Shown here: positions 1 to 64,000 of the stretch, in pieces
Position numbering within the stretch: the first letter of the stretch is position 1
Layout of the letters: each line of letters starts with the position of its first letter
Assembly: GCF_013408685.1 (NCBI RefSeq)
Contig: NZ_JACBZY010000001.1
Coordinates: forward strand, 1,736,001-1,800,000
Length of the DNA stretch: 64,000 nucleotides
Reading direction: 5' to 3'
From: Schumannella luteola
Lineage (GTDB): Bacteria > Actinomycetota > Actinomycetes > Actinomycetales > Microbacteriaceae
The notes under the pieces: model-generated
The model's input: only the letters and a program-made list of their open reading frames with translations
Told to the model about the DNA's origin: nothing
Databases searched by the model: none
Translations under genes and position numbers: made by a program

Positions 1-3000
1 TTCGTGCAGGGCGACACGGTGCGCTACCAGGCGCCGAAGGAGGCCGGCTCGTACACGGTCACGTACCGGGTGCGCGACCAGTACGGCGAGAGCGCCACCG
101 CGAACGTCGTGTTCAACGTGCAGCCGCGCGACGACAAGAACGACCGCGCCCCCGAGCCGAGCCCGCTCACCGCCCGCGTGTTCGCCGGCGCCCAGGTGCG
201 CATCGACGTTCCGCTCGACGGCATCGACCCCGATGGCGACTCCGTCACACTGCAGGGCTACACGAGCGCGCCCCAGCTCGGCCGCATCACCGCGGATGCG
301 AGCGACCACTTCGTCTACGAGGCCTACGCCACCGGCGCGGGCACCGACACCTTCCGCTACGCCGTCGCCGACACGCTCGGCAAGACCTCCGTCGGCGAGA
401 TCCGGATCGCCGTCATCCCGCGCGCCGACACCGCTCTGCAGCCGAACGCGGTCGACGACCAGGTCGAGGTGCGCCCGGGCAAGACCGTGTCGGTGCAGCC
501 GCTCGCCAACGACTCCGACCCGAACGGCTACACGCTCACCCTCGATCCGAAGCTCACCGAGGTCGACAAGGGCCTGACCGCCAAGGTCGATGCGAAGGAG
601 CGCAAGGTCGTCATCAAGGCCCCCGACAAGCCGGGCGCCTTCAACGTGCGCTACCGCGTCTCGAACGGCAACGGCGGCGAGAACCAGGCCTTCATCATCG
701 TCAAGGTGTCGCGGGACGCGCCCATCCAGCTGCCGACCGCCGCCGACTTCTACGTGCAGCCCGCCGACATGGGCAAGAAGTCGAGCGTGACGGTCGACGT
801 CGGCAAGCTCATCGACAACCCGAACGGGCTCGACCGCGACCTGGAGGTCGCTCTCAGCGGACCGTCCGCCGGCCTGGGATCGGTGCAGGGCCGCTCGCAG
901 AAGATCGAGCTGACTCCGCAGGATCGCCGCACCGCCGTCGCGTACACCGTCACCGATCCGGACGACGATCAGCTCACGGCCACCGCCTTCATCGTCGTGC
1001 CGGCCAAGACCGACTCGGGCTACGCCCCGCCGCCGTACCTCGACCCGAAGCTCCCGGTGCCGCAGGTGGTGCCGCAGAACGGCGAGCAGGAGTGGAAGCT
1101 CGACGACATCCTCATCGTCCCCTCGGGTCGTCCGGCGATCCTCACGGATGCGTCGCTCGTCAGCGCCAACCACAGCGACGGCACGGCGCTCGTCGTCGAC
1201 AAGAAGACGATCCGCTTCGGCGCCGAGAAGGACTTCCGCGGCGCGACCGCGCTCGTCTTCCAGGTGACCGACGGCGACTCGAAAGACGACAAGACCGGGC
1301 ACACGGCGCTGATCACCCTGCCGATCGTCGTCGGCAAAGACGACCACAGCGACGAGGCGCCGCGCTTCACCTCCTTCACGCTGCCGATCGAGGCCGGCGA
1401 GGCGGCGACCACCGTCGATCTGCGGGCCTCGACCGCGCATCCCAACCGCAGTGTCATCTCGCAGGTGCAGTACTCGGGGCTGAAGGGGGTCGTGCCGCGC
1501 TTGAACGCCTCGCTGAGCGGCGCGAACCTGCAGGTCAGCGCCGATCAGGGCACCAAGGTCGGCACGACGATGGATCTGACCTTCGACCTGAAATACCTCG
1601 ACTACACGGTCCCGGCGACGATCCATGTCGTGACCGTGCCCTCGACCCGGCCGCGGGCGCAGGCGATCACCGACGAGGTGAAGTCGCAGCGCGGCAAGTC
1701 GGTCAGCGTGGATGTGCTCGCCAACGACTACAACCCCTTCCGCGATCAGGGCAAGCCGCTCACGATCACGGGCGCGACGGTCGACGATCCCTCGACGGGC
1801 GCGTCGGCGACGAGCAGTCCCGGCGGAGCGGTGTCGGTGTCGGCCGGACCGAGCTTCATCGGCATCGTCAGCGTGACCTACACGGTGCGGGATGCGACCG
1901 ATGACGCCAGCCGCGACGTCAGCGGCCGACTGCTCGTCAACGTGCGGGACCGGCCGGATCAGATGGCGGCGCCGCAGATCGTCAGCGAGGGCGACAAGCA
2001 GGTCGCCATCGCCTGGCGGACGCCGGCGACCAACGGCGAGCCGATCTCGAACTACACGGTCAAGTGGGGCACGAGCGGGTCGAAGACCGTCGGCGCCGAT
2101 CAGTCGGGCACGACGATCGACGGCCTCGCGAACGGCACGAGCTACAGCTTCACCGTGACCGCCGAGAACGTGCTCGGCGTCTCGACGCCGTCGAGTCCCA
2201 GCGCGGCCGCGGTGCCCTACGGGCGCCCCTTCGCTCCGACAGGGCTCAAGCTCACCGCTTCCGACAGTGGCGATGGCAAGCTCACGATGACCTGGGCTGC
2301 GGCGAACGGCAACGGTCGCGACGTCCAGAAGTACCAGTGGGCGGTCGCGGGCGGTCCGAGCGGCGAGGTCGCCGGCACGGTCACGAGCGCCGCTGCCAAT
2401 GTCGCCGTCGGCAAGGCCTACACCTTCACGGTGCGGGCGGTCGGCCCTGGCGGCACGAGCGACGCGAGCGCCGCATCGAATGCCGACACCCCCAAGCCCG
2501 GGGCGCCAAAGAACGTCAGTGCGAAGACCGGCGGCGACGGCAGCAAGCGCATCACCGTGACCTGGAACGCGGCGGATTCCAACGGCACGACACCGAGCTA
2601 CGAGGTCTCGGTCAATGGGGGCAACTGGACGACGCGTTCGTCCGGCTACGCCTTCGACGGTGACTTCGGCACCCAGTACACCGTGCGAGTGCGCGCGGTC
2701 GCCGGCAGCGCTACCGGGCCCATCGCGTCGGACTCGGTGACGCCGAAGGACAACGACCCCACCGGCAAGGTCGTCAAGGGCGCGAGCGCCCCCTACTGCT
2801 CGGGCTGCCACTACGTCAGCGCCGACTTCTCGAATCTCTCGCCGGGCACCTATGACGTGGTCACCGTGCTCAACGGCGGATCCGGCAGCTTCTACGTCGG
2901 ACGGTTCACGCTCGGGGCCAGCGGCTCGGTGACCCTGCAGAATGGTCTCGGCCAGCGCAACGGCGACAATGTCCAGGTGGCGTTCCGCGCCGTCGGGGGC

Positions 3001-3072
3001 GGCGCAAAGAACTACACCACGCCGGAATTCCATGGGTGGGATGGTCTCTCTCCCACCGGCCGCACCCCGTAA
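1..3072 (+). CDS. Giant Ig-like / fibronectin type III surface protein (5'-truncated by window)
   Basis: The reading frame is open from the first base, so the start and any signal peptide lie upstream. About 1,020 residues are visible. They begin with repeated beta-sandwich modules of cadherin/Ig-like type, each with a 'V.PG..V.V..LAND.DP' core (around residues 150-180 and 560-590). Roughly three fibronectin type III domains follow (about residues 660-925, with 'NGEPISNYTVKWG'-like strands). The C-terminal module of about 90 residues contains a CSGC cysteine pair. No LPXTG sorting signal or C-terminal membrane anchor is seen. The stop lies 19 bp before a MoxR-DUF58-transglutaminase set, so one transcription unit is likely. 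A role as an extracellular structural or adhesive partner of the type VII system is inferred from context only. Repeats of this kind are poor guides to exact function. Confidence 0.85.
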   Translation, partial: FVQGDTVRYQAPKEAGSYTVTYRVRDQYGESATANVVFNVQPRDDKNDRAPEPSPLTARVFAGAQVRIDVPLDGIDPDGDSVTLQGYTSAPQLGRITADASDHFVYEAYATGAGTDTFRYAVADTLGKTSVGEIRIAVIPRADTALQPNAVDDQVEVRPGKTVSVQPLANDSDPNGYTLTLDPKLTEVDKGLTAKVDAKERKVVIKAPDKPGAFNVRYRVSNGNGGENQAFIIVKVSRDAPIQLPTAADFYVQPADMGKKSSVTVDVGKLIDNPNGLDRDLEVALSGPSAGLGSVQGRSQKIELTPQDRRTAVAYTVTDPDDDQLTATAFIVVPAKTDSGYAPPPYLDPKLPVPQVVPQNGEQEWKLDDILIVPSGRPAILTDASLVSANHSDGTALVVDKKTIRFGAEKDFRGATALVFQVTDGDSKDDKTGHTALITLPIVVGKDDHSDEAPRFTSFTLPIEAGEAATTVDLRASTAHPNRSVISQVQYSGLKGVVPRLNASLSGANLQVSADQGTKVGTTMDLTFDLKYLDYTVPATIHVVTVPSTRPRAQAITDEVKSQRGKSVSVDVLANDYNPFRDQGKPLTITGATVDDPSTGASATSSPGGAVSVSAGPSFIGIVSVTYTVRDATDDASRDVSGRLLVNVRDRPDQMAAPQIVSEGDKQVAIAWRTPATNGEPISNYTVKWGTSGSKTVGADQSGTTIDGLANGTSYSFTVTAENVLGVSTPSSPSAAAVPYGRPFAPTGLKLTASDSGDGKLTMTWAAANGNGRDVQKYQWAVAGGPSGEVAGTVTSAAANVAVGKAYTFTVRAVGPGGTSDASAASNADTPKPGAPKNVSAKTGGDGSKRITVTWNAADSNGTTPSYEVSVNGGNWTTRSSGYAFDGDFGTQYTVRVRAVAGSATGPIASDSVTPKDNDPTGKVVKGASAPYCSGCHYVSADFSNLSPGTYDVVTVLNGGSGSFYVGRFTLGASGSVTLQNGLGQRNGDNVQVAFRAVGGGAKNYTTPEFHGWDGLSPTGRTP

Positions 3073-3091
3073 TACCTCGAACAGGAGCATG

Positions 3092-4060
3092 ATGCCCGTC
3101 AGCGAAGAACAGGCGACCTGGTTCGCCGACGCGTTCACGAAGCTCGTCGACAACGTCGACCTCGCGATCGTCGGCAAGAAGGAGGTCATCCGCCTGGTCG
3201 TGACCGCGCTGCTGAGCGAGGGGCACGTGCTGCTCGAGGACTTCCCCGGCACCGGCAAGACCGTGCTCGCCAAATCGATCGCCAACACGATCGACGGCTC
3301 GAACTCGCGCATCCAGTTCACCCCCGACCTGCTGCCGTCGGATGTGACGGGCGTCACGATCTACGACCAGGGCAAGGGCGTGTTCGAGTTCCACAAGGGC
3401 CCGATCTTCGCCTCGGTCGTGCTGGCCGACGAGATCAACCGCGCGAGCCCGAAGACGCAGTCGGCGCTGCTCGAGGTGATGGAGGAGGGCGTCGTCACGG
3501 TCGACGGCGTCGGCCACTCGGTCGGCGCGCCGTTCATGGTGATCGCGACGCAGAACCCCGTCGAGCAGGCCGGCACCTACTCGCTGCCCGAGGCGCAGCT
3601 CGACCGCTTCCTCATCAAGACGTCGCTCGGCTACCCCGACGACGCGACCGCCGTGTCGCTGCTCATGGAGTCGTCGAACCGCGCCCGCGCCTCGCTCGTC
3701 TCGCCGATCATCGCCTCCGGCTCGGTCGCGAGCATGGCCCAGCTCACCAGCGAGGTCTTCGTCGACCCGGCCGTCATGCAGTACCTGCAGCAGATCGTCA
3801 CCGGCACCCGCGGCCACAAGGATGTCGTGCTCGGCGTCAGCATGCGTGGCGCCCTCGCGCTCGCCCGGGCCGCGAAGACGTGGGCGCTGTCGCGCGGCCG
3901 GGGCTACGTCACCCCCGATGACGTGCGCGAACTGGCCGTGCCGGTGCTCGCGCACCGCATCATCGTCGACCCGGAGTCGGAGTTCGTCGGCGTCTCGGCG
4001 CACGACATCGTCAACCGCATCCTCGTCGAGGTCGAGCCGCCCGCGTACCGCGCGGCATGA
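3092..4060 (+). CDS. MoxR family AAA+ ATPase (copy 1)
   Basis: This is a MoxR-type AAA+ chaperone of 322 aa. The Walker A motif PGTGKTVLA lies near residue 53. The Walker B/sensor region LADEINRASPKTQSALLE near residue 110 is the MoxR family hallmark. ATG 3092 is chosen over ATG 3089 because AGGAG at 3083-3087 then has a 4-nt spacer. The last base triplet overlaps the next gene (ATGA at 4057-4060), indicating translational coupling to the DUF58 gene. In known families MoxR acts with VWA or DUF58 proteins in maturation of surface or periplasmic complexes. Here it probably serves the adjacent Ig-like protein or the type VII system, which is inference. A paralogue lies at 61330-62436. Confidence 0.95.
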   Translation: MPVSEEQATWFADAFTKLVDNVDLAIVGKKEVIRLVVTALLSEGHVLLEDFPGTGKTVLAKSIANTIDGSNSRIQFTPDLLPSDVTGVTIYDQGKGVFEFHKGPIFASVVLADEINRASPKTQSALLEVMEEGVVTVDGVGHSVGAPFMVIATQNPVEQAGTYSLPEAQLDRFLIKTSLGYPDDATAVSLLMESSNRARASLVSPIIASGSVASMAQLTSEVFVDPAVMQYLQQIVTGTRGHKDVVLGVSMRGALALARAAKTWALSRGRGYVTPDDVRELAVPVLAHRIIVDPESEFVGVSAHDIVNRILVEVEPPAYRAA

Positions 4061-5439
4061 CGACGACCCTCGAGCCGCCGGCGGGAGCGCCGCAGCCGAC
4101 CGGCCCCGAGCCGGCCGGCGCGGAGCTGTCGTCGGCCGACGCCGAGGCAGCCCGGTCGCGGGCACGCCGTCGTGCGCGGCGCGCGTGGCCGGTCTGGCTG
4201 CGCTGGCTGCCCGCGGTCGGCCGTCGCGCGGCGGGGATCGCGCAGGTCGTCACGCTGCTCGCGTCGCGGCTCTGGGGCGTGCTGCGGCCCCGTCTGGCGA
4301 TCGTCAGCGCGATGGGATGGCTCGTGCTGCTCGCCGCCGTCGTGTTCGGCGTGGCCGGGTTCGTGCTCGGCTGGCAGGAGTTCGTCTACCTCGCGGTCAC
4401 GCTGCTCGCCGGCCTGCTCGTCGCGATCGGCTTCGTCTTCGGGCGCGCGAGCTTCCGGGTGCTCATCGAGCTCACCCCGCGCCGTGTCGTCGCGGGCGAC
4501 CGCGCTCTCGGCCGGATGCTCGTCGCCAACACGAAGGCGAAGCGCAGCACCCCGGCGCGCATCGAGCTGCCGGTCGGCGCCGGGCTCGCCGAGTTCGTCA
4601 TCCCGCCGCTCGCACCGGAGGCCGAGCACGAGGAGCTGTTCGCCGTTCCGACCAACCGCCGCGCCGTCATCGTGGCCGGTCCGGCCGTCTCGGTGCGCGG
4701 CGATCAGCTCGGGCTGCTGCGCCGCACCGTGCGCTGGACCGAGCCGGTCGAGCTGTTCGTGCATCCGCTCACCGCCCGTCTCGCGCCGAGCGCCGCCGGC
4801 CTCGTGCGCGACCTCGAGGGCGAGACGACCAAGACGATCACGAACAACGACATCTCGTTCCACGCGCTGCGGGCCTACGAGCCCGGTGACGACCGCCGCT
4901 ACGTGCACTGGCGCACCTCGGCGCGCACCGGTCAGCTCATGGTGCGGCAGTTCGAGGAGACGCGGCGCTCGCAGCTCACGATCGTGTTCAGCTCCGACCG
5001 CCGCTGGTACGTCGACGAGGCCGAGTACGAGCTCGCCGTCTCGGTCATGGCCTCGCTCGCGCAGCAGGTCATCCGCGATGGCACCCGCGTGAGCGTCGTC
5101 AGCGAGAAGCAGCAGCTGCGCACCGTGACCCTCACGGCGATGCTCGATGACAGCTGCCGCCTCGAGCCGATCGCGAGCCCCTATGCGAGCCCGCGCGAGT
5201 TCGCCCGGCAGGCCACGCTGCGACTGCCGCCGCCGAGCGTCGCGATGATCGTGGCCGGCTCGCTCATGCCGCTCACCGACTTCCGGGCGATCGAGCGGCT
5301 CTTCGGCCTCGACACCCAGACCGTCGGCTTCCGCACCGAGGTGGGTGCGACGCCGCGCCTCGCCTCGATCAGCGGACTCCGCGTCGGCACGGTCGGCGAG
5401 CTCGCCGACCTGCAGAAGATCGTGCGGAGGATGTCGTGA
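4057..5439 (+). CDS. DUF58 domain-containing membrane protein (copy 1)
   Basis: The protein has 460 aa. A charged N-terminus is followed by two hydrophobic segments around residues 85-130. The cytosolic DUF58 core carries the signature YEPGDDRRYVHWRTSAR near residues 273-288. DUF58 proteins are regular partners of MoxR ATPases and often precede a transglutaminase-like membrane protein, as here. The gene is coupled on both sides: ATGA with moxR at 4057 and GTGA with the next gene at 5436. Its biochemical role is unknown; a VWA-like scaffold or adaptor for MoxR is the usual inference. A shorter paralogue lies at 62472-63779. Confidence 0.93.
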   Translation: MTTTLEPPAGAPQPTGPEPAGAELSSADAEAARSRARRRARRAWPVWLRWLPAVGRRAAGIAQVVTLLASRLWGVLRPRLAIVSAMGWLVLLAAVVFGVAGFVLGWQEFVYLAVTLLAGLLVAIGFVFGRASFRVLIELTPRRVVAGDRALGRMLVANTKAKRSTPARIELPVGAGLAEFVIPPLAPEAEHEELFAVPTNRRAVIVAGPAVSVRGDQLGLLRRTVRWTEPVELFVHPLTARLAPSAAGLVRDLEGETTKTITNNDISFHALRAYEPGDDRRYVHWRTSARTGQLMVRQFEETRRSQLTIVFSSDRRWYVDEAEYELAVSVMASLAQQVIRDGTRVSVVSEKQQLRTVTLTAMLDDSCRLEPIASPYASPREFARQATLRLPPPSVAMIVAGSLMPLTDFRAIERLFGLDTQTVGFRTEVGATPRLASISGLRVGTVGELADLQKIVRRMS

Positions 5440-7844
5440 GCGCCGCCGCCGAGACCGTCACGTCGATCCCGACGCAGCCCGACGGCGCCCGCGATGCCCG
5501 CCCGGCCTCGCGCGCGATCAGCCTGCGCACCTGGGCCGACGTCGGCGTCATCGCCACGCTCACCCTGATCGGCCTCGTCGGACTCGGCACGGCGTTCACC
5601 GACCTCGGCTACCTGCTCGCCGGCGTCGGCGGGCTGCTCGTCGGCGGGGGCGTCGCGATCCTCAGCGCGCGCTACCGCTTCGGCGCCCTCACGACCGTCG
5701 CGATCGCGGTCGTCGCCTACTTCCTGCTCGGCAGCGCGCTGGCGATCCCCGAGCAGGCGCTGCTGCACGTGCTGCCCACGCTGCAGACCCTCTCCGGTCT
5801 CGCCGTCGGAGCCGTCTTCGGCTGGGCCGACCTGATCACGCTGCGCGCGCCGGTCAGCCTGCCGTACTACGTCAACGCCGTGCCCTACGTGAGCACCTGG
5901 CTGATCGCGCTCGTCGCGGTGACTCTGGCGACCCGCTGGCTGGCGGAGCGCCGCCGCACGGTCGGCCGCGCATCCCTGCTGCTCATCGGCCCGGCCGTGC
6001 TCTATGTCACGGGCGTGCTGCTCGGAACCGACGAGCCCTACTTCGCGGCCGTGCGCGGCGTCGCCTTCGCCGCGATCGCGCTGATCTGGCTGGGATGGCG
6101 TCGTCGCGAGGGCGGGCGCCTCAACGTCGGCAGCGGCAGTCCGCTGCTGCGCCGCAAGATCACCGGCACCGCGATCGTCGTCGTCGCCGCGGTCATCGTC
6201 GGCGTGGTCGGCGGCACCCTGCTCGCCCCCGCCTCGGCGAACCGCTTCGTGCTGCGCGAGCAGATCCAGCCGCCCTTCGAGCCGCTCGACTACCCGGCGC
6301 CGCTGGCCGGCTTCCGCAAGTACACGAAAGACCTCGACGACACGAAGCTGTTCACGGTGAACGGCCTGCGCGACGGCGACCTGCTGCGCCTCGCCACCAT
6401 GGACACCTACGACGGCGTCGTCTGGGGCGTCGCGGGCGCCGACGTCGACGTGCAGGGCTCCGGCAGCTTCCGGCTGGTCGGCCGCACGATCCCGAAGGCG
6501 CCCTTCGCCACGGCCGGCGCGAAGCGCACCCTCGACGTGACGGTCGACGGCTACTCCGACGTCTGGCTGCCCGACTCCGGCTACGCGACCTCGCTCGACG
6601 TCGACGGCGTGCAGGGCGGCACGGGCGAGGATGTGCGCTACAACGCCGCCACGGGCACGGCCGTCATCACGACCGGGCTGAAGAAGGGCGACGAGTACCG
6701 GGTCGCCGCCGTCAGCCAGAAGCTGCCCGACCAGAAGGCCCTCGCCGACGTGCCCACGGCATCCATGGCCCTGCCGCCGGTGCGCAACATCCCCGACGTC
6801 GTGGCCGCGAAGGCGAGCGAGCTGGTCGCCGAGAAGAAGTCGCCGATCGACCAGGTGCAGGCGATCGCCGATGACCTGTCGACCACCGGCTTCCTCAGTC
6901 ACGGCACCGCCTCCGACCAGGCGCCGTCGCGGGCCGGGCAGGGCAGCGACCGCATGGCCGAGATGATCACGGCGCAGCACATGGTCGGCGACGAGGAGCA
7001 GTACGCCTCGCTGATGGCGCTCATGACCCGCAGCCTCAACATGCCGACGCGCGTCGTGATGGGCTTCAAGCCGAGCGTGCCGAAAGACGGCGGCACGGCG
7101 ACCGTGACCGGCGAGAACGTCACCGCCTGGGTCGAGGTCGCCTTCCAGGGCGTCGGCTGGCTGCCGTTCTACCCGACGCCCGACGACACCGACGTGCCGC
7201 AGGACCAGACGCCGAAGCCGAAGACCGAGCCGCAGCCGCAGGTGCGGCAGCCTCCGCGCACCGAGAACGACCAGGACGACCTGATCACCCCGGTCGAGAT
7301 CGACGACTCCGACAAAGACGACGACAGCCTGTTCCAGCTGCCCGGCTGGGTGATCCCGCTCGCGCTGAGCATCCTCATCCCGCTGGCGATCGTGTTCCTG
7401 CCGATGCTGGTGGTGACGTTCCTCAAGCGCCGGCGGATGCGGCGCCGTCGCAGTCCGGGCGGCGACCGCTCCGTCGCGGGCGCCTGGGACGAGATGGTCG
7501 ATCGGCTCAGTGAGCTCGGCTACGACCCGCCCACCCGCGTCACTCGTCCGCTCGTGGCCTCGGGGCTCGCGCCGAGCCTCGGCGAGCAGGGCGCCGGGGT
7601 GACGCTGCTGGCCGAGCGCACCGATCGTGCGGTGTTCGCCGGTCAGGATGTCGATCCCGAGCGGGTGGATGCCGCGTGGCACGACGCGCTCGGCGTCGTC
7701 GACGGCGCCGGCACCGCGGCGGGACGCACCAGGCGCATCCTCAGCCGCTACCGCGTCGGCGCCGTTCGCCGCTGGGCGGGCCGGCTGTCGGCCGCCGCGA
7801 CGGCCGCCCGTCGCCCCTCCGCACCCGACGCACCCGAGCTCTGA
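5436..7844 (+). CDS. Membrane transglutaminase-fold protein with degenerate active site
   Basis: This 802-aa protein resembles TgpA/DUF3488-transglutaminase proteins. It has a cluster of transmembrane helices at about residues 30-265, a long extracytoplasmic region, a transglutaminase-like core, a Pro-rich acidic linker, one more helix near 637-665 and a cytosolic basic tail. In active members the core reads G.C.QFA ... HAWVE ... FDPTP. Here the three triad positions are Glu (about 520, GDEEQYA), Thr (about 563, VTAWVEV) and Tyr (about 579, FYPTP), so Cys, His and Asp are all missing. The GTG start overlaps the DUF58 stop. It is probably a structural pseudoenzyme of the surface or secretion apparatus. 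Confidence 0.9.
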   Translation: MSAAAETVTSIPTQPDGARDARPASRAISLRTWADVGVIATLTLIGLVGLGTAFTDLGYLLAGVGGLLVGGGVAILSARYRFGALTTVAIAVVAYFLLGSALAIPEQALLHVLPTLQTLSGLAVGAVFGWADLITLRAPVSLPYYVNAVPYVSTWLIALVAVTLATRWLAERRRTVGRASLLLIGPAVLYVTGVLLGTDEPYFAAVRGVAFAAIALIWLGWRRREGGRLNVGSGSPLLRRKITGTAIVVVAAVIVGVVGGTLLAPASANRFVLREQIQPPFEPLDYPAPLAGFRKYTKDLDDTKLFTVNGLRDGDLLRLATMDTYDGVVWGVAGADVDVQGSGSFRLVGRTIPKAPFATAGAKRTLDVTVDGYSDVWLPDSGYATSLDVDGVQGGTGEDVRYNAATGTAVITTGLKKGDEYRVAAVSQKLPDQKALADVPTASMALPPVRNIPDVVAAKASELVAEKKSPIDQVQAIADDLSTTGFLSHGTASDQAPSRAGQGSDRMAEMITAQHMVGDEEQYASLMALMTRSLNMPTRVVMGFKPSVPKDGGTATVTGENVTAWVEVAFQGVGWLPFYPTPDDTDVPQDQTPKPKTEPQPQVRQPPRTENDQDDLITPVEIDDSDKDDDSLFQLPGWVIPLALSILIPLAIVFLPMLVVTFLKRRRMRRRRSPGGDRSVAGAWDEMVDRLSELGYDPPTRVTRPLVASGLAPSLGEQGAGVTLLAERTDRAVFAGQDVDPERVDAAWHDALGVVDGAGTAAGRTRRILSRYRVGAVRRWAGRLSAAATAARRPSAPDAPEL

Positions 7845-7863
7845 GCGCCCCGTGCCGACCCCG

Positions 7864-7881
7864 ATGGGGACCGGTGCCCAT
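7864..7881. promoter_or_regulatory. Palindromic operator, type VII locus site 1
   Basis: The site reads ATGGGGACCGGTGCCCAT. It matches two other sites in this locus (12264-12281 and 17065-17082) under the pattern ATGGGSA-N4-TSCCCAT. It lies 89 bp before the WXG100-like start and 22 bp before a possible -10 box TACATT at 7904-7909, so it would abut the -35 region. The following TTTTTCT means the arms could alternatively act as a weak terminator of the upstream operon. Confidence 0.6.
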
Positions 7882-7924
7882 TTTTCTCGAGCCCCCATCG
7901 ACATACATTGAATGCATTCGGTCA

Positions 7925-7945
7925 CCTGAGAGGGATGGCCTCAGG
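7925..7945 (+). promoter_or_regulatory. Short hairpin in the WXG100 5' leader
   Basis: CCTGAG (7925-7930) and CTCAGG (7940-7945) form a 6-bp perfect stem with a 9-nt loop, ending 8 nt before the AAGGAG ribosome-binding site. It may stabilise the mRNA or modulate translation; the function is unproven. Confidence 0.35.
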
Positions 7946-7970
7946 ATCCAACTAAGGAGTGATCGGCCCC

Positions 7971-8267
7971 ATGGCTAACGTCAACGTCACCTACAGCGAC
8001 ATGAACGATGCCGCCCACCGCCTCATCGCCGGCAAGGACGACATCACCGCGAAGCTCACCGAGCTGCAGACCCTGGTCAACGGACTCGTCAACGGCGGCT
8101 TCGTGACCGATTCGGCCTCGGGCGCGTTCCACACCTCGTACGAGCAGTTCACGAAGGGCACCACCGACGCCGTGAGCGGACTCGACGGGATGTCGCAGTT
8201 CCTCACCAAGGCCGCCGAGGCGCTGCAGAACGTCGACAGCGAGCTCGCCAAGGGCATCGGCGGCTGA
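7971..8267 (+). CDS. WXG100-like small secreted protein (lacks the WXG motif)
   Basis: This 98-aa all-helical protein has the size and helix-turn-helix pattern of ESAT-6/WXG100 proteins, the small secreted substrates of type VII secretion. At the turn where WXG100 proteins carry W-x-G it reads NGGFVTDSASGAFHTSYEQF, so Phe replaces Trp while the following A..F pattern is kept. ATG 7971 is chosen because AAGGAG lies at 7954-7959; an in-frame GTG at 7959 would overlap that site. It is monocistronic, flanked by the shared palindrome upstream and a strong hairpin downstream. Assignment rests on size, fold pattern and proximity to the EssC-like ATPase. Confidence 0.8.
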   Translation: MANVNVTYSDMNDAAHRLIAGKDDITAKLTELQTLVNGLVNGGFVTDSASGAFHTSYEQFTKGTTDAVSGLDGMSQFLTKAAEALQNVDSELAKGIGG

Positions 8268-8289
8268 GTCAGCCGCCTCATCGCGACGG

Positions 8290-8320
8290 GGCGCGGCGGA
8301 TCGGGGGATCCGGCCGCGCC
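8290..8320 (+). terminator. Stem-loop terminator after the WXG100-like gene
   Basis: GGCGCGGC-GGATC pairs with GATCC-GGCCGCGCC, a near-perfect 13-bp stem with one bulge and a short G loop. It starts 22 bp after the stop and is followed by TCTCGTCTGTC. The U-tract is weak, as is usual for actinobacterial terminators. Confidence 0.6.
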
Positions 8321-8351
8321 TCTCGTCTGTCACCGGGCCTCCGTCCGGCGG

Positions 8352-8395
8352 CGCATCGGATCGACCCATTCCGGGTCGTCAGCAGATCCGATGCG
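8352..8395. repeat. Nested inverted repeat (11-bp outer arms)
   Basis: The outer arms CGCATCGGATC (8352-8362) and GATCCGATGCG (8385-8395) are perfect complements. Inside them GACCC and GGGTC form a second stem. The element sits between the WXG100 gene and the membrane protein at 8448. It could be an operator, a second terminator or a cruciform. Confidence 0.55.
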
Positions 8396-8447
8396 TCGCG
8401 AGACGGGGGCCCGGTTCCGTCTGCCCGCAGCGTGAGAGCATGATCCG

Positions 8448-9227
8448 ATGGCCCGCCGCACCGACCACCGCGAGCCCGCTCGTCCGCCCACGCCGACTGC
8501 GCTGGCCCTGAGACCGTTCGGCTACCTCGGCGCCGCGCTCGCCTGGGCCGCGCTCGCCGCTCTCGGCGTGATGCTCTACACGCTGCTGCCGTCGATGATC
8601 GAGCCGCCGCTGAGTTCCGCCCCGGGCCTGCGGGTCCTCGGCGTCGACGTCGGCGAGACGATCGCCTTCGTCATCGGCATGGGCCTCGGCGCGATCATGA
8701 TCGGCTTCCTGCTGCTCGTGATCCCTCTCGCAGCGGGTGGTCTCGCGATCCTGTCGCTCACCTACGTCGTGCGCTCCCTGCGACCCGCGTACCGCGGCGA
8801 GCGACTGTCGATGACCCGCTGGGATGCGGATGCGATCGGTCCCGTCCGCCTCGGAGGGACGCTCCTGACGCACGAGCGGGGCCCGCTGCGTCGCTTCTCG
8901 GGCATCGGCGGGGGCGTGGCTCTCTCGCTGCTGCCGGTGCGTCAGACGCGCTGGAGCGCGTTCTGGTCGGTCCTCGTCGTGAGCTGCTTCACGCCGGGAT
9001 TCCGCACCGTGCTCTCGAGCGGCGTCTGGGGCGTCGCCTATCTCGTCACGGTCGGCTGGATGGCGTGGCCGGTGCCTGCCGGCTCCGAGCCGATCTGGGT
9101 GGGCGTGAGCGTCGTGCTCGGCGTGGCCGCGCTCGTGCTGGTGGGTCTCAGCTGGCGGCACTCGGTGCTCGGCGGACGCGACGCCGACGCCGGTACCACC
9201 GGTGATGCCGGCGTCGTCAAGCGCTGA
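8448..9227 (+). CDS. Polytopic membrane protein of unknown function
   Basis: The protein has 259 aa and I do not recognise its family. Five or so hydrophobic segments are visible: about residues 20-45, 62-105, 160-185, 190-210 and 220-245. An Arg-rich N-terminus suggests the N-terminus is inside. Start ATG 8448 has only a weak purine stretch upstream. It lies between the WXG100-like gene and the convergent type VII minus-strand operon, so it may be an accessory membrane component, but nothing in the sequence proves this. Confidence 0.7.
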   Translation: MARRTDHREPARPPTPTALALRPFGYLGAALAWAALAALGVMLYTLLPSMIEPPLSSAPGLRVLGVDVGETIAFVIGMGLGAIMIGFLLLVIPLAAGGLAILSLTYVVRSLRPAYRGERLSMTRWDADAIGPVRLGGTLLTHERGPLRRFSGIGGGVALSLLPVRQTRWSAFWSVLVVSCFTPGFRTVLSSGVWGVAYLVTVGWMAWPVPAGSEPIWVGVSVVLGVAALVLVGLSWRHSVLGGRDADAGTTGDAGVVKR

Positions 9228-9239
9228 GCGACCGGGCGG

Positions 9240-9872
9240 TCAGCTCGCGTCGGGCGACGTCGGGGCAGGCTGCTCTGCCGTGCCCGGCGCCGGGAACCAG
9301 CGGATCGAGTCGACGATCGCGTCGACGAGCTCCGTGTAGAGCTCGCGGTCGGCGGCGGTCGGCAGATCGACGTCGATGTGCACGAGCTTCTCGCCGTCGG
9401 GCCGCGCGACCCAGTACTCGAGCTTGAGATCGGTCGTCGCCTCCGAACCCACGGCGACGTCGCGGAACTCGCCGCGGCGCGCGACGGGCCCGCACGCGAG
9501 GTCGAGGTGCGCGACCCGGGGATAGGCGGCCGTGAGCCGCTCGCCGAGCGTCTGCTCCGGCTGCGCGGCGATCGGCCAGTCGATCATGCGCAGGATCATC
9601 GCGGCGGGGAACGGCACGCCCGGCAGGATCTCGAGCGACAGGCCGACCCGGAAGGCGCCGGCGCGACGGGCCCCCGAGAGCACGCCCTTCAGCTGCTCGC
9701 GGGCATCGCGCCGCACCCGGGCCAGGCGGTCATTGGTGCCGACCTGGCGCTTCACCAGATCGCCGACGAGCTTCGCCTCGTTCTCCGGGTCGTCGGCGAG
9801 CGAGAAGCTCGCCCACGTGCCCGGTAGCACCATGGTCATATCGGCTTCGGAGTACTGCAGCTGACGGGTCAT
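9240..9872 (-). CDS. Hypothetical cytosolic protein, type VII locus (A)
   Basis: The protein has 210 aa, with no signal peptide or membrane segment. It starts MTRQLQYSEADMTMVLPGTW at ATG 9872, which overlaps the stop of the upstream gene (ATGA), so the two are translationally coupled. It ends with an acidic/helical stretch and a Pro/Ala-rich tail. Its length (210 versus 212 aa), order of predicted strands and helices, and early position of an aromatic-rich strand resemble its neighbour, suggesting an old duplication. Possible roles are chaperone, EspG-like binder or immunity protein for the upstream candidate substrate. These are inferences from position only. Confidence 0.7.
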   Translation of the reverse strand: MTRQLQYSEADMTMVLPGTWASFSLADDPENEAKLVGDLVKRQVGTNDRLARVRRDAREQLKGVLSGARRAGAFRVGLSLEILPGVPFPAAMILRMIDWPIAAQPEQTLGERLTAAYPRVAHLDLACGPVARRGEFRDVAVGSEATTDLKLEYWVARPDGEKLVHIDVDLPTAADRELYTELVDAIVDSIRWFPAPGTAEQPAPTSPDAS

Positions 9873-10507
9873 GCGATGGGCTCCAGATCCACCTCGAGCG
9901 TCTCGGCGATGCGCTGGGTGTCGGCGGGCATGTCGGGGAACGCGGCGAGGTCTTCGACGGTGACGATGATCTGCACCATCTGCGTCGCGTTCGGCGGGAA
10001 GACGCCGAACACGGTGCGCCCCTCGACCCAGCCGTCGCGCTCGTCGCCGAGCTGCTCGAAGACCTGGTGCACGCCCGCGAACGGACCTGCGGGCAGGTCG
10101 CCGACCCAGCTCTCGAAGAGGAGGGAGCGCACCTCGGTCTGGTCGGCGGCCTCGCTCAACCGCTGCGCCTCCGCGGCGAACCACGCCGCGTCCTGGCCCT
10201 CGTCGATGTCGAGGATCTGGAACGTCAGGTACCCGGCGACGATCAGGTCGGGAGCGGCGCGCAGGTGCACGGCCGCGACCTGCCAGGGATTGAGCTGTCC
10301 GAGCAGGCGGCGGCGCAGATCGGCCAGCTCGTCGGCCAGACCGGGCCCCAGTGCGGCACCGGGGGAGTCCTCCGACGCCTCGGCGATGACGGTGTTCGCC
10401 CACGACGCGGAGTCGAGCTGCGCCTCGTCGAGGCGCACGGCGTAGAAGTCCTGCGGGATGCCGATGCGCAGATCGGCGATCTCGTGAGAGCGCTGGTCGG
10501 TGGGCAT
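9869..10507 (-). CDS. Hypothetical cytosolic protein, type VII locus (B)
   Basis: The protein has 212 aa and is acidic, with no signal peptide. It starts MPTDQRSHEIADLRIGIPQDF. A -10-like TAGGCT lies exactly 7 nt before the ATG, so it can be made from a leaderless mRNA independent of the upstream 424-aa gene. It is coupled by ATGA to protein A and probably distantly related to it. The family is not recognised. Its position just downstream of a putative type VII substrate makes a chaperone or immunity role worth testing. Confidence 0.7.
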   Translation of the reverse strand: MPTDQRSHEIADLRIGIPQDFYAVRLDEAQLDSASWANTVIAEASEDSPGAALGPGLADELADLRRRLLGQLNPWQVAAVHLRAAPDLIVAGYLTFQILDIDEGQDAAWFAAEAQRLSEAADQTEVRSLLFESWVGDLPAGPFAGVHQVFEQLGDERDGWVEGRTVFGVFPPNATQMVQIIVTVEDLAAFPDMPADTQRIAETLEVDLEPIA

Positions 10508-10514
10508 GATCGTC

Positions 10515-10520
10515 AGCCTA
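10515..10520 (-). promoter_or_regulatory. -10 box of a leaderless transcript (protein B)
   Basis: On the minus strand TAGGCT is followed by a 7-nt spacer and the ATG at 10507, a geometry expected when transcription starts at or next to the start codon. No ribosome-binding site is visible. Confidence 0.5.
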
Positions 10521-10537
10521 ACTTCGGGGTCGGAGGG

Positions 10538-11812
10538 CTAGAAGTGAACCGGCGGTCGGCCGTGCGCGAGATCCTTGAGGATCGAATCCGGCTTGAGGCT
10601 GATCGGCGACGAGTCGTGCGTGTCGAGCGGATTGTTGCCGAGCGACTCGACCTTGCCGGCGATGCCGCGGTAGTTCCAGACGTTGAGAGCGACCTGGTAG
10701 CCCTTGATCTGGTTGGCGACGCTGCTGGCGAACTGGGGGTTGTCGAAGCCCTGGACGCCGAGCGGGTTGCGGCGGAAGTCGTGGAACGCCTGCTTGATGT
10801 CCCAGGTCTTCACCTTGAACGGGTTGGTTCCGAAGATGTCCTTCATCGCGCTCGGCAGCTTGCCGGGCTGGCCGAGCAGGTGCTGCACGTCGGCGAGCTC
10901 CGAGCCCTTCTTGCCCTTGCTGATGCCGGTCAGCGCCTTGAACTCGCGGCGCGGCGCCTTCATCGCGATCGTGAGGCCCTTCGCCTTCACGAGCTTGCCG
11001 AGGTACTTGCCGATGTTGCCGCCGAAGACCGACAGCACCACGCCGACCGCGGCGAACGCGACATCCATCCAGCTTCCGCCGTTGAGGGCCTTGACGACCG
11101 ATTCGACGAGGGTGATGAGCGCGCCGATCGCGCCGAGGATCATGAGGAACTGACCGAGTCCGGGTACCCAGCCGAGGAAGATCGACAGGATGCCGGCCAC
11201 CTCGCAGATCTTCTTGATGATGTCGCCCCAGTCGTCCCAGAAGCTGTCCTCGAGACCGTGCTTGAGCTTGCCCTCGACGACCTCGACGATCGCGGTGATC
11301 GCGACGCGGGCGGCGGCGTCCTTGTCGTCGCGCGCCGAGCGCCAGGCGTCCTGCGCCGAGCGCAGCTCGGAGTCGGCGATCATCGACAGCTGGCTGTAGC
11401 CCTGGGCCGCCTTCGTCGCGTCGGCCTTGTCTTCGTCGGCGGCGTCGTCGATCGCGTCACTGGCCGTCGTCAGGCGCTTGTGCGCGGCGTCGGCGGCGCC
11501 CTGCTTCTCGTTGATCTTCGTGATCGCGGTCTCGGCGTCGCTCTGGGCGGTGTCGAGCTTGCCCGCGTAGGTCACGAGCGCGGTCGCGGTGTTGTGGTAC
11601 CGGTCGTGCGCCTTGTCGATGTCATCGGCGACGTCGCCGGCCGACTCGCGCACCGCATCCACGGCCTTGCTCGTCATGTCGGCCTTGCTCTGCACCGATT
11701 TCAGCGAGGTGACCGAGCGCTGGATCGCGTCGGCGATGTTCAGGTAGTGGGTCGCCTTCGACTTGACGAGGGTCGGCTCGCCCTTGAGCTTGTCGTATTC
11801 GTGGTCAGCCAT
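10538..11812 (-). CDS. Putative type VII secretion substrate (LXG/PPE-like, central hydrophobic region)
   Basis: The protein has 424 aa. Residues 1-170 are a long heptad-like helical domain rich in Ala, Asp and Lys, of the kind that starts LXG or PPE-type type VII substrates. Residues about 195-265 are hydrophobic and glycine-rich (AGILSIFLGWVPGLGQF, then ALITLVESVVKAL and VGVVLSVFGG), suggesting membrane insertion or pore formation. The last 150 residues are soluble and of no family I recognise; this is where effector activity would sit. It starts at ATG 11812, follows a WXG100-like partner by 25 bp and precedes two small cytosolic proteins, the usual substrate-partner-chaperone layout. Function as an antibacterial or surface effector is inference. 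Confidence 0.7.
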   Translation of the reverse strand: MADHEYDKLKGEPTLVKSKATHYLNIADAIQRSVTSLKSVQSKADMTSKAVDAVRESAGDVADDIDKAHDRYHNTATALVTYAGKLDTAQSDAETAITKINEKQGAADAAHKRLTTASDAIDDAADEDKADATKAAQGYSQLSMIADSELRSAQDAWRSARDDKDAAARVAITAIVEVVEGKLKHGLEDSFWDDWGDIIKKICEVAGILSIFLGWVPGLGQFLMILGAIGALITLVESVVKALNGGSWMDVAFAAVGVVLSVFGGNIGKYLGKLVKAKGLTIAMKAPRREFKALTGISKGKKGSELADVQHLLGQPGKLPSAMKDIFGTNPFKVKTWDIKQAFHDFRRNPLGVQGFDNPQFASSVANQIKGYQVALNVWNYRGIAGKVESLGNNPLDTHDSSPISLKPDSILKDLAHGRPPVHF

Positions 11813-11837
11813 CGTTCTCGTGCTCTCCTGCTCGCGC

Positions 11838-12191
11838 TCAGTAGGCCGTCGGGTTGTGGCCGGGGTTGTTCTGGCCCGGGGGAGGGAAGCTCGTGTCGCC
11901 GGAGTCCGCCGCGTCGCGCAGCGCCTTGGCGAGCTCCTTGTCGACCTTCGTGAAGCCGTCGGTGATGGCCGAGAGCTGCTCGCGCAGCGCCTTGATGTTC
12001 TCGGTCATCTTCTTGCGCTTGTCGTTCCACTTGTGCGCGAAGTCGCGCACGTGGCCGCCGAGGTCGTCGTGCCCGGTCGCCTCGGCGACGTCGTCGCTGA
12101 AGTCGTCGGCGCCCTCGAACTCGGCGATGACCGCGTCGAGGTCATTCCGGAGCTGCTCGAGCAGACCGAGATCCATCTTCAGATCGGGCAC
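11838..12191 (-). CDS. WXG100-like helical partner protein
   Basis: The protein has 117 aa, almost entirely helical, with RDFAHKWNDKRKKM between two long helices and a Pro/Asn-rich tail. Size, charge and position just before a candidate LXG-like substrate match small WXG100-type partners that co-secrete or pilot larger substrates. The start is GTG 12191 behind a GGAAGAGGAAGAG purine run; ATG five codons further in is possible. The shared palindrome (12264-12281) and a -10-like TATCGT (12237-12242) lie upstream, giving this gene its own promoter inside the minus-strand series. Confidence 0.75.
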   Translation of the reverse strand: MPDLKMDLGLLEQLRNDLDAVIAEFEGADDFSDDVAEATGHDDLGGHVRDFAHKWNDKRKKMTENIKALREQLSAITDGFTKVDKELAKALRDAADSGDTSFPPPGQNNPGHNPTAY

Positions 12192-12236
12192 GTCTCTTCC
12201 TCTTCCCCCGACGCGCGGTCACGTCGACACGGATCA

Positions 12237-12242
12237 CGATAG
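12237..12242 (-). promoter_or_regulatory. -10-like box for the 12191 operon
   Basis: The minus-strand hexamer TATCGT lies 21 bp downstream of palindrome site 2, the same spacing (22 bp) as between site 1 and its TACATT box. This supports one regulator acting at the -35 region of both promoters. Confidence 0.4.
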
Positions 12243-12263
12243 GTGAGCGGATCGCGGCACCGA

Positions 12264-12281
12264 ATGGGGAGGCCTGCCCAT
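12264..12281. promoter_or_regulatory. Palindromic operator, type VII locus site 2
   Basis: The site reads ATGGGGAGGCCTGCCCAT and shares 14 of 14 fixed positions with site 1. Flanking bases extend the arms to CGAATGGG/CCCATTCG. It lies 72 bp upstream of the minus-strand start at 12191. Confidence 0.65.
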
Positions 12282-12315
12282 TCGAGGCCGGGCCGGTCTC
12301 CGACGTCAGCCGACG

Positions 12316-15300
12316 TCAGCCGACGAGCGGGAGCTGGATGCGCACGGCCTTCCCCTTCGCGATGAGCACGCCGCGACCTGGCGGGAACTCGGCACGGTTC
12401 ATGCGCGGCAGCGGGGTCTTGAGCAGGATGTCGCCCTCGACCGCCTCGGGCTGCAGCAGCAGGCCCCTGCGGCCGTTCTTAACCTCGCCGAGCAGCGGCC
12501 ACGAGGAACTCCATCCGGAGGTCTCGTTCTCGGCCAGCAGGAAGTGGTCGCTGCGCTTGACGGCGCGGATGAGCTCGACGATCGCCGAGTCGGCCGGCGT
12601 CTGCAGGAAGTCGCCGATGCTCTCGATGACGATCGCGATGCGGCCTTCGGTGTCGGGGTCGGTGATGGCGGCGGTGAGGTCCTTCGCCAGCTCGGCCGCC
12701 GACTCGGGCGTCGTCGCCGAGCCGGCCCACTCGCGGGATCTCCCGACGTTCGAGCGCGCGTTGCCGAGGTAGTAGAGCCGCGTCTCCGGCTGCGCCCGCC
12801 CGATCGCCGTGGCGATCGTCTCGAGCGCCGTGCTGCGCCCGCTCGCAGGCGGACCGGCGAGAAGCAGGGTGCCGACCGGCTCGAAGCCCCATGGTCCGAG
12901 GTCGACGTCGCTGAGGCCGATGACCGGCTGGCCGGCGACCCCGTCGGGCAGCGTCGACTGCGCGTACTCCTTGGGCAGCGAGCCGACGCGCGGGGCCTCG
13001 GGCACGCCGGCGCGGCGCATCGCCTCGCCCAGCAGCCGGGTCGCCGTGGACTGCTCGGCGACGACGCGGCTGCCGCCGAGGATGGCGATCTGCGTCTCGA
13101 GGCCGTCGACGATGGCGCGGCCGGGAGGCGAGGCGGCGCTGAGCACGTCGCTGGGCGCGTCGACCATGCCGTAGCTGTCGTCGGCGAGGCGCAGGATGAC
13201 CCGGCGCTGGATGTTCGATCCGACGGCCGTGGGCACGGCGCCAGGGCGGTCGGCGGTGAGCGCGACGTGCATGCCGAGCTGGCGCCCGTCGCTGAGGATG
13301 TCCTCGAACACGGAGTACCACTGCGAGCGTCCCGCGGGGATCTCGAAGTCCTCGCGGAAGTTCGGGAAGCCGTCGATGAGCAGCAGGATGCGCGGCTCCT
13401 GCGTGCGCCCCGTCAGGGCCCGGTACTCGGTCACGCTCGAGGCGTTCGCCTCGGCGAAGCGGGCGGCGCGGCTGTCGAGCTCCTCCCGCATCCGCCGGAA
13501 CAGCCGGATGACGCGCTCGGTGTCGTCGCCGTTGATGACCGCGCCGACGTGCGGCAGCTGCTCGAGCATGCGCAGGCTGCCGGCGCCGAAGTCGAGGCCG
13601 TAGACCTGCACGGGGCCGCCGCGCGGGGTTATCGCCGCTGCGCCGGCGAGGGTGCGCAGCACGGCCGACTTGCCGGTGCCGCCGGTGCCGAGGATCGAGA
13701 GGTGGCCGTCGACGTCGGGCAGGAAGTAGACCGGCATCTGCCGCTGCTGCTGGGGCACGTCGGTGACGCCGAGCAGCAGCTCGGCATCCGTGCGCTGGCG
13801 CAGCCGGCCGAGGTCGTAGGCGAGCGCGAGCTCGTCGAGCCACGGACGTCGGGGCGCGGGGATCTGCGCTCCAGCGGCGGCGCGGATGATCGAGGTGACC
13901 AGGCGCTGCTGATCGGTCGGCCCGAGATCCTTCTCCTCGGCGGGGGCGTCGGAGCGCGGCTCCTCCCAGCGGACCTCGCCGCCGAACCGCAGCTCGGCGA
14001 CGAGCACGTCGGCGACCTCCGGCTCTCGGCTCGTCCAGCCGCCCGCGTAGGCCGACTGGAACTGGGCGAGGCGGCCCGGCCCGGTCTTCGCGACGCCGCG
14101 GCCGGGGATGCCCGGATCGAAGTGCGCGGCCTCCTTGATGCCGACCACATCCTGGCTGTCCGACTCGTCGGCCATGCGGAGAGCGACGCGCATGTTCGTG
14201 TTGGCGCGCAGATTGTCTTTGATCACGCCGGCCGGGCGCTGCGTGGCCATGATCAGGTGGATGCCGAGCGAGCGGCCGCGCTGGGCGATGTCGACGACGC
14301 CGTCGACGAACTCGGGCACCTCGCCGGCGAGGGCGGCGAACTCGTCGATCACGAGCACGAGCGCCGGCGGGCTGTCGGGGTCGCCGCGCTTCTCGAGCTC
14401 GAGCAGGTCCTTGGCCTTCTTGCGGTTGAGCAGGTGCTCGCGGTGGTGCAGCTCGGCGCGCAGGCTGGTGAGGGCGCGGCGCACGAGGTGCGGGCTCAGG
14501 TCGGTCACGAGGCCGACGCAGTGCGGCAGCGTCACGCAGTCGGCGAAGGCCGATCCGCCCTTGTAGTCGACGAAGAGGAAGGTGACGCGGTCGGGGCTGT
14601 ACTCCGCGGCCATGCCGAGCACCCAGCCCTGCAGGAACTCGCTCTTGCCGGCGCCGGTCGTGCCGCCGACGAGCGCGTGCGGGCCCTGCGTGCGCAGGTC
14701 GAGGTGCATCGCATCCACGCCGGCGCTGCCGACGATCGCGCGCAGCTTTCCGGCGCGGCGGCGCTTCGGCTCGATGCCGGGGGTGCGGTCGTGGATCGAC
14801 TCGTTCTGCTTCCAGCGGTCGATGACCGACTCGCTCGTCTCGACCAGCTCGTGGCCGAGCAGGGTGATGAGCGAGATCGAGCGCGGCAGGTCGCTCGCAT
14901 CCGCGACGAGGGCGCCGGAGTCGATGACGGCGGCCAGACGCCGCGCGTAGTCGAGGGCCTGCACGGGATCGACGAAGTCGACCAGCACGTTCTCGATCGT
15001 GTCGCCGAGCCGCACGAAGCCCACCGAGGGGGTCGCGAGCGTCGGGACCAGCTCGACCTCGGGGGTCGGCAGCGGGGGCAGGCCCTTCTTGCGGCGCTTC
15101 GCCTCGGCCTTGCGCTTCTTCGCCTTCTGCTTCGAGAGCTTGCGGGCGGCCTTCGACCCGACGGCGGGCCGCTCGGTCTTCTCCTCGGGCTTCGGCGCCA
15201 TCACGGTCGAGCCGGGCTCGGGCAGGGCGAGGAAGGTGCGGCAGACGGCCGGCAGGTCCTTCTGATCCTCGGCGAGCCAGATCGGGTACACCCCGGCATC

Positions 15301-16977
15301 CGCCGCCTGCTCGGCGAGCTGCACGAGTCGCGCGCGGTCCACGGCGACGTCATCGCTGATGAGCAGCACGAGCGCCGGGATGGGCGAGCGGGTGCCCTGC
15401 GTCGCCTGGTCGTCGCCGACGGTGGCCCCGCGGTCGAGCGCCATCTGCTCTTCCTTGGTCGCGCCGCGGCGGCCGTCGCCCTTCGCGGCGGCGAGTCGGC
15501 GGGTCACGAGCTCCTCGATCGCGCTCAGCAGCGCGGTTCCGCTCGAGGGGCTGTCGGCGAGGTGGCTGCCCTGGATCGGGCTGTGCGGCGACGAGGTGTG
15601 CGGCATCCACTTCAACCAGTCGAAGCCCCCCGACCAGGCCGGGGTGATCAGTGCGGCCACGGCGAGCTCGGCCGGCGAGTGCAGGCCGGTGAGCTGCACG
15701 AGCAGCGCGTTCGCGGCCGCGATCGTCTGCGGCGTCGGGCCGGCGACTCCGAGGGCGCCGGAATCGTGCAGGTTGTCGACGATGGGCACCTGCTCGACGT
15801 GCGCGTTGTCGGCCGCGACCTCGTCGAAGCGCTCCTGGTAGTCGGGCAGGGTGTCGTTGCCGCCCTTGTCGTCGCGGATCGTGTTGCGCGACAGCATCCG
15901 CCCGACGCCGAGGCGCACGTTGAGGAACGACCAGTGCTCGGGGCGCCGGGTCCAGAGCATCGTCTGCCGGTGCAGCGCGGCGTCGAGCACCTCGTGGGTC
16001 GACGGCGCCTCGCGGTGGCGTCGCTCGTGCTCGACGAGCTTCTCCTCGTCGAGCGTATCGGCCAGCTTCTCGAGGTGGCCGTCGAACTTCTCGATCGAGA
16101 CGCGCTTCTTGCGCCCGCGGTTGAGTGCCTGGGTGATGAAGTTGCTGATCATCATGAGCGGCGACAGCGCGACGAAGATCAGCGTTCGCGGGTCGCGACT
16201 GAGGGCGAAGATCGCAGCGCCCATCGCGAGCGGCGCGATCATCGCGAGGAAGGGGAACGGCTGCCCGTCACCCTCCTTAGGCACCTCGGGCCCCGGGTAC
16301 TCCTGACCGGGGTAGCGCGGCTCGACCGAGGGCGAGCGGTTGAAGTAGACGGGGCCGGCCGTCGGGGCGCCACCCTCCTCGGCCACTTCCTGGTCGACGT
16401 CGATGCGGATGGCGGTGTCGCCGATCGTGATCGTCTCCGACGTCTCGACGCGCAGACGCGTGACGAGTCCGCCATCCACCTCGATGCCGTTGGCCGAGCC
16501 GAGGTCGACGATCTCGACCGCCGCATCCGCCTCGAGACGCAGGTGGCGCTTGGAGACCAGCGGGTCGTCGATCACGATGTCGCAGGCGCGGTCGCGGCCG
16601 ACGATGGTGGTGCCCGCGTGCAGGTCGAGCGTGCGGCCGCCCTGCGGGCCGCTGAGGATGCTGAGGCGGGCGACCACCGGGCCGCGCCCGGTGCCGGCGG
16701 GGGAGTAGTAGCGGCCGGCGTCGACGAGCTGCACCGTCGCGCCCGATCCGATCCACGACTCGCCGACGGGTCCGTCGGGCGGCAGCACGAGCGACTGGCT
16801 CGACCCCGGCAGCACCGCGCTGAGCGTGAGCGAGCCGGCCGGCGCGGGGCCGGGCGACGCCGGGTCGACGCGGCGGATGGCGCCCGCCACCTCGGCGATC
16901 GTCGCCGCCGCATCCGTCGTGATGACGATGTCGTCGCTCGTGCCCGTATCGCGCTTCAGGGTCAGCTTGAGTCGCAC
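12316..16977 (-). CDS. EssC/EccC-type FHA-FtsK/SpoIIIE ATPase of type VII secretion
   Basis: This 1,553-aa motor protein is the key component of the type VII locus. In order it has a ubiquitin-like N-terminus, an FHA domain at about residues 103-192 (VGRDRACDIVIDDP, SKRHLRLE, GSANGIEVDG) and two membrane helices near 240-285. Three FtsK-like ATPase domains follow. Walker A motifs are GGTTGAGKSEF near 770, GTGGTGKSAVL near 1096 and the degenerate GPPASGRST near 1374. Walker B ALVLVIDEFAAL belongs to the first. A very basic linker (KAKKRKAEAKRRKKG) lies around 592-636. The FHA-plus-fused-ATPase layout is EssC-like rather than the split EccCa/EccCb form. It starts at GTG 16977 behind GAGGAGG. 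No EccB, EccD, EccE or mycosin is present in the window. Confidence 0.93.
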   Translation of the reverse strand: MRLKLTLKRDTGTSDDIVITTDAAATIAEVAGAIRRVDPASPGPAPAGSLTLSAVLPGSSQSLVLPPDGPVGESWIGSGATVQLVDAGRYYSPAGTGRGPVVARLSILSGPQGGRTLDLHAGTTIVGRDRACDIVIDDPLVSKRHLRLEADAAVEIVDLGSANGIEVDGGLVTRLRVETSETITIGDTAIRIDVDQEVAEEGGAPTAGPVYFNRSPSVEPRYPGQEYPGPEVPKEGDGQPFPFLAMIAPLAMGAAIFALSRDPRTLIFVALSPLMMISNFITQALNRGRKKRVSIEKFDGHLEKLADTLDEEKLVEHERRHREAPSTHEVLDAALHRQTMLWTRRPEHWSFLNVRLGVGRMLSRNTIRDDKGGNDTLPDYQERFDEVAADNAHVEQVPIVDNLHDSGALGVAGPTPQTIAAANALLVQLTGLHSPAELAVAALITPAWSGGFDWLKWMPHTSSPHSPIQGSHLADSPSSGTALLSAIEELVTRRLAAAKGDGRRGATKEEQMALDRGATVGDDQATQGTRSPIPALVLLISDDVAVDRARLVQLAEQAADAGVYPIWLAEDQKDLPAVCRTFLALPEPGSTVMAPKPEEKTERPAVGSKAARKLSKQKAKKRKAEAKRRKKGLPPLPTPEVELVPTLATPSVGFVRLGDTIENVLVDFVDPVQALDYARRLAAVIDSGALVADASDLPRSISLITLLGHELVETSESVIDRWKQNESIHDRTPGIEPKRRRAGKLRAIVGSAGVDAMHLDLRTQGPHALVGGTTGAGKSEFLQGWVLGMAAEYSPDRVTFLFVDYKGGSAFADCVTLPHCVGLVTDLSPHLVRRALTSLRAELHHREHLLNRKKAKDLLELEKRGDPDSPPALVLVIDEFAALAGEVPEFVDGVVDIAQRGRSLGIHLIMATQRPAGVIKDNLRANTNMRVALRMADESDSQDVVGIKEAAHFDPGIPGRGVAKTGPGRLAQFQSAYAGGWTSREPEVADVLVAELRFGGEVRWEEPRSDAPAEEKDLGPTDQQRLVTSIIRAAAGAQIPAPRRPWLDELALAYDLGRLRQRTDAELLLGVTDVPQQQRQMPVYFLPDVDGHLSILGTGGTGKSAVLRTLAGAAAITPRGGPVQVYGLDFGAGSLRMLEQLPHVGAVINGDDTERVIRLFRRMREELDSRAARFAEANASSVTEYRALTGRTQEPRILLLIDGFPNFREDFEIPAGRSQWYSVFEDILSDGRQLGMHVALTADRPGAVPTAVGSNIQRRVILRLADDSYGMVDAPSDVLSAASPPGRAIVDGLETQIAILGGSRVVAEQSTATRLLGEAMRRAGVPEAPRVGSLPKEYAQSTLPDGVAGQPVIGLSDVDLGPWGFEPVGTLLLAGPPASGRSTALETIATAIGRAQPETRLYYLGNARSNVGRSREWAGSATTPESAAELAKDLTAAITDPDTEGRIAIVIESIGDFLQTPADSAIVELIRAVKRSDHFLLAENETSGWSSSWPLLGEVKNGRRGLLLQPEAVEGDILLKTPLPRMNRAEFPPGRGVLIAKGKAVRIQLPLVG

Positions 16978-17025
16978 TCGGCCTCCTCGTGAGCGGGCGC
17001 GGCGCAGCCCGCGCGCCCCACGGGC

Positions 17026-17031
17026 ACCCTA
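17026..17031 (-). promoter_or_regulatory. -10-like box for the EssC-like gene
   Basis: Minus-strand TAGGGT lies 48 bp upstream of the GTG start at 16977, which has a GAGGAGG site close by. The divergent region also holds palindrome site 3. Confidence 0.4.
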
Positions 17032-17064
17032 TTCGGTGGGGCGGCGCCGGGCCTCGCCGAGGGG

Positions 17065-17082
17065 ATGGGCATGACTCCCCAT
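17065..17082. promoter_or_regulatory. Palindromic operator, type VII locus site 3
   Basis: The plus strand reads ATGGGCATGACTCCCCAT; its reverse complement is ATGGGGAGTCATGCCCAT, identical to sites 1 and 2 at all fixed positions. It sits between the divergent EssC-like and FHA genes, 4 bp before TAGCCT (17087-17092), the likely -10 of the FHA gene. It therefore could act on both directions. Confidence 0.65.
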
Positions 17083-17115
17083 CCGCTAGCCTGGCGCGGT
17101 CGGAAGGGGATGCGG

Positions 17116-17760
17116 ATGAGCGACGAGAAGCGCTTCCTCATCACCCCGCCGCCGGGGCTGCTGCCCGAGGCTCCCGCCGCCCCGGTCGAGCCCGAGCCGG
17201 AGCGCCGCGTCGACGAGGAGCACGGCGACTCGGCCACGCGCCGGGTTCTGCCGCGGTCGCCCGGGGTCGCCTTCCCGCTGCCGTCGAACCCGATGGGCGG
17301 AGCGGCGGCGCCGGTTACAGCGGCTGAGTCGGCGTCGGCTCCGGCAGCGGCACCGCAGACTCCCGCGCGATCCGTCTCGACCCCGTCCGGCGAGGCCGAG
17401 GTGCCGACCGGCGAGCACCCCGCCCAGCTCGGGCCCTGGACCATCCGGCTGCCCGACGGCACCGCGCAGCTCGTGACCACCGCCGGCGTCGTGCTCGGCC
17501 GCAACCCCGTCGTGCCGGAGCGCTGGCCGGCAGCGGAGCGGCTGCGCATCCACGATCCCGAGCGCACCGTGTCGAGCACCCACGCGCTGCTGATCGTCGT
17601 CGGGGCGACGCTGCGTCTCGTCGACCTCGGCTCGACCAACGGAGTCGCCGTCACCTCGGCCGGCGTGCGCGAGAAGGTGGCGGGCGCCGACGGCGTGAAG
17701 GTCGGAGACCCGGCCGAGATCGAGCTCGGCAGCTTCCACCTGCGGGTCGCGCGCGGCTGA
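17116..17760 (+). CDS. FHA domain protein of the type VII locus
   Basis: This 214-aa cytosolic protein has a Pro/Ala-rich flexible first half of about 110 residues. It ends in an FHA phosphopeptide-binding domain (VLGRNPVVPE, RTVSSTHALL, DLGSTNGVAV) that runs to the C-terminus. Start ATG 17116 is preferred over ATG 17110 because GGAAGGGG (17102-17109) then has a normal spacer. It is divergent from the EssC-like ATPase and shares palindrome site 3 with it. A regulatory role through a Ser/Thr kinase encoded elsewhere, probably upstream of the window, is inferred from the fold. Confidence 0.85.
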   Translation: MSDEKRFLITPPPGLLPEAPAAPVEPEPERRVDEEHGDSATRRVLPRSPGVAFPLPSNPMGGAAAPVTAAESASAPAAAPQTPARSVSTPSGEAEVPTGEHPAQLGPWTIRLPDGTAQLVTTAGVVLGRNPVVPERWPAAERLRIHDPERTVSSTHALLIVVGATLRLVDLGSTNGVAVTSAGVREKVAGADGVKVGDPAEIELGSFHLRVARG

Positions 17761-17805
17761 GCGCCGGCCCGCCCTCGAGCGCGGCGCGCGCCCGGATCGC
17801 GGTGG

Positions 17806-17811
17806 TAGCCT
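17806..17811 (+). promoter_or_regulatory. -10 box of the leuL-leuCD leader transcript
   Basis: TAGCCT is followed by a 6-nt spacer and the ATG of the leucine leader peptide, so the leader appears to be translated from a leaderless mRNA. Confidence 0.6.
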
Positions 17812-17817
17812 GGCGCG

Positions 17818-17865
17818 ATGCTGCGCGATCGGCTCCTTCTCCTTCGTCGCCGCGACGAGGCCTAG
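17818..17865 (+). CDS. leuL: Leucine leader peptide
   Basis: The 15-codon ORF reads MLRDRLLLLRRRDEA and stops at TAG 17863-17865. Five of 15 residues are leucine, four of them consecutive (codons CTC CTT CTC CTT at 17833-17844). It lies directly upstream of leuCD and overlaps the first arm of a strong stem-loop. This is the classic layout of ribosome-mediated attenuation: leucyl-tRNA shortage stalls the ribosome on the Leu run and changes the downstream RNA fold. The call rests on composition, position and hairpins; it is too short for homology. Confidence 0.8.
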   Translation: MLRDRLLLLRRRDEA

Positions 17866-17889
17866 TCTTTCCGGCCTCCCTCGTCGCGG
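17845..17889 (+). promoter_or_regulatory. Leucine attenuator stem-loops
   Basis: CCGCGACGAGG (17850-17860) and CCTCGTCGCGG (17879-17889) form a perfect 11-bp stem. A competing short hairpin uses CGTCG (17845-17849) and CGACG (17853-17857) inside the peptide gene, and GAGGCC/GGCCTC gives a third option. No long U-tract follows, so either weak-U intrinsic termination or control of leuC translation is possible. Confidence 0.65.
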
Positions 17890-17934
17890 AGTCCGTCGCG
17901 GGCCGACACCGATCGAAGAAGGACCGACATCTCC

Positions 17935-19458
17935 ATGAGCACCGAAACCCCCTCGGCTGAGCGCTCCGCCGCCGAGACCGCGGGCACCGCGGACCGCGGC
18001 CCCCGCACCCTCGCCGAGAAGGTCTGGGCCGACCACGTCGTCGTCGACGGCGAGAACGGCGAGCCCGACCTGATCTACATCGACCTGCACCTCGTGCACG
18101 AGGTCACCAGCCCGCAGGCCTTCGACGGCCTGCGTCAGGCCGGTCGCCAGCTGCGTCGCCCCGACCTGACCATCGCGACCGAAGACCACAACACCCCGAC
18201 CCTCGCGATCGACCGGCCCATCGCCGACCCGACCAGCCGCATCCAGATCGAGACGCTGCGCAAGAACGCCGAGGAGTTCGGCGTGCGCATCCACTCGCTG
18301 GGCGACGTCGAGCAGGGCATCGTGCACGTCGTCGGCCCGCAGCTCGGCCTGACCATGCCGGGCATCACTGTCGTCTGCGGCGACTCGCACACCTCCACCC
18401 ACGGCGCTTTCGGCGCGATGGCCTTCGGCATCGGCACGAGCGAGGTCGAGCACGTCATGGCCACGCAGACGCTGCCGCTCAAGCCCTTCAAGACCATGGC
18501 CATCACGGTCGAGGGCGAGCTGCGCCCCGGCGTCACCGCGAAGGACATCATCCTCGCCGTCATCGCCAAGATCGGCACCGGCGGCGGGCAGGGCTACGTG
18601 CTCGAGTACCGCGGCAGCGCGATCCGCTCGCTGTCGATGGACGGCCGCATGACGATCTGCAACATGTCGATCGAGGCGGGCGCCCGCGCCGGCATGGTCG
18701 CGCCCGACCAGACCACCTACGACTACCTCAAGGGCCGCGCCCACGCGCCCGAGGGTCAGGACTGGGACGACGCCGTCGCCTACTGGGAGACGCTGAAGAC
18801 CGACGACGACGCCGTCTTCGACGCCGAGGTCTTCCTCGACGCGAACGAGCTCGAGCCCTTCGTCACCTGGGGCACCAACCCCGGCCAGGGCGTCTCGCTG
18901 AGCGAGCCCGTGCCGGATCCGGCGCAGATCGCCGAGCCGAACGCCCGCGCCGCCGCCGAGCGCGCGCTGGAGTACATGGACCTCGAGGCCGGCACCCCGA
19001 TGAAGGACATCCGAGTGGATGCCGTCTTCATGGGCTCGTGCACGAACAGCCGCATCGAGGATCTGCGCGCTTTCGCGTCGATCATCCAGGGGCAGAAGAA
19101 GGCGGATGGCGTGCGCGTCATGGTCGTGCCCGGTTCGGCTCGGGTGCGCCTCGAGGCCGAGGCCGAGGGCATCGACAAGATCGTCGAGGCCTTCGGCGCC
19201 GAGTGGCGCTTCGCCGGCTGCTCGATGTGCCTGGGCATGAATCCCGACCAGCTCGCGCCGGGGGAGCGCTGCGCCTCGACCTCGAACCGCAACTTCGAGG
19301 GCCGGCAGGGCAAGGGCGGCCGCACCCACCTGGTGTCGCCGCTCGTCGCCGCGGCGACCGCCATCCGCGGCACCCTGTCGTCGCCGTGGGACCTCGCGCA
19401 GGACGGCGGCGATGCCGTCAGCCCCGTCGCCCCGAGCACCGAGGAGGTGGCGGTCTGA
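17935..19458 (+). CDS. leuC: 3-isopropylmalate dehydratase large subunit
   Basis: LeuC (507 aa) isomerises 2-isopropylmalate to 3-isopropylmalate with LeuD in leucine synthesis. It belongs to the aconitase family. The [4Fe-4S] ligands are visible in GSCTNSR near residue 367 and [10 protein letters not shown] near residues 427-430. A 35-residue Ala/Ser/Thr-rich N-terminal extension precedes the conserved '[12 protein letters not shown]'. Start ATG 17935 lies behind AGAAGGA. The gene is preceded by a leucine leader and overlaps leuD by one base (TGATG). Confidence 0.98.
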
Positions 19459-20054
19459 TGGAGAAGGTCAGCGTCATCACCGGCACCGCCGTTCCGCTCA
19501 AGCGCTCGAACGTCGACACCGACCAGATCATCCCCGCCGTGTTCCTCAAGCGGGTCACCAAGACCGGCTTCGACGACGCGCTGTTCCACGGCTGGCGTCA
19601 GGACCCCGAGTTCGTGATCAACCGACCCGAGTTCCAGGGTGCGACCGTGCTCATCGCCGGCCCCGACTTCGGCACCGGCTCGAGCCGCGAGCACGCCGTC
19701 TGGGCGCTGCGCGACTTCGGCTTCCGCGCCGTCATCAGCCCGCGCTTCGCCGACATCTTCCGCGGCAACTCGGGCAAGCAGGGACTGCTGACCGGAACCG
19801 TCACCGAAGACCAGGTCGAAGCGCTCTGGGCCGCGATCGACGCGAACCCGGGCGTCGACGCGACCGTCGACCTCGCGGCGCGCACCGTCTCGGTCGGCGA
19901 CGTCACCTTCCCGTTCGACATCGACGACTACACGCGCTGGCGCCTCATGGAGGGCCTCGACGACATCGCGCTCACCCTGCGCGAAGAGCAGAAGATCACC
20001 GAGTTCGAGGGCACGCGCGCCGCCTGGCGCCCGACCACCCTCCCCGCTCGCTAG
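19458..20054 (+). CDS. leuD: 3-isopropylmalate dehydratase small subunit
   Basis: LeuD (198 aa) is the swivel-domain partner of LeuC. Family motifs NVDTDQIIP near residue 18 and [13 protein letters not shown] near residue 72 are intact. ATG 19458 shares its first base with the leuC stop, so the two subunits are translationally coupled. A GGAGGA site for the following murA overlaps its stop codon region. Confidence 0.98.
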
Positions 20055-20068
20055 GAGGACGCATCCCG

Positions 20069-21448
20069 TTGGCAGCTGATCAGGCGGCATCGCTCGCGAA
20101 GCACGCATCCCAGTCGGGTGAGCGCGTCGGTCTCACGGCCGACCGCATCACGGTGCACGGCGGAAAGCCCCTGCAGGGGCGCATCCGCGTGCGCGGCGCG
20201 AAGAACCTCGCCACCAAGGCGATGGTCGCGGCGCTGCTCGGCGAGACGCCGAGCGTGCTGCAGGACGTGCCCCTGATCAGCGACGTCGACATCGTCACGC
20301 GCATGCTCGAGGCCTACGGCGTCGCCGTCACGAGCCCCGACGACGGCACGCTCGTGCTCGACCCGCAGAACGTCGAGAAGGCGCACTTCGCCAAGATCGA
20401 CGCGCTCGCGGGCTCGAGCCGCATCCCGATCCTGTTCTGCGGGCCGCTGCTGCACCGCCTCGGCGAGGCGCTCATCCCCGACCTCGGCGGATGCCGCATC
20501 GGCGATCGCCCGATCGACTTCCACATGGATGCCCTGCGGGCCTTCGGTGCGATCGTCGACAAGAGCTACGAGGGCATCACGATCACGGCGCCCGACGGAC
20601 TGCACGGAGCGCACATCGAGCTCCCCTACCCGAGCGTCGGCGCGACCGAGCAGGTGCTGCTCACCGCGGTGCGCGCCGAGGGCGTCACCGAGCTGAAGAA
20701 CGCGGCGATCGAGCCCGAGATCCTCGATCTCATCGCGATCCTGCAGAAGATGGGCGCGATCATCTGGGTCGAGCCGAACCGCACGATCTTCATCGAGGGC
20801 GTCGACCGCCTCGAGGGCTACACCCACCGCGCGATCTCCGACCGCAACGAGACCGCGAGCTGGGCCTCGGCCGCGCTCGCGACCGGCGGCGACATCTTCG
20901 TCGAGAACGCGAAGCAGCCCGAGCTGCTCACCTTCCTCAACGTGTTCCGCAAGGTCGGCGGCGCCTTCGACGTGGCCGAGGACGGCATCCGCTTCTACCA
21001 CCCGGGCGGCGCCCTCAAGGCGGTGCAGGTCGAGACCGACGTGCACCCCGGGTTCATGACCGACTGGCAGCAGCCGCTCATCATCGCGCTCACCCAGGCC
21101 GAGGGCGTCTCGACCGTGCACGAGACGGTGTACGAGAACCGCTTCGGGTTCACGGATGCGCTGCTCGACATGGGCGCCGACATCGTCGTGCACCAGGACG
21201 GCCTCGAGTCGGTCACCCGCCGCGTTCCGCGCCGCCGCCTCGAGCAGGCCGCCGTCGTCACCGGACCGACGCCGCTGCACGGCGCCGACGTGCGTGTGCC
21301 CGACCTGCGCGGCGGCTTCAGCTACCTGATCGCCGCGCTCGCCGCCGACGGCACCTCGACGATCAGCAACCTCGGCCTCATCAGCCGCGGCTACGAGCAC
21401 ATCATCGACAAGCTCACGGCGCTCGGCGCCGACTTCGAGCTCGACTGA
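20069..21448 (+). CDS. murA: UDP-N-acetylglucosamine 1-carboxyvinyltransferase
   Basis: MurA (459 aa) transfers enolpyruvate from PEP to UDP-GlcNAc, the first committed step of peptidoglycan synthesis. The catalytic loop reads GGCRIGDRPIDFH with the active-site Cys at residue 142, the fosfomycin target. The start is TTG 20069, chosen because AGGAGGA (20053-20059) has a 9-nt spacer and no ATG or GTG fits before the conserved VHGGKPLQGRIRVRGAKN. An N-terminal extension of about 27 residues precedes the core. It is the third gene of the leuCD transcription unit. Confidence 0.96.
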   Translation: MAADQAASLAKHASQSGERVGLTADRITVHGGKPLQGRIRVRGAKNLATKAMVAALLGETPSVLQDVPLISDVDIVTRMLEAYGVAVTSPDDGTLVLDPQNVEKAHFAKIDALAGSSRIPILFCGPLLHRLGEALIPDLGGCRIGDRPIDFHMDALRAFGAIVDKSYEGITITAPDGLHGAHIELPYPSVGATEQVLLTAVRAEGVTELKNAAIEPEILDLIAILQKMGAIIWVEPNRTIFIEGVDRLEGYTHRAISDRNETASWASAALATGGDIFVENAKQPELLTFLNVFRKVGGAFDVAEDGIRFYHPGGALKAVQVETDVHPGFMTDWQQPLIIALTQAEGVSTVHETVYENRFGFTDALLDMGADIVVHQDGLESVTRRVPRRRLEQAAVVTGPTPLHGADVRVPDLRGGFSYLIAALAADGTSTISNLGLISRGYEHIIDKLTALGADFELD

Positions 21449-21485
21449 GCGTCGGATCGCACGTGACGGTGACGGCAGGTCTGCG

Positions 21486-22244
21486 GTGAGCCGCTCGACG
21501 AACGTCGACCTGCCGCGCCGCGGAGCCGACTGGGACCGCGGCTGGCGGGCGTTCGCCTTCTTCGTGCTGCCGCTCGCCTCGCGGGTGCTGCGCCTGCACA
21601 TCCGCGACGAGCAGAACCTGCCGCAGGTCGGCGCCTTCGTCGTCGCGGCGAACCACTACACGACGGTCGACCCGATCGCGGTCGGCCTGGCGGTGGCGCG
21701 GATGGGGCGTGCCCCGCATTTCCTGCTCAAGGCCTCGCTGCTGCGCATCCCCGTCTTCGGGCGCATCCTGCGCGGCATCGGGATGATCCCCGTCGAGCGC
21801 GCGGCGCGCGGCGGCGGCGACCCGCTCGGGCAGGCCGCCGAGCTGTTCGCGCGCGGTGGCGGTGTCGTCGTCTACCCCGAGGGCACCCTCACCCGCGACC
21901 CGGAGCTGTGGCCGATGCGCGGCAAGACCGGAGCCGTGCGGGCGGCGCTCGGCGCCGGCATCCCGCTCGTGCCGGTCGCGCACTGGGGTGCGCAGAAGGT
22001 GCTGCCGCCCTACGGCGGCAAGCTGAAGATCGTGCCGCGGCAGGTCGTCGAGATCGTCGTCGGCGAGCCGCTCGACCTCTCACCCTGGGCCGGGATGCCG
22101 GTGACCGGGCGTGTCGCCGACGAGGTCACCACGCTGCTGATGAACCGCATCGCCGAGCTGCAGGGCGAGCTGCGCGGCGAGACCCCGCCCGTGGAGCGCT
22201 GGGATCCGGCGCAGCACGGCCAGAGCGAGTTCGGGCGGCCGTAG
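21486..22244 (+). CDS. 1-acyl-sn-glycerol-3-phosphate acyltransferase family protein (PlsC-like)
   Basis: The protein has 252 aa and belongs to the PlsC/LPLAT family, which acylates lysophosphatidic acid or related lipids at the inner membrane face. The catalytic NHYTTVD box (NHX4D) lies near residue 56 and the EGT block (YPEGTLTRDP) near 131. It starts at GTG 21486. It is 37 bp downstream of murA and likely co-transcribed; gpsA, which makes the glycerol-3-phosphate backbone, lies nearby on the same strand. Confidence 0.93.
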   Translation: MSRSTNVDLPRRGADWDRGWRAFAFFVLPLASRVLRLHIRDEQNLPQVGAFVVAANHYTTVDPIAVGLAVARMGRAPHFLLKASLLRIPVFGRILRGIGMIPVERAARGGGDPLGQAAELFARGGGVVVYPEGTLTRDPELWPMRGKTGAVRAALGAGIPLVPVAHWGAQKVLPPYGGKLKIVPRQVVEIVVGEPLDLSPWAGMPVTGRVADEVTTLLMNRIAELQGELRGETPPVERWDPAQHGQSEFGRP

Positions 22245-22255
22245 GCGGCGCGACG

Positions 22256-23074
22256 TCAGCGTCGGCTCGATCCTGACACCGGCTCCGGAGTCTCCGCGGC
22301 GCGGGCCAGGGCCGTGCGGGCGAGCAGCGTCGCACCGGACACGGCGGCCGGCACCGTCACGATCGCGCCGAGCGGCACCAGGAAGAGCAGCTGCGTCGCG
22401 ACGCCGAATCCGAGCTGCTCGGCGCGCGAGCCGCGCAGCACCGCACGGCTCTCACGGCGGCCGATGCCGCGCGCCTCGAGCGGGCGGGCCACGAGCTCCG
22501 CGGCGAGGATGCGGCCCGACAGCACCGTGCCGACCACCGGCCCGAGCACGCCGCCGACGACCGGGATGAGACCGAGCAGGAAGACGAGCGCGCCGACCCC
22601 GATGGCCGCCAGCACGAGCAGCAGCGCATCCCGCAGCGCCCGCCCGAAGCCCAGACCCGCGCCGTGCGGAGCATCGCCGAGCAGCGTCTCCGTCTCGCGC
22701 CAGATGCGCTCGTAGAAGGGATCGCCGACGGCGAGCGTGAGACCGGTGAAGGCGAGGACGCCGAGCGCCACGAGGCCGACGAAGGCGACCGCCGCGAGGG
22801 CCGTGCGCAGCGCGGCGGCCCAGCCCGCATCCCAGTCGTCGGCGAGGGGCGTCGCCCAGGTCGCGAGCGGGCCGAGCCCGAACGCCGCCGCGACGAGCAT
22901 CGCGACGCCGGCCGTGAAGACGATGAGCGGCGGCACCATGCCGAGCAGCATGAGCGCCGGGCGGGTGCGCCAGAGCGCGAAGCCGCGCAGCACCAGCCCC
23001 GCGCCGCCGAGGAAGCGCCGGGCGGCGGAGGCGCCGGCGCGGGCCGAGGCGCGGGCGGCGGGGCGGGCATCCAT
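22256..23074 (-). CDS. EI24/CysZ-like membrane protein
   Basis: The protein has 272 aa with an Ala/Arg-rich N-terminus and about five or six hydrophobic segments. It fits the EI24 family, typified by the internal DPFYERIWRETE segment after the second helix and 'GLIPVVGGVLGPVVGTVLSG'. In bacteria the family includes CysZ sulfate permease, but actinobacterial members are of unknown function. ATG 23074 is preferred over GTG 23083 because a -10 TAGGGT lies 7 nt upstream of it, implying a leaderless mRNA. It is divergent from gpsA. Confidence 0.85.
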   Translation of the reverse strand: MDARPAARASARAGASAARRFLGGAGLVLRGFALWRTRPALMLLGMVPPLIVFTAGVAMLVAAAFGLGPLATWATPLADDWDAGWAAALRTALAAVAFVGLVALGVLAFTGLTLAVGDPFYERIWRETETLLGDAPHGAGLGFGRALRDALLLVLAAIGVGALVFLLGLIPVVGGVLGPVVGTVLSGRILAAELVARPLEARGIGRRESRAVLRGSRAEQLGFGVATQLLFLVPLGAIVTVPAAVSGATLLARTALARAAETPEPVSGSSRR

Positions 23075-23081
23075 CGCGCCC

Positions 23082-23087
23082 ACCCTA
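23082..23087 (-). promoter_or_regulatory. -10 box of a leaderless transcript (EI24 gene)
   Basis: Minus-strand TAGGGT followed by 7 nt and ATG 23074. No Shine-Dalgarno is visible. Confidence 0.5.
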
Positions 23088-23121
23088 GGCGGGCCTGCGG
23101 GGCGCGCTGATGCTCATGCGG

Positions 23122-23127
23122 CAGACT
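23122..23127 (+). promoter_or_regulatory. -10-like box of a leaderless transcript (gpsA)
   Basis: CAGACT is followed by 7 nt and ATG 23135. The match to TANNNT is weaker than for other sites here, but the spacing fits. Confidence 0.35.
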
Positions 23128-23134
23128 GGGCGGA

Positions 23135-24142
23135 ATGCGACAGGTAGCTGTTCTCGGAGCGGGATCGTGGGGAACCACCTTCGCCAAGGTGCTGGCCGAC
23201 GGCGGATCCGAGGTGAACCTCTGGGCACGCCGCCCCGAGCTGGCGCGCGAGATCAGCCAGTCGCGGCGCAACAGCGACTACCTGCGCGGCATCAACCTGC
23301 CGCGTCGTCTCTGGGCGAGCTCGAACCTGCACGACGTGCTCGACGACGCCGAGCAGGTCTACCTGTCGGTGCCGAGCCAGTCGCTGCGCGAGAACCTGCG
23401 CATCGTGCGCGACCTCATCCCCGCCGACGTGCCCGTCGTCTCGCTCATGAAGGGCGTCGAGAAGGGCACCCGCTACCGCATGAGCGAGGTGATCCAGCAG
23501 GAGCTCGGATGCGATCCGGGCCGCATCGCGGTCGTATCGGGCCCGAACCTGGCGCTCGAGATCGCGAAGGAGCAGCCCACCGCATCCGTCGTGGCCTCCG
23601 AGAACCCCGACACGGCGGCCGCGGTCGCGACGGCGGCGACGAACAGCTACTTCCGTTGCTTCATCAACAACGACGTGATCGGCACCGAGTTCGGCGGCGT
23701 GCTGAAGAACCTCATCGCGGTCGCCATCGGCATCGTCGACGGGGTCGGCTACGGCGAGAACACGAAGGCGTCGATCATCACGCGCGGTCTGGTCGAGATG
23801 ACCGACTTCGCGGTGGCGCACGGCGCCCGCCCCGAGACCCTGAGCGGGCTCGCCGGCCTGGGCGACCTCATCGCGACCTGCGAGTCGCCCCTCTCGCGCA
23901 ACAACACCGCCGGGCGCCTGCTCGGCCAGGGCTACGCCTTCGCCGACGTGGTGAAGCAGATGAACCAGACGGCCGAGGGCCTGTCGTCGGTGGGTCCGGT
24001 GCTGGAACTCGCCGCCGCGCACGGCGTCGAGATGCCCATCGTGGCGCAGGTCGCCGAGGTGCTCGCGGGCACGCTCGACCCGCGCGACATCGCCCCGCAC
24101 CTGACGACCGACGACAGCCCCGAGCCGCCGACGGAAGAGTGA
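23135..24142 (+). CDS. gpsA: NAD(P)H-dependent glycerol-3-phosphate dehydrogenase
   Basis: GpsA (335 aa) reduces dihydroxyacetone phosphate to sn-glycerol-3-phosphate for phospholipid synthesis. The Rossmann fingerprint GAGSWGTTFA is at residues 8-17; the catalytic GGVLKNLIAVA and 'NTKASIITRG' blocks are present. The C-terminus is a short acidic tail. It starts at ATG 23135 and is followed after 4 bp by ddl, so both are one operon. Confidence 0.97.
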   Translation: MRQVAVLGAGSWGTTFAKVLADGGSEVNLWARRPELAREISQSRRNSDYLRGINLPRRLWASSNLHDVLDDAEQVYLSVPSQSLRENLRIVRDLIPADVPVVSLMKGVEKGTRYRMSEVIQQELGCDPGRIAVVSGPNLALEIAKEQPTASVVASENPDTAAAVATAATNSYFRCFINNDVIGTEFGGVLKNLIAVAIGIVDGVGYGENTKASIITRGLVEMTDFAVAHGARPETLSGLAGLGDLIATCESPLSRNNTAGRLLGQGYAFADVVKQMNQTAEGLSSVGPVLELAAAHGVEMPIVAQVAEVLAGTLDPRDIAPHLTTDDSPEPPTEE

Positions 24143-24146
24143 GCAG

Positions 24147-25229
24147 ATGACCACCCGAATCGCCCTGATCTTCGGCGGACGCTCGAGCGAGCATCAGATC
24201 AGCTGCGCCACCGCCGGCGGCGTGCTCGGCGCGATCGACCGCGACGCCTACGAGGTGGTGCCGATCGGCATCACCCGCGACGGCGCCTGGACGCTGCAGC
24301 CGGACGACGCCTCCCGCTTCCGCCTCGCCGACCTGCCCGAGGTCGCCGACGACGGCTCGCGCGTGCACCTGCCGGCATCGGCATCCACCCGCGAGTGGAC
24401 CGTCACCCGGCCCGACGGCACGATCGAGTCGCTCGGCGAGATCGACGTCGCCTTCCCGCTGCTGCACGGCCCCTTCGGCGAGGACGGCACTCTGCAGGGC
24501 GCCCTCGAGCTCGTCGGCGTGCCCTATGTCGGCAACGGCGTGCTCGCCTCGGCGCTGGGCATGGACAAGCACTTCACCAAGACGGTGCTGCAGGGGGCCG
24601 GCGTCGAGGTGGCTCCGTGGGTGACCGTGACGCAGGCCGAGTGGGCGCGCGACCGCGAGCTGTGGGAGCGGCGGATGCACGGTCTCGCCCTGCCCGCCTT
24701 CGTGAAGCCCGCCCGCGCCGGCTCCTCGGTCGGCGTCAGCCGGGTGACCGACTGGGCCGAGCTGGATGCGGCGCTCGAGACCGCCTTCCGCGAAGACAGC
24801 CGCGTGCTCGTCGAGTCGGGCATCGTCGGCCGTGAGCTCGAGTGCGCCGTGCTGTCGGGCCGCGACGGCGGACCGACCCGGGTGAGCGTCGCCGGCGAGA
24901 TCGTCATCACCGGCCGCGAGTTCTACGACTTCGAGGCGAAGTACCTGGATGCGCCCGGCATCGACCTGGTCTGCCCGGCCGAGCTGGGCGAGCAGGAGCT
25001 GGCTGAGATGCAGCGCATCGCCGCGCGGGCCTTCGACGCGATCGGCGGCTCGGGCCTCGCGCGCGTGGACTTCTTCTTCACCGGCACCGAGTTCGTCATC
25101 AACGAGATCAACACGATGCCCGGATTCACGCCGATCTCGATGTTCCCCGCCTGCTGGCAGGCGACCGGGCTCAGCTATCCCGAGCTGATCACCGAGCTCA
25201 TCGAGCTGGGGCGCACCGCGGTCCGCTGA
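24147..25229 (+). CDS. ddl: D-alanine--D-alanine ligase
   Basis: Ddl (360 aa) makes the D-Ala-D-Ala dipeptide for peptidoglycan. It has the N-terminal FGGRSSEHQISC motif, the central 'LHGPFGEDGTLQGALEL' and ATP-grasp residues including 'VKPARAGSSVGVSRV' and the metal-binding FVINEINTMPGFTP near the C-terminus. It follows gpsA by 4 bp. Tyr/Phe discrimination for vancomycin-type D-Ala-D-Lac activity was not judged. Downstream lies an imperfect inverted repeat before a convergent gene. Confidence 0.97.
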   Translation: MTTRIALIFGGRSSEHQISCATAGGVLGAIDRDAYEVVPIGITRDGAWTLQPDDASRFRLADLPEVADDGSRVHLPASASTREWTVTRPDGTIESLGEIDVAFPLLHGPFGEDGTLQGALELVGVPYVGNGVLASALGMDKHFTKTVLQGAGVEVAPWVTVTQAEWARDRELWERRMHGLALPAFVKPARAGSSVGVSRVTDWAELDAALETAFREDSRVLVESGIVGRELECAVLSGRDGGPTRVSVAGEIVITGREFYDFEAKYLDAPGIDLVCPAELGEQELAEMQRIAARAFDAIGGSGLARVDFFFTGTEFVINEINTMPGFTPISMFPACWQATGLSYPELITELIELGRTAVR

Positions 25230-25254
25230 CGGCGCTCCGCGCCCCGTCCTTCTC

Positions 25255-25318
25255 CGCGAAAGTACGCGCTTTGCGCGTCCGTCGGCGGCTCGAGGGGCGC
25301 AGACTGCGTACTCTCACG
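25255..25318. terminator. Imperfect inverted repeat between convergent ddl and DUF3515 genes
   Basis: The left arm CGCGAAAGTACGCGCTTTGC (25255-25274) and right arm 25297-25318 (reverse complement beginning CGTGAGAGTACGCAGTCTGC) match with few mismatches around a core AGTACGC. The loop is about 20 nt. Its position between convergent genes suggests a bidirectional terminator, or a copy of a small dispersed repeat. Confidence 0.5.
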
Positions 25319-25335
25319 GCGACCCGGGTGGCGCG

Positions 25336-25848
25336 TCAGCCGTCGGTCTTGTCGACGCCGAGGGAGTCCTCGACGTCCTGGCAGCTGAGGCCGTTCTTCT
25401 TCGTCTCGGAGACGGCATCCGCCAGGTCGTAGAGCACCTGGCCGGGGGCGACGCGACCCGAGGCCTTCGTCTGGTCGGAGCGGATCGCGACGTCGATCGC
25501 AGGCTCGCGGCCGAAGCTCGTGAAGATGTAGAGCGGCGCCTGCGAGTCGTCACGCAGCCACAGCACGTTCTTCGTCTGCACGCACGGCAGCTCGGAGGCG
25601 GCGGGCACCTTGACGCCGCAGGTCAGCAGCACATCCGCCGGGTCGCCGTAGGCGGCGGTCGCCTGGGCGTTCGTCTCGCGCTTCGCGAGGCCCTGGGTCG
25701 TCTCGGGCAGCCGTACGATCACCTCGGCGCAGCCGGGGTCGTTCGCGTCGGCCGCGGCCGTCGTCGCGACGATGGGGGAGCAGCCGGCGAGGGCGGCGGT
25801 GAGGGATGCCGCGAGCAGCAGAAGGGCCGCGACGGGTCGGGTGCGCAT
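25336..25848 (-). CDS. DUF3515 lipoprotein
   Basis: The 170-aa protein carries a lipoprotein signal peptide (ALLLLAASLTAALAGC, lipobox LAGC). The mature part fits DUF3515, a small actinobacterial family commonly found beside ddl and thiL. Two cysteine-containing stretches (LLTCGVKVP and ELPCVQTKNVLW) may form a disulfide. Function is unknown. ATG 25848 is 7 nt after TATTCT, so the mRNA is likely leaderless. It is convergent with ddl and divergent from thiL. Confidence 0.85.
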   Translation of the reverse strand: MRTRPVAALLLLAASLTAALAGCSPIVATTAAADANDPGCAEVIVRLPETTQGLAKRETNAQATAAYGDPADVLLTCGVKVPAASELPCVQTKNVLWLRDDSQAPLYIFTSFGREPAIDVAIRSDQTKASGRVAPGQVLYDLADAVSETKKNGLSCQDVEDSLGVDKTDG

Positions 25849-25855
25849 CGGGTCG

Positions 25856-25861
25856 AGAATA
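25856..25861 (-). promoter_or_regulatory. -10 box of a leaderless transcript (DUF3515)
   Basis: Minus-strand TATTCT with a 7-nt spacer to ATG 25848; one of the better -10 matches in the window. Confidence 0.55.
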
Positions 25862-25938
25862 TCGCGCAGCGGCTGTGCGCTTCCCCGCGCCGACCGCCGT
25901 GGCCCGGCCGCTCGGGCCGAGCCGCGCATCCCGCCCGC

Positions 25939-25944
25939 TACCGT
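25939..25944 (+). promoter_or_regulatory. -10 box of a leaderless transcript (thiL)
   Basis: TACCGT, 6-nt spacer GGTCGG, then GTG 25951. No separate ribosome-binding site is present. Confidence 0.55.
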
Positions 25945-25950
25945 GGTCGG

Positions 25951-26949
25951 GTGACTGCTGAGCCGGCCGAGACCCTGCGCGACATCGGCGAGACGGCCGT
26001 GCTGCAGCGCATCTTCCCGCGGCTGCCGCACGCGGATGCGGCGCTCGTCGGACCCGGTGACGACGCGGCCGTGGTCGCGGCACCCGACGCCCGCATCGTC
26101 ATCACGACCGACACGATGGTGCACGGCCCCGACTTCCGCACCGCGTGGTCGACGCCCTACGACCTCGGCTGGAAGGCCGCCGCGACGAATCTCGCCGACG
26201 TAGCCGCGATGGGGGCGACCCCGACCGCCCTGGTCGTCGCCCTGACGATCCCGGCCGACACCCCGGTCGCCGACCTCGAGGCCTTCGCCGACGGGATGCG
26301 CGAGGCCTGCGCCGCGCTCGCCCGCGGCTGCGGCGTGGTCGGCGGCGACCTCGGCGTCTCGCCGACCTTCACCATCGCGGTGACGGCGATCGGCGACCTC
26401 GTCGGCGGGGATCCGGTGCTGCGGTCGGGGGCGCGCCCGGGCGACGTCGTCGCGGTCGCCGGTCAGCTCGGCCTCGCCGCGAAGGGTCTGGCGCTGCTCT
26501 TCGCTCGCGGCGTCGACAAGGAGGGCGTGCCCGAGGCGCGACGCGCCCGCAACCTGCGCAGCCGCTTCCCGGCGGAGGTCTCGGCTCAGCTCGCCCCGCG
26601 TCCGCCCATCTACGCCGGTCCCGTCGCAGCCCTGTCGGGGGCGACCGCGATGCTCGACGTCAGCGACGGCCTGCTGCTGGATGCGCGGCGCATCGCCCAG
26701 GCCTCGGGCGTCACGATCGATCTCGCGACCGAGGGCACCGGCGTCGCCGAGGTGCTGCACGGCGGCGAGGATCACGCCCTGCTCGCCTGCTTTCCCGGCT
26801 CTGCCGATGTGCCGCCGCCGTTCCGGGTGATCGGCCGCGTGCTCTCGGTCGCCGAGGGAGCCGACCCCGGCGTCACCGTCGACGGAGCCCCCGCCCAGGA
26901 GCGCGGCGGATGGGATCCCTACGCCGAGTGGGCGGGCGGCGCCGGCTGA
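25951..26949 (+). CDS. thiL: Thiamine-monophosphate kinase
   Basis: ThiL (332 aa) phosphorylates thiamine monophosphate to the active diphosphate. It has the N-terminal GPGDDAAVV motif binding Mg-ATP, 'TTDTMVHGPDFR', the 'KAAATNLADVAAMGA' helix and the C-terminal HGGEDHALLACF block. It starts at GTG 25951 with a leaderless promoter. It neighbours DUF3515, and a thiamine-binding protein lies 4 kb away at 30641-30958. Confidence 0.96.
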   Translation: MTAEPAETLRDIGETAVLQRIFPRLPHADAALVGPGDDAAVVAAPDARIVITTDTMVHGPDFRTAWSTPYDLGWKAAATNLADVAAMGATPTALVVALTIPADTPVADLEAFADGMREACAALARGCGVVGGDLGVSPTFTIAVTAIGDLVGGDPVLRSGARPGDVVAVAGQLGLAAKGLALLFARGVDKEGVPEARRARNLRSRFPAEVSAQLAPRPPIYAGPVAALSGATAMLDVSDGLLLDARRIAQASGVTIDLATEGTGVAEVLHGGEDHALLACFPGSADVPPPFRVIGRVLSVAEGADPGVTVDGAPAQERGGWDPYAEWAGGAG

Positions 26950-27004
26950 ACTGACCGCTCACGGGCGGGGTCGACCGAGAGCGCGGGCGCCGCGTCGATG
27001 CAGG

Positions 27005-28204
27005 TCAGACGCAGTCGAGCCGCTCGACCTGGGCGAAGTCGGGGCTGCCCGGCCAGCGCTGCACGACGAGGCGCCCGCTGGCGTGGTCGGCGAGCCCCTC
27101 GACCTCGTACTTGCGGTGCTGAGTGGGCACCGTGTCGGAGGCGTCGCCGAAGGCGACGGTCGCGACCATCGTGCCGTCGGTGCACTGGGCGAGGCTCGAG
27201 ATCGCCCACGCCCAGCACTGACCGGCCACCGAGCAGTCGTCGGTCGTGCTCGTGTCGGCCGGCGTCGACTCGAAGGCGAGGCTGGCGGCGCTCGCGTCGT
27301 CGCTCGGCTTCTGCGGGATCGCGGCCGGGAAGGTCACCGGCGTCGGGTCGGAGTGGAACAGCTGCGGGTTCACGCCGACCAGCACGCCGACGACGATGCC
27401 GATCGCGGCGATCGCCGCGCCGAGCAGGATCGTGAGCCGCTCGCGGCGACGTCGGTGGCGAATCCGCTGGGCTCGGATCTCGCCTGTCGAGAGCTTCTCG
27501 TCGGCGTTCGGCACCCAGCTGCTCACGGCCGGGGCGGCGTGATCCCACTCGGGGTCGTCGGCCGACGTCGCTGCCCGGGATGCGTCGGAGTGGATGTCGG
27601 CGCCGGCGGCCTCGGTCGTCGCGGCCGGCGGCATCCAGTAGCTCTCGCCCGTCGGACGCACCGGCTCGGCCGCCGCGTCGGGCAGCGGGCTCAGCTCGAC
27701 CTCCTCGCGCTCGTCGACCGGCGGGGGCGGCGCCCAGCGCGCGGGGTCGGAGGCGAGGTCGGCGAGGGTCGCGGTCGGGTCGTCGGGCAGGTCGCTCAGA
27801 TCGACGTCGGCGCGGGCCTCGTCGGGCTCGGCCGGGGCGAAGCGGCTGCGCGGTGCCGGGCTGTGCGATGCGCGGGGGCGCGACGGGGCTCCGAGATCGT
27901 CGGCGGGGTCGGCGAAGGGGCGGCCGTCGGCGCTGCCGCCGCCGCTCCGGCCGGCGCTCGCCGCCGCGTAGGGACCGCTGAGGATCGCGAAGGCGGGGCG
28001 CGACAGCTCGTCGCGCAGCAGGTCGCGGGCGGCCTGGGCGCGGTTGAAGCGCTCGCTGGCGTCGCGCACCTCGTCGGGGTGGGCGTCAGCGGTCAGCAGG
28101 TCGGGATGCGTCGCGCGGGCGACCTTGCGGAAGGCGCGCTCGATCTCCTCGAGGGCCGCTCCCGGCGCCACCCCGAGAACATCCTCCGCCTCGTCCGGCG
28201 TCAC
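27005..28204 (-). CDS. Membrane-anchored J-domain protein
   Basis: The 399-aa protein begins with a J-domain (residues 1-68, with the DnaK-stimulating HPD in ATHPDLL). A long Pro/Asp/Ala-rich disordered region (about 75-245) and one membrane helix near 254-280 (LTILLGAAIAAIGIVVGVLV) follow. A C-terminal domain of about 115 residues has cysteines in DDCSVAGQC and SLAQCTDG and at the last but one residue. The J-domain should be cytosolic and the Cys-rich domain outside. It starts at GTG 28204 with GAGGGGA upstream. This architecture suggests coupling of an extracytoplasmic sensor or folding domain to DnaK; no specific function is known to me. Confidence 0.85.
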   Translation of the reverse strand: MTPDEAEDVLGVAPGAALEEIERAFRKVARATHPDLLTADAHPDEVRDASERFNRAQAARDLLRDELSRPAFAILSGPYAAASAGRSGGGSADGRPFADPADDLGAPSRPRASHSPAPRSRFAPAEPDEARADVDLSDLPDDPTATLADLASDPARWAPPPPVDEREEVELSPLPDAAAEPVRPTGESYWMPPAATTEAAGADIHSDASRAATSADDPEWDHAAPAVSSWVPNADEKLSTGEIRAQRIRHRRRRERLTILLGAAIAAIGIVVGVLVGVNPQLFHSDPTPVTFPAAIPQKPSDDASAASLAFESTPADTSTTDDCSVAGQCWAWAISSLAQCTDGTMVATVAFGDASDTVPTQHRKYEVEGLADHASGRLVVQRWPGSPDFAQVERLDCV

Positions 28205-28252
28205 GCGTCCCCTCGCACCTGGGAAGGCTAAGCGGGGTGGACCGGCCGTGTC

Positions 28253-29239
28253 TCACCCCAGATCGGGAGGGATCGCGGCTGGGGCGTCGTGGTGCACGCG
28301 GGCGGCGTCGCTCGCCTCCGCCGGGTCCGCGACAGCGTGCCGCTCCCGCCAGGCTCGCTCCGCGCGCCGCCCCCAGGCGGTCGCGGCGATGAGGATCGCG
28401 GCGCCGAGCAGTCCGACCGGGCCGATCCGCTCGCCGGCGAGCACGACCGCGATGCCGAGCGCCCAGACCGGCTCGGTGGCGAGCAGCATCCCCGCCCGTG
28501 ACGCCGAGGTGCGTCGGGTCGTCCAGAGCTGGCCGAGGAAGGCGCCGATCGTGCATCCGCCGATCAGGTACGCGATGACCGCCCACTGCGCCGGGCCGAA
28601 ACCGCCCGCAGCGGAGAGCAGCGGGCCGGCGCCGACAGCGGCGAAGATGACGGCGCCGACGGTCAGCTCGATCGTCGTGAGCGCGATCACGTCGGTGCCG
28701 GGCCGCCGGGCCGTCTGCGCCTCGGCGACTCCGAGGGCGGCGCGGGTGACGGCCGCCGTGAGCAGCAGCGCGTCGCCGAGGTTCGGGGGAGTGATCCCGT
28801 TGCCGCCGACGAGCAGCGCGACGCCGATGAGCGCGAGCAGGATGCTGCCGAGCAGCGAGCGCGAGATGCGTCGGCGGCGCACGACCGACTCGATGAGCGG
28901 GGTGAACAGCACCGAGAGGCCGATGATCAGCCCGGCGTTCGCGGCGCTCGTCAGGGTGACGCCGACGGTCTCGAGCGCGATCGTCGCGGTGCGCAGCGTG
29001 CCGAGGGCGAGTCCGGGCCGCAGCGAGGCGCGCAGGCCCCGCCCCCGACGGGCGGCGCACAGCGCCAGCATGAGCATCGCGGCGGGCACGAAGCGGGCAC
29101 ACATGACGGCCGCCGCCGTCGAGGCTCCGGCGAGATCCTTCGAGGCCAGATAGCTGCCGCCCCAGACGACGGCGATCGCGATCAGCACCAGGTCGGGAGC
29201 CTGGCTGCGCAGCGCCGATCCGAGACGGGAGGAGGTCAT
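28253..29239 (-). CDS. EamA/DMT family transporter
   Basis: The 328-aa protein has about ten hydrophobic segments in two EamA repeats (first 'IAIVWGGSYLASKDL', second from about residue 155) and a charged C-terminal tail of about 45 residues. The drug/metabolite transporter family exports amino acids, metabolites or drugs; the substrate cannot be read from sequence. It starts at ATG 29239 behind GGAGG-like purines. It is divergent from a LysR regulator, the usual layout when the regulator controls the exporter. Confidence 0.9.
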   Translation of the reverse strand: MTSSRLGSALRSQAPDLVLIAIAVVWGGSYLASKDLAGASTAAAVMCARFVPAAMLMLALCAARRGRGLRASLRPGLALGTLRTATIALETVGVTLTSAANAGLIIGLSVLFTPLIESVVRRRRISRSLLGSILLALIGVALLVGGNGITPPNLGDALLLTAAVTRAALGVAEAQTARRPGTDVIALTTIELTVGAVIFAAVGAGPLLSAAGGFGPAQWAVIAYLIGGCTIGAFLGQLWTTRRTSASRAGMLLATEPVWALGIAVVLAGERIGPVGLLGAAILIAATAWGRRAERAWRERHAVADPAEASDAARVHHDAPAAIPPDLG

Positions 29240-29310
29240 GGGTCGAGCCTGGCCAGCGACTCCCTGAAGAACAACGGTCTCTGTGGTCAGGTACGAGTAA
29301 GTTCTGCTTC

Positions 29311-30252
29311 ATGGATCCCGTGCACCTGCGCACGCTGCGCGAACTGCGCGATCGCGGCTCGGTCACGGCCGTGGCGCAGGCGATGCACCTGTCGGCCTCG
29401 GCGGTGTCGCAGCAGCTCGCGGCGCTGCAGCGGGCCGTCGGCGATGTGCCGCTCACCCGCCAGCAGGGGCGCGTGCTGGTGCTGACGCCGGCCGGTCACC
29501 GGCTGGCAGATGCAGCCGGCGACGTGCTCGGCGCCCTCGCCCGCGCGCGCGAGACGGTGCAGGAGTACCTCAGCGAGCCCGCCGCGACCGTGAGCGTGAC
29601 CGCGTTCCACAGCGTCGGGCTCGCCTGGTTCCCGCAGCTGATCGCCGCGACCCTCGCCGCCGCCGAGTCCGACCCCGCCGCGCCGACGGTGCACTGCCGC
29701 GACGAGGACGTGTCGATCGACGAGTTCCCGGACCTCGTCGCCGACCACGACATCGTGATCGCCCACCGCCCGCTCGCGTCCTCGCCGTGGCCGGAACGGC
29801 GCGTCACGGCCACGCCGCTGCTCATCGAGCCGATCGACCTCGCGCTCGCGGCGGATCATCCGCTCGCCCGCCTGGACCGCATCCAGCTCGCCGACCTGGC
29901 GGATGCGACGTGGCTCGCCGCCCACGAGGGCTTCGCGCTCGAACCGCTGCTGGTGCAGGCGCACGCGGCGACGACCGGTCGCCCGATCGAGATCGCCCAC
30001 CGCGTCAACGAGTTCAACGTCGCCGCCGGCATCATCGCCTCGACCTCGGTGATCGGACTGCTGCCGCGCCACACCGGCCTGCCCGACGCCTACCGCGACC
30101 GGGTCGTGCTGCGCCCGATCGCCGACCTCACCCTCGGACGCCACGTGGATGCGCTCACCCGCCCCGAGTCGGCTGCGCGCCGCAGCGTGCAGACGGTCAT
30201 CGAGCGGCTGAAGTCGATCGCGGCGGCGACGGAGGACGCAGGCCGGGACTGA
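29311..30252 (+). CDS. LysR family transcriptional regulator
   Basis: The 313-aa protein has an N-terminal winged helix (residues 1-60; LRELRDRGSVTAVAQAMHLS, then SASAVSQQLAALQ) and a LysR substrate-binding domain. The 71-bp divergent intergenic region with the DMT transporter would hold the operator. TAAGTT lies 7 nt before the ATG, so this transcript may be leaderless too. The inducer is unknown; control of the divergent transporter is inferred from the layout. Confidence 0.92.
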   Translation: MDPVHLRTLRELRDRGSVTAVAQAMHLSASAVSQQLAALQRAVGDVPLTRQQGRVLVLTPAGHRLADAAGDVLGALARARETVQEYLSEPAATVSVTAFHSVGLAWFPQLIAATLAAAESDPAAPTVHCRDEDVSIDEFPDLVADHDIVIAHRPLASSPWPERRVTATPLLIEPIDLALAADHPLARLDRIQLADLADATWLAAHEGFALEPLLVQAHAATTGRPIEIAHRVNEFNVAAGIIASTSVIGLLPRHTGLPDAYRDRVVLRPIADLTLGRHVDALTRPESAARRSVQTVIERLKSIAAATEDAGRD

Positions 30253-30287
30253 GTGAGACCGAAACAGATCGTCGCGTCAGTCGTCGG

Positions 30288-30644
30288 TCAGTGGCTGGCC
30301 GCGACGGCCGCGGCGACGGAGACGAGCACCGGAACCGCCGCGAGTGCCAGCGCGAGAACTCCGGCCCGCCGCGCACCGCGGACGGTGAGGGCATAGATCC
30401 CGGCGGGGAGCGAGAGCGCGGCCGCGAACATCCACGACATGAGCACGAAAGTGCCCGGGATCAGCCCGAGACCCCCGCAGTACACCTCGCAGTCGGGCTG
30501 CGCCTGCACCTGGTAGATCGTGTCGATCACTGTCACCGCGCCGAGCGCGAACGCGATCACACCGATGATCAGCGCGATCCGAGCAACCACCCGGACGTGA
30601 CCACGCTCTGCTTCTGCGGAATCGCGTGCGGGCTCGCCAGTCAC
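30288..30644 (-). CDS. Small membrane protein of unknown function
   Basis: The 118-aa protein has three hydrophobic segments (about 21-41, 62-82, 92-115) and a CEVYCGG cysteine pair in the first loop that could form a disulfide outside the membrane. Its GTG start overlaps the stop of the upstream thiamine-binding gene (GTGA at 30641-30644), so the two are co-translated. I do not recognise a family. Confidence 0.75.
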   Translation of the reverse strand: MTGEPARDSAEAERGHVRVVARIALIIGVIAFALGAVTVIDTIYQVQAQPDCEVYCGGLGLIPGTFVLMSWMFAAALSLPAGIYALTVRGARRAGVLALALAAVPVLVSVAAAVAASH

Positions 30645-30958
30645 TTCTGCTCGTCGATCGCGGCCTCGAGGCGCTCCAGCTTGCCGTCGAGTTCGCCCGT
30701 GTGGCCGGGGCGGATGTCGGCCTTGAGCACGAGCGAGACCCGGGTGCCGTAGGCGGCGACGGCCTCGGTGGCGCGCTTCACGACATCCATCACCTCATCC
30801 CACTCGCCCTCGATCTCGGTGAACATCGAGCTCGTGCGGTTCGGCAGACCCGAGTCGCGCACGACGCGCACGGCGGCCGCGACGGCGTCGTGCACCGAGG
30901 CGCTGTCGCCGGTGCCGGCGGGGCCGCCGCTCGGGGCGACGGAGAAGGCGACGATCAT
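30641..30958 (-). CDS. MTH1187/YqgV-type thiamine-binding protein
   Basis: The 105-aa protein fits the MTH1187 (formerly DUF77) family of small ferredoxin-like thiamine-binding proteins. Visible are 'IVAFSVAPSG', the 'HDAVAAAVRVVRDSGLPNRT' helix and EIEGEWDEVMDVVKRA. Start ATG 30958 is followed in an operon by a small membrane protein. Members bind thiamine in the cytoplasm; whether this pair acts in thiamine uptake is not known. Confidence 0.88.
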   Translation of the reverse strand: MIVAFSVAPSGGPAGTGDSASVHDAVAAAVRVVRDSGLPNRTSSMFTEIEGEWDEVMDVVKRATEAVAAYGTRVSLVLKADIRPGHTGELDGKLERLEAAIDEQK

Positions 30959-31005
30959 GGGGGCTCCTTCGGCTGAGGGGATGCAGGAGAGGCGGATGCG
31001 CGGCG

Positions 31006-31602
31006 TCAGTCGGTCGCGGAGTCGGCGTCGGCCGCGCCGGTCACGACGAGCCAGTGCACCGCCGTGTCGCCGTAGTCCTTCGTGCGCTCGAGCTCGAGCC
31101 CGACGGGCAGCTCGGGCAGCGGGTCGCGGGCGGAGCGCTCGAGGACGACCAGCCCGTCGTCGGCCAGCACGCCGACGAGCGCCTCGAGGTTGTGCGTCAG
31201 CTCCGCGCCGCCGAGGTCGTAGGGCGGGTCGAGGAACACCAGATCCCAGGGGCCCACCGTGCCGCCGAGGAACGACTGCACGGGCGAGCTCGACACGGTG
31301 ATGTGCGGGGCGCCGCCGCGCGGGGCGGCCCGACCGACGAGCTTCGCGTTGTCGCGGCCGACGCGGGCGGCGGCGGGGGAGCGGTCGACCAGCACGACCT
31401 CGCTCGCGCCGCGGGAGGCGGCTTCGAGTCCGAGCGCGCCCGAGCCCGAGTAGAGGTCGAGCACCCGCATCCCCTCGATCGCGTCGCGGGCCTCGAGGGC
31501 CGAGAAGATCGCCTCGCGCACCCGGTCGCTCGTCGGGCGGGTGCCGCTCGGCGGGACCGCCAGCCGCAGCGACCCGGCGAATCCGGAGATGATGCGCGTC
31601 AC
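31006..31602 (-). CDS. rsmD: 16S rRNA (guanine(966)-N2)-methyltransferase
   Basis: RsmD (198 aa) methylates G966 of 16S rRNA. It has 'RPTSDRVREAIFSAL', the SAM-binding LDLYSGSGALGLEA near residue 45 and the catalytic DPPY in LVFLDPPYDL. It starts at GTG 31602 with a leaderless promoter (TAGCGT 6 nt upstream). In many actinobacteria rsmD lies between recG and coaD on the same strand. Here it is inverted and about 7 kb from recG. Confidence 0.95.
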   Translation of the reverse strand: MTRIISGFAGSLRLAVPPSGTRPTSDRVREAIFSALEARDAIEGMRVLDLYSGSGALGLEAASRGASEVVLVDRSPAAARVGRDNAKLVGRAAPRGGAPHITVSSSPVQSFLGGTVGPWDLVFLDPPYDLGGAELTHNLEALVGVLADDGLVVLERSARDPLPELPVGLELERTKDYGDTAVHWLVVTGAADADSATD

Positions 31603-31608
31603 GGCTCC

Positions 31609-31614
31609 ACGCTA
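31609..31614 (-). promoter_or_regulatory. -10 box of a leaderless transcript (rsmD)
   Basis: Minus-strand TAGCGT, spacer GGAGCC, then GTG 31602. Confidence 0.55.
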
Positions 31615-31708
31615 GCGTCGCGCACTGGGATCCGAGTCACGAGGTTCGTTGTGCTTCTTTTGTGCAGTAAGCGATGGGGCTTCGTTGGCCATCCGAATTC
31701 TCGGACGC

Positions 31709-32521
31709 TTAACGGCCAGGGCGAAGGCTGAAATTCTCGTCAAATACCACGAACGCAGGTGTCGGATTCCGGGCAGTGGCGAGGAGCTTCCTGGTGTCTG
31801 CGAGCATATCCAACGCATCAGACGAAGCGCCGTGGCTGACGAGTTCGATGTATAGGTCTTCCGCCTCATTTAGCGGGGCAAGGGCTGCGCCGTGCCGCTC
31901 GCCGAGGATGTTCGCTTCGCCGAGTAAGTTAAGAGCTAGCGCGAGGTACGGCGTCCAGTCCGATGACGTGGCTCGCAACGTTCTCGTGGTTCTGATGGCT
32001 TCTTCGAGCACGCGCTCGCTCTTGAGATGCCAGTGCGGGGCAGGTATCCAGGCCAACGGCCATTCGTCATGGTTCAGGATTCGTTGACGACGGACGGCGG
32101 CCATTTGATCCAGGTTTCGGATAATCCGCGGCCGATAGTCGTCTGATTCGTGGGCGGGGATCACGTAGCAGATCGGTCCGCGGTACACCTTTGCGAGAGC
32201 CAGCAAAGACTTGACGTGATGTTCCGCATGCGCGACCGGGTCTGCCTCGAAGAGCGCCCTAGTCGCTTCAACCGCGCTCACCCTGAATGGTTCCGACTCG
32301 GGAGTCGCGCTCATGTCTGCGAGGACATCGCCGAGGTTCTTGAGGCACGTGAAATAAGCGAAGACGTCTTGTTGGTTATTCAATTCGACATCGGTGAACA
32401 GCGAGACCGATTCGCGCATGAACACTTCAGCCGCTAACAGGTCGCCCTGGTCGGCTGCCTCGACGCCTGCATTTGCCGCGTCACTGATCCGGTACTGAAG
32501 CTCCTGGGACACGGTACGCAC
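31709..32521 (-). CDS. Orphan TPR-like protein in a lower-GC island
   Basis: The 270-aa soluble helical protein has TPR-like features (helix pairs with 'LALALNLLGEANILGERHG' and 'LNEAEDLYIEL'), no signal peptide and no known family. Two 60-base lines counted inside it are 55% and 57% G+C, against 80% in a counted line of neighbouring rsmD, and codon use is clearly less biased. This points to recent acquisition. The longest start is GTG 32521; GTG 32512 fits the GAAAGG site better. A -10-like TATCGT lies at 32542-32547. No integrase or transposase accompanies it. Confidence 0.75.
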   Translation of the reverse strand: MRTVSQELQYRISDAANAGVEAADQGDLLAAEVFMRESVSLFTDVELNNQQDVFAYFTCLKNLGDVLADMSATPESEPFRVSAVEATRALFEADPVAHAEHHVKSLLALAKVYRGPICYVIPAHESDDYRPRIIRNLDQMAAVRRQRILNHDEWPLAWIPAPHWHLKSERVLEEAIRTTRTLRATSSDWTPYLALALNLLGEANILGERHGAALAPLNEAEDLYIELVSHGASSDALDMLADTRKLLATARNPTPAFVVFDENFSLRPGR

Positions 32522-32625
32522 CTTTCCGAGTCGAACACCCGACGATAGCGCTCACGGTTCTCGCGGACGAGCTCCGCCCTCCACGCGTACGCGCACCGTG
32601 GCCCCTATGCGCCACCGGGCGGGCC

Positions 32626-32631
32626 TACGAT
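32626..32631 (+). promoter_or_regulatory. -10 box of a leaderless transcript (corA)
   Basis: TACGAT, 6-nt spacer GCTCGC, then GTG 32638. Confidence 0.55.
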
Positions 32632-32637
32632 GCTCGC

Positions 32638-33720
32638 GTGACCGACACCTCCCGCGCGAGCGACGCCGCACCCGGTGCGGCCGCCGTGCCGCGCATGCCC
32701 GCCAGCGTGCTGAAGAACGTCGTCTACGCCGGCGGCGCCCGACTCGCCGCGCCCGGCAGCTTCAACGAGACCTTCCGCCTGCTCGACGAGAACCCCGAGG
32801 CGCTCGCCTGGATCGGCATGCTCAAGCCGAGCGAGGCCGACATGGCCGAGCTCGCCGCCGAGTTCGACCTGCATCCGCTCGCGATCGAGGACGCCGTCAC
32901 CGCGCACCAGCGCGCCAAGATCGAGCGCTACGGCGACACCCGCTTCATGGTGCTCAAGGCCGCGTACTACGACGACGCCGCCGAGCAGATCAACTTCGGC
33001 GAGCTGCACATCTTCAGCGGCCAGAACTTCGTCATCACGGTGCGGCACGGCGAATCGCCGAAGCTGACGCCGGTGCGCGAGCGGATGGAGACCACGCCCG
33101 AAGCGCTCGCCGAGGGCGCCGAGGCGGTGCTCTACGCGATCCTCGACGCCGTCGTCGACGGCTACCTGCCCGTCGTGAAGGGCCTCGCCAACGACATCGA
33201 CGAGATCGAGACGCAGGTGTTCGACGGCGACCCCACGGTCTCGAAGCGCATCTACGAGCTCAACCGCGAGGTCATCGAGTTCGACCGGTCGGTGAGCCCG
33301 CTGATCAGCATCATCGACGAGCTGTCGTCGGGATGGGTCGACGGCGACATGGCCGAGGTGCTCGAGCAGTACCTGCGCGACGTCGCCGACCACGTCGTGC
33401 AGACGAAGGAGCGCATCGACGAGTTCCGGGTGCTGCTGCGCGACATCCTGCAGGTCAACACGAACCTGGTCGGCCAGCGCCAGAACGAGGAGTCGCAGCG
33501 GCTCTCGGCCGCCTCGAACCGGCAGGCGGAGGAGGCGCGCCTCATCTCGGCGTGGGCCGCCATCCTGTTCGTGCCCTCGCTCATCGGCTCGATCTACGGC
33601 ATGAACTTCAAGTACATGCCCGAGCTGAACTGGACCTTCGGCTACCCGCTGGCGATCGGGATCATGGTCGGCTCGGCCGTCGTGCTCTACTTCGTCTTCA
33701 AACGGCGCGGCTGGCTGTAG
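32638..33720 (+). CDS. corA: CorA-type magnesium/cobalt transporter
   Basis: The 360-aa protein has a large cytosolic N-terminal domain and two C-terminal helices flanking the ion-selectivity motif YGMNF (about residue 320, in SIYGMNFKYMPEL). It ends with the basic KRRGWL typical of CorA. It should form a pentameric Mg2+ (or Co2+/Ni2+/Zn2+) channel. It starts at GTG 32638, and the stop overlaps the AraC gene start (TAGTG), which suggests co-transcription. Confidence 0.95.
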   Translation: MTDTSRASDAAPGAAAVPRMPASVLKNVVYAGGARLAAPGSFNETFRLLDENPEALAWIGMLKPSEADMAELAAEFDLHPLAIEDAVTAHQRAKIERYGDTRFMVLKAAYYDDAAEQINFGELHIFSGQNFVITVRHGESPKLTPVRERMETTPEALAEGAEAVLYAILDAVVDGYLPVVKGLANDIDEIETQVFDGDPTVSKRIYELNREVIEFDRSVSPLISIIDELSSGWVDGDMAEVLEQYLRDVADHVVQTKERIDEFRVLLRDILQVNTNLVGQRQNEESQRLSAASNRQAEEARLISAWAAILFVPSLIGSIYGMNFKYMPELNWTFGYPLAIGIMVGSAVVLYFVFKRRGWL

Positions 33721-34529
33721 TGCCGCGCCGCTCCACGGCGCCGCGCGCCGCGGCGGCGGGCGCCGAGCTGCGCAGCCTGCCGACCTGGGAGGCCGGCTCG
33801 ATCGACGTGCCCTTCGTCGTCGCGCGGATGGACGAGCTCATCGAGCAGGACACGGCCTGGGACGAGCACGCGCATCCGACTCACGAGCTGCTCTGGAACG
33901 CGACCGGCTTCTCGGAGCTCACCGTCGGCCGGCGCACCTGGACCGTCTCGCCGACCCTCGGCATGTGGCTGCCGGCCGGCACCGTGCACCGCGGGTACGC
34001 CCCCGCGGGCACGCGGTACTGCACGGCGCAGTTCAGCGTGACGGCGGCGCCGGCGCTCGCCGAGGGACCCGTCGCGGTCGAGATCACGCCGCTGCTGCGG
34101 GCGCTGCTCGAGCGGCTGGATGACGCGGCGCTCGCGCCGGAATCGCTGCGGCTGACCGAGGCGATGCTGATCGACGTGCTGCGCCCGGCCGCGCACGAGC
34201 TGCTGGTCGACATGCCGACGCAGGGGGTGCTCGCCCCGATCGTGGCGGCGCTCGACCGCGATCCGGGCGACGAGCGCGGGCTCCCGGCGTGGGCCGAGCT
34301 CGCGGGCGTGAGCGTGCGTACGCTCAGTCGCGCGTTCCGCGACGAGACCGGCATGAGCTTCAGCGACTGGATCGCGCGGCTGCGGGCGCAGCGGGCGATC
34401 GTGATGCTGGCGGCCGGCATCCACCCGGTCGATGTCGCCGAGCGGGTCGGCTACCGCTCGGTGAGCGCCTTCGGCGCGGCGCTGCGGCGCACGACAGGGA
34501 TGACGCCGGGGGCGTTCCGCCGCGACTGA
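33720..34529 (+). CDS. AraC family transcriptional regulator
   Basis: The 269-aa protein has an N-terminal cupin-like sensing domain (about 40-110, 'HAHPTHELLWNATG') and a C-terminal double helix-turn-helix (about 180-265, 'LAGVSVRTLSRAFRDETGMS' and 'VAERVGYRSVSAFGAALRR'). The GTG start overlaps the corA stop by one base. It directly precedes the siderophore uptake operon, so siderophore-responsive activation of that operon is a reasonable guess; control of corA is an alternative. A stem-loop follows at 34569-34593. Confidence 0.92.
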   Translation: MPRRSTAPRAAAAGAELRSLPTWEAGSIDVPFVVARMDELIEQDTAWDEHAHPTHELLWNATGFSELTVGRRTWTVSPTLGMWLPAGTVHRGYAPAGTRYCTAQFSVTAAPALAEGPVAVEITPLLRALLERLDDAALAPESLRLTEAMLIDVLRPAAHELLVDMPTQGVLAPIVAALDRDPGDERGLPAWAELAGVSVRTLSRAFRDETGMSFSDWIARLRAQRAIVMLAAGIHPVDVAERVGYRSVSAFGAALRRTTGMTPGAFRRD

Positions 34530-34568
34530 GCTGCGGAAGCCGCGGCATGCGACGGCGCGGGGGGCTGC

Positions 34569-34593
34569 GGCGTCGAGGGTGCCCTTCGACGCC
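34569..34593 (+). terminator. Stem-loop after the AraC gene
   Basis: GGCGTCGA-GGG pairs with CCC-T-TCGACGCC (11 bp, one bulge). It separates the corA-araC unit from the iron-boxed promoter. Confidence 0.55.
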
Positions 34594-34661
34594 AGGTGCC
34601 AGCCTGGGAGCGCTGAAGCGGGGGTGACCGGATCGCTACAGGGGCTGGCGTGAACGCGTGT

Positions 34662-34690
34662 TTGCGCCGTCGACCCGTTCTCTCTACCGT
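34662..34690 (+). promoter_or_regulatory. Promoter of the siderophore uptake operon
   Basis: TTGCGC (34662-34667) and TACCGT (34685-34690) are separated by 17 bp, a good sigma-70-type promoter. The iron box begins 2 bp after the -10. Confidence 0.6.
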
Positions 34691-34691
34691 G

Positions 34692-34710
34692 TGAGGTAAG
34701 CCTCACCTAA
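34692..34710. promoter_or_regulatory. DtxR/IdeR iron box
   Basis: TGAGGTAAGCCTCACCTAA matches the DtxR/IdeR consensus (TTAGGTTAGSCTAACCTAA, with W allowed at several positions) at 16 of 19 positions. It covers the expected transcription start of the siderophore importer operon. Fe(II)-loaded repressor would therefore block transcription when iron is sufficient. Confidence 0.85.
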
Positions 34711-34781
34711 CCGGCCCCGACGTGAACTCCCCGTCCCGGCTGCCGGGTCAGGCTCGCCCCCATCCGAACAGGAGCACAGCC

Positions 34782-35819
34782 ATGCACCAGCCCCGTCTCA
34801 TCGGCCGCCTCGCGATCGCGGCGCTCGCCGCCGCCACGCTCGCCCTCACCGGCTGCAGCGCCCAGGGCGGCGCGGACGACGCCGCGTCGTCATCCGACTC
34901 CGCCGGCTACCCGATCAAGGTCACGAGCGCCCTCGGCACCGCCACGATCACCGAGAAGCCGACCCGCGTCGCGACCGTCAACTGGGCCAACCACGAGGTG
35001 CCGCTCGCCCTCGGCGTCGTGCCCGTCGGCATGGCCCGCTCCGACTTCGGCGACGACGACGGCGACGGACTGCTGCCCTGGGTCAAGGAGAAGCTCGACG
35101 ACCTCGACGCGAAGACCCCGGTGCTCTTCGACGAGACCGACGGCATCGACTTCGCCGCCGTCGCCGACACGGAGCCCGACGTCATCCTCGCCGCCTACTC
35201 CGGCCTGACGCAGGAGGACTACGACAAGCTCTCGAAGATCGCCCCCGTCGTCGCCTACCCCGAGGCGCCCTGGGCCACCTCGTGGCGCGACTCGATCGAG
35301 ATCGAGAGCAAGGCCCTCGGCCTCGCGAAGGAAGGCGAGGCGCTGATCGCCGACATCGACGCCTCGATCACCGAAGCCGTCGAGTCGCACCCGCAGCTCG
35401 AGGGCAAGACGGCCATGTTCCTCACCCACGTCGACCCGAGCGACCTGAGCAAGGTCAGCTTCTACACCGCCAAGGACACCCGCGCGGCGTTCTTCGGCGA
35501 CCTCGACCTGGCGACGCCGAAGAGCATCGAGAAGCTCAGCGGCTCGAGCGACAAGTTCTCGGGCACCATCAGCGCCGAGAACTCGGACGTGTTCGCCGAC
35601 GTCGACATCATCGTCACCTACGGCGACGACGAGCTCATCGCGACCCTCAAGGGCGACCCGGTGCTCTCGAAGATCCCCGCCGTCGCGAACGACGCGATCG
35701 TCGCGCTGCCCGGCACCGGACCGATCGGCACCGCCGCGAACCCGACGCCGCTGTCGATCTCGTGGGTGCTGAGCGACTACGTCGACCTGCTCGCGGGCGC
35801 CGCCGACAAGTCCGCGTGA
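34782..35819 (+). CDS. Siderophore ABC transporter substrate-binding lipoprotein
   Basis: The 345-aa protein has a lipoprotein signal peptide with lipobox LTGC (Cys 25) and a FecB/FepB-type binding fold ('PTRVATVNWANHEVPLALG', 'YSGLTQEDYDKLSKIAPVV'). It should capture a ferric siderophore outside the membrane. Start ATG 34782 is chosen because AGGAG (34770-34774) is 7 nt upstream and the signal peptide starts there. It heads a four-gene operon; its stop overlaps the permease start (GTGA). It is iron regulated through the box at 34692. Confidence 0.93.
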   Translation: MHQPRLIGRLAIAALAAATLALTGCSAQGGADDAASSSDSAGYPIKVTSALGTATITEKPTRVATVNWANHEVPLALGVVPVGMARSDFGDDDGDGLLPWVKEKLDDLDAKTPVLFDETDGIDFAAVADTEPDVILAAYSGLTQEDYDKLSKIAPVVAYPEAPWATSWRDSIEIESKALGLAKEGEALIADIDASITEAVESHPQLEGKTAMFLTHVDPSDLSKVSFYTAKDTRAAFFGDLDLATPKSIEKLSGSSDKFSGTISAENSDVFADVDIIVTYGDDELIATLKGDPVLSKIPAVANDAIVALPGTGPIGTAANPTPLSISWVLSDYVDLLAGAADKSA

Positions 35820-36862
35820 CCTCGACGCTCACCGCGCCGAACGCCTCGGGCGCCGCCGTGCTGCGGCGCCCGAGGCGCGTGCGTCTGCTCTGGATGCTCG
35901 TCAGCGTCGCCGCGCTGCTCGCCCTGGCCATCGCCTCGGTGTGCATCGGCGCGCGCGACGTCGCCCTCGACGACATCGTCGCGGCGCTGCAGGGGCACGA
36001 CGAGACGATCGCGCGGGCCGCGGTGACCAAGCGCATCCCGCGCACCCTGCTGGCGATGCTCGCCGGCGGCGCGCTCGCGGTGTCGGGCGCGGTCATGCAG
36101 GGCGTGACCCGGAACCCGCTCGCCGACCCCGGCATCCTCGGCGTCAACACCGGCGCCTCGCTCGCTGTCGTGATCGGCATCGCCTGGATCGGCATCTCGT
36201 CGGTGCAGTCCTACATCTGGCTCGCGATCGTCGGGGCGGCGCTCGCCGCGGTGTTCGTCTACGCGATCGGCTCGCTCGGACGCGGCGGACCGACGCCGCT
36301 CAAGCTCGCCCTCGCCGGTGCGGCGACCTCGACCGCGCTCGCCTCCTTCGTCTCGGCGGTCGTGCTGCCGCGCGGCGACGTCGCCGGCCTCGTGCGCTCG
36401 TGGGAGATCGGCGGCGTCGGCGGCGCCACGATCGCGACCGTCGGCACCGTCGCGCCCTTCCTCGGCGCGGGACTGCTGATCAGCGTGCTCATGGCGCGCA
36501 GCCTCAACTCGCTCGCCCTCGGCGACGAGCTCGCGAGCGGCCTCGGCGAGCGGGTCGAGCTGGCGCGCGCGATCGCCGCGCTCGGCGCCGTGCTGCTCTG
36601 CGCCGCCGTGACCGCCGTCGCCGGCCCGATCGGCTTCGTCGGCCTCGTCGTCGCCCACCTCTGCCGCACGCTCGCCGGCCCCGACCACCGCTGGCTCATC
36701 CCCTTCTCGGCCGTGGCCGGCGCCGCGCTGCTGACGGGAGCGGATGTGCTCGGTCGCCTCGTCGCACGCCCCGACGAGATCGACGTGGGCATCATCACCG
36801 CGATCGTCGGAGCCCCGTTCCTCATCTGGATCATCCGCCGCGGGAAGGTGCGTGAGCTGTGA
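35816..36862 (+). CDS. Siderophore ABC transporter permease 1 (FecCD family)
   Basis: The 348-aa polytopic protein has the FecCD/BtuC signature 'GGALAVSGAVMQGVTRNPLADPGILG' and roughly nine or ten helices. It forms the membrane channel as a heterodimer with the next gene product. The GTG start overlaps the binding-protein stop and its own stop overlaps the next GTG, so all components are coupled. Confidence 0.94.
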   Translation: MTSTLTAPNASGAAVLRRPRRVRLLWMLVSVAALLALAIASVCIGARDVALDDIVAALQGHDETIARAAVTKRIPRTLLAMLAGGALAVSGAVMQGVTRNPLADPGILGVNTGASLAVVIGIAWIGISSVQSYIWLAIVGAALAAVFVYAIGSLGRGGPTPLKLALAGAATSTALASFVSAVVLPRGDVAGLVRSWEIGGVGGATIATVGTVAPFLGAGLLISVLMARSLNSLALGDELASGLGERVELARAIAALGAVLLCAAVTAVAGPIGFVGLVVAHLCRTLAGPDHRWLIPFSAVAGAALLTGADVLGRLVARPDEIDVGIITAIVGAPFLIWIIRRGKVREL

Positions 36863-37940
36863 CCGATCTGCTGGATCCGCCCGCGCTGCCCGGTTCGACG
36901 GGTCTTCGGGCCTCGTCCGAGGCGACCGCTCGCGTCGCGGGCGCCCGACGTCGCCGCGGCCGCCGCGCACGCACCGTCACGATGGTGCTCGTCGCGCTCA
37001 TCCTCATCGTGTTCGCGGTGTCGCTCATGGTCGGGCACCGCTTCTACCCGCCCGAGGCGATCATCCGCGTCATCCTCGGCGAGACGGTGCCCGGCGCCTC
37101 GTTCACGGTCGGCGAGCTGCGCCTGCAGCGCGCCGTGCTCGCGGTCGTCGCCGGGCTCAGCTTCGGCCTCGGCGGTGTCGCGTTCCAGACCATGCTGCGC
37201 AACCCGCTCGCGAGCCCCGACGTGATCGGCATCAGCTCGGGTGCGAGTGCCGGCGCGGTGTTCGCGATCATCGTGCTGTCGGCCGGCACCGCGCAGACCG
37301 GGGCCTTCGCGATCGCGACCGGCCTCGCGGTGGCGCTGCTGGTGTACCTGCTCGCGTTCCGCGGCGGCAGCGCCGGAACCCGCCTCATCCTGATCGGCAT
37401 CGGCATCGCGGCGATGGGCAACTCGGTCATCAACTACCTGCTCTCGACCGCCGGCCAGTGGGATCTGCAGGAGGCTATGCGCTGGCTCACCGGCAGCCTG
37501 AACAGCGCGAGCTGGGGCACGGCCGTGCCGACGCTGTTGTCGGTGCTCGTGCTGGGTCCGGTGCTCGTCGGGCTCAGCCGGTCGCTCGGAGCGCTCCGCT
37601 TGGGCGACGACACCGCCTCCGCCCTCGGGGTGCGGGTCGGCGTGACCCGGATCGGCGTGATCGTTGCGGCCGTCGGGCTGATCGCCGTCGCGACCGCCGC
37701 GACCGGGCCGATCGCCTTCGTCGCATTCCTCTCCGGGCCGATCGCCGCGCGCATCGTCGGGCCCGGCGCGGCGCCGATCGTGCCGGCCGGACTCGTCGGC
37801 GCCCTGCTCGTGCTCGTCGCCGACCTCGCCGGGCAGTACGCCTTCGGCACCCGCTACCCGGTCGGCGTCGTCACCGGCGTGCTCGGGGCTCCGTACCTGC
37901 TGTACCTCATCATCCGCACGAACCGAACGGGAGGCTCGCT

Positions 37941-37944
<4 letters not shown>
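36859..37944 (+). CDS. Siderophore ABC transporter permease 2 (FecCD family)
   Basis: The 361-aa second permease has 'FGLGGVAFQTMLRNPLASPDVIG' and about ten helices after an Arg-rich N-terminus. It overlaps both neighbours by GTGA. Together with permease 1 it completes the FecC/FecD pair; substrate specificity cannot be read from sequence. Confidence 0.94.
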
Positions 37945-38813
<869 letters not shown>

Positions 38814-38822
38814 CCTCGGAGC

Positions 38823-41051
38823 GTGACCCCGAGCCCCGCCTCCGCGCACGCGCTCGACGGCGGCCCGCTCGAGCGCCGGCTCGCGGCCGTCGTCGGCGAC
38901 CGCACCGCTGCGGCCTTCGATCGGGGGCTCGGACTGCGCACGGTCGGCGACCTGCTCAGCCACTACCCGCGCCGCTACGCCCGCCGCGGCGAGCTGACGG
39001 CGCTCGCGAGTCTCGTCGTCGGCGAGGACGTCACGATCGTCGCCGAGGTGCGCAAGGTCAACGAGCGCGTCATGCGCCAGCGCAAGGGCTCGATCCTCGA
39101 GGTCGAGGTCACCGACGGCAGCGGCATCCTCAGCCTCACCTTCTTCAACCAGGCCTGGCGGTCGCAGCAGCTGAAGCCCGGCGTGCGCGGCATGTTCGCC
39201 GGCAAGGTCGGCGACTACCGCGGGCAGCGCCAGCTCGCGCATCCCGACTACGAGCTCTTCGAGGCCGACGACCCGCGGGCTGACGCGCTGCGCGCCGGGG
39301 GAGCGGAGGCGAAGAGCTGGGCCGAGCAGCCCGTGCCGGTGTACCCGGCGACCTCGACGCTGCCGACGTGGAAGATCCAGCAGGCCGTCGAGGTCGTGCT
39401 CGACTCGCTGCCGCGGCTCGACGACCCGGTTCCGGATGCGGTGCGCCGCGAGCGCGGACTGGTCGACTTCGCCCAGGCGCTCGAGCTCGTGCACCGGCCC
39501 GAGAAGGATCGCGACTGGCGCGCGGCACGGGATGCGCTGCGATTCCAGGAGGCCTTCGTGCTGCAGTCGGCGCTGCTGCGCCAGCGCGCCGCGCGCCGGG
39601 CCGAGGCGGCCGACCCGCGGCATCCGGGCAAGCTGCTCGCCGAGTTCGACGCGGCGCTGCCGTTCCAGCTCACCGGCGATCAGCGGCTCGTGGGGGAGGA
39701 GATCGAGCGCGACCTCGCCTCCGACGCCCCGATGAACCGCCTCGTGCAGGGCGAGGTCGGCTCGGGCAAGACCCTGGTCGCGCTGCGGGCCATGCTCACG
39801 GTCGTCGACTCCGGCGGTCAGGCCGTGCTGCTCGCCCCGACCGAGGTGCTCGCCGCCCAGCACCTGCGCTCGATCACCCGTTCGCTCGGCCCCGACCTGG
39901 CCGCGCGGCTGCGACCCACGCTCGTGACCGGGCAGCTGACCGCGGCTGAGCGGCGCAAGGCCCTGCTCGCGGTCGCCTCGGGTGGCGCCTCGATCGCCGT
40001 CGGCACCCATGCCCTGCTCGGCGACAACGTCAGCTTCGCCGACCTCGGCCTCGTCGTCGTCGACGAGCAGCACCGCTTCGGCGTCGACCAGCGCGAGGCT
40101 CTGCGGCTGAAGGGCCGCTCGCCGCACGTGCTCGTGCTCACCGCGACGCCCATCCCGCGCACGGTCGCGATGACGGTCTTCGGCGACCTCGACATCTCGA
40201 CGATCTCCGAGCTGCCGGCCGGCCGCACGCCGATCTCGTCGTTCGTGGTCGGGCTCACCGATCACCCCGGCTGGGAGCGCCGCATCTGGGAGCGGATGTC
40301 GGAAGAGCTCGCCCAGGGGCGCCAGGCTTTCGTCGTCTGCCCCGCGATCGACGCGAAGACGCCCGACCCGGATCTCGCGCCGGCGCCCGACGACGAGCCG
40401 GCCGCCGCGCCCGCGGAGGGCGCCGGTCCGCCGCCGCCGATCGCCGCCGTGCTCACGGTGGTCGAGGAGGTGCGCCGCAACCCGCTGCTCGCCGGCCGCC
40501 GCGTCGAGGCGCTGCACGGCCGGATGAGCGCCGACGAGAAGGATGCGGTCATGCGCGCCTTCGCCGCCGGCGACATCGACGTGATCGTCGCGACCACCGT
40601 GATCGAGGTCGGCGTCGACGTGCCGAACGCGTCGACCATGGTCGTGCTCGACGCCGACCGCTTCGGCGTCTCGCAGCTGCACCAGCTGCGCGGCCGCGTC
40701 GGTCGCGGCGGCGTGCCCGGGCTCTGCCTCTTCGTCACCCACGCCGCCCCCGAGACGCTCGCGCGCGAACGGGTGGATGCGGTCGCCGCGACCCTCGACG
40801 GCTTCGAGCTGGCGAACGTCGACCTCGAGCTGCGCCGCGAGGGCGACGTGCTCGGCAGCGCCCAGTCGGGCGGCCGCTCGTCGCTGCGCCTGCTGCGCGT
40901 CGCGAAGGACGGCGACCTGATCGGCGACGCGCGCGAGGCCGCCGCGGGCGTGCTCGACGACGACCCGACGCTCGCGCAGCATCCGGCGCTCGCCGCAGCG
41001 CTCGCTCGCCGCCTCGACGAGGCCGAGGCGGCGTTCCTCGCGAAGGGCTGA
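38823..41051 (+). CDS. recG: ATP-dependent DNA helicase RecG
   Basis: RecG (742 aa) remodels stalled forks and Holliday junctions. It has an N-terminal wedge/OB region ('DLLSHYPRRYARRGELT'), Walker A GEVGSGKTLVALRA near residue 310, DEQH box VVVDEQHRFGVDQR, 'LTATPIPRT' and the C-terminal 'QLHQLRGRVGRGG' motor motif. A Pro/Ala-rich insert ('DDEPAAAPAEGAGPPPP') lies between helicase lobes near residue 525. It starts at GTG 38823 with a leaderless promoter. Confidence 0.97.
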   Translation: MTPSPASAHALDGGPLERRLAAVVGDRTAAAFDRGLGLRTVGDLLSHYPRRYARRGELTALASLVVGEDVTIVAEVRKVNERVMRQRKGSILEVEVTDGSGILSLTFFNQAWRSQQLKPGVRGMFAGKVGDYRGQRQLAHPDYELFEADDPRADALRAGGAEAKSWAEQPVPVYPATSTLPTWKIQQAVEVVLDSLPRLDDPVPDAVRRERGLVDFAQALELVHRPEKDRDWRAARDALRFQEAFVLQSALLRQRAARRAEAADPRHPGKLLAEFDAALPFQLTGDQRLVGEEIERDLASDAPMNRLVQGEVGSGKTLVALRAMLTVVDSGGQAVLLAPTEVLAAQHLRSITRSLGPDLAARLRPTLVTGQLTAAERRKALLAVASGGASIAVGTHALLGDNVSFADLGLVVVDEQHRFGVDQREALRLKGRSPHVLVLTATPIPRTVAMTVFGDLDISTISELPAGRTPISSFVVGLTDHPGWERRIWERMSEELAQGRQAFVVCPAIDAKTPDPDLAPAPDDEPAAAPAEGAGPPPPIAAVLTVVEEVRRNPLLAGRRVEALHGRMSADEKDAVMRAFAAGDIDVIVATTVIEVGVDVPNASTMVVLDADRFGVSQLHQLRGRVGRGGVPGLCLFVTHAAPETLARERVDAVAATLDGFELANVDLELRREGDVLGSAQSGGRSSLRLLRVAKDGDLIGDAREAAAGVLDDDPTLAQHPALAAALARRLDEAEAAFLAKG

Positions 41052-41135
41052 GGCTCCCGCGACGCGACGCGACGGCTGGCGCGCCCGACACCGGCGAGTT
41101 CACTCCGTGTTCGCGTCGGCGTGAGCACACATCCC

Positions 41136-41141
41136 TAGCGT
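41136..41141 (+). promoter_or_regulatory. -10-like box of the NLP gene
   Basis: TAGCGT lies 55 bp upstream of ATG 41197, which has its own GGGGAG ribosome-binding site, so this transcript would have a leader, unlike many neighbours. Confidence 0.4.
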
Positions 41142-41196
41142 CGAATCGTCCGACGGCCCCCGAACGGGGGTCACCGAACGACCGATCGGGGAGATC

Positions 41197-42021
41197 ATGT
41201 CCACCAGCCACCACGACGAGCAGCGCCGGGCCGACCACCCGGTCGCTCAGAGTCCCGCGCGACCGCCTCGCCGCCGCCGCGCCCTCACCGCCCTCGCTGC
41301 CACGCTGGCGGCCGCCGCACTGGCGCTGCTGCCGACCGGGGCGGCCTGGGCCGATCCGCCCGGCGCGATCCCGGCGAACGCGACCGCCGGCGACGAGAAG
41401 TGGCAGCCGGCCACCGACTACGACACCGACGGCTGCTACCCGAGCGTCGCGGTCGCCGGCGATGGCACGCCCGCCGAGGGGCTCAACAACTCGGGGGCGC
41501 TCAATGGCAGCTGCCGCGACCAGAGCGATCTCGACAACGCGAACACCTACGTGCGCACGAGCTGCGTCGCCGATGGCTGGTGCGCGCACGTCTACGCCTA
41601 CTACTTCGAGAAGGATCAGGTGGTCGCCGGTCTCGACGCCTTCGGCCACCGTCACGACCTCGAGCACGTGATCGTCTGGATCAAGGACGACCAGGCGCGC
41701 TACGTCTCCGCCTCGGCCCACGGGAACTACGACACCCGCGCCGCGGGCGACGTGCTGTGGGACGGCACGCACCCGAAGATCGTGTACCACAAGGACGGCG
41801 CCGGCACGCATGCCTTCCGCTTCGCGACGGGCGGGGACGAGCCGCCGGAGAACCACTACGGCACCTGGCAGCGCCCCGCACTGCTGAGCTGGGAGCTGCT
41901 GAGCGATCCGGTGCGGAACACCATCAACACCCACTCCTACGGCTCGGCCAGCTTCGACATCCGCGACGAGGTCTTCGCCGGCAAGGTCGCGCAGTGGGCG
42001 CCCGAGGAGGCGCCGTTCTGA
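41197..42021 (+). CDS. Secreted NLP (NPP1, necrosis- and ethylene-inducing-like) protein
   Basis: The 274-aa protein has a long Arg-rich signal peptide (RPPRRRR then a hydrophobic stretch; likely cleavage AWA|DP after residue 52). The mature part matches the NPP1/NLP family: 'YAYYFEKDQ' followed by [12 protein letters not shown] at residues 150-161, the family heptapeptide GHRHDWE with Trp replaced by Leu at 155. Metal-binding His151, Asp154, Glu156 and the Asp of KDQ are present. NLPs are secreted plant-membrane-active cytolysins or non-toxic homologues of oomycetes, fungi and some bacteria. The protein is probably exported; whether it is toxic cannot be told. Confidence 0.88.
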
Positions 42022-42114
42022 TCCGCCGCCGGCGGCGCTGACTCGTGACGCCCCGTGCGGCCGCTGCGGTCGCGCGGGGCGTCATCCGGTAACGAGATGG
42101 TCACGAGGAATCGC

Positions 42115-42120
42115 TACGCT
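42115..42120 (+). promoter_or_regulatory. -10 box of a leaderless transcript (coaD)
   Basis: TACGCT, 7-nt spacer, then GTG 42128. Confidence 0.55.
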
Positions 42121-42127
42121 GGGTGCC

Positions 42128-42613
42128 GTGAGCAGGATCGCCGTCGTCCCCGGTTCCTTCGACCCCGTCACCCTGGGGCATCTCGACGTCATCGAGCGTG
42201 CGGCGGGCATCTTCGACCAGCTGCACGTGCTCGTCGTGCACAACCCCGGCAAGACGGCGCTGCTGCCGATCGCGCAGCGCGTCTCGCTCATCCAGGACTC
42301 GATCGCCGAGGCCAAGATCTCGGGCGACATCCTCGTCACCAGCTGGAGCGTCGGCCTGCTTGTCGACTACTGCACCGACGTGGGCGCGAGCGTGCTGGTC
42401 AAGGGCATCCGCTCGCAGGTGGATGTGGCCTACGAGACCCCGATGGCGATCGTCAACCGCGACCTCGCCGGCGTCGAGACCGTGTTCATGCTTCCCGACC
42501 CGGCGCACACGCACGTGTCGTCGTCGCTCGTGCGTCAGGTGGCCGAGCTCGGCGGGGATGTGCGTCCCTACGTTCCGACGCCGGTCGCCGACTACCTGCA
42601 GACGCCGCGCTGA
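42128..42613 (+). CDS. coaD: Phosphopantetheine adenylyltransferase
   Basis: CoaD (161 aa) adenylates 4'-phosphopantetheine in coenzyme A synthesis. The nucleotidyltransferase motif [13 protein letters not shown] is at residues 9-21; the '[15 protein letters not shown]' motif is near the C-terminus. It starts at GTG 42128 from a leaderless promoter. The stop codon lies inside the first unit of a 24-bp tandem repeat. Confidence 0.97.
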
Positions 42614-42726
42614 GACCAGAAGGGCGACCAGCGCTGAGACCAGAAGGGCGACCAGCGCTGAGACCAGAAGGGCGACCAGCGCTGAGACCAGAAGGGCGAC
42701 CAGCGCTGCGACCAGCTCTGAGACCG
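42607..42726 (+). repeat. 24-bp tandem repeat, four perfect copies plus degenerate copy
   Basis: Units start at 42607, 42631, 42655 and 42679, each beginning GCGCTGAGACCAGAAGGG; a fifth, degenerate unit starts at 42703. The first unit contains the coaD stop codon. There are no spacers, so this is not CRISPR-like. Confidence 0.92.
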
Positions 42727-42730
42727 CTCT

Positions 42731-42774
42731 GACATACGAAGGGCTCCGCCGATCGGCGGGGCCCTTCGTGTGTC
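42731..42774. terminator. Bidirectional stem-loop terminator (coaD / uracil permease)
   Basis: The arms GACATACGAAGGGC and GCCCTTCGTGTGTC, with inner CCGCC/GGCGG, make a nearly continuous stem of about 20 bp around GATC. It lies between convergent genes. Confidence 0.8.
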
Positions 42775-42792
42775 AGCGCAGGAGGCGTCGGA

Positions 42793-44070
42793 TCAGGTGA
42801 GGCGCTCGGACTCCGTACCGCGCGCCCGGCCGATCAGGCTCATCAGGTGGTACACGACGATCGCCGCGACCGTGCCGAGGATGATGCCGGTGAACTGCAT
42901 GGCGCCCGAGACGAGCGTGAAGTTCGCGATGCCCATGATGAGCGCGACGCCGGCGGTGAGCTGGTTCTTCGGCTGCGAGAAGTCGACCTTGTTCTCGACC
43001 CAGATGCGCACGCCGATGATGCCGATGAGGCCGTAGAGCGCCGTCGTGACGCCGCCGAGCACGCCCGGCGGAACCGTGTTGATGACGGCGCCGATCTTGG
43101 GCGAGAGGCCGAGCAGGATCGCGGCGATGCCGGCGACCCAGTACGCGGCTGTCGAGAAGACGCGGGTCGCGGCCATGACGCCGATGTTCTCGCCGTAGGT
43201 CGTGGTGGGCGATCCGCCGCCGATGCCGGCGAGGATCGAGGCGACGCCGTCGGCGAAGAGGGCGCGGCCGGTCAGCGGCGACAGGTCGCGCTTGGTGAGC
43301 TGGCCGACGCCGCGGATGTGGCCCACGTTCTCGGCGATGAGCGCGAGCACGACGGGCAGGAACGCCAGGTAGAGCGGCAGGTGGTCGAGGGTGAAGCTCG
43401 GGGTCGTGAACTCGGGCAGGCCGACCCAGGCGGCCTGGTCGACCTTGCTGAAGTCGACCTCGCCGGCGATGACCGCGGCGATGTAGCCGACGACGACGCC
43501 GATCACGATCGACAGCCGGCCGAGGAAGCCCTTGAAGAGCACGGCGGCGAGGATGACGGCGAGCAGCGTGATCAGCGCGATGCCCGGCGACTTCGCGAAG
43601 TTGTCGCGCGCGGCCGGAGCCAGGTTGAAGCCGATCAGGGCGACGATGGCGCCGCTGACGATCGGAGGCATGAGCACATCGATCCAGCGGGTGCCCGAGA
43701 AGTGCACGATCGCGCCGACGATCGCCAGCAGAACGCCGACGATGATGACGCCGGCGAGGGCCGATCCGCGCCCGCCGGCGGCCGTGGCGGCGCCGATCGG
43801 GGCGATGAACGCGAACGACGAGCCCAGGTAGCTGGGCAGGCGGTTGGCCGTGATGATGAGGAAGAGCAGGGTGCCTAGACCTGAGAACAGCAGCGTCGTG
43901 CTGGTCGGGAATCCGGTGATGAGCGGAACCAGGAACGTCGCGCCGAACATCGCGACGACGTGCTGCACGCCGAAGCCGATGGTGCGCGGCCAGCTCAGGC
44001 GCTCCTCCGGGAGCACGATCTCCTGAGACGGAACCGTCTTGCCGTCGCCGTGCAGCTTCCAGATCGCCAC
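42793..44070 (-). CDS. Uracil-xanthine permease (NCS2 family)
   Basis: The 425-aa polytopic protein matches the UraA/NCS2 nucleobase:proton symporters. It has 'FGVQHVVAMFGATFLVPLITG' near the N-terminus, 'TYGENIGVMAATRVFS' and 14 likely helices. Uracil is the most probable substrate, xanthine an alternative. It starts at GTG 44070 behind GAGAGGGG; a -10-like TAATGT lies at 44113-44118. It is monocistronic. Confidence 0.93.
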   Translation of the reverse strand: MAIWKLHGDGKTVPSQEIVLPEERLSWPRTIGFGVQHVVAMFGATFLVPLITGFPTSTTLLFSGLGTLLFLIITANRLPSYLGSSFAFIAPIGAATAAGGRGSALAGVIIVGVLLAIVGAIVHFSGTRWIDVLMPPIVSGAIVALIGFNLAPAARDNFAKSPGIALITLLAVILAAVLFKGFLGRLSIVIGVVVGYIAAVIAGEVDFSKVDQAAWVGLPEFTTPSFTLDHLPLYLAFLPVVLALIAENVGHIRGVGQLTKRDLSPLTGRALFADGVASILAGIGGGSPTTTYGENIGVMAATRVFSTAAYWVAGIAAILLGLSPKIGAVINTVPPGVLGGVTTALYGLIGIIGVRIWVENKVDFSQPKNQLTAGVALIMGIANFTLVSGAMQFTGIILGTVAAIVVYHLMSLIGRARGTESERLT

Positions 44071-44112
44071 GAAGGCCCCTCTCCCGGGCGGCTCCGTGCC
44101 GCGCCTCGCATG

Positions 44113-44118
44113 ACATTA
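44113..44118 (-). promoter_or_regulatory. -10 box of the uracil permease gene
   Basis: Minus-strand TAATGT lies 42 nt upstream of GTG 44070, which has a Shine-Dalgarno, so this transcript has a normal leader. Confidence 0.45.
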
Positions 44119-44198
44119 GCGGGACGCGGACGGCGGCCGTACCACTCGCGGATGACCGCATCCTCCGGGCGAGGGATGCGCGTGCTGCGGCCGGTTCC

Positions 44199-44204
44199 TA
44201 GCGT
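44199..44204 (+). promoter_or_regulatory. -10 box of a leaderless transcript (PLDc_N protein)
   Basis: TAGCGT, 6-nt spacer GGAGTC, then ATG 44211. Confidence 0.55.
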
Positions 44205-44210
44205 GGAGTC

Positions 44211-44492
44211 ATGCACTTCACCGCACTGCCCGCTCTCGCCGCCGCGGCCGTCGCCGCCGATGACTCCACCGCCGCCGGGCTCGCCGTCGGCGGGACGATC
44301 GCGATCGTGGTCGTCGTGCTGCTGCAGGTCGTGCTGTTCGTCGCCGCGCTGATCTCGATCCTCGTGTCGTCGCGCTACACCGGCGGCGGCAAGCTGCTCT
44401 GGATCCTGCTCGTGTTCTTCATGCCCTTCCTCGGCCCGCTCGGCTGGTTCCTCGGCGGCCGGAACGCGCAGATCCGCACGAACACGCCCTAG
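44211..44492 (+). CDS. Small PLDc_N-type membrane protein
   Basis: The 93-aa protein has a hydrophobic N-terminal segment, a second helix (residues about 25-50) and the PLD-nuclease N-terminal-like motif KLLWILLVFFMPFLGPLGWFL. Such small membrane proteins are common in actinobacteria and have no settled function. Its start has a leaderless promoter. It is divergent from the uracil permease. Confidence 0.8.
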   Translation: MHFTALPALAAAAVAADDSTAAGLAVGGTIAIVVVVLLQVVLFVAALISILVSSRYTGGGKLLWILLVFFMPFLGPLGWFLGGRNAQIRTNTP

Positions 44493-44555
44493 TTGCGGGC
44501 GTGTGCGGCGGCCCGCATCCGCTTCCACCACGCTCTCAGCCCGTCGTCCGCTCGG

Positions 44556-44574
44556 TGAGGTTAGGCTTGCCTTC
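44556..44574. promoter_or_regulatory. DtxR/IdeR iron box
   Basis: TGAGGTTAGGCTTGCCTTC matches the DtxR/IdeR consensus at 16 of 19 positions (counting W positions). It contains a -10-like TAGGCT (44562-44567) and ends one base before ATG 44576. Repressor binding would cover promoter and start of the siderophore-interacting protein gene. Confidence 0.8.
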
Positions 44575-44575
44575 T

Positions 44576-45439
44576 ATGGCGAAGACCCCGAGACTCCAGC
44601 CGGCCGACCCCCGCCTGTTCCGCGCGCAGGTCGTCGCGAACCGTCGGCTCACGCCGTCGATGCAGCGCGTGACCGTCTCGAGCGCCGAGCTGGCGGAGTT
44701 CGAGTACCTCGGCTTCGACCACTGGTTCCGCCTCTTCCTGCAGCTGCCGCACCACGACGAGCTCTTCCTGCCCGCCGTCGAGGGGCGCAAGTGGTGGCAG
44801 AACTACCTCGACATCCCCGAGGAGCGCCGGCCGCACTGCGCGAACTACACGGTCGCCGCGTTCCGTCCGGCGGCCGACCGCGCCGACGGAGCGCGCATCC
44901 CGGCCGAGCTCGACATCGACTTCGTGCTGCATCGCAGCGCCGCCGGCGAGCTCGAGGGCGGGGCCGCGATCTGGGCCGACGCCGCGCAGCCCGGCGACAA
45001 CATGGCGTTCCTCGACCAGGGCGCCCTCTACGACCAGCCCGACGACACCAGCGAGGTGCTGATCGTCGCCGACGAGACCGGGCTTCCTGGCACCGCCGGC
45101 ATCCTCGCCTCGCTTCCGGCGGATGCCACGGGCCTGCTCCTGCAGGAGGTCGCGACGCGCGGCGACGTGCGCGAGCTGCCCGGCCCGGTCGGCGTCGAGC
45201 GTCGCTGGATCGTGCGCGACGAAGCCGCCGACGCTCACGCGACCCCCGGCCAGGCCGCGCTCGCCGAGCTGCTGCGCCTCGAGAGCCTCTCCGCGACGGC
45301 CTACGCCTACCTGGTCGGCGAGTCGGACCTCGCGACCAGCGGCCGCCGCCACGTGCGAGGCCTCGGCCTGGTCAAGGAGCGCATCTTCTTCTCCGGCTAC
45401 TGGCGCCAGGAGCGCCGGCCGCAGCTGCAGCCCGCCTGA
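44576..45439 (+). CDS. Siderophore-interacting protein (SIP family ferric reductase)
   Basis: The 287-aa cytosolic flavin/NAD(P)H oxidoreductase belongs to the SIP/ViuB family. It has an N-terminal FAD-binding barrel (with RPHCANYTVAAFRP instead of the usual RxYTxR), 'GDNMAFLDQGALYD' and a C-terminal NAD-binding part with YLVGE. It should reduce ferric siderophores taken up by the 34782-38813 importer and release iron. The start is ATG 44576, tight against the iron box. It is unlinked to the importer but likely in the same regulon. Confidence 0.92.
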   Translation: MAKTPRLQPADPRLFRAQVVANRRLTPSMQRVTVSSAELAEFEYLGFDHWFRLFLQLPHHDELFLPAVEGRKWWQNYLDIPEERRPHCANYTVAAFRPAADRADGARIPAELDIDFVLHRSAAGELEGGAAIWADAAQPGDNMAFLDQGALYDQPDDTSEVLIVADETGLPGTAGILASLPADATGLLLQEVATRGDVRELPGPVGVERRWIVRDEAADAHATPGQAALAELLRLESLSATAYAYLVGESDLATSGRRHVRGLGLVKERIFFSGYWRQERRPQLQPA

Positions 45440-45519
45440 AGGGACGCCAGGGACACCGGGCGCCCCGCCATGCCGCGGCGCATCCTGCCGAGCTGGAGAG
45501 CACATCCACGACCCGGCGC

Positions 45520-45543
45520 ATCCTGTCGCCTGAATGACAGGAT
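45520..45543. promoter_or_regulatory. Perfect 8-bp inverted repeat overlapping the fgd -10 region
   Basis: ATCCTGTC (45520-45527) and GACAGGAT (45536-45543) flank 8 bp. The right arm includes CAGGAT, which lies 6 nt before GTG 45550 and could be the -10 of a leaderless fgd mRNA. A repressor site is a fair reading; an mRNA hairpin is excluded if transcription starts at the GTG. Confidence 0.45.
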
Positions 45544-45549
45544 CGACGA

Positions 45550-46569
45550 GTGACACTGACACTCGGGTACAAGGCATCGGCCGAGCAGTTCGCCCCGCGC
45601 GAGCTGGTCGAGATCGCGGTCGCCGCAGAGGCGCACGGCATGGAATCGGTGGCGGTGAGCGACCACTTCCAGCCCTGGCGGCACGAGGGCGGCCACGCGC
45701 CGTTCTCGCTCGCGTGGATGGCGGCCGTGGGGGAGCGCACCTCGACGATCCGCATCGGCACGAGCGTGATGACGCCGACCTTCCGCTACAACCCGGCGGT
45801 CGTCGCGCAGGCCTTCGCCACGATGGGATGCCTGTACCCCGACCGCGTCTTCCTCGGCGTCGGGAGCGGCGAGGCGCTCAACGAGATCGCCACCGGGTTC
45901 CAGGGCGCGGGCGAGCAGCAGTGGCCCGAGTTCAAGGAGCGCTTCGCCCGCCTGCGCGAGTCGGTGCGGCTCATGCGCGAGCTCTGGAAGGGCGACCGCG
46001 TCGACTTCGAGGGCGAGTACTACTCCACGCACGGCGCCTCGATCTACGACGTGCCCGAGAACGGCATCCCGATCTACATCGCCGCCGGCGGCCCGATGGT
46101 CGCGCGTTACGCCGGCCGCGCGGGCGACGGCTTCATCTGCACCTCGGGCAAGGGCATGGAGCTCTACACGGAGGAGCTCATCCCCTCGGTTCTCGAGGGC
46201 GCCGAGAAGGCCGACCGCGACGCGAGCGGGATCGACCGGATGATCGAGATCAAGCTCAGCTACGACACCGACCACGACACCGCGCTCGAGAACACCCGCT
46301 TCTGGTCGCCGCTGTCGCTGTCGAAGGAGCAGAAGCACGACATCACCGATCCCGTCGAGATGGAGAAGGCGGCGGATGCGCTGCCGATCGAGCAGATCGC
46401 GAAGCGCTGGATCGTCGGCAGCGACCCCGACGCCGTCGTCGCCGAGATCAAGCAGTACGTGGATGCGGGGCTCAACCACCTCGTCTTCCACGCGCCCGGC
46501 CATGACCAGCGCCGTTTCCTCGAGCTGTTCGAGCGGGATCTCGCACCGCGGCTGCGCGCGCTGGGCTGA
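45550..46569 (+). CDS. fgd: F420-dependent glucose-6-phosphate dehydrogenase
   Basis: Fgd (339 aa) oxidises glucose-6-phosphate and is the main source of reduced coenzyme F420 in actinobacteria. The sequence follows the mycobacterial enzyme closely. SDHFQPW contains the catalytic His39 and Trp43, and [10 protein letters not shown] contains the proton-donor Glu (about 108). The start is GTG 45550 with a -10-like box 6 nt upstream. It is followed by a terminator-like hairpin at 46636. CofE for F420 tail synthesis is encoded at 60408-61313. Confidence 0.96.
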
Positions 46570-46635
46570 GCGCCGTGCGCTGAGCGCACTGCGCTGACGG
46601 CGCTGCCCGTCCCGAATCGTTTTCGACACCCGTCC

Positions 46636-46663
46636 GGGGAGTCCTCCTAATGGGGGACTCCCC
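46636..46663 (+). terminator. Intrinsic terminator after fgd
   Basis: GGGGAGTCC and GGACTCCCC form a perfect 9-bp stem with a 10-nt loop, followed by GTTCTGTCTAT. It could also act as an attenuator ahead of the next operon. Confidence 0.7.
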
Positions 46664-46760
46664 GTTCTGTCTATCCTCCATGAGACTCGTACCTGTCACA
46701 CGGAGATCGCGAGCGGGGGCTCGCGTCATCCCGAAATCTCCGCGTGGCAGGGGAGTAGCA

Positions 46761-46802
46761 ATGCACACGCGTGAGCGTGCCGTCGAGACGGCCGCACGAT
46801 GA
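46761..46802 (+). CDS. 13-codon upstream ORF coupled to the GTPase/roadblock operon
   Basis: MHTRERAVETAAR has a strong GGGGAG site (from 46750) and ends with TGA overlapping the ATG of the next gene (ATGA at 46799-46802). The next gene has no good ribosome-binding site of its own. The small ORF therefore probably delivers ribosomes to it by termination-reinitiation. The peptide itself may have no function. Confidence 0.55.
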   Translation: MHTRERAVETAAR

Positions 46803-47479
46803 CGGCCACCTGGGCCCAGGGGGCGCCGGCCGAGAGCCGGTACTCCGGTGTCGGCTTCGAGCCCGCGGCCGAGGCCGCCGGCATCGCCGTGTCCGGATGG
46901 GCGCGCGTCGCCGTCGCGGTACACGCCGTCGGGCCGACGCCCGCGCCCGTCGTGATGCGACTCGACGTGGCCAGCTACGCGCCCATCCTCATCGACTTCC
47001 GCCAGCGCGCCTTCGAGGCGAAGCTGCCGATCGGCCAGTACCCGTCGGCGCCCGAGAGCGTTCTCGTGCACCAGGCGACCATGGCCGAGGGGGATGCCGC
47101 CGTCTTCCCGCTGCCCGGCACCGACCTCGACAAGCTGCTCTGGCGCGTCGGGTTCACCTGCTTCGGCGACAACCCCGCCCCGTGGATCATCCCCGGCGAG
47201 CGCTACAAGCTGAACCGCTGGCCGAACTTCGTCGAGCTGACCCATCACATGGATCACATCCGCATGGCGGCCGCGCTCGCCAACGCGCACTACACGGCCG
47301 ACGAGCTCGCCGCCGCGGCCGGCACCGACCGCTCCTCCGCCCAGCGACTCATCAACGCCTTCACGCTCATGCGCGTGGTCGAGGCGTCGGCGGTCGCGGC
47401 GGTTCCCGTCACCGTCCCGGAGCGCGCCGATGCGCCCCGGAGCCTGTTCCGCCGCCTGCGCGAGAAACTGGGGATGTAA
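46799..47479 (+). CDS. Unclassified protein heading a conservon-like operon (C-terminal wHTH-like)
   Basis: The 226-aa soluble protein has an N-terminal beta-rich domain (GWARVAVAVHAVG to about residue 145). A helical segment with winged-helix character follows (HMDHIRMAAALANAHYTADE, AAAAGTDRSSAQRLINAFTL, MRVVEA) and a basic tail ends it. In streptomycete conservons the corresponding slot is held by a DUF742 protein; this one is longer and I cannot place it in that family. ATG 46799 is coupled to the 13-codon ORF. A DNA-binding or adaptor role for the GTPase module is inferred. Confidence 0.75.
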   Translation: MTATWAQGAPAESRYSGVGFEPAAEAAGIAVSGWARVAVAVHAVGPTPAPVVMRLDVASYAPILIDFRQRAFEAKLPIGQYPSAPESVLVHQATMAEGDAAVFPLPGTDLDKLLWRVGFTCFGDNPAPWIIPGERYKLNRWPNFVELTHHMDHIRMAAALANAHYTADELAAAAGTDRSSAQRLINAFTLMRVVEASAVAAVPVTVPERADAPRSLFRRLREKLGM

Positions 47480-47482
47480 CGC

Positions 47483-48052
47483 ATGGCCGAGCACGTCATC
47501 CTCTTCGCCGGCCCCATGGGCGCCGGCAAGACGACCGCGATCCGCAGCCTCAGCGAGATCGAGGTGGTCAGCACCGAAGCGGCCAACAGCGAGCGCCACG
47601 TCGTCGACAAGGCCACCACCACGGTCGCCCTCGACTACGGCGAGATCACCCTCGGCGACGAGGACAAGGTGCGCCTCTACGGCGTGCCCGGCCAGAAGCG
47701 CTTCGACTTCATGTGGGCGATCCTGAAGAAGCGCGCCCGCGGCATGATCATGCTCGTCAACGACGATGCGCCGGATGCGGTGCAGACGATGATCGAGTAC
47801 CTCGACGACTTCAGCGACCTCTACGAGCGCGGCGGCGTCATCGTCGGCGTCTCGCGCACCGACCTCGGCGCCGGGCCCGGCCTCGCCGCCTACTCGGCCG
47901 CGCTGCAGGCGCAGCGCCCCGACCTCATCGTGCCCGTCTTCACGGTCGACCCGCGCGATGCGGGCCAGATGCGCACCGTGCTCATGACGCTCATCGCCAA
48001 CATCGAGATGCGGGCCATGCTCGCCCCGGCTGCGGAGGCGGTCGCACCATGA
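47483..48052 (+). CDS. Small GTPase-like protein (MglA/CvnD type)
   Basis: The 189-aa P-loop protein has G1 GPMGAGKTT at residues 10-18, a G3-like LYGVPGQKRFDFMW replacing DTPGQ (the Asp is not conserved) and a G4-like SRTD in place of NKXD. These changes are typical of conservon CvnD proteins rather than classical Ras GTPases. It sits between the wHTH-like protein and a roadblock protein, with ATGA coupling to the latter. Roadblock proteins commonly act as GTPase-activating partners (MglB with MglA). Confidence 0.9.
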   Translation: MAEHVILFAGPMGAGKTTAIRSLSEIEVVSTEAANSERHVVDKATTTVALDYGEITLGDEDKVRLYGVPGQKRFDFMWAILKKRARGMIMLVNDDAPDAVQTMIEYLDDFSDLYERGGVIVGVSRTDLGAGPGLAAYSAALQAQRPDLIVPVFTVDPRDAGQMRTVLMTLIANIEMRAMLAPAAEAVAP

Positions 48053-48480
48053 ACCAGCCCATCCACCAGGACCAGCTCGTCATCACCGAGGGCCAGGCCG
48101 CCCTCGATGGGATGTGCTCGCTCGCGCCGTCGACGATCTACGCCGCGCTGCTCACCGACGACGGCTTCGACATCGTGCACGTCTCGCGCACCCAGACCGA
48201 GGCGAGCCGCTTCGCGAGCATGTCGAGCTCGATCCAGGCGCTCAGCGACGCGGTCGGCCACGAGCTGCGCATCGGCGACAGCGAGTACGTGATCATGGGC
48301 AGCGCTCAGGGCCACGTCATCCAGCTGCGCATCCCCGGCCAGCCGATCGTGCTCGCCGCGCTCTTCCAGCCGCACGAGACCCTCGGCAAGGCGCTCTCGA
48401 CCGCGCGCCTCACCGCCGAGCGTCTCGCCCAGCGCCTGCCCGCCGTGCAGGCCTCCGCCATGGCGGCCCCGAACTTCTGA
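48049..48480 (+). CDS. Roadblock/LC7-like protein 1
   Basis: The 143-aa protein has a predicted roadblock fold with an extended N-terminus ('IYAALLTDDGFDIVHVS', 'LRIGDSEYVIMGSAQGHVIQLRIPG' and a long C-terminal helix). Its start overlaps the GTPase stop (ATGA). It is more diverged than roadblock protein 2. It is likely a regulator or partner of the GTPase-like protein. Confidence 0.75.
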   Translation: MNQPIHQDQLVITEGQAALDGMCSLAPSTIYAALLTDDGFDIVHVSRTQTEASRFASMSSSIQALSDAVGHELRIGDSEYVIMGSAQGHVIQLRIPGQPIVLAALFQPHETLGKALSTARLTAERLAQRLPAVQASAMAAPNF

Positions 48481-48569
48481 AGCCCGGTGCGCTCGACCGC
48501 GCTCGCGTCTCAGGACCATCAGAACAACCGAACTCTCACGAACACCACAACCCGAAAGAAGAACCGCTC

Positions 48570-48947
48570 ATGACTGATATCGCTGCCGTCTCCAACGTCC
48601 AGGCCTCGCTCGAGTCGCTGCTGCGCATCGAGGGCGCCATGGCCGCCGCGCTCGTCGACTCGGGCAGCGGCATGCTGCTCGGCGGCGTCGGCTCGGGCCT
48701 CGACCTCGACGTCGCCGCCGCCGGCAACACCGAGGTCGTGCGCGCCAAGCTGCGCACCGCCAAGGCCCTCGGTCTGGGCGACGCGATCGACGACATCCTC
48801 ATCACGCTGACCACCCAGTTCCACATCATCCGCCCGATGGCGAAGACCCCCGAGGTCTTCATCTACCTCGTGCTCGACCGCGACCGCTCGAACCTGGCCA
48901 TGGCGCGCATCAAGACCAAGGAGGTCGAGGGCCAGCTGGCTCTCTGA
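48570..48947 (+). CDS. Roadblock/LC7-like protein 2
   Basis: The 125-aa protein shows a clearer roadblock pattern: 'LRIEGAMAAALVDSGSGMLLGGVGSG', amphipathic helix with 'EVVRAKLRTAKALGLGD', then two beta strands ('HIIRPM', 'FIYLVLDRDRSNLAMARI'). Start ATG 48570 lies behind AAAGAAG, 89 bp after roadblock protein 1. Two different roadblock proteins in one operon could form a heterodimer on the GTPase. No histidine kinase (CvnA) gene is adjacent. Confidence 0.8.
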   Translation: MTDIAAVSNVQASLESLLRIEGAMAAALVDSGSGMLLGGVGSGLDLDVAAAGNTEVVRAKLRTAKALGLGDAIDDILITLTTQFHIIRPMAKTPEVFIYLVLDRDRSNLAMARIKTKEVEGQLAL

Positions 48948-49005
48948 TCCCGCTCTCCTGACCGATCCGCGCGGCCTCGTCCCGGCACGCACGGATCCTC
49001 CGGAA

Positions 49006-49043
49006 CGCAGGCCCCGACGCTCTCGACGGCGTCGGGGCCTGCG
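49006..49043 (+). terminator. Strong stem-loop after the roadblock operon
   Basis: CGCAGGCCCCGACGC and GCGTCGGGGCCTGCG form a perfect 15-bp stem with an 8-nt loop; outer bases CCGGAA/TTCCGG extend it after a 4-nt bulge. No U-tract follows. Confidence 0.75.
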
Positions 49044-49345
49044 TGCGTTCCGGGGTGGGGTGCGGGGCGGGCGCGGTGCGGTCGGGCGCGGTGCGGTGCG
49101 GTGCGGGACGCTGCGGTGGGCGGGTGGCCGGGTGGCGGTGGCGGCGCGGGGTGTGACCGGGTGCGGTGAGGTGTGGTCGGGCGCCTGCCGAGCGTGTGTC
49201 GAATCGGCTTCTCCTCGTGCGCTGGCGTGGAGGCGTGACGTCTGATCCACTGGGTTCGAATGTCGGTGGAATATGCATCTGATCTGCGGTTCTCTGTCGT
49301 CGAGCTGTTCCGGCGGATGTCGGTGGTGGCTGTCACTGTGCAGGT
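49044..49345. other. Non-coding G-rich, low-complexity stretch with quadruplex motif
   Basis: No gene is seen between the terminator hairpin and the HNH gene. The plus strand has four G-runs in 20 bases (49052-49071: GGGG T GGGG TGC GGGG C GGG), a canonical quadruplex motif. Pentamer-like GTGCG/CGGTG repeats run to about 49125 and more G-rich sequence to 49175. From about 49200 the composition relaxes toward a promoter region; CACTGT at 49334-49339 lies 6 nt before ATG 49346. Confidence 0.6.
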
Positions 49346-50908
49346 ATGGAGAAGCTCGCGACGACACCCGGACGCGACGGCCAAGCGTCGTTCGCTGACG
49401 GCGGCGGCGTTGACTTCGTGAACGCGGGCGGTGGCGGCGGGGTCGTGACGTTGCCGGGGCTGGTGGGTGAGGCGGAGGCGGCGCTCGCGCTGCTGACGGC
49501 GGGGCAGGTGGCGGAGGTGCGGATGCTCGCCCGCGCCGGGCAGCTCGCCGAGATCGAAGCGGCCGACGCGTCGGCGAATGTGCGGGCGCACGACATGGCT
49601 CTGCGGTCGATCGCGGCGGAGATCGGCGGAGTGCTCCGCTCCCCAGACCGGACGGTGCAGCGCCGCATCGGCGAGGCGCGGGAGATCGTCGAGTTCTATC
49701 CCGCGGCCCTGTCGGCGTGGGAGCACGGATTCATCACCCGCGGGCACGTCACGGTGATCGTCGACGCAGGTCGGGTCGTGCCGGTCGATCGGCGGGCGGA
49801 GTTCGAGCGGGAGGCGATCGAACGCAGTCTGCTCGATACCCCGAACCGGGTGCGCGCCGGTCTTGAGCTCTACGCCGAGAAGCTCACCGAGCGCACCTCC
49901 ACGGAACGCCACACCGAAGCCGCACGTGCTCGTGCCGTGCGCCTGCTCCCGGGTCGGGATGGGATGTGCGACGTGATCGCCACCGTTCCGACAGTCATCG
50001 GCGACGGCATCCTCGACCGCCTCACCCGCATGGCACACGCCGTGCAGGACGCCGCGGGCCCGTGCGGGGTTTCTGACGCTACGGCGGGTTCTGTGGGTGA
50101 TTCGGATCGGCGAACGGTCGATCAGATCCGAGCCGACGTCTTCGCTGATCTGCTGCTCACCGGGGCGCCCGCGCTGGACCCGACCGTCCACGGCGACGGA
50201 TCCGGCGGGCTCGGTGCGATCCGCGCCCAGGTGCAGGTCACCGTCTCGGCGCTCACGCTGCTCGGCGACGACGAGAACCCTGCGGACCTCATCGGACGCC
50301 CGCCCGTCGATGCGGGCACAGCCCGCTACCTCGCCGGCGAGACCACATCGTGGACGCGCATCCTGACGGACCCGGTCGATGGCACGACGGTCGCCGTCGA
50401 CCGGTACCGGCCCTCGCTCGAGCAGCGTCGGCACTTGCGTGCCCGGGATCAGCACTGCCGCTGGCCGGGATGCCGGACGGCCGCGGTCCGCTGCGAACTC
50501 GACCACACCATCGACGCCGCGCTCGGCGGACCCACCACCCTGACCAACCTCGCCCATCTGTGCCAACGGCACCACTCGATGAAGCAGTTCACCGCCTGGC
50601 GAGTGAGACAACACCCCGGTGGGATCCTCGAATGGACGTCCCCGACCGGCCGCACCTACCGCGAAGACGCACCAGCCCCGGCGGTCGCCTTCGTGCCACT
50701 CGGGCACCCGATCCGCCACCTCGCCCGGCTCCGATCACCCGACTCGGCGAGCCCGCCAGGCTCAACCGGCCGGATGGTTCCGCTCGATCCGGCCAGGTCT
50801 TCCGGTGAGCAGTGGAGTCGCGGATCCGGGCGACGAGAACCGCCGACGGGACACGGTGGCGGTGGTGCTGACGCGCGCATCCACGAATCCGCTCCGGCGC
50901 CGTTCTGA
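49346..50908 (+). CDS. DUF222 / HNH endonuclease (13E12-repeat type)
   Basis: The 520-aa protein has an N-terminal DUF222 region (about 30-330, with 'RTVQRRIGEA' and 'AWEHGFITRGHVTVIVDA') and an HNH nuclease domain near 370-415 (CRWPGC, CELDHTIDAALGGPTTLTNL, CQRHH). The first Cys pair and the His residues should bind zinc and metal. Such genes occur in many variable copies in Microbacteriaceae and mycobacteria (13E12 family) and are suspected mobile elements. Codon bias is softer than in neighbours. No terminal repeats were found. Confidence 0.88.
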   Translation: MEKLATTPGRDGQASFADGGGVDFVNAGGGGGVVTLPGLVGEAEAALALLTAGQVAEVRMLARAGQLAEIEAADASANVRAHDMALRSIAAEIGGVLRSPDRTVQRRIGEAREIVEFYPAALSAWEHGFITRGHVTVIVDAGRVVPVDRRAEFEREAIERSLLDTPNRVRAGLELYAEKLTERTSTERHTEAARARAVRLLPGRDGMCDVIATVPTVIGDGILDRLTRMAHAVQDAAGPCGVSDATAGSVGDSDRRTVDQIRADVFADLLLTGAPALDPTVHGDGSGGLGAIRAQVQVTVSALTLLGDDENPADLIGRPPVDAGTARYLAGETTSWTRILTDPVDGTTVAVDRYRPSLEQRRHLRARDQHCRWPGCRTAAVRCELDHTIDAALGGPTTLTNLAHLCQRHHSMKQFTAWRVRQHPGGILEWTSPTGRTYREDAPAPAVAFVPLGHPIRHLARLRSPDSASPPGSTGRMVPLDPARSSGEQWSRGSGRREPPTGHGGGGADARIHESAPAPF

Positions 50909-51068
50909 TCAGGCACGCTCGACTGCGGACCTCGGGACCCGCGGCCGATCGTCTCCGGTGAAGCAGACGCGCGCCGTGCTCACGGCCGAGCGTGAAGCGC
51001 ACGCGGCGAGACTTCGCGCAGTCGCTGGACTGTCGTGCACGCGACCCGTCGTCGAGAGGGTTCAGAAC

Positions 51069-51530
51069 TCAGGCGGCGATGCGGGCGCGTACCTGATCGA
51101 CGATTCTGCGAACGGTGATCTCGAGCAGATCCGATTCGGCCGCTCCGGCCCCATCCGAACCTGCATCGACCCCTGGCAGCGGATCCCCGTCAGCGAGCTC
51201 GGCGGCGACCGCGGTCTTGACGTCGGCGCGATCGACGCCCGCCGGGATCGGGAAGGCCAGCACGTCGAAGTCGCCGTCGGCCGCGTCGCCGAGCAGCGTC
51301 CGCACCCGGCCGAGCGCGGGATCCGGATGCGTCAGGTGGAGGTGGGCTCGCAGCTCGGGATCGAATCCGGTCGTGCCGACGTAGGCGACCGCCCCCGCAT
51401 CCACGTCGACCCACACATACAGCCACGAACCGTGCGGCTGCACCCGTCCGCCGCGCACGAGGACGACGCGCGCGTCGACGGCGCTGCCGGCGTCGGCACC
51501 GCCGTGGGTGTCGATGTCGTCAGGGGTCAC
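51069..51530 (-). CDS. Small protein with a possible GIY-YIG-like motif
   Basis: The 153-aa acidic soluble protein has an internal segment WLYVWVDVDAGAVAYVGTTG that resembles the paired strands of GIY-YIG nucleases, with an Arg soon after (FDPELRAHL). The catalytic Glu of that family is not obvious, so the nuclease call is tentative. Start GTG 51530 overlaps the stop of the upstream membrane protein (GTGA). It is convergent with the HNH gene. Confidence 0.65.
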   Translation of the reverse strand: MTPDDIDTHGGADAGSAVDARVVLVRGGRVQPHGSWLYVWVDVDAGAVAYVGTTGFDPELRAHLHLTHPDPALGRVRTLLGDAADGDFDVLAFPIPAGVDRADVKTAVAAELADGDPLPGVDAGSDGAGAAESDLLEITVRRIVDQVRARIAA

Positions 51531-52078
51531 GCGTCGTCGGGGGAGTCGGCCGGACTGACGTTCACGTCGACCGACGCGAACGGGAACGGGAAGACGAAGC
51601 TGTAACCGTCTCCGGTCCAGTCGTTCAGGGGCAGCAGCCAGAACCAGACGTGACCGATCAGCGCGCTCGCCCCCGCGACGATCGCGATCGCGATCGTGTA
51701 GCGCCGGAACATCCGCAGCGCATGCGGCAGGTCGACGGCGTGGCGCTGCACCACCCCGATCGCGACGAAGACCAGCGCTCCGATGGCCAGGAGCACGAAC
51801 GGACTCGCGTTCATCGTGAGGTTCAGACACTGCGGCACGGCGTCGGTGGGATCGCCCTGCGCATCGAGGTAGCCGCCGTCTCCGGTGAACCCGCCCGGGC
51901 AGTAGCCGCGGCTCGCGACCGTGACGAACGAGTAGGCGAGAGCGACGAGACCGGCGACGACGACCAGGCGTCGCACGGCGCGCAGCAGTTCGCGACCCGG
52001 CAGCTCGTCCATCGTCGAAGCCGTCGTCGCCGGATCGGTCGAGAGCTTCGACGGGGTGAACAGCGTCGTGCGAGTCAT
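51527..52078 (-). CDS. Membrane protein of unknown function
   Basis: The 183-aa protein has three membrane helices (about 41-60, 90-115, 130-155). The first loop carries a Cys pair (GYCPGGFTGDGG and VPQCLNLTMNAS) and lies outside. ATG 52078 is chosen because GAGGAGG lies 5 nt upstream. It is coupled by GTGA to the small protein downstream and is divergent from the F420-type oxidoreductase. No family is recognised. Confidence 0.75.
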   Translation of the reverse strand: MTRTTLFTPSKLSTDPATTASTMDELPGRELLRAVRRLVVVAGLVALAYSFVTVASRGYCPGGFTGDGGYLDAQGDPTDAVPQCLNLTMNASPFVLLAIGALVFVAIGVVQRHAVDLPHALRMFRRYTIAIAIVAGASALIGHVWFWLLPLNDWTGDGYSFVFPFPFASVDVNVSPADSPDDA

Positions 52079-52197
52079 GGGGACCTCCTCGTCCAGATTG
52101 GCACGAGCGGGAGCGAAAGTGAACATCCCTCTCTCTCGCATCGTCCGTTCGGCGGAGCCCGATCCCGCCGACATCGCCGACGCGGGAGGATGGGCGC

Positions 52198-53196
52198 ATG
52201 ACGCTGCAGGTCGGATACGCCGCGATGCTCGAGCAGTTCGCCCCGCTCGAGGTGCTCGACCTGGCCGAGCGCGCCGAGAAGGCGGGCTTCGTCGGCGTGA
52301 TGGCCTCCGACCACTTCCAGCCCTGGGTTCCGCAGCAGGGCCAGGCCGCCTTCGTCTGGAATGTGCTCAGCGCGCTCGGCCAGCGCATCCACGGCTCACT
52401 CGGCACCGGCGTGACGGCGCCGACGTTCCGCTGGCATCCGGCGATGGTCGCGCAGGCCTCCGCCACCCTCGGCGCCCTCTACCCGGGGCGACACTGGCTG
52501 GGCCTCGGCAGCGGCGAGGCCATCAACGACCACATCACGGGTCAGTACTGGCCCGAGGCGGCCGAGCGCATCGACCGGATGTTCGAGGCCGTCGACGTGA
52601 TCAAGAAGCTGTTCTCGGCCTCGCTGGCCGGCCGCGACGCGAAGCACGACGGCCGCTACTTCAAACTCGAATCGACGCGGCTGTGGACCATGCCGGAGGC
52701 GGCGCCGCCCATCCTCGTCGCCACCGGCGGCCCCATCACCGCGAAGCGCGCCGGCCGCACCGTCGACGGGCTCATCACCGAGAGCGTCACGCACGAGCGC
52801 GCCGCCCAGCTGCTGACCCGCTTCGCCGAGGGCGCCCGCGAATCCGGGCGCGACGCGAGCCAGATGCCGAAGGTGCTGCGCCTGCACCTCAGCTGGGCTG
52901 CGACCGACGAGCGGGCCGTCGCGAACGCGCTGCACCAGTGGCCGAACGCCGGGCTGCGCTTCCCGAAGTCGGACATCCGCTCGCCGCACGAGCTCGAGCA
53001 GATGGCGCGCATGGTGCGCCCCGAGGACTTCGCCGGGCGGATGATCGTCTCCGCCGACCCGGACGTGCACCGCGCCGAGATCCAGCGCTACGCCGACCTC
53101 GGCTTCGACCGCATCCACCTGCACAACGTCGGCCGCAACCAGGCCGAGTTCATCGACGTCTTCGCGCGCGAGGTGCTGCCTGCGCTGCGTAGCTGA
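52198..53196 (+). CDS. F420-dependent LLM-class oxidoreductase (Fgd-like paralogue)
   Basis: The 332-aa luciferase-like monooxygenase-fold enzyme keeps the F420-family segments of Fgd: MASDHFQPWVPQQGQAAFVW, 'GTGVTAPTFRWHPAMVAQ' and 'GLGSGEAINDHI'. It differs in the sugar-phosphate binding region, so it probably oxidises another substrate. ATG 52198 lies 7 nt after GGGAGGA. It is monocistronic and clearly paralogous to fgd at 45550. Confidence 0.9.
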   Translation: MTLQVGYAAMLEQFAPLEVLDLAERAEKAGFVGVMASDHFQPWVPQQGQAAFVWNVLSALGQRIHGSLGTGVTAPTFRWHPAMVAQASATLGALYPGRHWLGLGSGEAINDHITGQYWPEAAERIDRMFEAVDVIKKLFSASLAGRDAKHDGRYFKLESTRLWTMPEAAPPILVATGGPITAKRAGRTVDGLITESVTHERAAQLLTRFAEGARESGRDASQMPKVLRLHLSWAATDERAVANALHQWPNAGLRFPKSDIRSPHELEQMARMVRPEDFAGRMIVSADPDVHRAEIQRYADLGFDRIHLHNVGRNQAEFIDVFAREVLPALRS

Positions 53197-53255
53197 AGTG
53201 CGGCCGGGACGAGACGAGACAGATCCGGCCGACCCGGCACGGGCGTGCGGCCGAA

Positions 53256-53272
53256 TGTGACACGCCGTCACA
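53256..53272. promoter_or_regulatory. Palindrome upstream of the histone-like gene
   Basis: TGTGACACGCCGTCACA is a perfect 6+6 inverted repeat with a 5-bp centre. It lies near the -35 position of a possible -10 TAACCT (53291-53296). It resembles CRP/GlxR half-sites (TGTGA/TCACA), but the spacing is 7 rather than 6 bp. Confidence 0.45.
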
Positions 53273-53351
53273 GGTGATCGTTCGCGTTGTTAACCTCCGC
53301 CTGCCATCCTGTTCACCCGCCGTTCAGGTTCGGCGTCGACGAGGAGGACCC

Positions 53352-54125
53352 ATGGCCAGCACGAAGAAGCTCGAGCGCGAGGCGAAGAAGTCGCTGAGGG
53401 CCGCCCTCAAGGCCGTCGACGAGGCCCGCGCCACCGCGAAGAAGCTCGGCAAGAGCGCGCGCAAGGACGCCGCGAAGATCGTCGACCAGCTCGAGAAGCG
53501 CGCCGCGAAGGCGCAGCGCTCGGCGAGGAAGTCGGTGGACGGGCTCGACTCGACCCGCAAGGACGCGGCCAAGACCGCGAAGAAGCGCGCCACGAAGGCG
53601 GTCGAGTCGGCGAAGAAGAGCGCGACGAAGGTGCGCGGCGCGGCCAAGAAGAACGTGAAGTCGACCTCGGCGTCGGCCAAGAAGTCGGCGGGATCGGTCA
53701 GCACCTCGGCCGGAAAGGCGGCGCGAGAAGCCAAGAAGCGGGCGGTGGATGCCGCCGTCGCCCCCGCCGCCGTCGTCACGGCGGTCGGATCGGCGGTCGC
53801 CTCCGCGGTCGACTCGATCTCGTCGGCCGCGCCGTCGGCTGCGAAGCCGGCATCCTCGCCCGCCAGCTCCGAGGCCGCGAGCCGCAAGTCCGCCGCGACC
53901 AAGCCGGCGGCGACGCGCAAGCCGGCCGCTGCCGCGACGCGTAAGCCCGCCGCCTCGACCCGCAAGCCGGCCGCACCCCGCGCCCGTGTCGCCGCGAAGC
54001 CATCGACCGCGACGCTCACCTCCCTCTCGGTCGCCGAGCTGCGCGAGCGCGCGAAGACCGCCGGCAAGACCGGCTACTCGCGGCTGACGAAACCGCAGCT
54101 GATCGAGCTGCTGGGGAAGGCCTGA
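53352..54125 (+). CDS. Histone H1-like Lys/Ala-rich nucleoid protein
   Basis: The 257-aa protein is strongly basic. Residues 1-130 are Lys/Ala/Ser helical repeats (many AKK and KSA units), followed by an Ala/Ser/Val-rich hydrophobic stretch near 135-165. A block of RKPAA-type repeats of eukaryotic H1-tail character comes next. The last 35 residues (LTSLSVAELRERAKTAGKTG ... KPQLIELL) resemble a Rho-N/SAP-like nucleic-acid-binding motif. ATG 53352 lies just after GAGGAGGA. It probably binds DNA or RNA in the nucleoid; similarity to HupS/Hlp-type tails is compositional. Confidence 0.85.
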   Translation: MASTKKLEREAKKSLRAALKAVDEARATAKKLGKSARKDAAKIVDQLEKRAAKAQRSARKSVDGLDSTRKDAAKTAKKRATKAVESAKKSATKVRGAAKKNVKSTSASAKKSAGSVSTSAGKAAREAKKRAVDAAVAPAAVVTAVGSAVASAVDSISSAAPSAAKPASSPASSEAASRKSAATKPAATRKPAAAATRKPAASTRKPAAPRARVAAKPSTATLTSLSVAELRERAKTAGKTGYSRLTKPQLIELLGKA

Positions 54126-54229
54126 GGCCGCCGACGCCCGGTCCGTCGTCATCCCGGCGGGCCACCTCCCGTCTACCTGCAGGACACTCGCTGGTCCTAC
54201 CGTCCTGACGCGTCGAGAGGACCGCATCC

Positions 54230-57200
54230 GTGACCGCTGAGTCGCCCGCCGCACTGCCCGAACCGACCCCGGTCGACCCGCCGAATCCGGGCCCCGCTCT
54301 GTCGCCGATCCTCGGCAGCGTCGACCTCGCCGCGCCGCCGCGCACCCTGCTCGACGTGCTGCGCGACACCGCTCAGCGGCACCCGGAGGCCTCGGCGATC
54401 GACGACGGCGAGGTCGCGCTGAGCTATCGCCAGCTCATGGCGCGCGTCGTCGCCCTCGCCGCGAAGCTGCACGAGGCGGGCGTGCGCCGCGGCGACCGCG
54501 TCGGCGTGCGCATGCCCTCTGGCAGCCACCGGCTCTACGTCGGCATCCTCGGGGTGATCGCCGCGGGCGCCGCCTACGTGCCGGTCGACGTCGACGACCC
54601 GCAGGAGCGCGCCGACCTCGTCTTCGGCGAAGCGGATGTCGTGGGCGTGCTCACCGGCGGCGGCGACTACACGCCCAGCGCGCGCGGTTCCGACGGCGAG
54701 CAGCGGCCCAGCCTCGCGAGCCCCGCGACCCTCCCGCTCGCCGACGCCGGCTCCGCGCATCCCAGCACCGCCGGCATCCCGCTGCTCGACCCGCCGACCC
54801 TCGACGACGACGCCTGGATCATCTTCACCTCGGGCTCGACCGGCACCCCGAAGGGCGTCGCCGTGAGCCACCGCTCGGCCGCCGCGTTCGTGGATGCCGA
54901 GGCCCGCCTCTTCCTGCCCGACGAGCCGCTCGCCCCCGGCGACCGCGTGCTCGCCGGTCTCAGCGTCGCCTTCGACGCGAGCTGCGAGGAGATGTGGCTG
55001 GCCTGGCGCAGCGGCGCCTGCCTCGTTCCGGCCCCGCGTGCGCTCGTGCGCACCGGAATGGATCTCGGCCCGTGGCTCGTCGCGCGCAACGTCACCGCCG
55101 TGTCGACGGTTCCGACGCTCGCCGCGCTGTGGCCGGCCGAGACGCTCGAGAACGTGCGCCTGCTGATCTTCGGCGGCGAGGCCTGCCCGCCCGAGCTGGG
55201 GGAGCGGCTCGCGGTCGACGGCCGCGAGGTCTGGAACACCTACGGCCCCACCGAGGCCACGGTCGTCGCCTGCGGCGCCCTGCTCGACGGCAGCGCGCCC
55301 GTGCGCATCGGCCTGCCGCTCGACGGCTGGGAGCTCGCGGTCGTCGGCGAAGATGGCCTGCCGGTCGAGGAGGGCGCGGTCGGCGAGCTGATCATCGGCG
55401 GCGTCGGGCTGGCCCGCTACCTCGACCCGGCGAAGGATGCGGAGAAGTACGCGCCGCACGAGGGCCTCGGCTGGCAGCGCGCCTACCGCTCCGGCGACCT
55501 GGTGCGCTTCGAGCGCGCGGGCCTCGTCTTCCAGGGCCGCGCCGACGACCAGGTGAAGATCGGCGGACGCCGCATCGAGCTGGGCGAGGTCGAGGCGGCC
55601 GTGCAGGCGCTCGACGGCGTCTCGGCGGCGGCGGTCGCGGTGCGCGAGACCGATGCGGGCACGAAGATCCTGGTCGGCTACACGGTTCCCGCCGACCCGG
55701 AGACCTTCGACCGCGGCGACGCGATCGCCCGCCTGCGCGAGGAGCTGCCGGCGGCGCTGGTGCCCCTGCTCGCGATCGTCGGCGATCTGCCGACGCGCGT
55801 CTCGGGCAAGGTCGACAAGAAGGCCCTGCCGTGGCCGCTTCCCGGCGTCGGGGATGACGCGGGCGCCGACCTCGACCCGTCGGTGCGCGAGCTGGCCGAG
55901 GTGTGGCAGTCGGTGCTCGGGGTTCCGGTGCCGGATGCCGACGCGAACTTCTTCGAGCTCGGCGGCGGCTCGCTCGCGGCCGCGCAGCTCGTCACCCGGG
56001 TGCGCGAGCGCGCTCCCGAGTTCACGGTCGCGGGCGTCTACGAGCACCCGCGTCTCGGCGCGATGGCGGAGGCGCTGGAGGACACCTGGGGCGCCGGGGC
56101 GGGCGCCGCGGCGCGCGCGGCGGCGAACCGCGAGTTCCACCGCAGCGTGCCCATGCCGCGCTGGTTCCAGACCGCCCAGACGCTGCTCGGGGTCCCGCTC
56201 CAGATCCTCGCGGGCCTGCGCTGGCTCACCTACCTGTTCACGGCGACGACGATCCTGCACGCCGTCGGCGGCTTCGACGCGCTGCCCGGCATCCCGCTCT
56301 GGCTGCTCGTGATCGCGCTCGTGCTGTTCGTGACGCCCTTCGGCCGCATGGCGATCTCGGTCGTCATCGCCCGCGTGCTGCTCGCCGGCCTCAAGCCGGG
56401 CGACTACCCGCGCGGCGGCGGGGTTCATCTGCGACTGTGGATGGCCGAGCAGGGCGCGCAGCTGGTCGGCGCCGCGAGCCTCTCCGGCGCCCCGTGGATC
56501 AGCTACTACGCCCGCGCGCTCGGCGCGAAGATCTCGAAAGACGTCGACCTGCACGCCCTGCCCCCGGTCACCGGCATGCTCAGCATGGGCAAGGGCGCCG
56601 CGGTCGAGCCCGAGGTCGACCTGACCGGCTGGTGGATCGACGGCGACATCGTGCGCGTCGGCGGCATCCGCATCGGCTCCGGGGCGACGGTCGGCGCGCG
56701 CAGCACCCTCGCGCCGGGCACCCACCTCGGCAAGCGCTCGGAGATCGCGCCCGGGTCGAGCGTCTTCGGCCGGGTGCCGTCGGGTCAGCTCTGGGCGGGA
56801 TCGCCGGCGGCGCGCATCGGCTCGGCCCGGCACTGGTGGCCGGATGAGCGCCCCGAGCGCCGCAGCCGGTGGATGCTGGCCTACGGCGCCTCCTCGGTCG
56901 CCATCTCGCTGCTGCCGGTGGTCGCGATCGCGGCCGGCTCGGTCGTGGTGGCCGCCTTCATCCGCGGCTCCGTGACGCTCGGCGAGGTCGCGCTCGGCGC
57001 GCTCGCCGGACTCGTGCCCGGCACCCTGGTGACCGGCATCGTGGCCGCCGGGCTCGTGCTCGTCGGCGTGCGTCTGCTGGCGATCGGACTGCGTGAGGGG
57101 GTTCATCCCGTGCGCTCGCGCATCGGCTGGCAGGCCTGGGCGACCGAGCGCCTGCTCGACCTCGCGCGCACGCTGCTGTTCCCGATCTACTCGAGCCTGT

Positions 57201-58288
57201 TCACGCCGATCTGGCTGCGGATGCTCGGCGCGAAGGTCGGCCGCGAGGTCGAGGCCTCGACGGTGCTGCTGATCCCGGCGATGACCGAGATCCGCGACGG
57301 CGCCTTCCTCGCCGACGACACGCTCGTCGCCCCCTACGAGCTCGGCGGCGGCTGGGTGCGCATCGCCCGGGCTCAGCTCGGCGCGCGCTCCTTCCTCGGC
57401 AACTCAGGGATCGCCGGCGGCGGCCGCAAGGTGCCGCGCGACGCCCTCGTCGCGGTGCTCTCGGCTGCGCCGTCGAAGTCGAAGGCCGGATCGTCGTGGC
57501 TCGGCTCGCCGGCCATGCGCCTGCGCCGCCAGGTCAACGAGGGCGACCTCGCCCGCACCTTCGCCCCGCCGACCCGGCTGCGCGTCGCACGCGCCCTGTG
57601 GGAGCTCGGCCGCATCATCCCCGTGCTCATCTCCTGCGCGATCGGCCTGACTGTCGTGCTGACCCTCGCGGCGATCACGAGCGCGTGGGGTCTCGGCTGG
57701 GCGATCGTGCTCTCGGGCGTCGTGCTGCTCGCGGCCGGCGCCGTCGCGGCGGGCGTCAGCACCGTGGCGAAGTGGGTCTTCGTCGGGCGCATCCGCGCGG
57801 GCGAGCATCCGCTCTGGTCGTCGTTCATCTGGCGCAACGAGGTGGCCGACACCTTCGTCGAGATGATCGCCGCCCCGTGGTTCGCGAACACCGCGATCGG
57901 CACCCCGGCGCTCAACGTCTGGCTGCGCACTCTCGGGGCGAAGATCGGCCGCGGCGTGTGGTGCGAGAGCTACTGGCTGCCCGAGGCCGACCTGGTCGTG
58001 CTCGGCGACGGATCCACCGTCAACCGCGGGTGCGTCGTGCAGACCCACCTGTTCCATGATCGGATCATGAGCATGGATGCCGTCGCCCTCGATCCCGGAG
58101 CCACTCTCGGCCCGCACAGCGTCGTTCTGCCCGCCGCCCGCATCGGCGCGCACGCGACCGTCGGCCCCGCCTCGCTCGTGATGCGCGGCGAGTCGGTGCC
58201 CGAGGGCAGCCGCTGGAGCGGCAACCCGATCGGTCCGTGGCGCGAGGTCGTCGTGGCGCCGTACACGGCCGAGCCGGCCGCCCGATGA
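54230..58288 (+). CDS. Pls/PosA-type membrane non-ribosomal peptide synthetase
   Basis: The 1,352-aa protein starts with an adenylation domain (about 35-555): A3 'FTSGSTGTPKGVAVSHR' near 197, A5 NTYGPTEATV, A8 'YRSGDLVRF' plus 'IGGRRIELGEVE', A10 SGKVDKKALP. The A4 FDAS Asp expected for alpha-amino acids is present. A carrier domain follows with phosphopantetheine Ser581 in FFELGGGSL. The rest alternates membrane helices (about 655-730, 880-955, 1120-1190) with three left-handed beta-helix (hexapeptide) segments, the terminal module of Pls/PosA-type synthetases. No condensation or thioesterase domain is seen. GTG 54230 lies behind AGAGGA. It is coupled to an M1 peptidase. Confidence 0.93.
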   Translation: MTAESPAALPEPTPVDPPNPGPALSPILGSVDLAAPPRTLLDVLRDTAQRHPEASAIDDGEVALSYRQLMARVVALAAKLHEAGVRRGDRVGVRMPSGSHRLYVGILGVIAAGAAYVPVDVDDPQERADLVFGEADVVGVLTGGGDYTPSARGSDGEQRPSLASPATLPLADAGSAHPSTAGIPLLDPPTLDDDAWIIFTSGSTGTPKGVAVSHRSAAAFVDAEARLFLPDEPLAPGDRVLAGLSVAFDASCEEMWLAWRSGACLVPAPRALVRTGMDLGPWLVARNVTAVSTVPTLAALWPAETLENVRLLIFGGEACPPELGERLAVDGREVWNTYGPTEATVVACGALLDGSAPVRIGLPLDGWELAVVGEDGLPVEEGAVGELIIGGVGLARYLDPAKDAEKYAPHEGLGWQRAYRSGDLVRFERAGLVFQGRADDQVKIGGRRIELGEVEAAVQALDGVSAAAVAVRETDAGTKILVGYTVPADPETFDRGDAIARLREELPAALVPLLAIVGDLPTRVSGKVDKKALPWPLPGVGDDAGADLDPSVRELAEVWQSVLGVPVPDADANFFELGGGSLAAAQLVTRVRERAPEFTVAGVYEHPRLGAMAEALEDTWGAGAGAAARAAANREFHRSVPMPRWFQTAQTLLGVPLQILAGLRWLTYLFTATTILHAVGGFDALPGIPLWLLVIALVLFVTPFGRMAISVVIARVLLAGLKPGDYPRGGGVHLRLWMAEQGAQLVGAASLSGAPWISYYARALGAKISKDVDLHALPPVTGMLSMGKGAAVEPEVDLTGWWIDGDIVRVGGIRIGSGATVGARSTLAPGTHLGKRSEIAPGSSVFGRVPSGQLWAGSPAARIGSARHWWPDERPERRSRWMLAYGASSVAISLLPVVAIAAGSVVVAAFIRGSVTLGEVALGALAGLVPGTLVTGIVAAGLVLVGVRLLAIGLREGVHPVRSRIGWQAWATERLLDLARTLLFPIYSSLFTPIWLRMLGAKVGREVEASTVLLIPAMTEIRDGAFLADDTLVAPYELGGGWVRIARAQLGARSFLGNSGIAGGGRKVPRDALVAVLSAAPSKSKAGSSWLGSPAMRLRRQVNEGDLARTFAPPTRLRVARALWELGRIIPVLISCAIGLTVVLTLAAITSAWGLGWAIVLSGVVLLAAGAVAAGVSTVAKWVFVGRIRAGEHPLWSSFIWRNEVADTFVEMIAAPWFANTAIGTPALNVWLRTLGAKIGRGVWCESYWLPEADLVVLGDGSTVNRGCVVQTHLFHDRIMSMDAVALDPGATLGPHSVVLPAARIGAHATVGPASLVMRGESVPEGSRWSGNPIGPWREVVVAPYTAEPAAR

Positions 58289-59634
58289 CGGGACTGCTCC
58301 GCGGCGGCGTCGACCCCTACCTGCCGGGCATCGGCGACGACGGCTACGCGGTCGACCGCTACGCGCTCGAGCTCGACTACCGGGTCAGCGTGAACCGTCT
58401 GCAGGGCACGGCCGTGATCGAGGCCATGGCGCTGCGCGAGCTGACGCGCATCCGCTTCGACCTGTCGGGGCTGCGGGCGAGCAAGGTGCTGGTCGGGTCG
58501 GGTGCGGGCATGGATGCGGCGGGCGCCCGGCGCGCGCGCCACAGCCAGACGCCCCATCACCTCACCGTGACCCCGGCGTCGCCGATCTCCGCCGGCGAGC
58601 GCTTCGTCGTCGTCGTCGACTACGCGGGCACGCCGAAGTCGCGCCGCAGCACCTGGGGTCCGGTCGGCTGGGAGGAGCTCGACGACGGCGTCATCGTCGC
58701 CGCGCAGCCCTCGGGCGCCTCCACCTGGTTCCCCTGCAACGACCACCCGAGCGACAAGGCGCACTACGAGATCACGGTCGTGACGGATGCGCCCTACACG
58801 GTCGTCGCGAACGGCCGGCAGGTCTCGAACCGCGCCCACGGCGGTCGCCGCACCTGGCACTTCGTGCAGGAGCAGCCGACATCCACCTATCTCGCGACCG
58901 TGCAGATCGGCCGCTACACCTCGACGAAGGTCGACCTGGACGGCGTCGCCGGCCACCTGGTCTACCCGCCGTCGATCGCGCGCGGCGTGAAGCACGACTT
59001 CCGCGAGCTGGGCGCGATGATGGCGCTCTACCAGCGCCTCTACGGCCCGTATCCCTTCGACGGGTACACGGCGATCGTGACGGCCGACGAGCTCGAGATC
59101 CCGCTCGAGGCCCAGGGCGCCGCGATCTTCGGCGCCAACCACGCCGCCGGCGACGACGCCTGGAACCGGCTCATCGCGCACGAGCTCGCACACCAGTGGT
59201 TCGGCAACAGCGTCGGCGTCGCCGCGTGGGAGCACATCTGGCTCAACGAGGGCTTCGCCTGCTACAGCGAGTGGCTGTGGTCTGACGAGCGCGGCGGCGA
59301 CAGCGCCGACGCCTGCGCCCGCCGGTACTACGACGGACTCGCCGAGCAGCCGGAGGACATCGTGGTCGGCTCGCCCGGCGCCGCCGACATGTTCGACGAC
59401 CGCGTCTACAAGCGCGGGGCCCTCGCCCTGCACGCCCTGCGCGGTCTGCTCGGCGACGACGCCTTCTTCGGGCTGCTGCGCGACTGGTGCGCCGACAACC
59501 GCTACGGCTCGGTCAGCACGGTCGACTTCCTGCACGCGGCGTCCGCCGCCGCGGGGTCGGCGCGCAGCGGAGCCGCGCGTCAGCTGCTCGAGCGCTGGCT
59601 GTTCGAGACGGCGCTGCCGCCGTATCCCGCCTGA
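58285..59634 (+). CDS. M1 family zinc metallopeptidase
   Basis: The 449-aa aminopeptidase-N-like enzyme has the zinc motif HELAHQWFGN (HEXXH) near residue 299 and the third ligand in NEGFACYSE 18 residues on. Upstream is a GAMEN-like exopeptidase position reading LEAQGAAIF. It has no signal peptide, so it acts in the cytoplasm unless exported otherwise. It lacks the C-terminal helical domain of full-length M1 enzymes. It overlaps the NRPS stop (ATGA), so a role in trimming or processing the NRPS product is suggested but unproven. Confidence 0.93.
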   Translation: MTGLLRGGVDPYLPGIGDDGYAVDRYALELDYRVSVNRLQGTAVIEAMALRELTRIRFDLSGLRASKVLVGSGAGMDAAGARRARHSQTPHHLTVTPASPISAGERFVVVVDYAGTPKSRRSTWGPVGWEELDDGVIVAAQPSGASTWFPCNDHPSDKAHYEITVVTDAPYTVVANGRQVSNRAHGGRRTWHFVQEQPTSTYLATVQIGRYTSTKVDLDGVAGHLVYPPSIARGVKHDFRELGAMMALYQRLYGPYPFDGYTAIVTADELEIPLEAQGAAIFGANHAAGDDAWNRLIAHELAHQWFGNSVGVAAWEHIWLNEGFACYSEWLWSDERGGDSADACARRYYDGLAEQPEDIVVGSPGAADMFDDRVYKRGALALHALRGLLGDDAFFGLLRDWCADNRYGSVSTVDFLHAASAAAGSARSGAARQLLERWLFETALPPYPA

Positions 59635-59667
59635 CCGCGCTCGCCGGAGCTTCCGAGGGCGCGTTCG

Positions 59668-60255
59668 TCAGGGGAGCGCGAGCGCGACGACCAGCTCGGG
59701 GTCGTCGAGGTCGTAGACGTGCCAGGCGTCGCCGGACTCCTCGCCGGGCGGGTCGATGCGCGCCCGCGCGTTGCCCCGCAGCGTCGGCAGGAACCGCACG
59801 TGCCGCGGGTCGACCCGCAGCCCGCGGCCGTCGGCCTTGAGCACGGCCTCGATGCGGGTCCAGCGGCGCATCGGGTCGCCGCGACCCGGCGCGATCTTCT
59901 CGATCGCGATCACCCGGTCGGGGCGGGTGTCCTGCAGCTCGGCGTCGATGCCGAGCGCATCCACCTCGATCGACGCGGCGACGATCGTGAAGCCGCCGGT
60001 GTGGGTGATGCTGACGGCGGCGGTCGACGCATCCTTCGCCGATACCAGGTACGCGGTCGGTCGGCCGTGGTCGATGCCGCAGCGCGAGCAGAGCGCGTCG
60101 AGCATCACCGATTCGGGGCGCACGCCCGCGAGCTCCGCGACGAGCTGCTTGGCGGCCTCGTGGCCGGCGGCGCGGCGCTCCTCGGCGTCGTCGGGCGCGG
60201 CCAGCACCACGACGCGCACTCCGTCGGGGGCGTCGAGCTCGCGCAGGGCATCCAT
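59668..60255 (-). CDS. 4'-phosphopantetheinyl transferase (Sfp-like)
   Basis: The 195-aa protein has the PPTase motifs: SITHTGG, the Mg-binding VDALGIDAE and RRWTRIEAVLKADGRGL (corresponding to W..KEA..KA.G, here with Ile-Glu-Ala). It transfers phosphopantetheine from CoA to carrier-protein serines. It is convergent with the NRPS-M1 pair and very likely activates Ser581 of that NRPS. Start ATG 60255 has AGAAGG 8 nt upstream. Confidence 0.9.
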   Translation of the reverse strand: MDALRELDAPDGVRVVVLAAPDDAEERRAAGHEAAKQLVAELAGVRPESVMLDALCSRCGIDHGRPTAYLVSAKDASTAAVSITHTGGFTIVAASIEVDALGIDAELQDTRPDRVIAIEKIAPGRGDPMRRWTRIEAVLKADGRGLRVDPRHVRFLPTLRGNARARIDPPGEESGDAWHVYDLDDPELVVALALP

Positions 60256-60395
60256 CTCCGAAACCTTCTCACGGCGAGGCTGGGAGCGCTGTGACACGTG
60301 TAGCCGAGCACGTCCCCGCCGCGGGCTCGATCGGAGGCGCGGAGGCGCTGTGCGATGCGGCCGGATGCGGCGGGCGCGCGGGCCGCGCACGTCCC

Positions 60396-60401
60396 TAGAG
60401 T
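60396..60401 (+). promoter_or_regulatory. -10 box of a leaderless transcript (cofE)
   Basis: TAGAGT, 6-nt spacer GAGCGG, then GTG 60408. Confidence 0.55.
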
Positions 60402-60407
60402 GAGCGG

Positions 60408-61313
60408 GTGCGTTTCGAGCCCGCCCTGCAGATCGCGACCGTCGACGGCATCGGCGAGGTGCAGCCCGGAACCGACCTGCCGGCGCTGATCGCCGACGCG
60501 GTGGCCGAGGTGATCGAGACGGGCGACATCCTCGCCGTGACCTCGAAGATCGTCAGCAAGGCCGAGGGGCGTCTCGTCGCGGCCGACGACCGCGAGCAGG
60601 CGATCACCGACCAGACCGTGCGGCTCGTCGCCTCGCGGCGCAACCCCGAGACCGGGCACGTCATGCGCATCGTCGAGAATCCGCTCGGCCTCGTCATGGC
60701 GGCGGCCGGGGTGGATGCCAGCAACGTGCCCGAGGGCACGGTGCTGCTGCTGCCGGAGGACCCCGACGCGAGCGCCCGCGCGATCGCCGCCGCCGTGCTC
60801 GAGCGCAGCGGGGTGTGCATCGGTGTGATCGTGACCGACACGATGGGCCGCGCCTGGCGCGTCGGCCAGACGGATGCCGCGATCGGCGCCGCCGGGCTGC
60901 ACGTCATCGACGATCTGCGCGGGTCGACGGACGCGAACGGCCGCGTGCTCGACGTCACGGTCGCCGCCGTCGCCGACGAGATCGCGGCCGCGGCCGACCT
61001 GGTCAAGGGCAAGGCGAGCGGACGTCCGGTCGCGATCGTGCGCGGACTGGCCCGCCTGGTTCCGGCGGCGGGCGCCAACGCCGGCGGCGTCGCCGACCGC
61101 ACCGACGCCTCGGCCGATGACGTCGATACCCCCGACGAGCTCCCCGGCGCCGCCGCGCTCGTGCGCCGCGGCGAGGGCGACCTGTTCCGTCTCGGCGTCG
61201 AGGAGGCCCGCGCCGAGGGCTACGCCGCGGGCTGGGCTGCGGCGTTCGCGGGGCGCTCCGCCGGTGCGACAGGTGTCGGCGGATCCCCAGGGGACGAAAG
61301 CACCGGAGCGTGA
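60408..61313 (+). CDS. cofE: Coenzyme F420-0:L-glutamate ligase
   Basis: CofE/FbiB-N-type ligase of 301 aa adds gamma-linked glutamates to F420-0. Motifs include '[30 protein letters not shown]' near residue 25 and '[22 protein letters not shown]' with metal-binding Asp residues. The C-terminal nitroreductase domain of mycobacterial FbiB is absent; in its place is a short extension with a helical [21 protein letters not shown] segment. It starts at GTG 60408 from a leaderless promoter. It serves the F420 enzymes encoded at 45550 and 52198. moxR copy 2 follows after 16 bp. Confidence 0.94.
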
Positions 61314-61329
61314 CAGACTCGGCCTCACC

Positions 61330-62436
<1,107 letters not shown>

Positions 62437-62471
62437 GCCCCGCCGCTGCCTGACCGCCTCCCGCATCCGCC

Positions 62472-63779
62472 ATGGCCCGCCGTCCCGACCGCACCCGCTC
62501 GGTGTGGACGACCGTGCGCGGCACCGTCACGCTCGCGCTCGGCGCGCTCATCCTCGTGTTCGCCTACTTCGGCGCCTGGGGCGAGGCGCTGGTCGCCGGC
62601 GTCGCCGGGCTGCTGCTGCCGATCATCGGGCTGCTCGCCGTGCGGCTCACCCGGCCGAAGCTGCGGGTCACGCGCGAGTTCAGCCCGCCGATCGTCTCGG
62701 CCGGGACCCCGGCGCGGGTCGTGCTCGGACTGAGCAACGCCGGTGCGCGCACCACCCCGCCGGGCGTCTGGAACGACTCCCTGCCCTGGCACGAGACGCA
62801 GAGCCCGCAGCTGCTGCCCGCCCTCGGCAGCGCCGCCGAGCAGGCCGTCACCGGAAACGAGCGCCGTCCGCGCAGCGTCGCCTTCGAGTACGAGCTGCAC
62901 CCGGAGCAGCGCGGCGTCTACCCGATCGGCCCGGTCGCGATCGAGCACCGCGACCCGTTCGGCATGGCCCGCTCCGTCACGGCGCAGGGCGGCCGCGACG
63001 ATCTCGTGGTCGTGCCGGAGGTCGTCACCCTCCCGCCAGGGGCGCTCTCGACCGCCGAGGCCGAGGGGAACGCCCTGCTCGTGCAGCGGCGCGTGACCGG
63101 CAACGACGACGACCTCACGACCCGCGAGTACCGGCCCGGGGATGCGCTGCGTCGCGTGCACTGGCGCGCCTCCGCCCGCCATGGGGAGCTCATGGTGCGG
63201 CAGGAGGAGCAGCGCAGCTACCCGAAGGTGCGGCTGCTGCTCGACACCCGCCGCGACGGCTACGGCGACGCGGCGCCCGACGGTCTCGCCGACAGCCCCG
63301 CCGACGAGAGCGAGAGCTTCGAGTGGACGGTGCGCTTCTTCGCCTCGCTCGGCCTGCACCTCTTCGACCGCGGCTTCGACGTCGAGGTGCTCGAGACGGC
63401 CGAGCCGCAGGTGGCCTCCTTCGGCGACCGCTGGGAGGGGATGCAGCGCGACCAGCGCTTCCTGCGCAGCCTCGCCGAGATCCGCCTCGTCACGACGACC
63501 TCGCGCGACGCCCCCGAGGCGCCGCACTCCTCCGACGCCCCGGGCCCGGTGTTCGCGCTCTTCGCGACCCCGGCCACGGTCACGCTCGACTGGGCGCGCC
63601 GCCAGCGCAAGCCCGGGGAGGCCGCGGTGGCGTGGCTGGTCGGAGGCCGCAACGAGGACGCGATCGCCGTGCTGCGCCAGTCGGGCTGGACGGTCGCGAA
63701 CCCCGACCTGTGGGACGACCCGGTGGAGGCCTGGCTGCAGGCCCACGAGCAGTACGGGGTGAGCCGTGGTTCTCGCTGA
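62472..63779 (+). CDS. DUF58 domain-containing protein (copy 2)
   Basis: The 435-aa protein has an N-terminal membrane hairpin (about 15-60) and the DUF58 signature YRPGDALRRVHWRASARHGELMVRQ near 220-245. It is 35 bp after moxR copy 2 and overlaps the start of the next gene by 14 bp. Sequence identity to copy 1 is limited to the signature region, so the two sets diverged long ago. Confidence 0.93.
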   Translation: MARRPDRTRSVWTTVRGTVTLALGALILVFAYFGAWGEALVAGVAGLLLPIIGLLAVRLTRPKLRVTREFSPPIVSAGTPARVVLGLSNAGARTTPPGVWNDSLPWHETQSPQLLPALGSAAEQAVTGNERRPRSVAFEYELHPEQRGVYPIGPVAIEHRDPFGMARSVTAQGGRDDLVVVPEVVTLPPGALSTAEAEGNALLVQRRVTGNDDDLTTREYRPGDALRRVHWRASARHGELMVRQEEQRSYPKVRLLLDTRRDGYGDAAPDGLADSPADESESFEWTVRFFASLGLHLFDRGFDVEVLETAEPQVASFGDRWEGMQRDQRFLRSLAEIRLVTTTSRDAPEAPHSSDAPGPVFALFATPATVTLDWARRQRKPGEAAVAWLVGGRNEDAIAVLRQSGWTVANPDLWDDPVEAWLQAHEQYGVSRGSR

Positions 63780-64000
63780 CGAGCGGCGCGGGAGCGGGAT
63801 GCGCCCCGGCCTTCCGGGGTCCGACCCGAGCATCACGTCGGGCCGCGGCCCCGGCGGCCGGCCGGCCGGGCGCGGCCGCGAGCCCATGCCCGGCACCCGC
63901 ACCTGGCCCGACTCGCTGCTGGCCCTGCTGGCCCTCGCCGTCGCGCTCGCCGCGCTGAACCCGCTGCTCTCGGGCGTCGGCTGGTGGTTCGCGGGCGCCT
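63766..64000 (+). CDS. Membrane transglutaminase-like protein, N-terminus only (cut by window end)
   Basis: GTG 63766 opens a frame that stays open to the last base, giving 78 residues. A Gly/Arg/Pro-rich basic stretch of about 50 residues is followed by a hydrophobic helix (LLALLALAVALAALNPLLSG, then VGWWFAGA), as at the start of TgpA-like transglutaminase proteins. Its position after moxR and DUF58 supports that reading. Whether its catalytic triad is intact, unlike copy 1, lies outside the window. The start overlaps the DUF58 stop by 14 bp. Confidence 0.7.
   Translation, partial: MVLADERRGSGMRPGLPGSDPSITSGRGPGGRPAGRGREPMPGTRTWPDSLLALLALAVALAALNPLLSGVGWWFAGA

Follow-up and report, generated by a model that had tools for sequence, protein, structure and literature searches.

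The window analysed here is a 64,000-nucleotide stretch of the Schumannella luteola genome (contig NZ_JACBZY010000001.1, positions 1,736,001 to 1,800,000), and its left part belongs to a type VII secretion cluster that continues beyond the left edge. The features that matter here are the following, in window coordinates unless stated otherwise:

Genome 1733412-1733429: palindromic site 4, in the part of the type VII cluster left of the window, 2.6 kb upstream
4..3072, plus strand: 3' part of a large Ig/FN3 repeat protein (Big_9 1.2e-32, fn3 2.8e-21); gene start left of the window
2942..4060, plus strand: MoxR-type ATPase (Pfam AAA_3 1e-60), in the gene row starting after site 4
4057..5439, plus strand: DUF58 protein, same row
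5436..7844, plus strand: TgpA-like transglutaminase, last gene of that row
7864..7881, plus strand: palindromic site 1, ATGGGGACCGGTGCCCAT, ahead of the WXG100 gene and likewise placed in two other genomes of the genus
7904..7909, plus strand: -10-like box TACATT toward the WXG100 gene, first base 23 bp after site 1
7971..8267, plus strand: WXG100 protein, 98 aa (Pfam PF06013 8e-13)
10538..11812, minus strand: 424-aa protein with T7SS_signal domain (Pfam PF21725 5.3e-11), probable substrate
11838..12191, minus strand: small substrate-operon protein of 117 aa without a Pfam match; other clusters encode relatives
12236..12241, minus strand: -10-like box TATCGT toward the partner operon, first base 23 bp after site 2
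12264..12281, plus strand as pattern match, minus in the feature list: palindromic site 2, ahead of the partner/substrate operon
12316..16977, minus strand: EssC/EccC-type ATPase, 1553 aa, with N-terminal FHA and two FtsK/SpoIIIE stretches
17026..17031, minus strand: -10-like box TAGGGT on the EssC side of site 3, starting 34 bp from it; two same-genus genomes have it too
17065..17082, minus strand: palindromic site 3, between the divergent EssC and FHA genes
17087..17092, plus strand: -10-like box TAGCCT on the FHA-gene side of site 3, at a distance of only 5 bp that is not activator geometry
17116..17760, plus strand: FHA-domain protein, 214 aa (Pfam FHA 4.9e-05)

Sites 1 to 3 agree with ATGGGGA-N4-TGCCCAT without a single mismatch, as the original prediction had stated, and the consensus of the palindrome is ATGGGGAGNNCTCCCCAT. 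The cluster unites an FHA-bearing EssC-like ATPase, a WXG100 protein, a Ser/Thr kinase and a large Ig-like protein, as does the T7SSd of Actinomycetota in the available parts of its survey (PMC11217815), from which it differs by additional PP2C, extra FHA, MoxR, DUF58 and TgpA proteins and a candidate regulator. Those parts of the survey mention no T7SSd regulator, and Micrococc-, Microbacterium and MoxR do not occur in its main text, as far as available.

The palindrome in its own and other genomes

The motif ATGGGSA-N4-TSCCCAT is rare. A scan of the 3.75-Mb genome found five exact places, the fifth before a second MoxR-DUF58 operon, compared with none for the reversed control; with up to two mismatches, there were 20 matches vs four. 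In the window, ATGGGGA-N4-TGCCCAT gave nine matches when up to three mismatches were allowed and every site was scored on both strands, against 2.31 expected, and none of 100 shuffles reached nine. Across 120 genomes of the family, the exact pattern gave 97 hits (summed over rows) and the control one. Shuffles and genome counts thus rule out the chance recurrence that had been considered very unlikely at the outset. Nor does the motif occur at background frequency within genes, which would have spoken against a regulatory role: it lies inside a called gene in only 3 of 85 sites of one set and 1 of 83 of another, and is mostly intergenic.

Genomes with the site number 39 of 120 in the family, 38 of 149 in the order and 5 of 296 in the phylum, the pattern having been made stricter at each step, while control patterns hit one genome in each search. 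Its occurrence follows the secretion machine: 36 of 71 genomes with EssC carry an exact site vs 3 of 49 without EssC (p = 1e-7). Conservation at orthologous promoters, a further expectation, held for two of the four further genomes of the genus that were searched, which have the site at the same five promoters; the remaining two have one exact site and none. Upstream of WXG100-type genes the site also occurs in other families of the order, and in Actinoplanes it was seen together with the EssC end and a WXG100-like gene.

An Rfam search of window positions 1-20000 gave no match at gathering score. Only 10 stretches in a collection of 2.9 million viral contigs contain a match, giving no sign of a phage feature. 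The literature covered by our search, by string and by subject, yielded no description of the palindrome.

Promoter geometry and target genes

At 194 of the 289 non-redundant exact sites, at least one side has a TAnnnT box 23-25 bp downstream, and only four sites have it on both sides, compared with a mean of 3.4 and a maximum of 8 in control 3-bp windows. Ten further sites have the box only at +33 to +35, and 85 have it at neither spacing; the own-genome site at 2589157 likewise lacks it at both. Sites 1 and 2 are each separated from their box by 22 bp, which confirms the equal distance of 21-22 bp noticed earlier, and the spacing from site 3 to the EssC box is about one helical turn longer. 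The per-position consensus downstream of the site contains no TTGACA-like box. As at class II-type activator operators, the palindrome keeps a fixed distance to the -10 box and abuts the -35 position, and its prevalent +23 to +25 spacing is the geometry of an activator that replaces the -35 element.

WXG100 proteins form the largest target class, with 26 of 64 nearest proteins matching the Pfam WXG100 model at E <= 0.01, where the 64 are chosen nearest proteins in the named loci listed. Some sites lie at genes far from the type VII cluster. The idea of a dedicated regulator of type VII secretion is supported, the tests that could have refuted it being negative, with two amendments: further genes are among the targets, and there is a candidate for the regulator (below). 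The sequence of one target protein (L019:4553-6292) suggests a P/Q-rich tail together with one membrane segment and an extracytoplasmic portion; an HtrA protease identity for it and its relatives was rejected, as Pfam finds nothing. The leader RNAs after the -10 box of six WXG100 genes share no common structure, judging by their z-scores (|z| <= 0.6 in five, z = -2.36 in one).

A candidate regulator in the same cluster

No obvious candidate gene had been seen adjacent to the sites, which holds true within the window; 2.6-3.3 kb left of its edge, however, the same cluster encodes a 238-aa protein (genome 1732706-1733422; L016:8707-9423) with an FHA-like N-terminus and a weakly predicted helix-turn-helix (HTH). 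Its gene shares an operon with genes for PP2C, an FHA protein and a Ser/Thr kinase (kinase at L016:7034-8710). We consider this FHA-HTH protein the most likely activator, with its folds, site binding, activation and control all predicted. Its FHA-like pattern GR..HR was read by eye, and Pfam calls neither FHA nor HTH firmly: HTH_8 matches weakly in 2 of 7 homologues (best E 0.039), and GerE (PF00196) in none of 7 at E <= 10. The C-terminal profile aligned in register, weakly, to GerE-type HTHs (hhalign E 0.0018, probability 14.9%). A PDB search returned only four unrelated proteins (E 0.13-0.93), and an NCBIfam search with the family four single weak matches (E 0.041-0.064), two of them to ArgP.

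The helix FNRKLDNVC is identical in 25 of 25 distinct loci, from Microbacteriaceae to Gordonia. In 8 of these 25 loci, Gordonia included, a site lies within about 150 bp of the candidate gene's 3' end, a linkage that is biased because nearly all of this fetched DNA was fetched for containing a site. Seven of the 8 sites have a -10 box at a preferred spacing, and in Gordonia phosphatase, regulator and operator stand side by side. In two genera (G005, G034), a site with its -10 box at +23 and +24 precedes the PP2C-FHA-kinase-regulator row, which suggests autoregulation. An Arthrobacter chromid locus has the protein and no site within two mismatches in 34 kb; the start of the candidate's gene row may fall outside these 34 kb. 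Among 20 of the 35 EssC-positive genomes without an exact site, whose EssC regions were examined over 15-20 kb each, six regions carry a site with one or two mismatches and the right spacing. The protein was seen in two of these six, once as an edge fragment only, and in none of the 14 regions without such a site.

The closest known architecture is that of EspM of the mycobacterial ESX-1 system, which, in the consulted part of its description (PMC7002343), combines an N-terminal FHA domain with a C-terminal HTH, is encoded beside the type VII locus and represses whiB6. The candidate would resemble it in architecture, in gene position and in regulating type VII genes. The two differ in that none of 7 candidate homologues matches the NCBIfam EspM model (NF052403) at E <= 1, in length (231-272 aa vs at least 363 aa for EspM, as judged from EspMCT, aa 127-363, in the same part) and in action, as the geometry here favours a direct activator acting at many promoters.

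DevR, ComA and other class II activators of the NarL/GerE type bind palindromes centred near -43, whose half-sites have GGGA-type cores or are laid out as 6-4-6. The palindrome resembles these in half-site layout and position, but the candidate lacks a Pfam GerE match, and none of the GerE-type HTH regulators of three site-bearing genomes (18, 6 and 6 in G000, G436 and G429) is conserved over all three; this comparison covered all hits of these genomes, 9 of 17 of G118 and 9 of 16 of G542.

Besides GerE, the regulator search covered CRP/FNR, one TetR and one LuxR protein. The best HTH_Crp_2 scores in the site-bearing G000 and G118 were 31 and 28 bits vs 62-71 bits in four other genomes, and the matches over the cut-off (three and two, respectively) read as GntR-, DtxR/MntR- or ArsR-like. 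A probable TetR operator, ATGGGGAGTGCTCCCCAT or its reverse complement, lies beside a tetR gene in Streptomyces marokkonensis and S. europaeiscabiei and differs in having its -10-like box at +16, not +23; G429 lacks any match to this TetR, and the best one in G436 has E 3.4e-6. The LuxR-type protein of the own genome (L107) occurs in 34 of 120 genomes, 16 with an exact site, and has no match in 23 of 39 site-bearing genomes (E <= 1e-12). A LuxR/LAL regulator was seen divergent from a MoxR operon (L155), and in Isoptericola a site lies between mraZ and moxR. MraZ boxes are direct TGGGN repeats, which makes MraZ unlikely as the regulator.

Competing readings and a proposed mechanism

The palindrome is probably the operator of an activator of a type VII regulon, most likely the FHA-HTH protein. 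That it could instead form an RNA hairpin or intrinsic terminator at upstream gene ends is suggested by site 1, which resembles a hairpin plus T-run 20 bp after a stop codon, but pairing between positions 6 and 13 is impossible in 31 of 289 sites and, judged by their letters, in all three window sites, at least five T among the first eight bases follow in only 1 of 198 oriented flanks, and site 3 lies between divergent genes; we dropped this reading, which has practically no chance of being correct. It is unlikely that the activator is another, unlinked DNA-binding protein and the FHA-HTH protein a mere cluster component. Sites at genes remote from the cluster and near-exact sites in G078, G071, G114 and G052, whose 20-kb EssC regions did not show the protein, would fit such a factor, yet the GerE, CRP/FNR, Streptomyces TetR and LuxR-type candidates all failed.

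Quite unlikely, and compatible with the operator part, is that the FHA-HTH protein acts as a repressor that blocks RNA polymerase beside the -35 region. Site 3 does cover the region upstream of the possible FHA-gene -10 box TAGCCT at +5, and EspM is itself a repressor, as noted above from part of its description (PMC7002343). The near-invariant -10 spacing, the second class one helical turn upstream and the missing TTGACA-like box, however, argue for an activator that touches polymerase.

For the preferred operator reading, we propose that a dimer would bind the two ATGGGGA half-sites at about -52 to -35, beside sigma region 4, at promoters with a TAnnnT -10 box and no recognisable -35 box. 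In a minority of cases, here at the EssC promoter, the activator would sit one helical turn further upstream. As the regulator is encoded after PP2C, FHA and Ser/Thr kinase genes, a phosphorylation signal or the state of the secretion machine, sensed by the FHA-like part, probably sets its activity. A more tentative extension, possible at somewhat less than even chances, is that the candidate represents a so far undescribed FHA-HTH activator family that senses the Ser/Thr phosphorylation or the assembly of a T7SSd-like machine. Through one nearly invariant palindrome, it would co-activate the machine together with its substrates and with envelope genes in much of the Micrococcales. Machine, kinase, phosphatase, regulator and operator would then travel as one unit.

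Type VII secretion outside mycobacteria and Bacillota is poorly understood. In Micrococcales soil bacteria, a palindrome at a near-fixed distance before type VII genes has the appearance of an operator bound by a common activator, and the best candidate for this role is an unstudied protein encoded in the cluster itself. Such a rare 18-bp operator with strict spacing allows a co-regulated gene list, including many small WXG100-like proteins, to be read from genomes. The single, testable candidate regulator would link kinase/phosphatase signalling to the transcription of type VII secretion genes.

Distribution of the palindrome

The original prediction named three copies of the palindrome ATGGGGA-N4-TGCCCAT at type VII secretion (T7SS) promoters, and all three are present. 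A scan of the whole genome (own contig 3.75 Mb, with the window at bases 1736001-1800000) for the expected form ATGGGSA-N4-TSCCCAT found five exact places against none for the reversed control, and 20 matches against 4 when up to two mismatches were allowed.

Exact places in the Schumannella luteola genome
7864-7881 (window): site 1, upstream of the WXG100 gene
12264-12281 (window): site 2, upstream of the partner/substrate operon
17065-17082 (window): site 3, between the divergent EssC and FHA genes
1733412 (contig): 2.6 kb left of the window, preceding a large Ig/FN3 gene whose 3' end opens the window
2589157 (contig): preceding a second MoxR-DUF58 gene row, with no TAnnnT box at either preferred spacing described below

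Four other genomes of the genus hold 5, 5, 1 and 0 exact places. All 12 fixed letters are identical at five promoters in S. luteola and two same-genus genomes picked for having exact sites, with 4 to 44 of 80 flanking positions invariant. The site occurs in 39 of 120 genomes of the family (97 hits in summed rows versus 1 for the control), ATGGGSASNNSTSCCCAT in 38 of 149 genomes of the order (control in one genome), and the stricter ATGGGGASNNSTCCCCAT in 5 of 296 genomes of the phylum, two of them within the family (control in one genome), these three counts resting on patterns of unequal strictness.

A genome-collection scan for ATGGGGAGTNCTCCCCAT returned at least 115 stretches. Among the 80 matches listed, 74 come from organisms which we take to be Micrococcales or unclassified Actinomycetales, and six from two Streptomyces, Actinoplanes, Gordonia, a Propionibacteriaceae MAG and a Myxococcota MAG. 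In Gordonia sihwensis (L321), PP2C and candidate regulator genes are followed by a site with a box at +23, and in Actinoplanes italicus (L297) such a site lies ahead of a WXG100-like gene. In the Propionibacteriaceae MAG (L303), one site is found ahead of a WXG100-like fragment and lacks a -10 box; at another, boxes stand at +24 on both sides and there is no called gene.

Promoter geometry and target genes

The equal -10 distance predicted for two sites was recovered, with TAnnnT starting 23 bp downstream (+23) of both site 1 and site 2. Over 535 non-redundant oriented flanks, this box starts at +23 in 114, +24 in 54 and +25 in 11, against a background mean of 0.77 per offset at offsets 40-65, and a second group lies at +33 (5) and +34 (8). 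Counted per site, 194 of 289 have the box at +23 to +25 on at least one side (both sides in 4) and 10 more only at +33 to +35; the 85 of 289 with neither spacing speak against the proposed activator mechanism. The consensus continues directly after the site with C, then G (0.79), and contains no TTGACA-like box downstream of the site. If TAnnnT occupies -12 to -7, the site covers about -52 to -35.

Toward EssC, site 3 has its box at +34, likewise in two relatives. On the FHA side (window 17083-17115 region) a -10-like box lies just 5 bp past the site, so the palindrome might act as a repressor of FHA as well as an activator of EssC.

Among 83 sites in 80 named loci, one lies within a called gene, and 19 lack any correctly oriented called gene within 400 bp. 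The 64 nearest proteins, chosen with preference for the side with the -10 box and cut at 300 aa, include Pfam matches (E <= 0.01) to WXG100 (26), WXG100_2 (12) and EspC (8), classes that may overlap. Additional targets include the genes for EssC, PP2C and the Ig/FN3 protein as well as MoxR-DUF58 rows. In S. luteola itself, the gene of a PrsW-family intramembrane protease (E 1.2e-52; L014:1554 onward) lies behind a 2-mismatch site at 2662735 (L014:1501-1518) that has TACAGT at +24, and its start codon comes just a few bases past this -10 box. A P/Q-rich membrane protein with no Pfam match is encoded behind a 1-mismatch site that has TAGAGT at +23. In Isoptericola (L169:4001-4018, L299:3158-3175) mraZ and a MoxR-type gene flank a site, and on the mraZ side TAGCGT is found at about +32.

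Of 71 genomes that encode an EssC relative (E <= 1e-60), 36 have an exact site, versus 3 of the 49 that do not (p = 1e-7). EssC regions were inspected in 20 of the 35 EssC-bearing genomes lacking it: sites with 1-2 mismatches at the right spacing occur in 6 of 11 with a close EssC, none in the other 5, and in 0 of 9 with a distant EssC. Of two plasmid-borne EssC loci, the one on the Arthrobacter chromid shows no site within 2 mismatches over 34 kb, and the one on the Curtobacterium plasmid shows a single 2-mismatch match, 7 kb ahead of its WXG100 gene, with fewer weak matches in total than the shuffle mean. The gene cluster studied here resembles T7SSd (PMC11217815).

A candidate FHA-HTH activator

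Several regulator classes were weighed as the binding factor. GerE proteins number 18 in S. luteola and 17, 6, 6 and 16 in the searched genomes G118, G436, G429 and G542, and no HTH among them is conserved over S. luteola, G436 and G429 despite the nearly invariant operator. CRP/FNR profiles gave only weak matches in the Microbacteriaceae genomes of S. luteola and G118; those above cut-off read as GntR-, DtxR/MntR- and ArsR-like, and whole-genome searches of these two revealed no convincing CRP/FNR-type HTH. A TetR gene adjoins the palindrome in Streptomyces marokkonensis and S. europaeiscabiei (L268:6135-6152, L306:7395-7412), with a -10-like box at +16 and, in L268, a second GGGGAGTGCTCCCC directly downstream; this TetR has no match in G429, and the Streptomyces palindrome is probably an unrelated TetR operator of identical sequence.

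The factor is predicted, with fairly high probability, to be the 238-aa product of L016:8707-9423 inside the T7SS cluster. Its N-terminus reads as FHA-like, and its C-terminus runs ...SANAAQRLGWSMTTFNRKLDNVCDKLDKIG...RRARLVEYA.... HTH_8 matches it faintly (E 0.097), searches of Pfam, NCBIfam and PDB sequences assign it to no family, and hhalign aligns it in register with GerE-type HTHs at low probability. The nearest described architecture is that of EspM (PMC7002343). A profile search recovered the protein in 28 ORFs, or 25 once three overlapping loci were dropped. They come from Microbacteriaceae, Brachybacterium, Isoptericola, an Arthrobacter chromid and Gordonia, and all 25 share an unchanged FNRKLDNVC. 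Where neighbours were read, the gene follows PP2C (with FHA and Ser/Thr kinase genes where seen) or directly precedes EssC. Eight of the 25 loci have a site no more than about 150 bp from the 3' end of this gene, in a sample biased because nearly all loci were chosen for containing a site. In G005 and G034, sites with -10 boxes at +23 and +24 precede PP2C-FHA-kinase-regulator genes. EssC regions of EssC-bearing genomes without the exact site supplied two further matches to the protein. Against this assignment, the Arthrobacter chromid EssC locus has the protein and no site within 2 mismatches in 34 kb, and near-exact sites occur without the protein in the 20-kb EssC region.

The palindrome is, judged by sequence, very probably the operator of a T7SS regulon, and its bound factor quite probably activates transcription. 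In the proposed mechanism and ALTERNATIVES, an activator dimer would sit on the palindrome at -52 to -35, and the activity of the FHA-HTH protein would, going by gene order and domain type, be set by phosphorylation.
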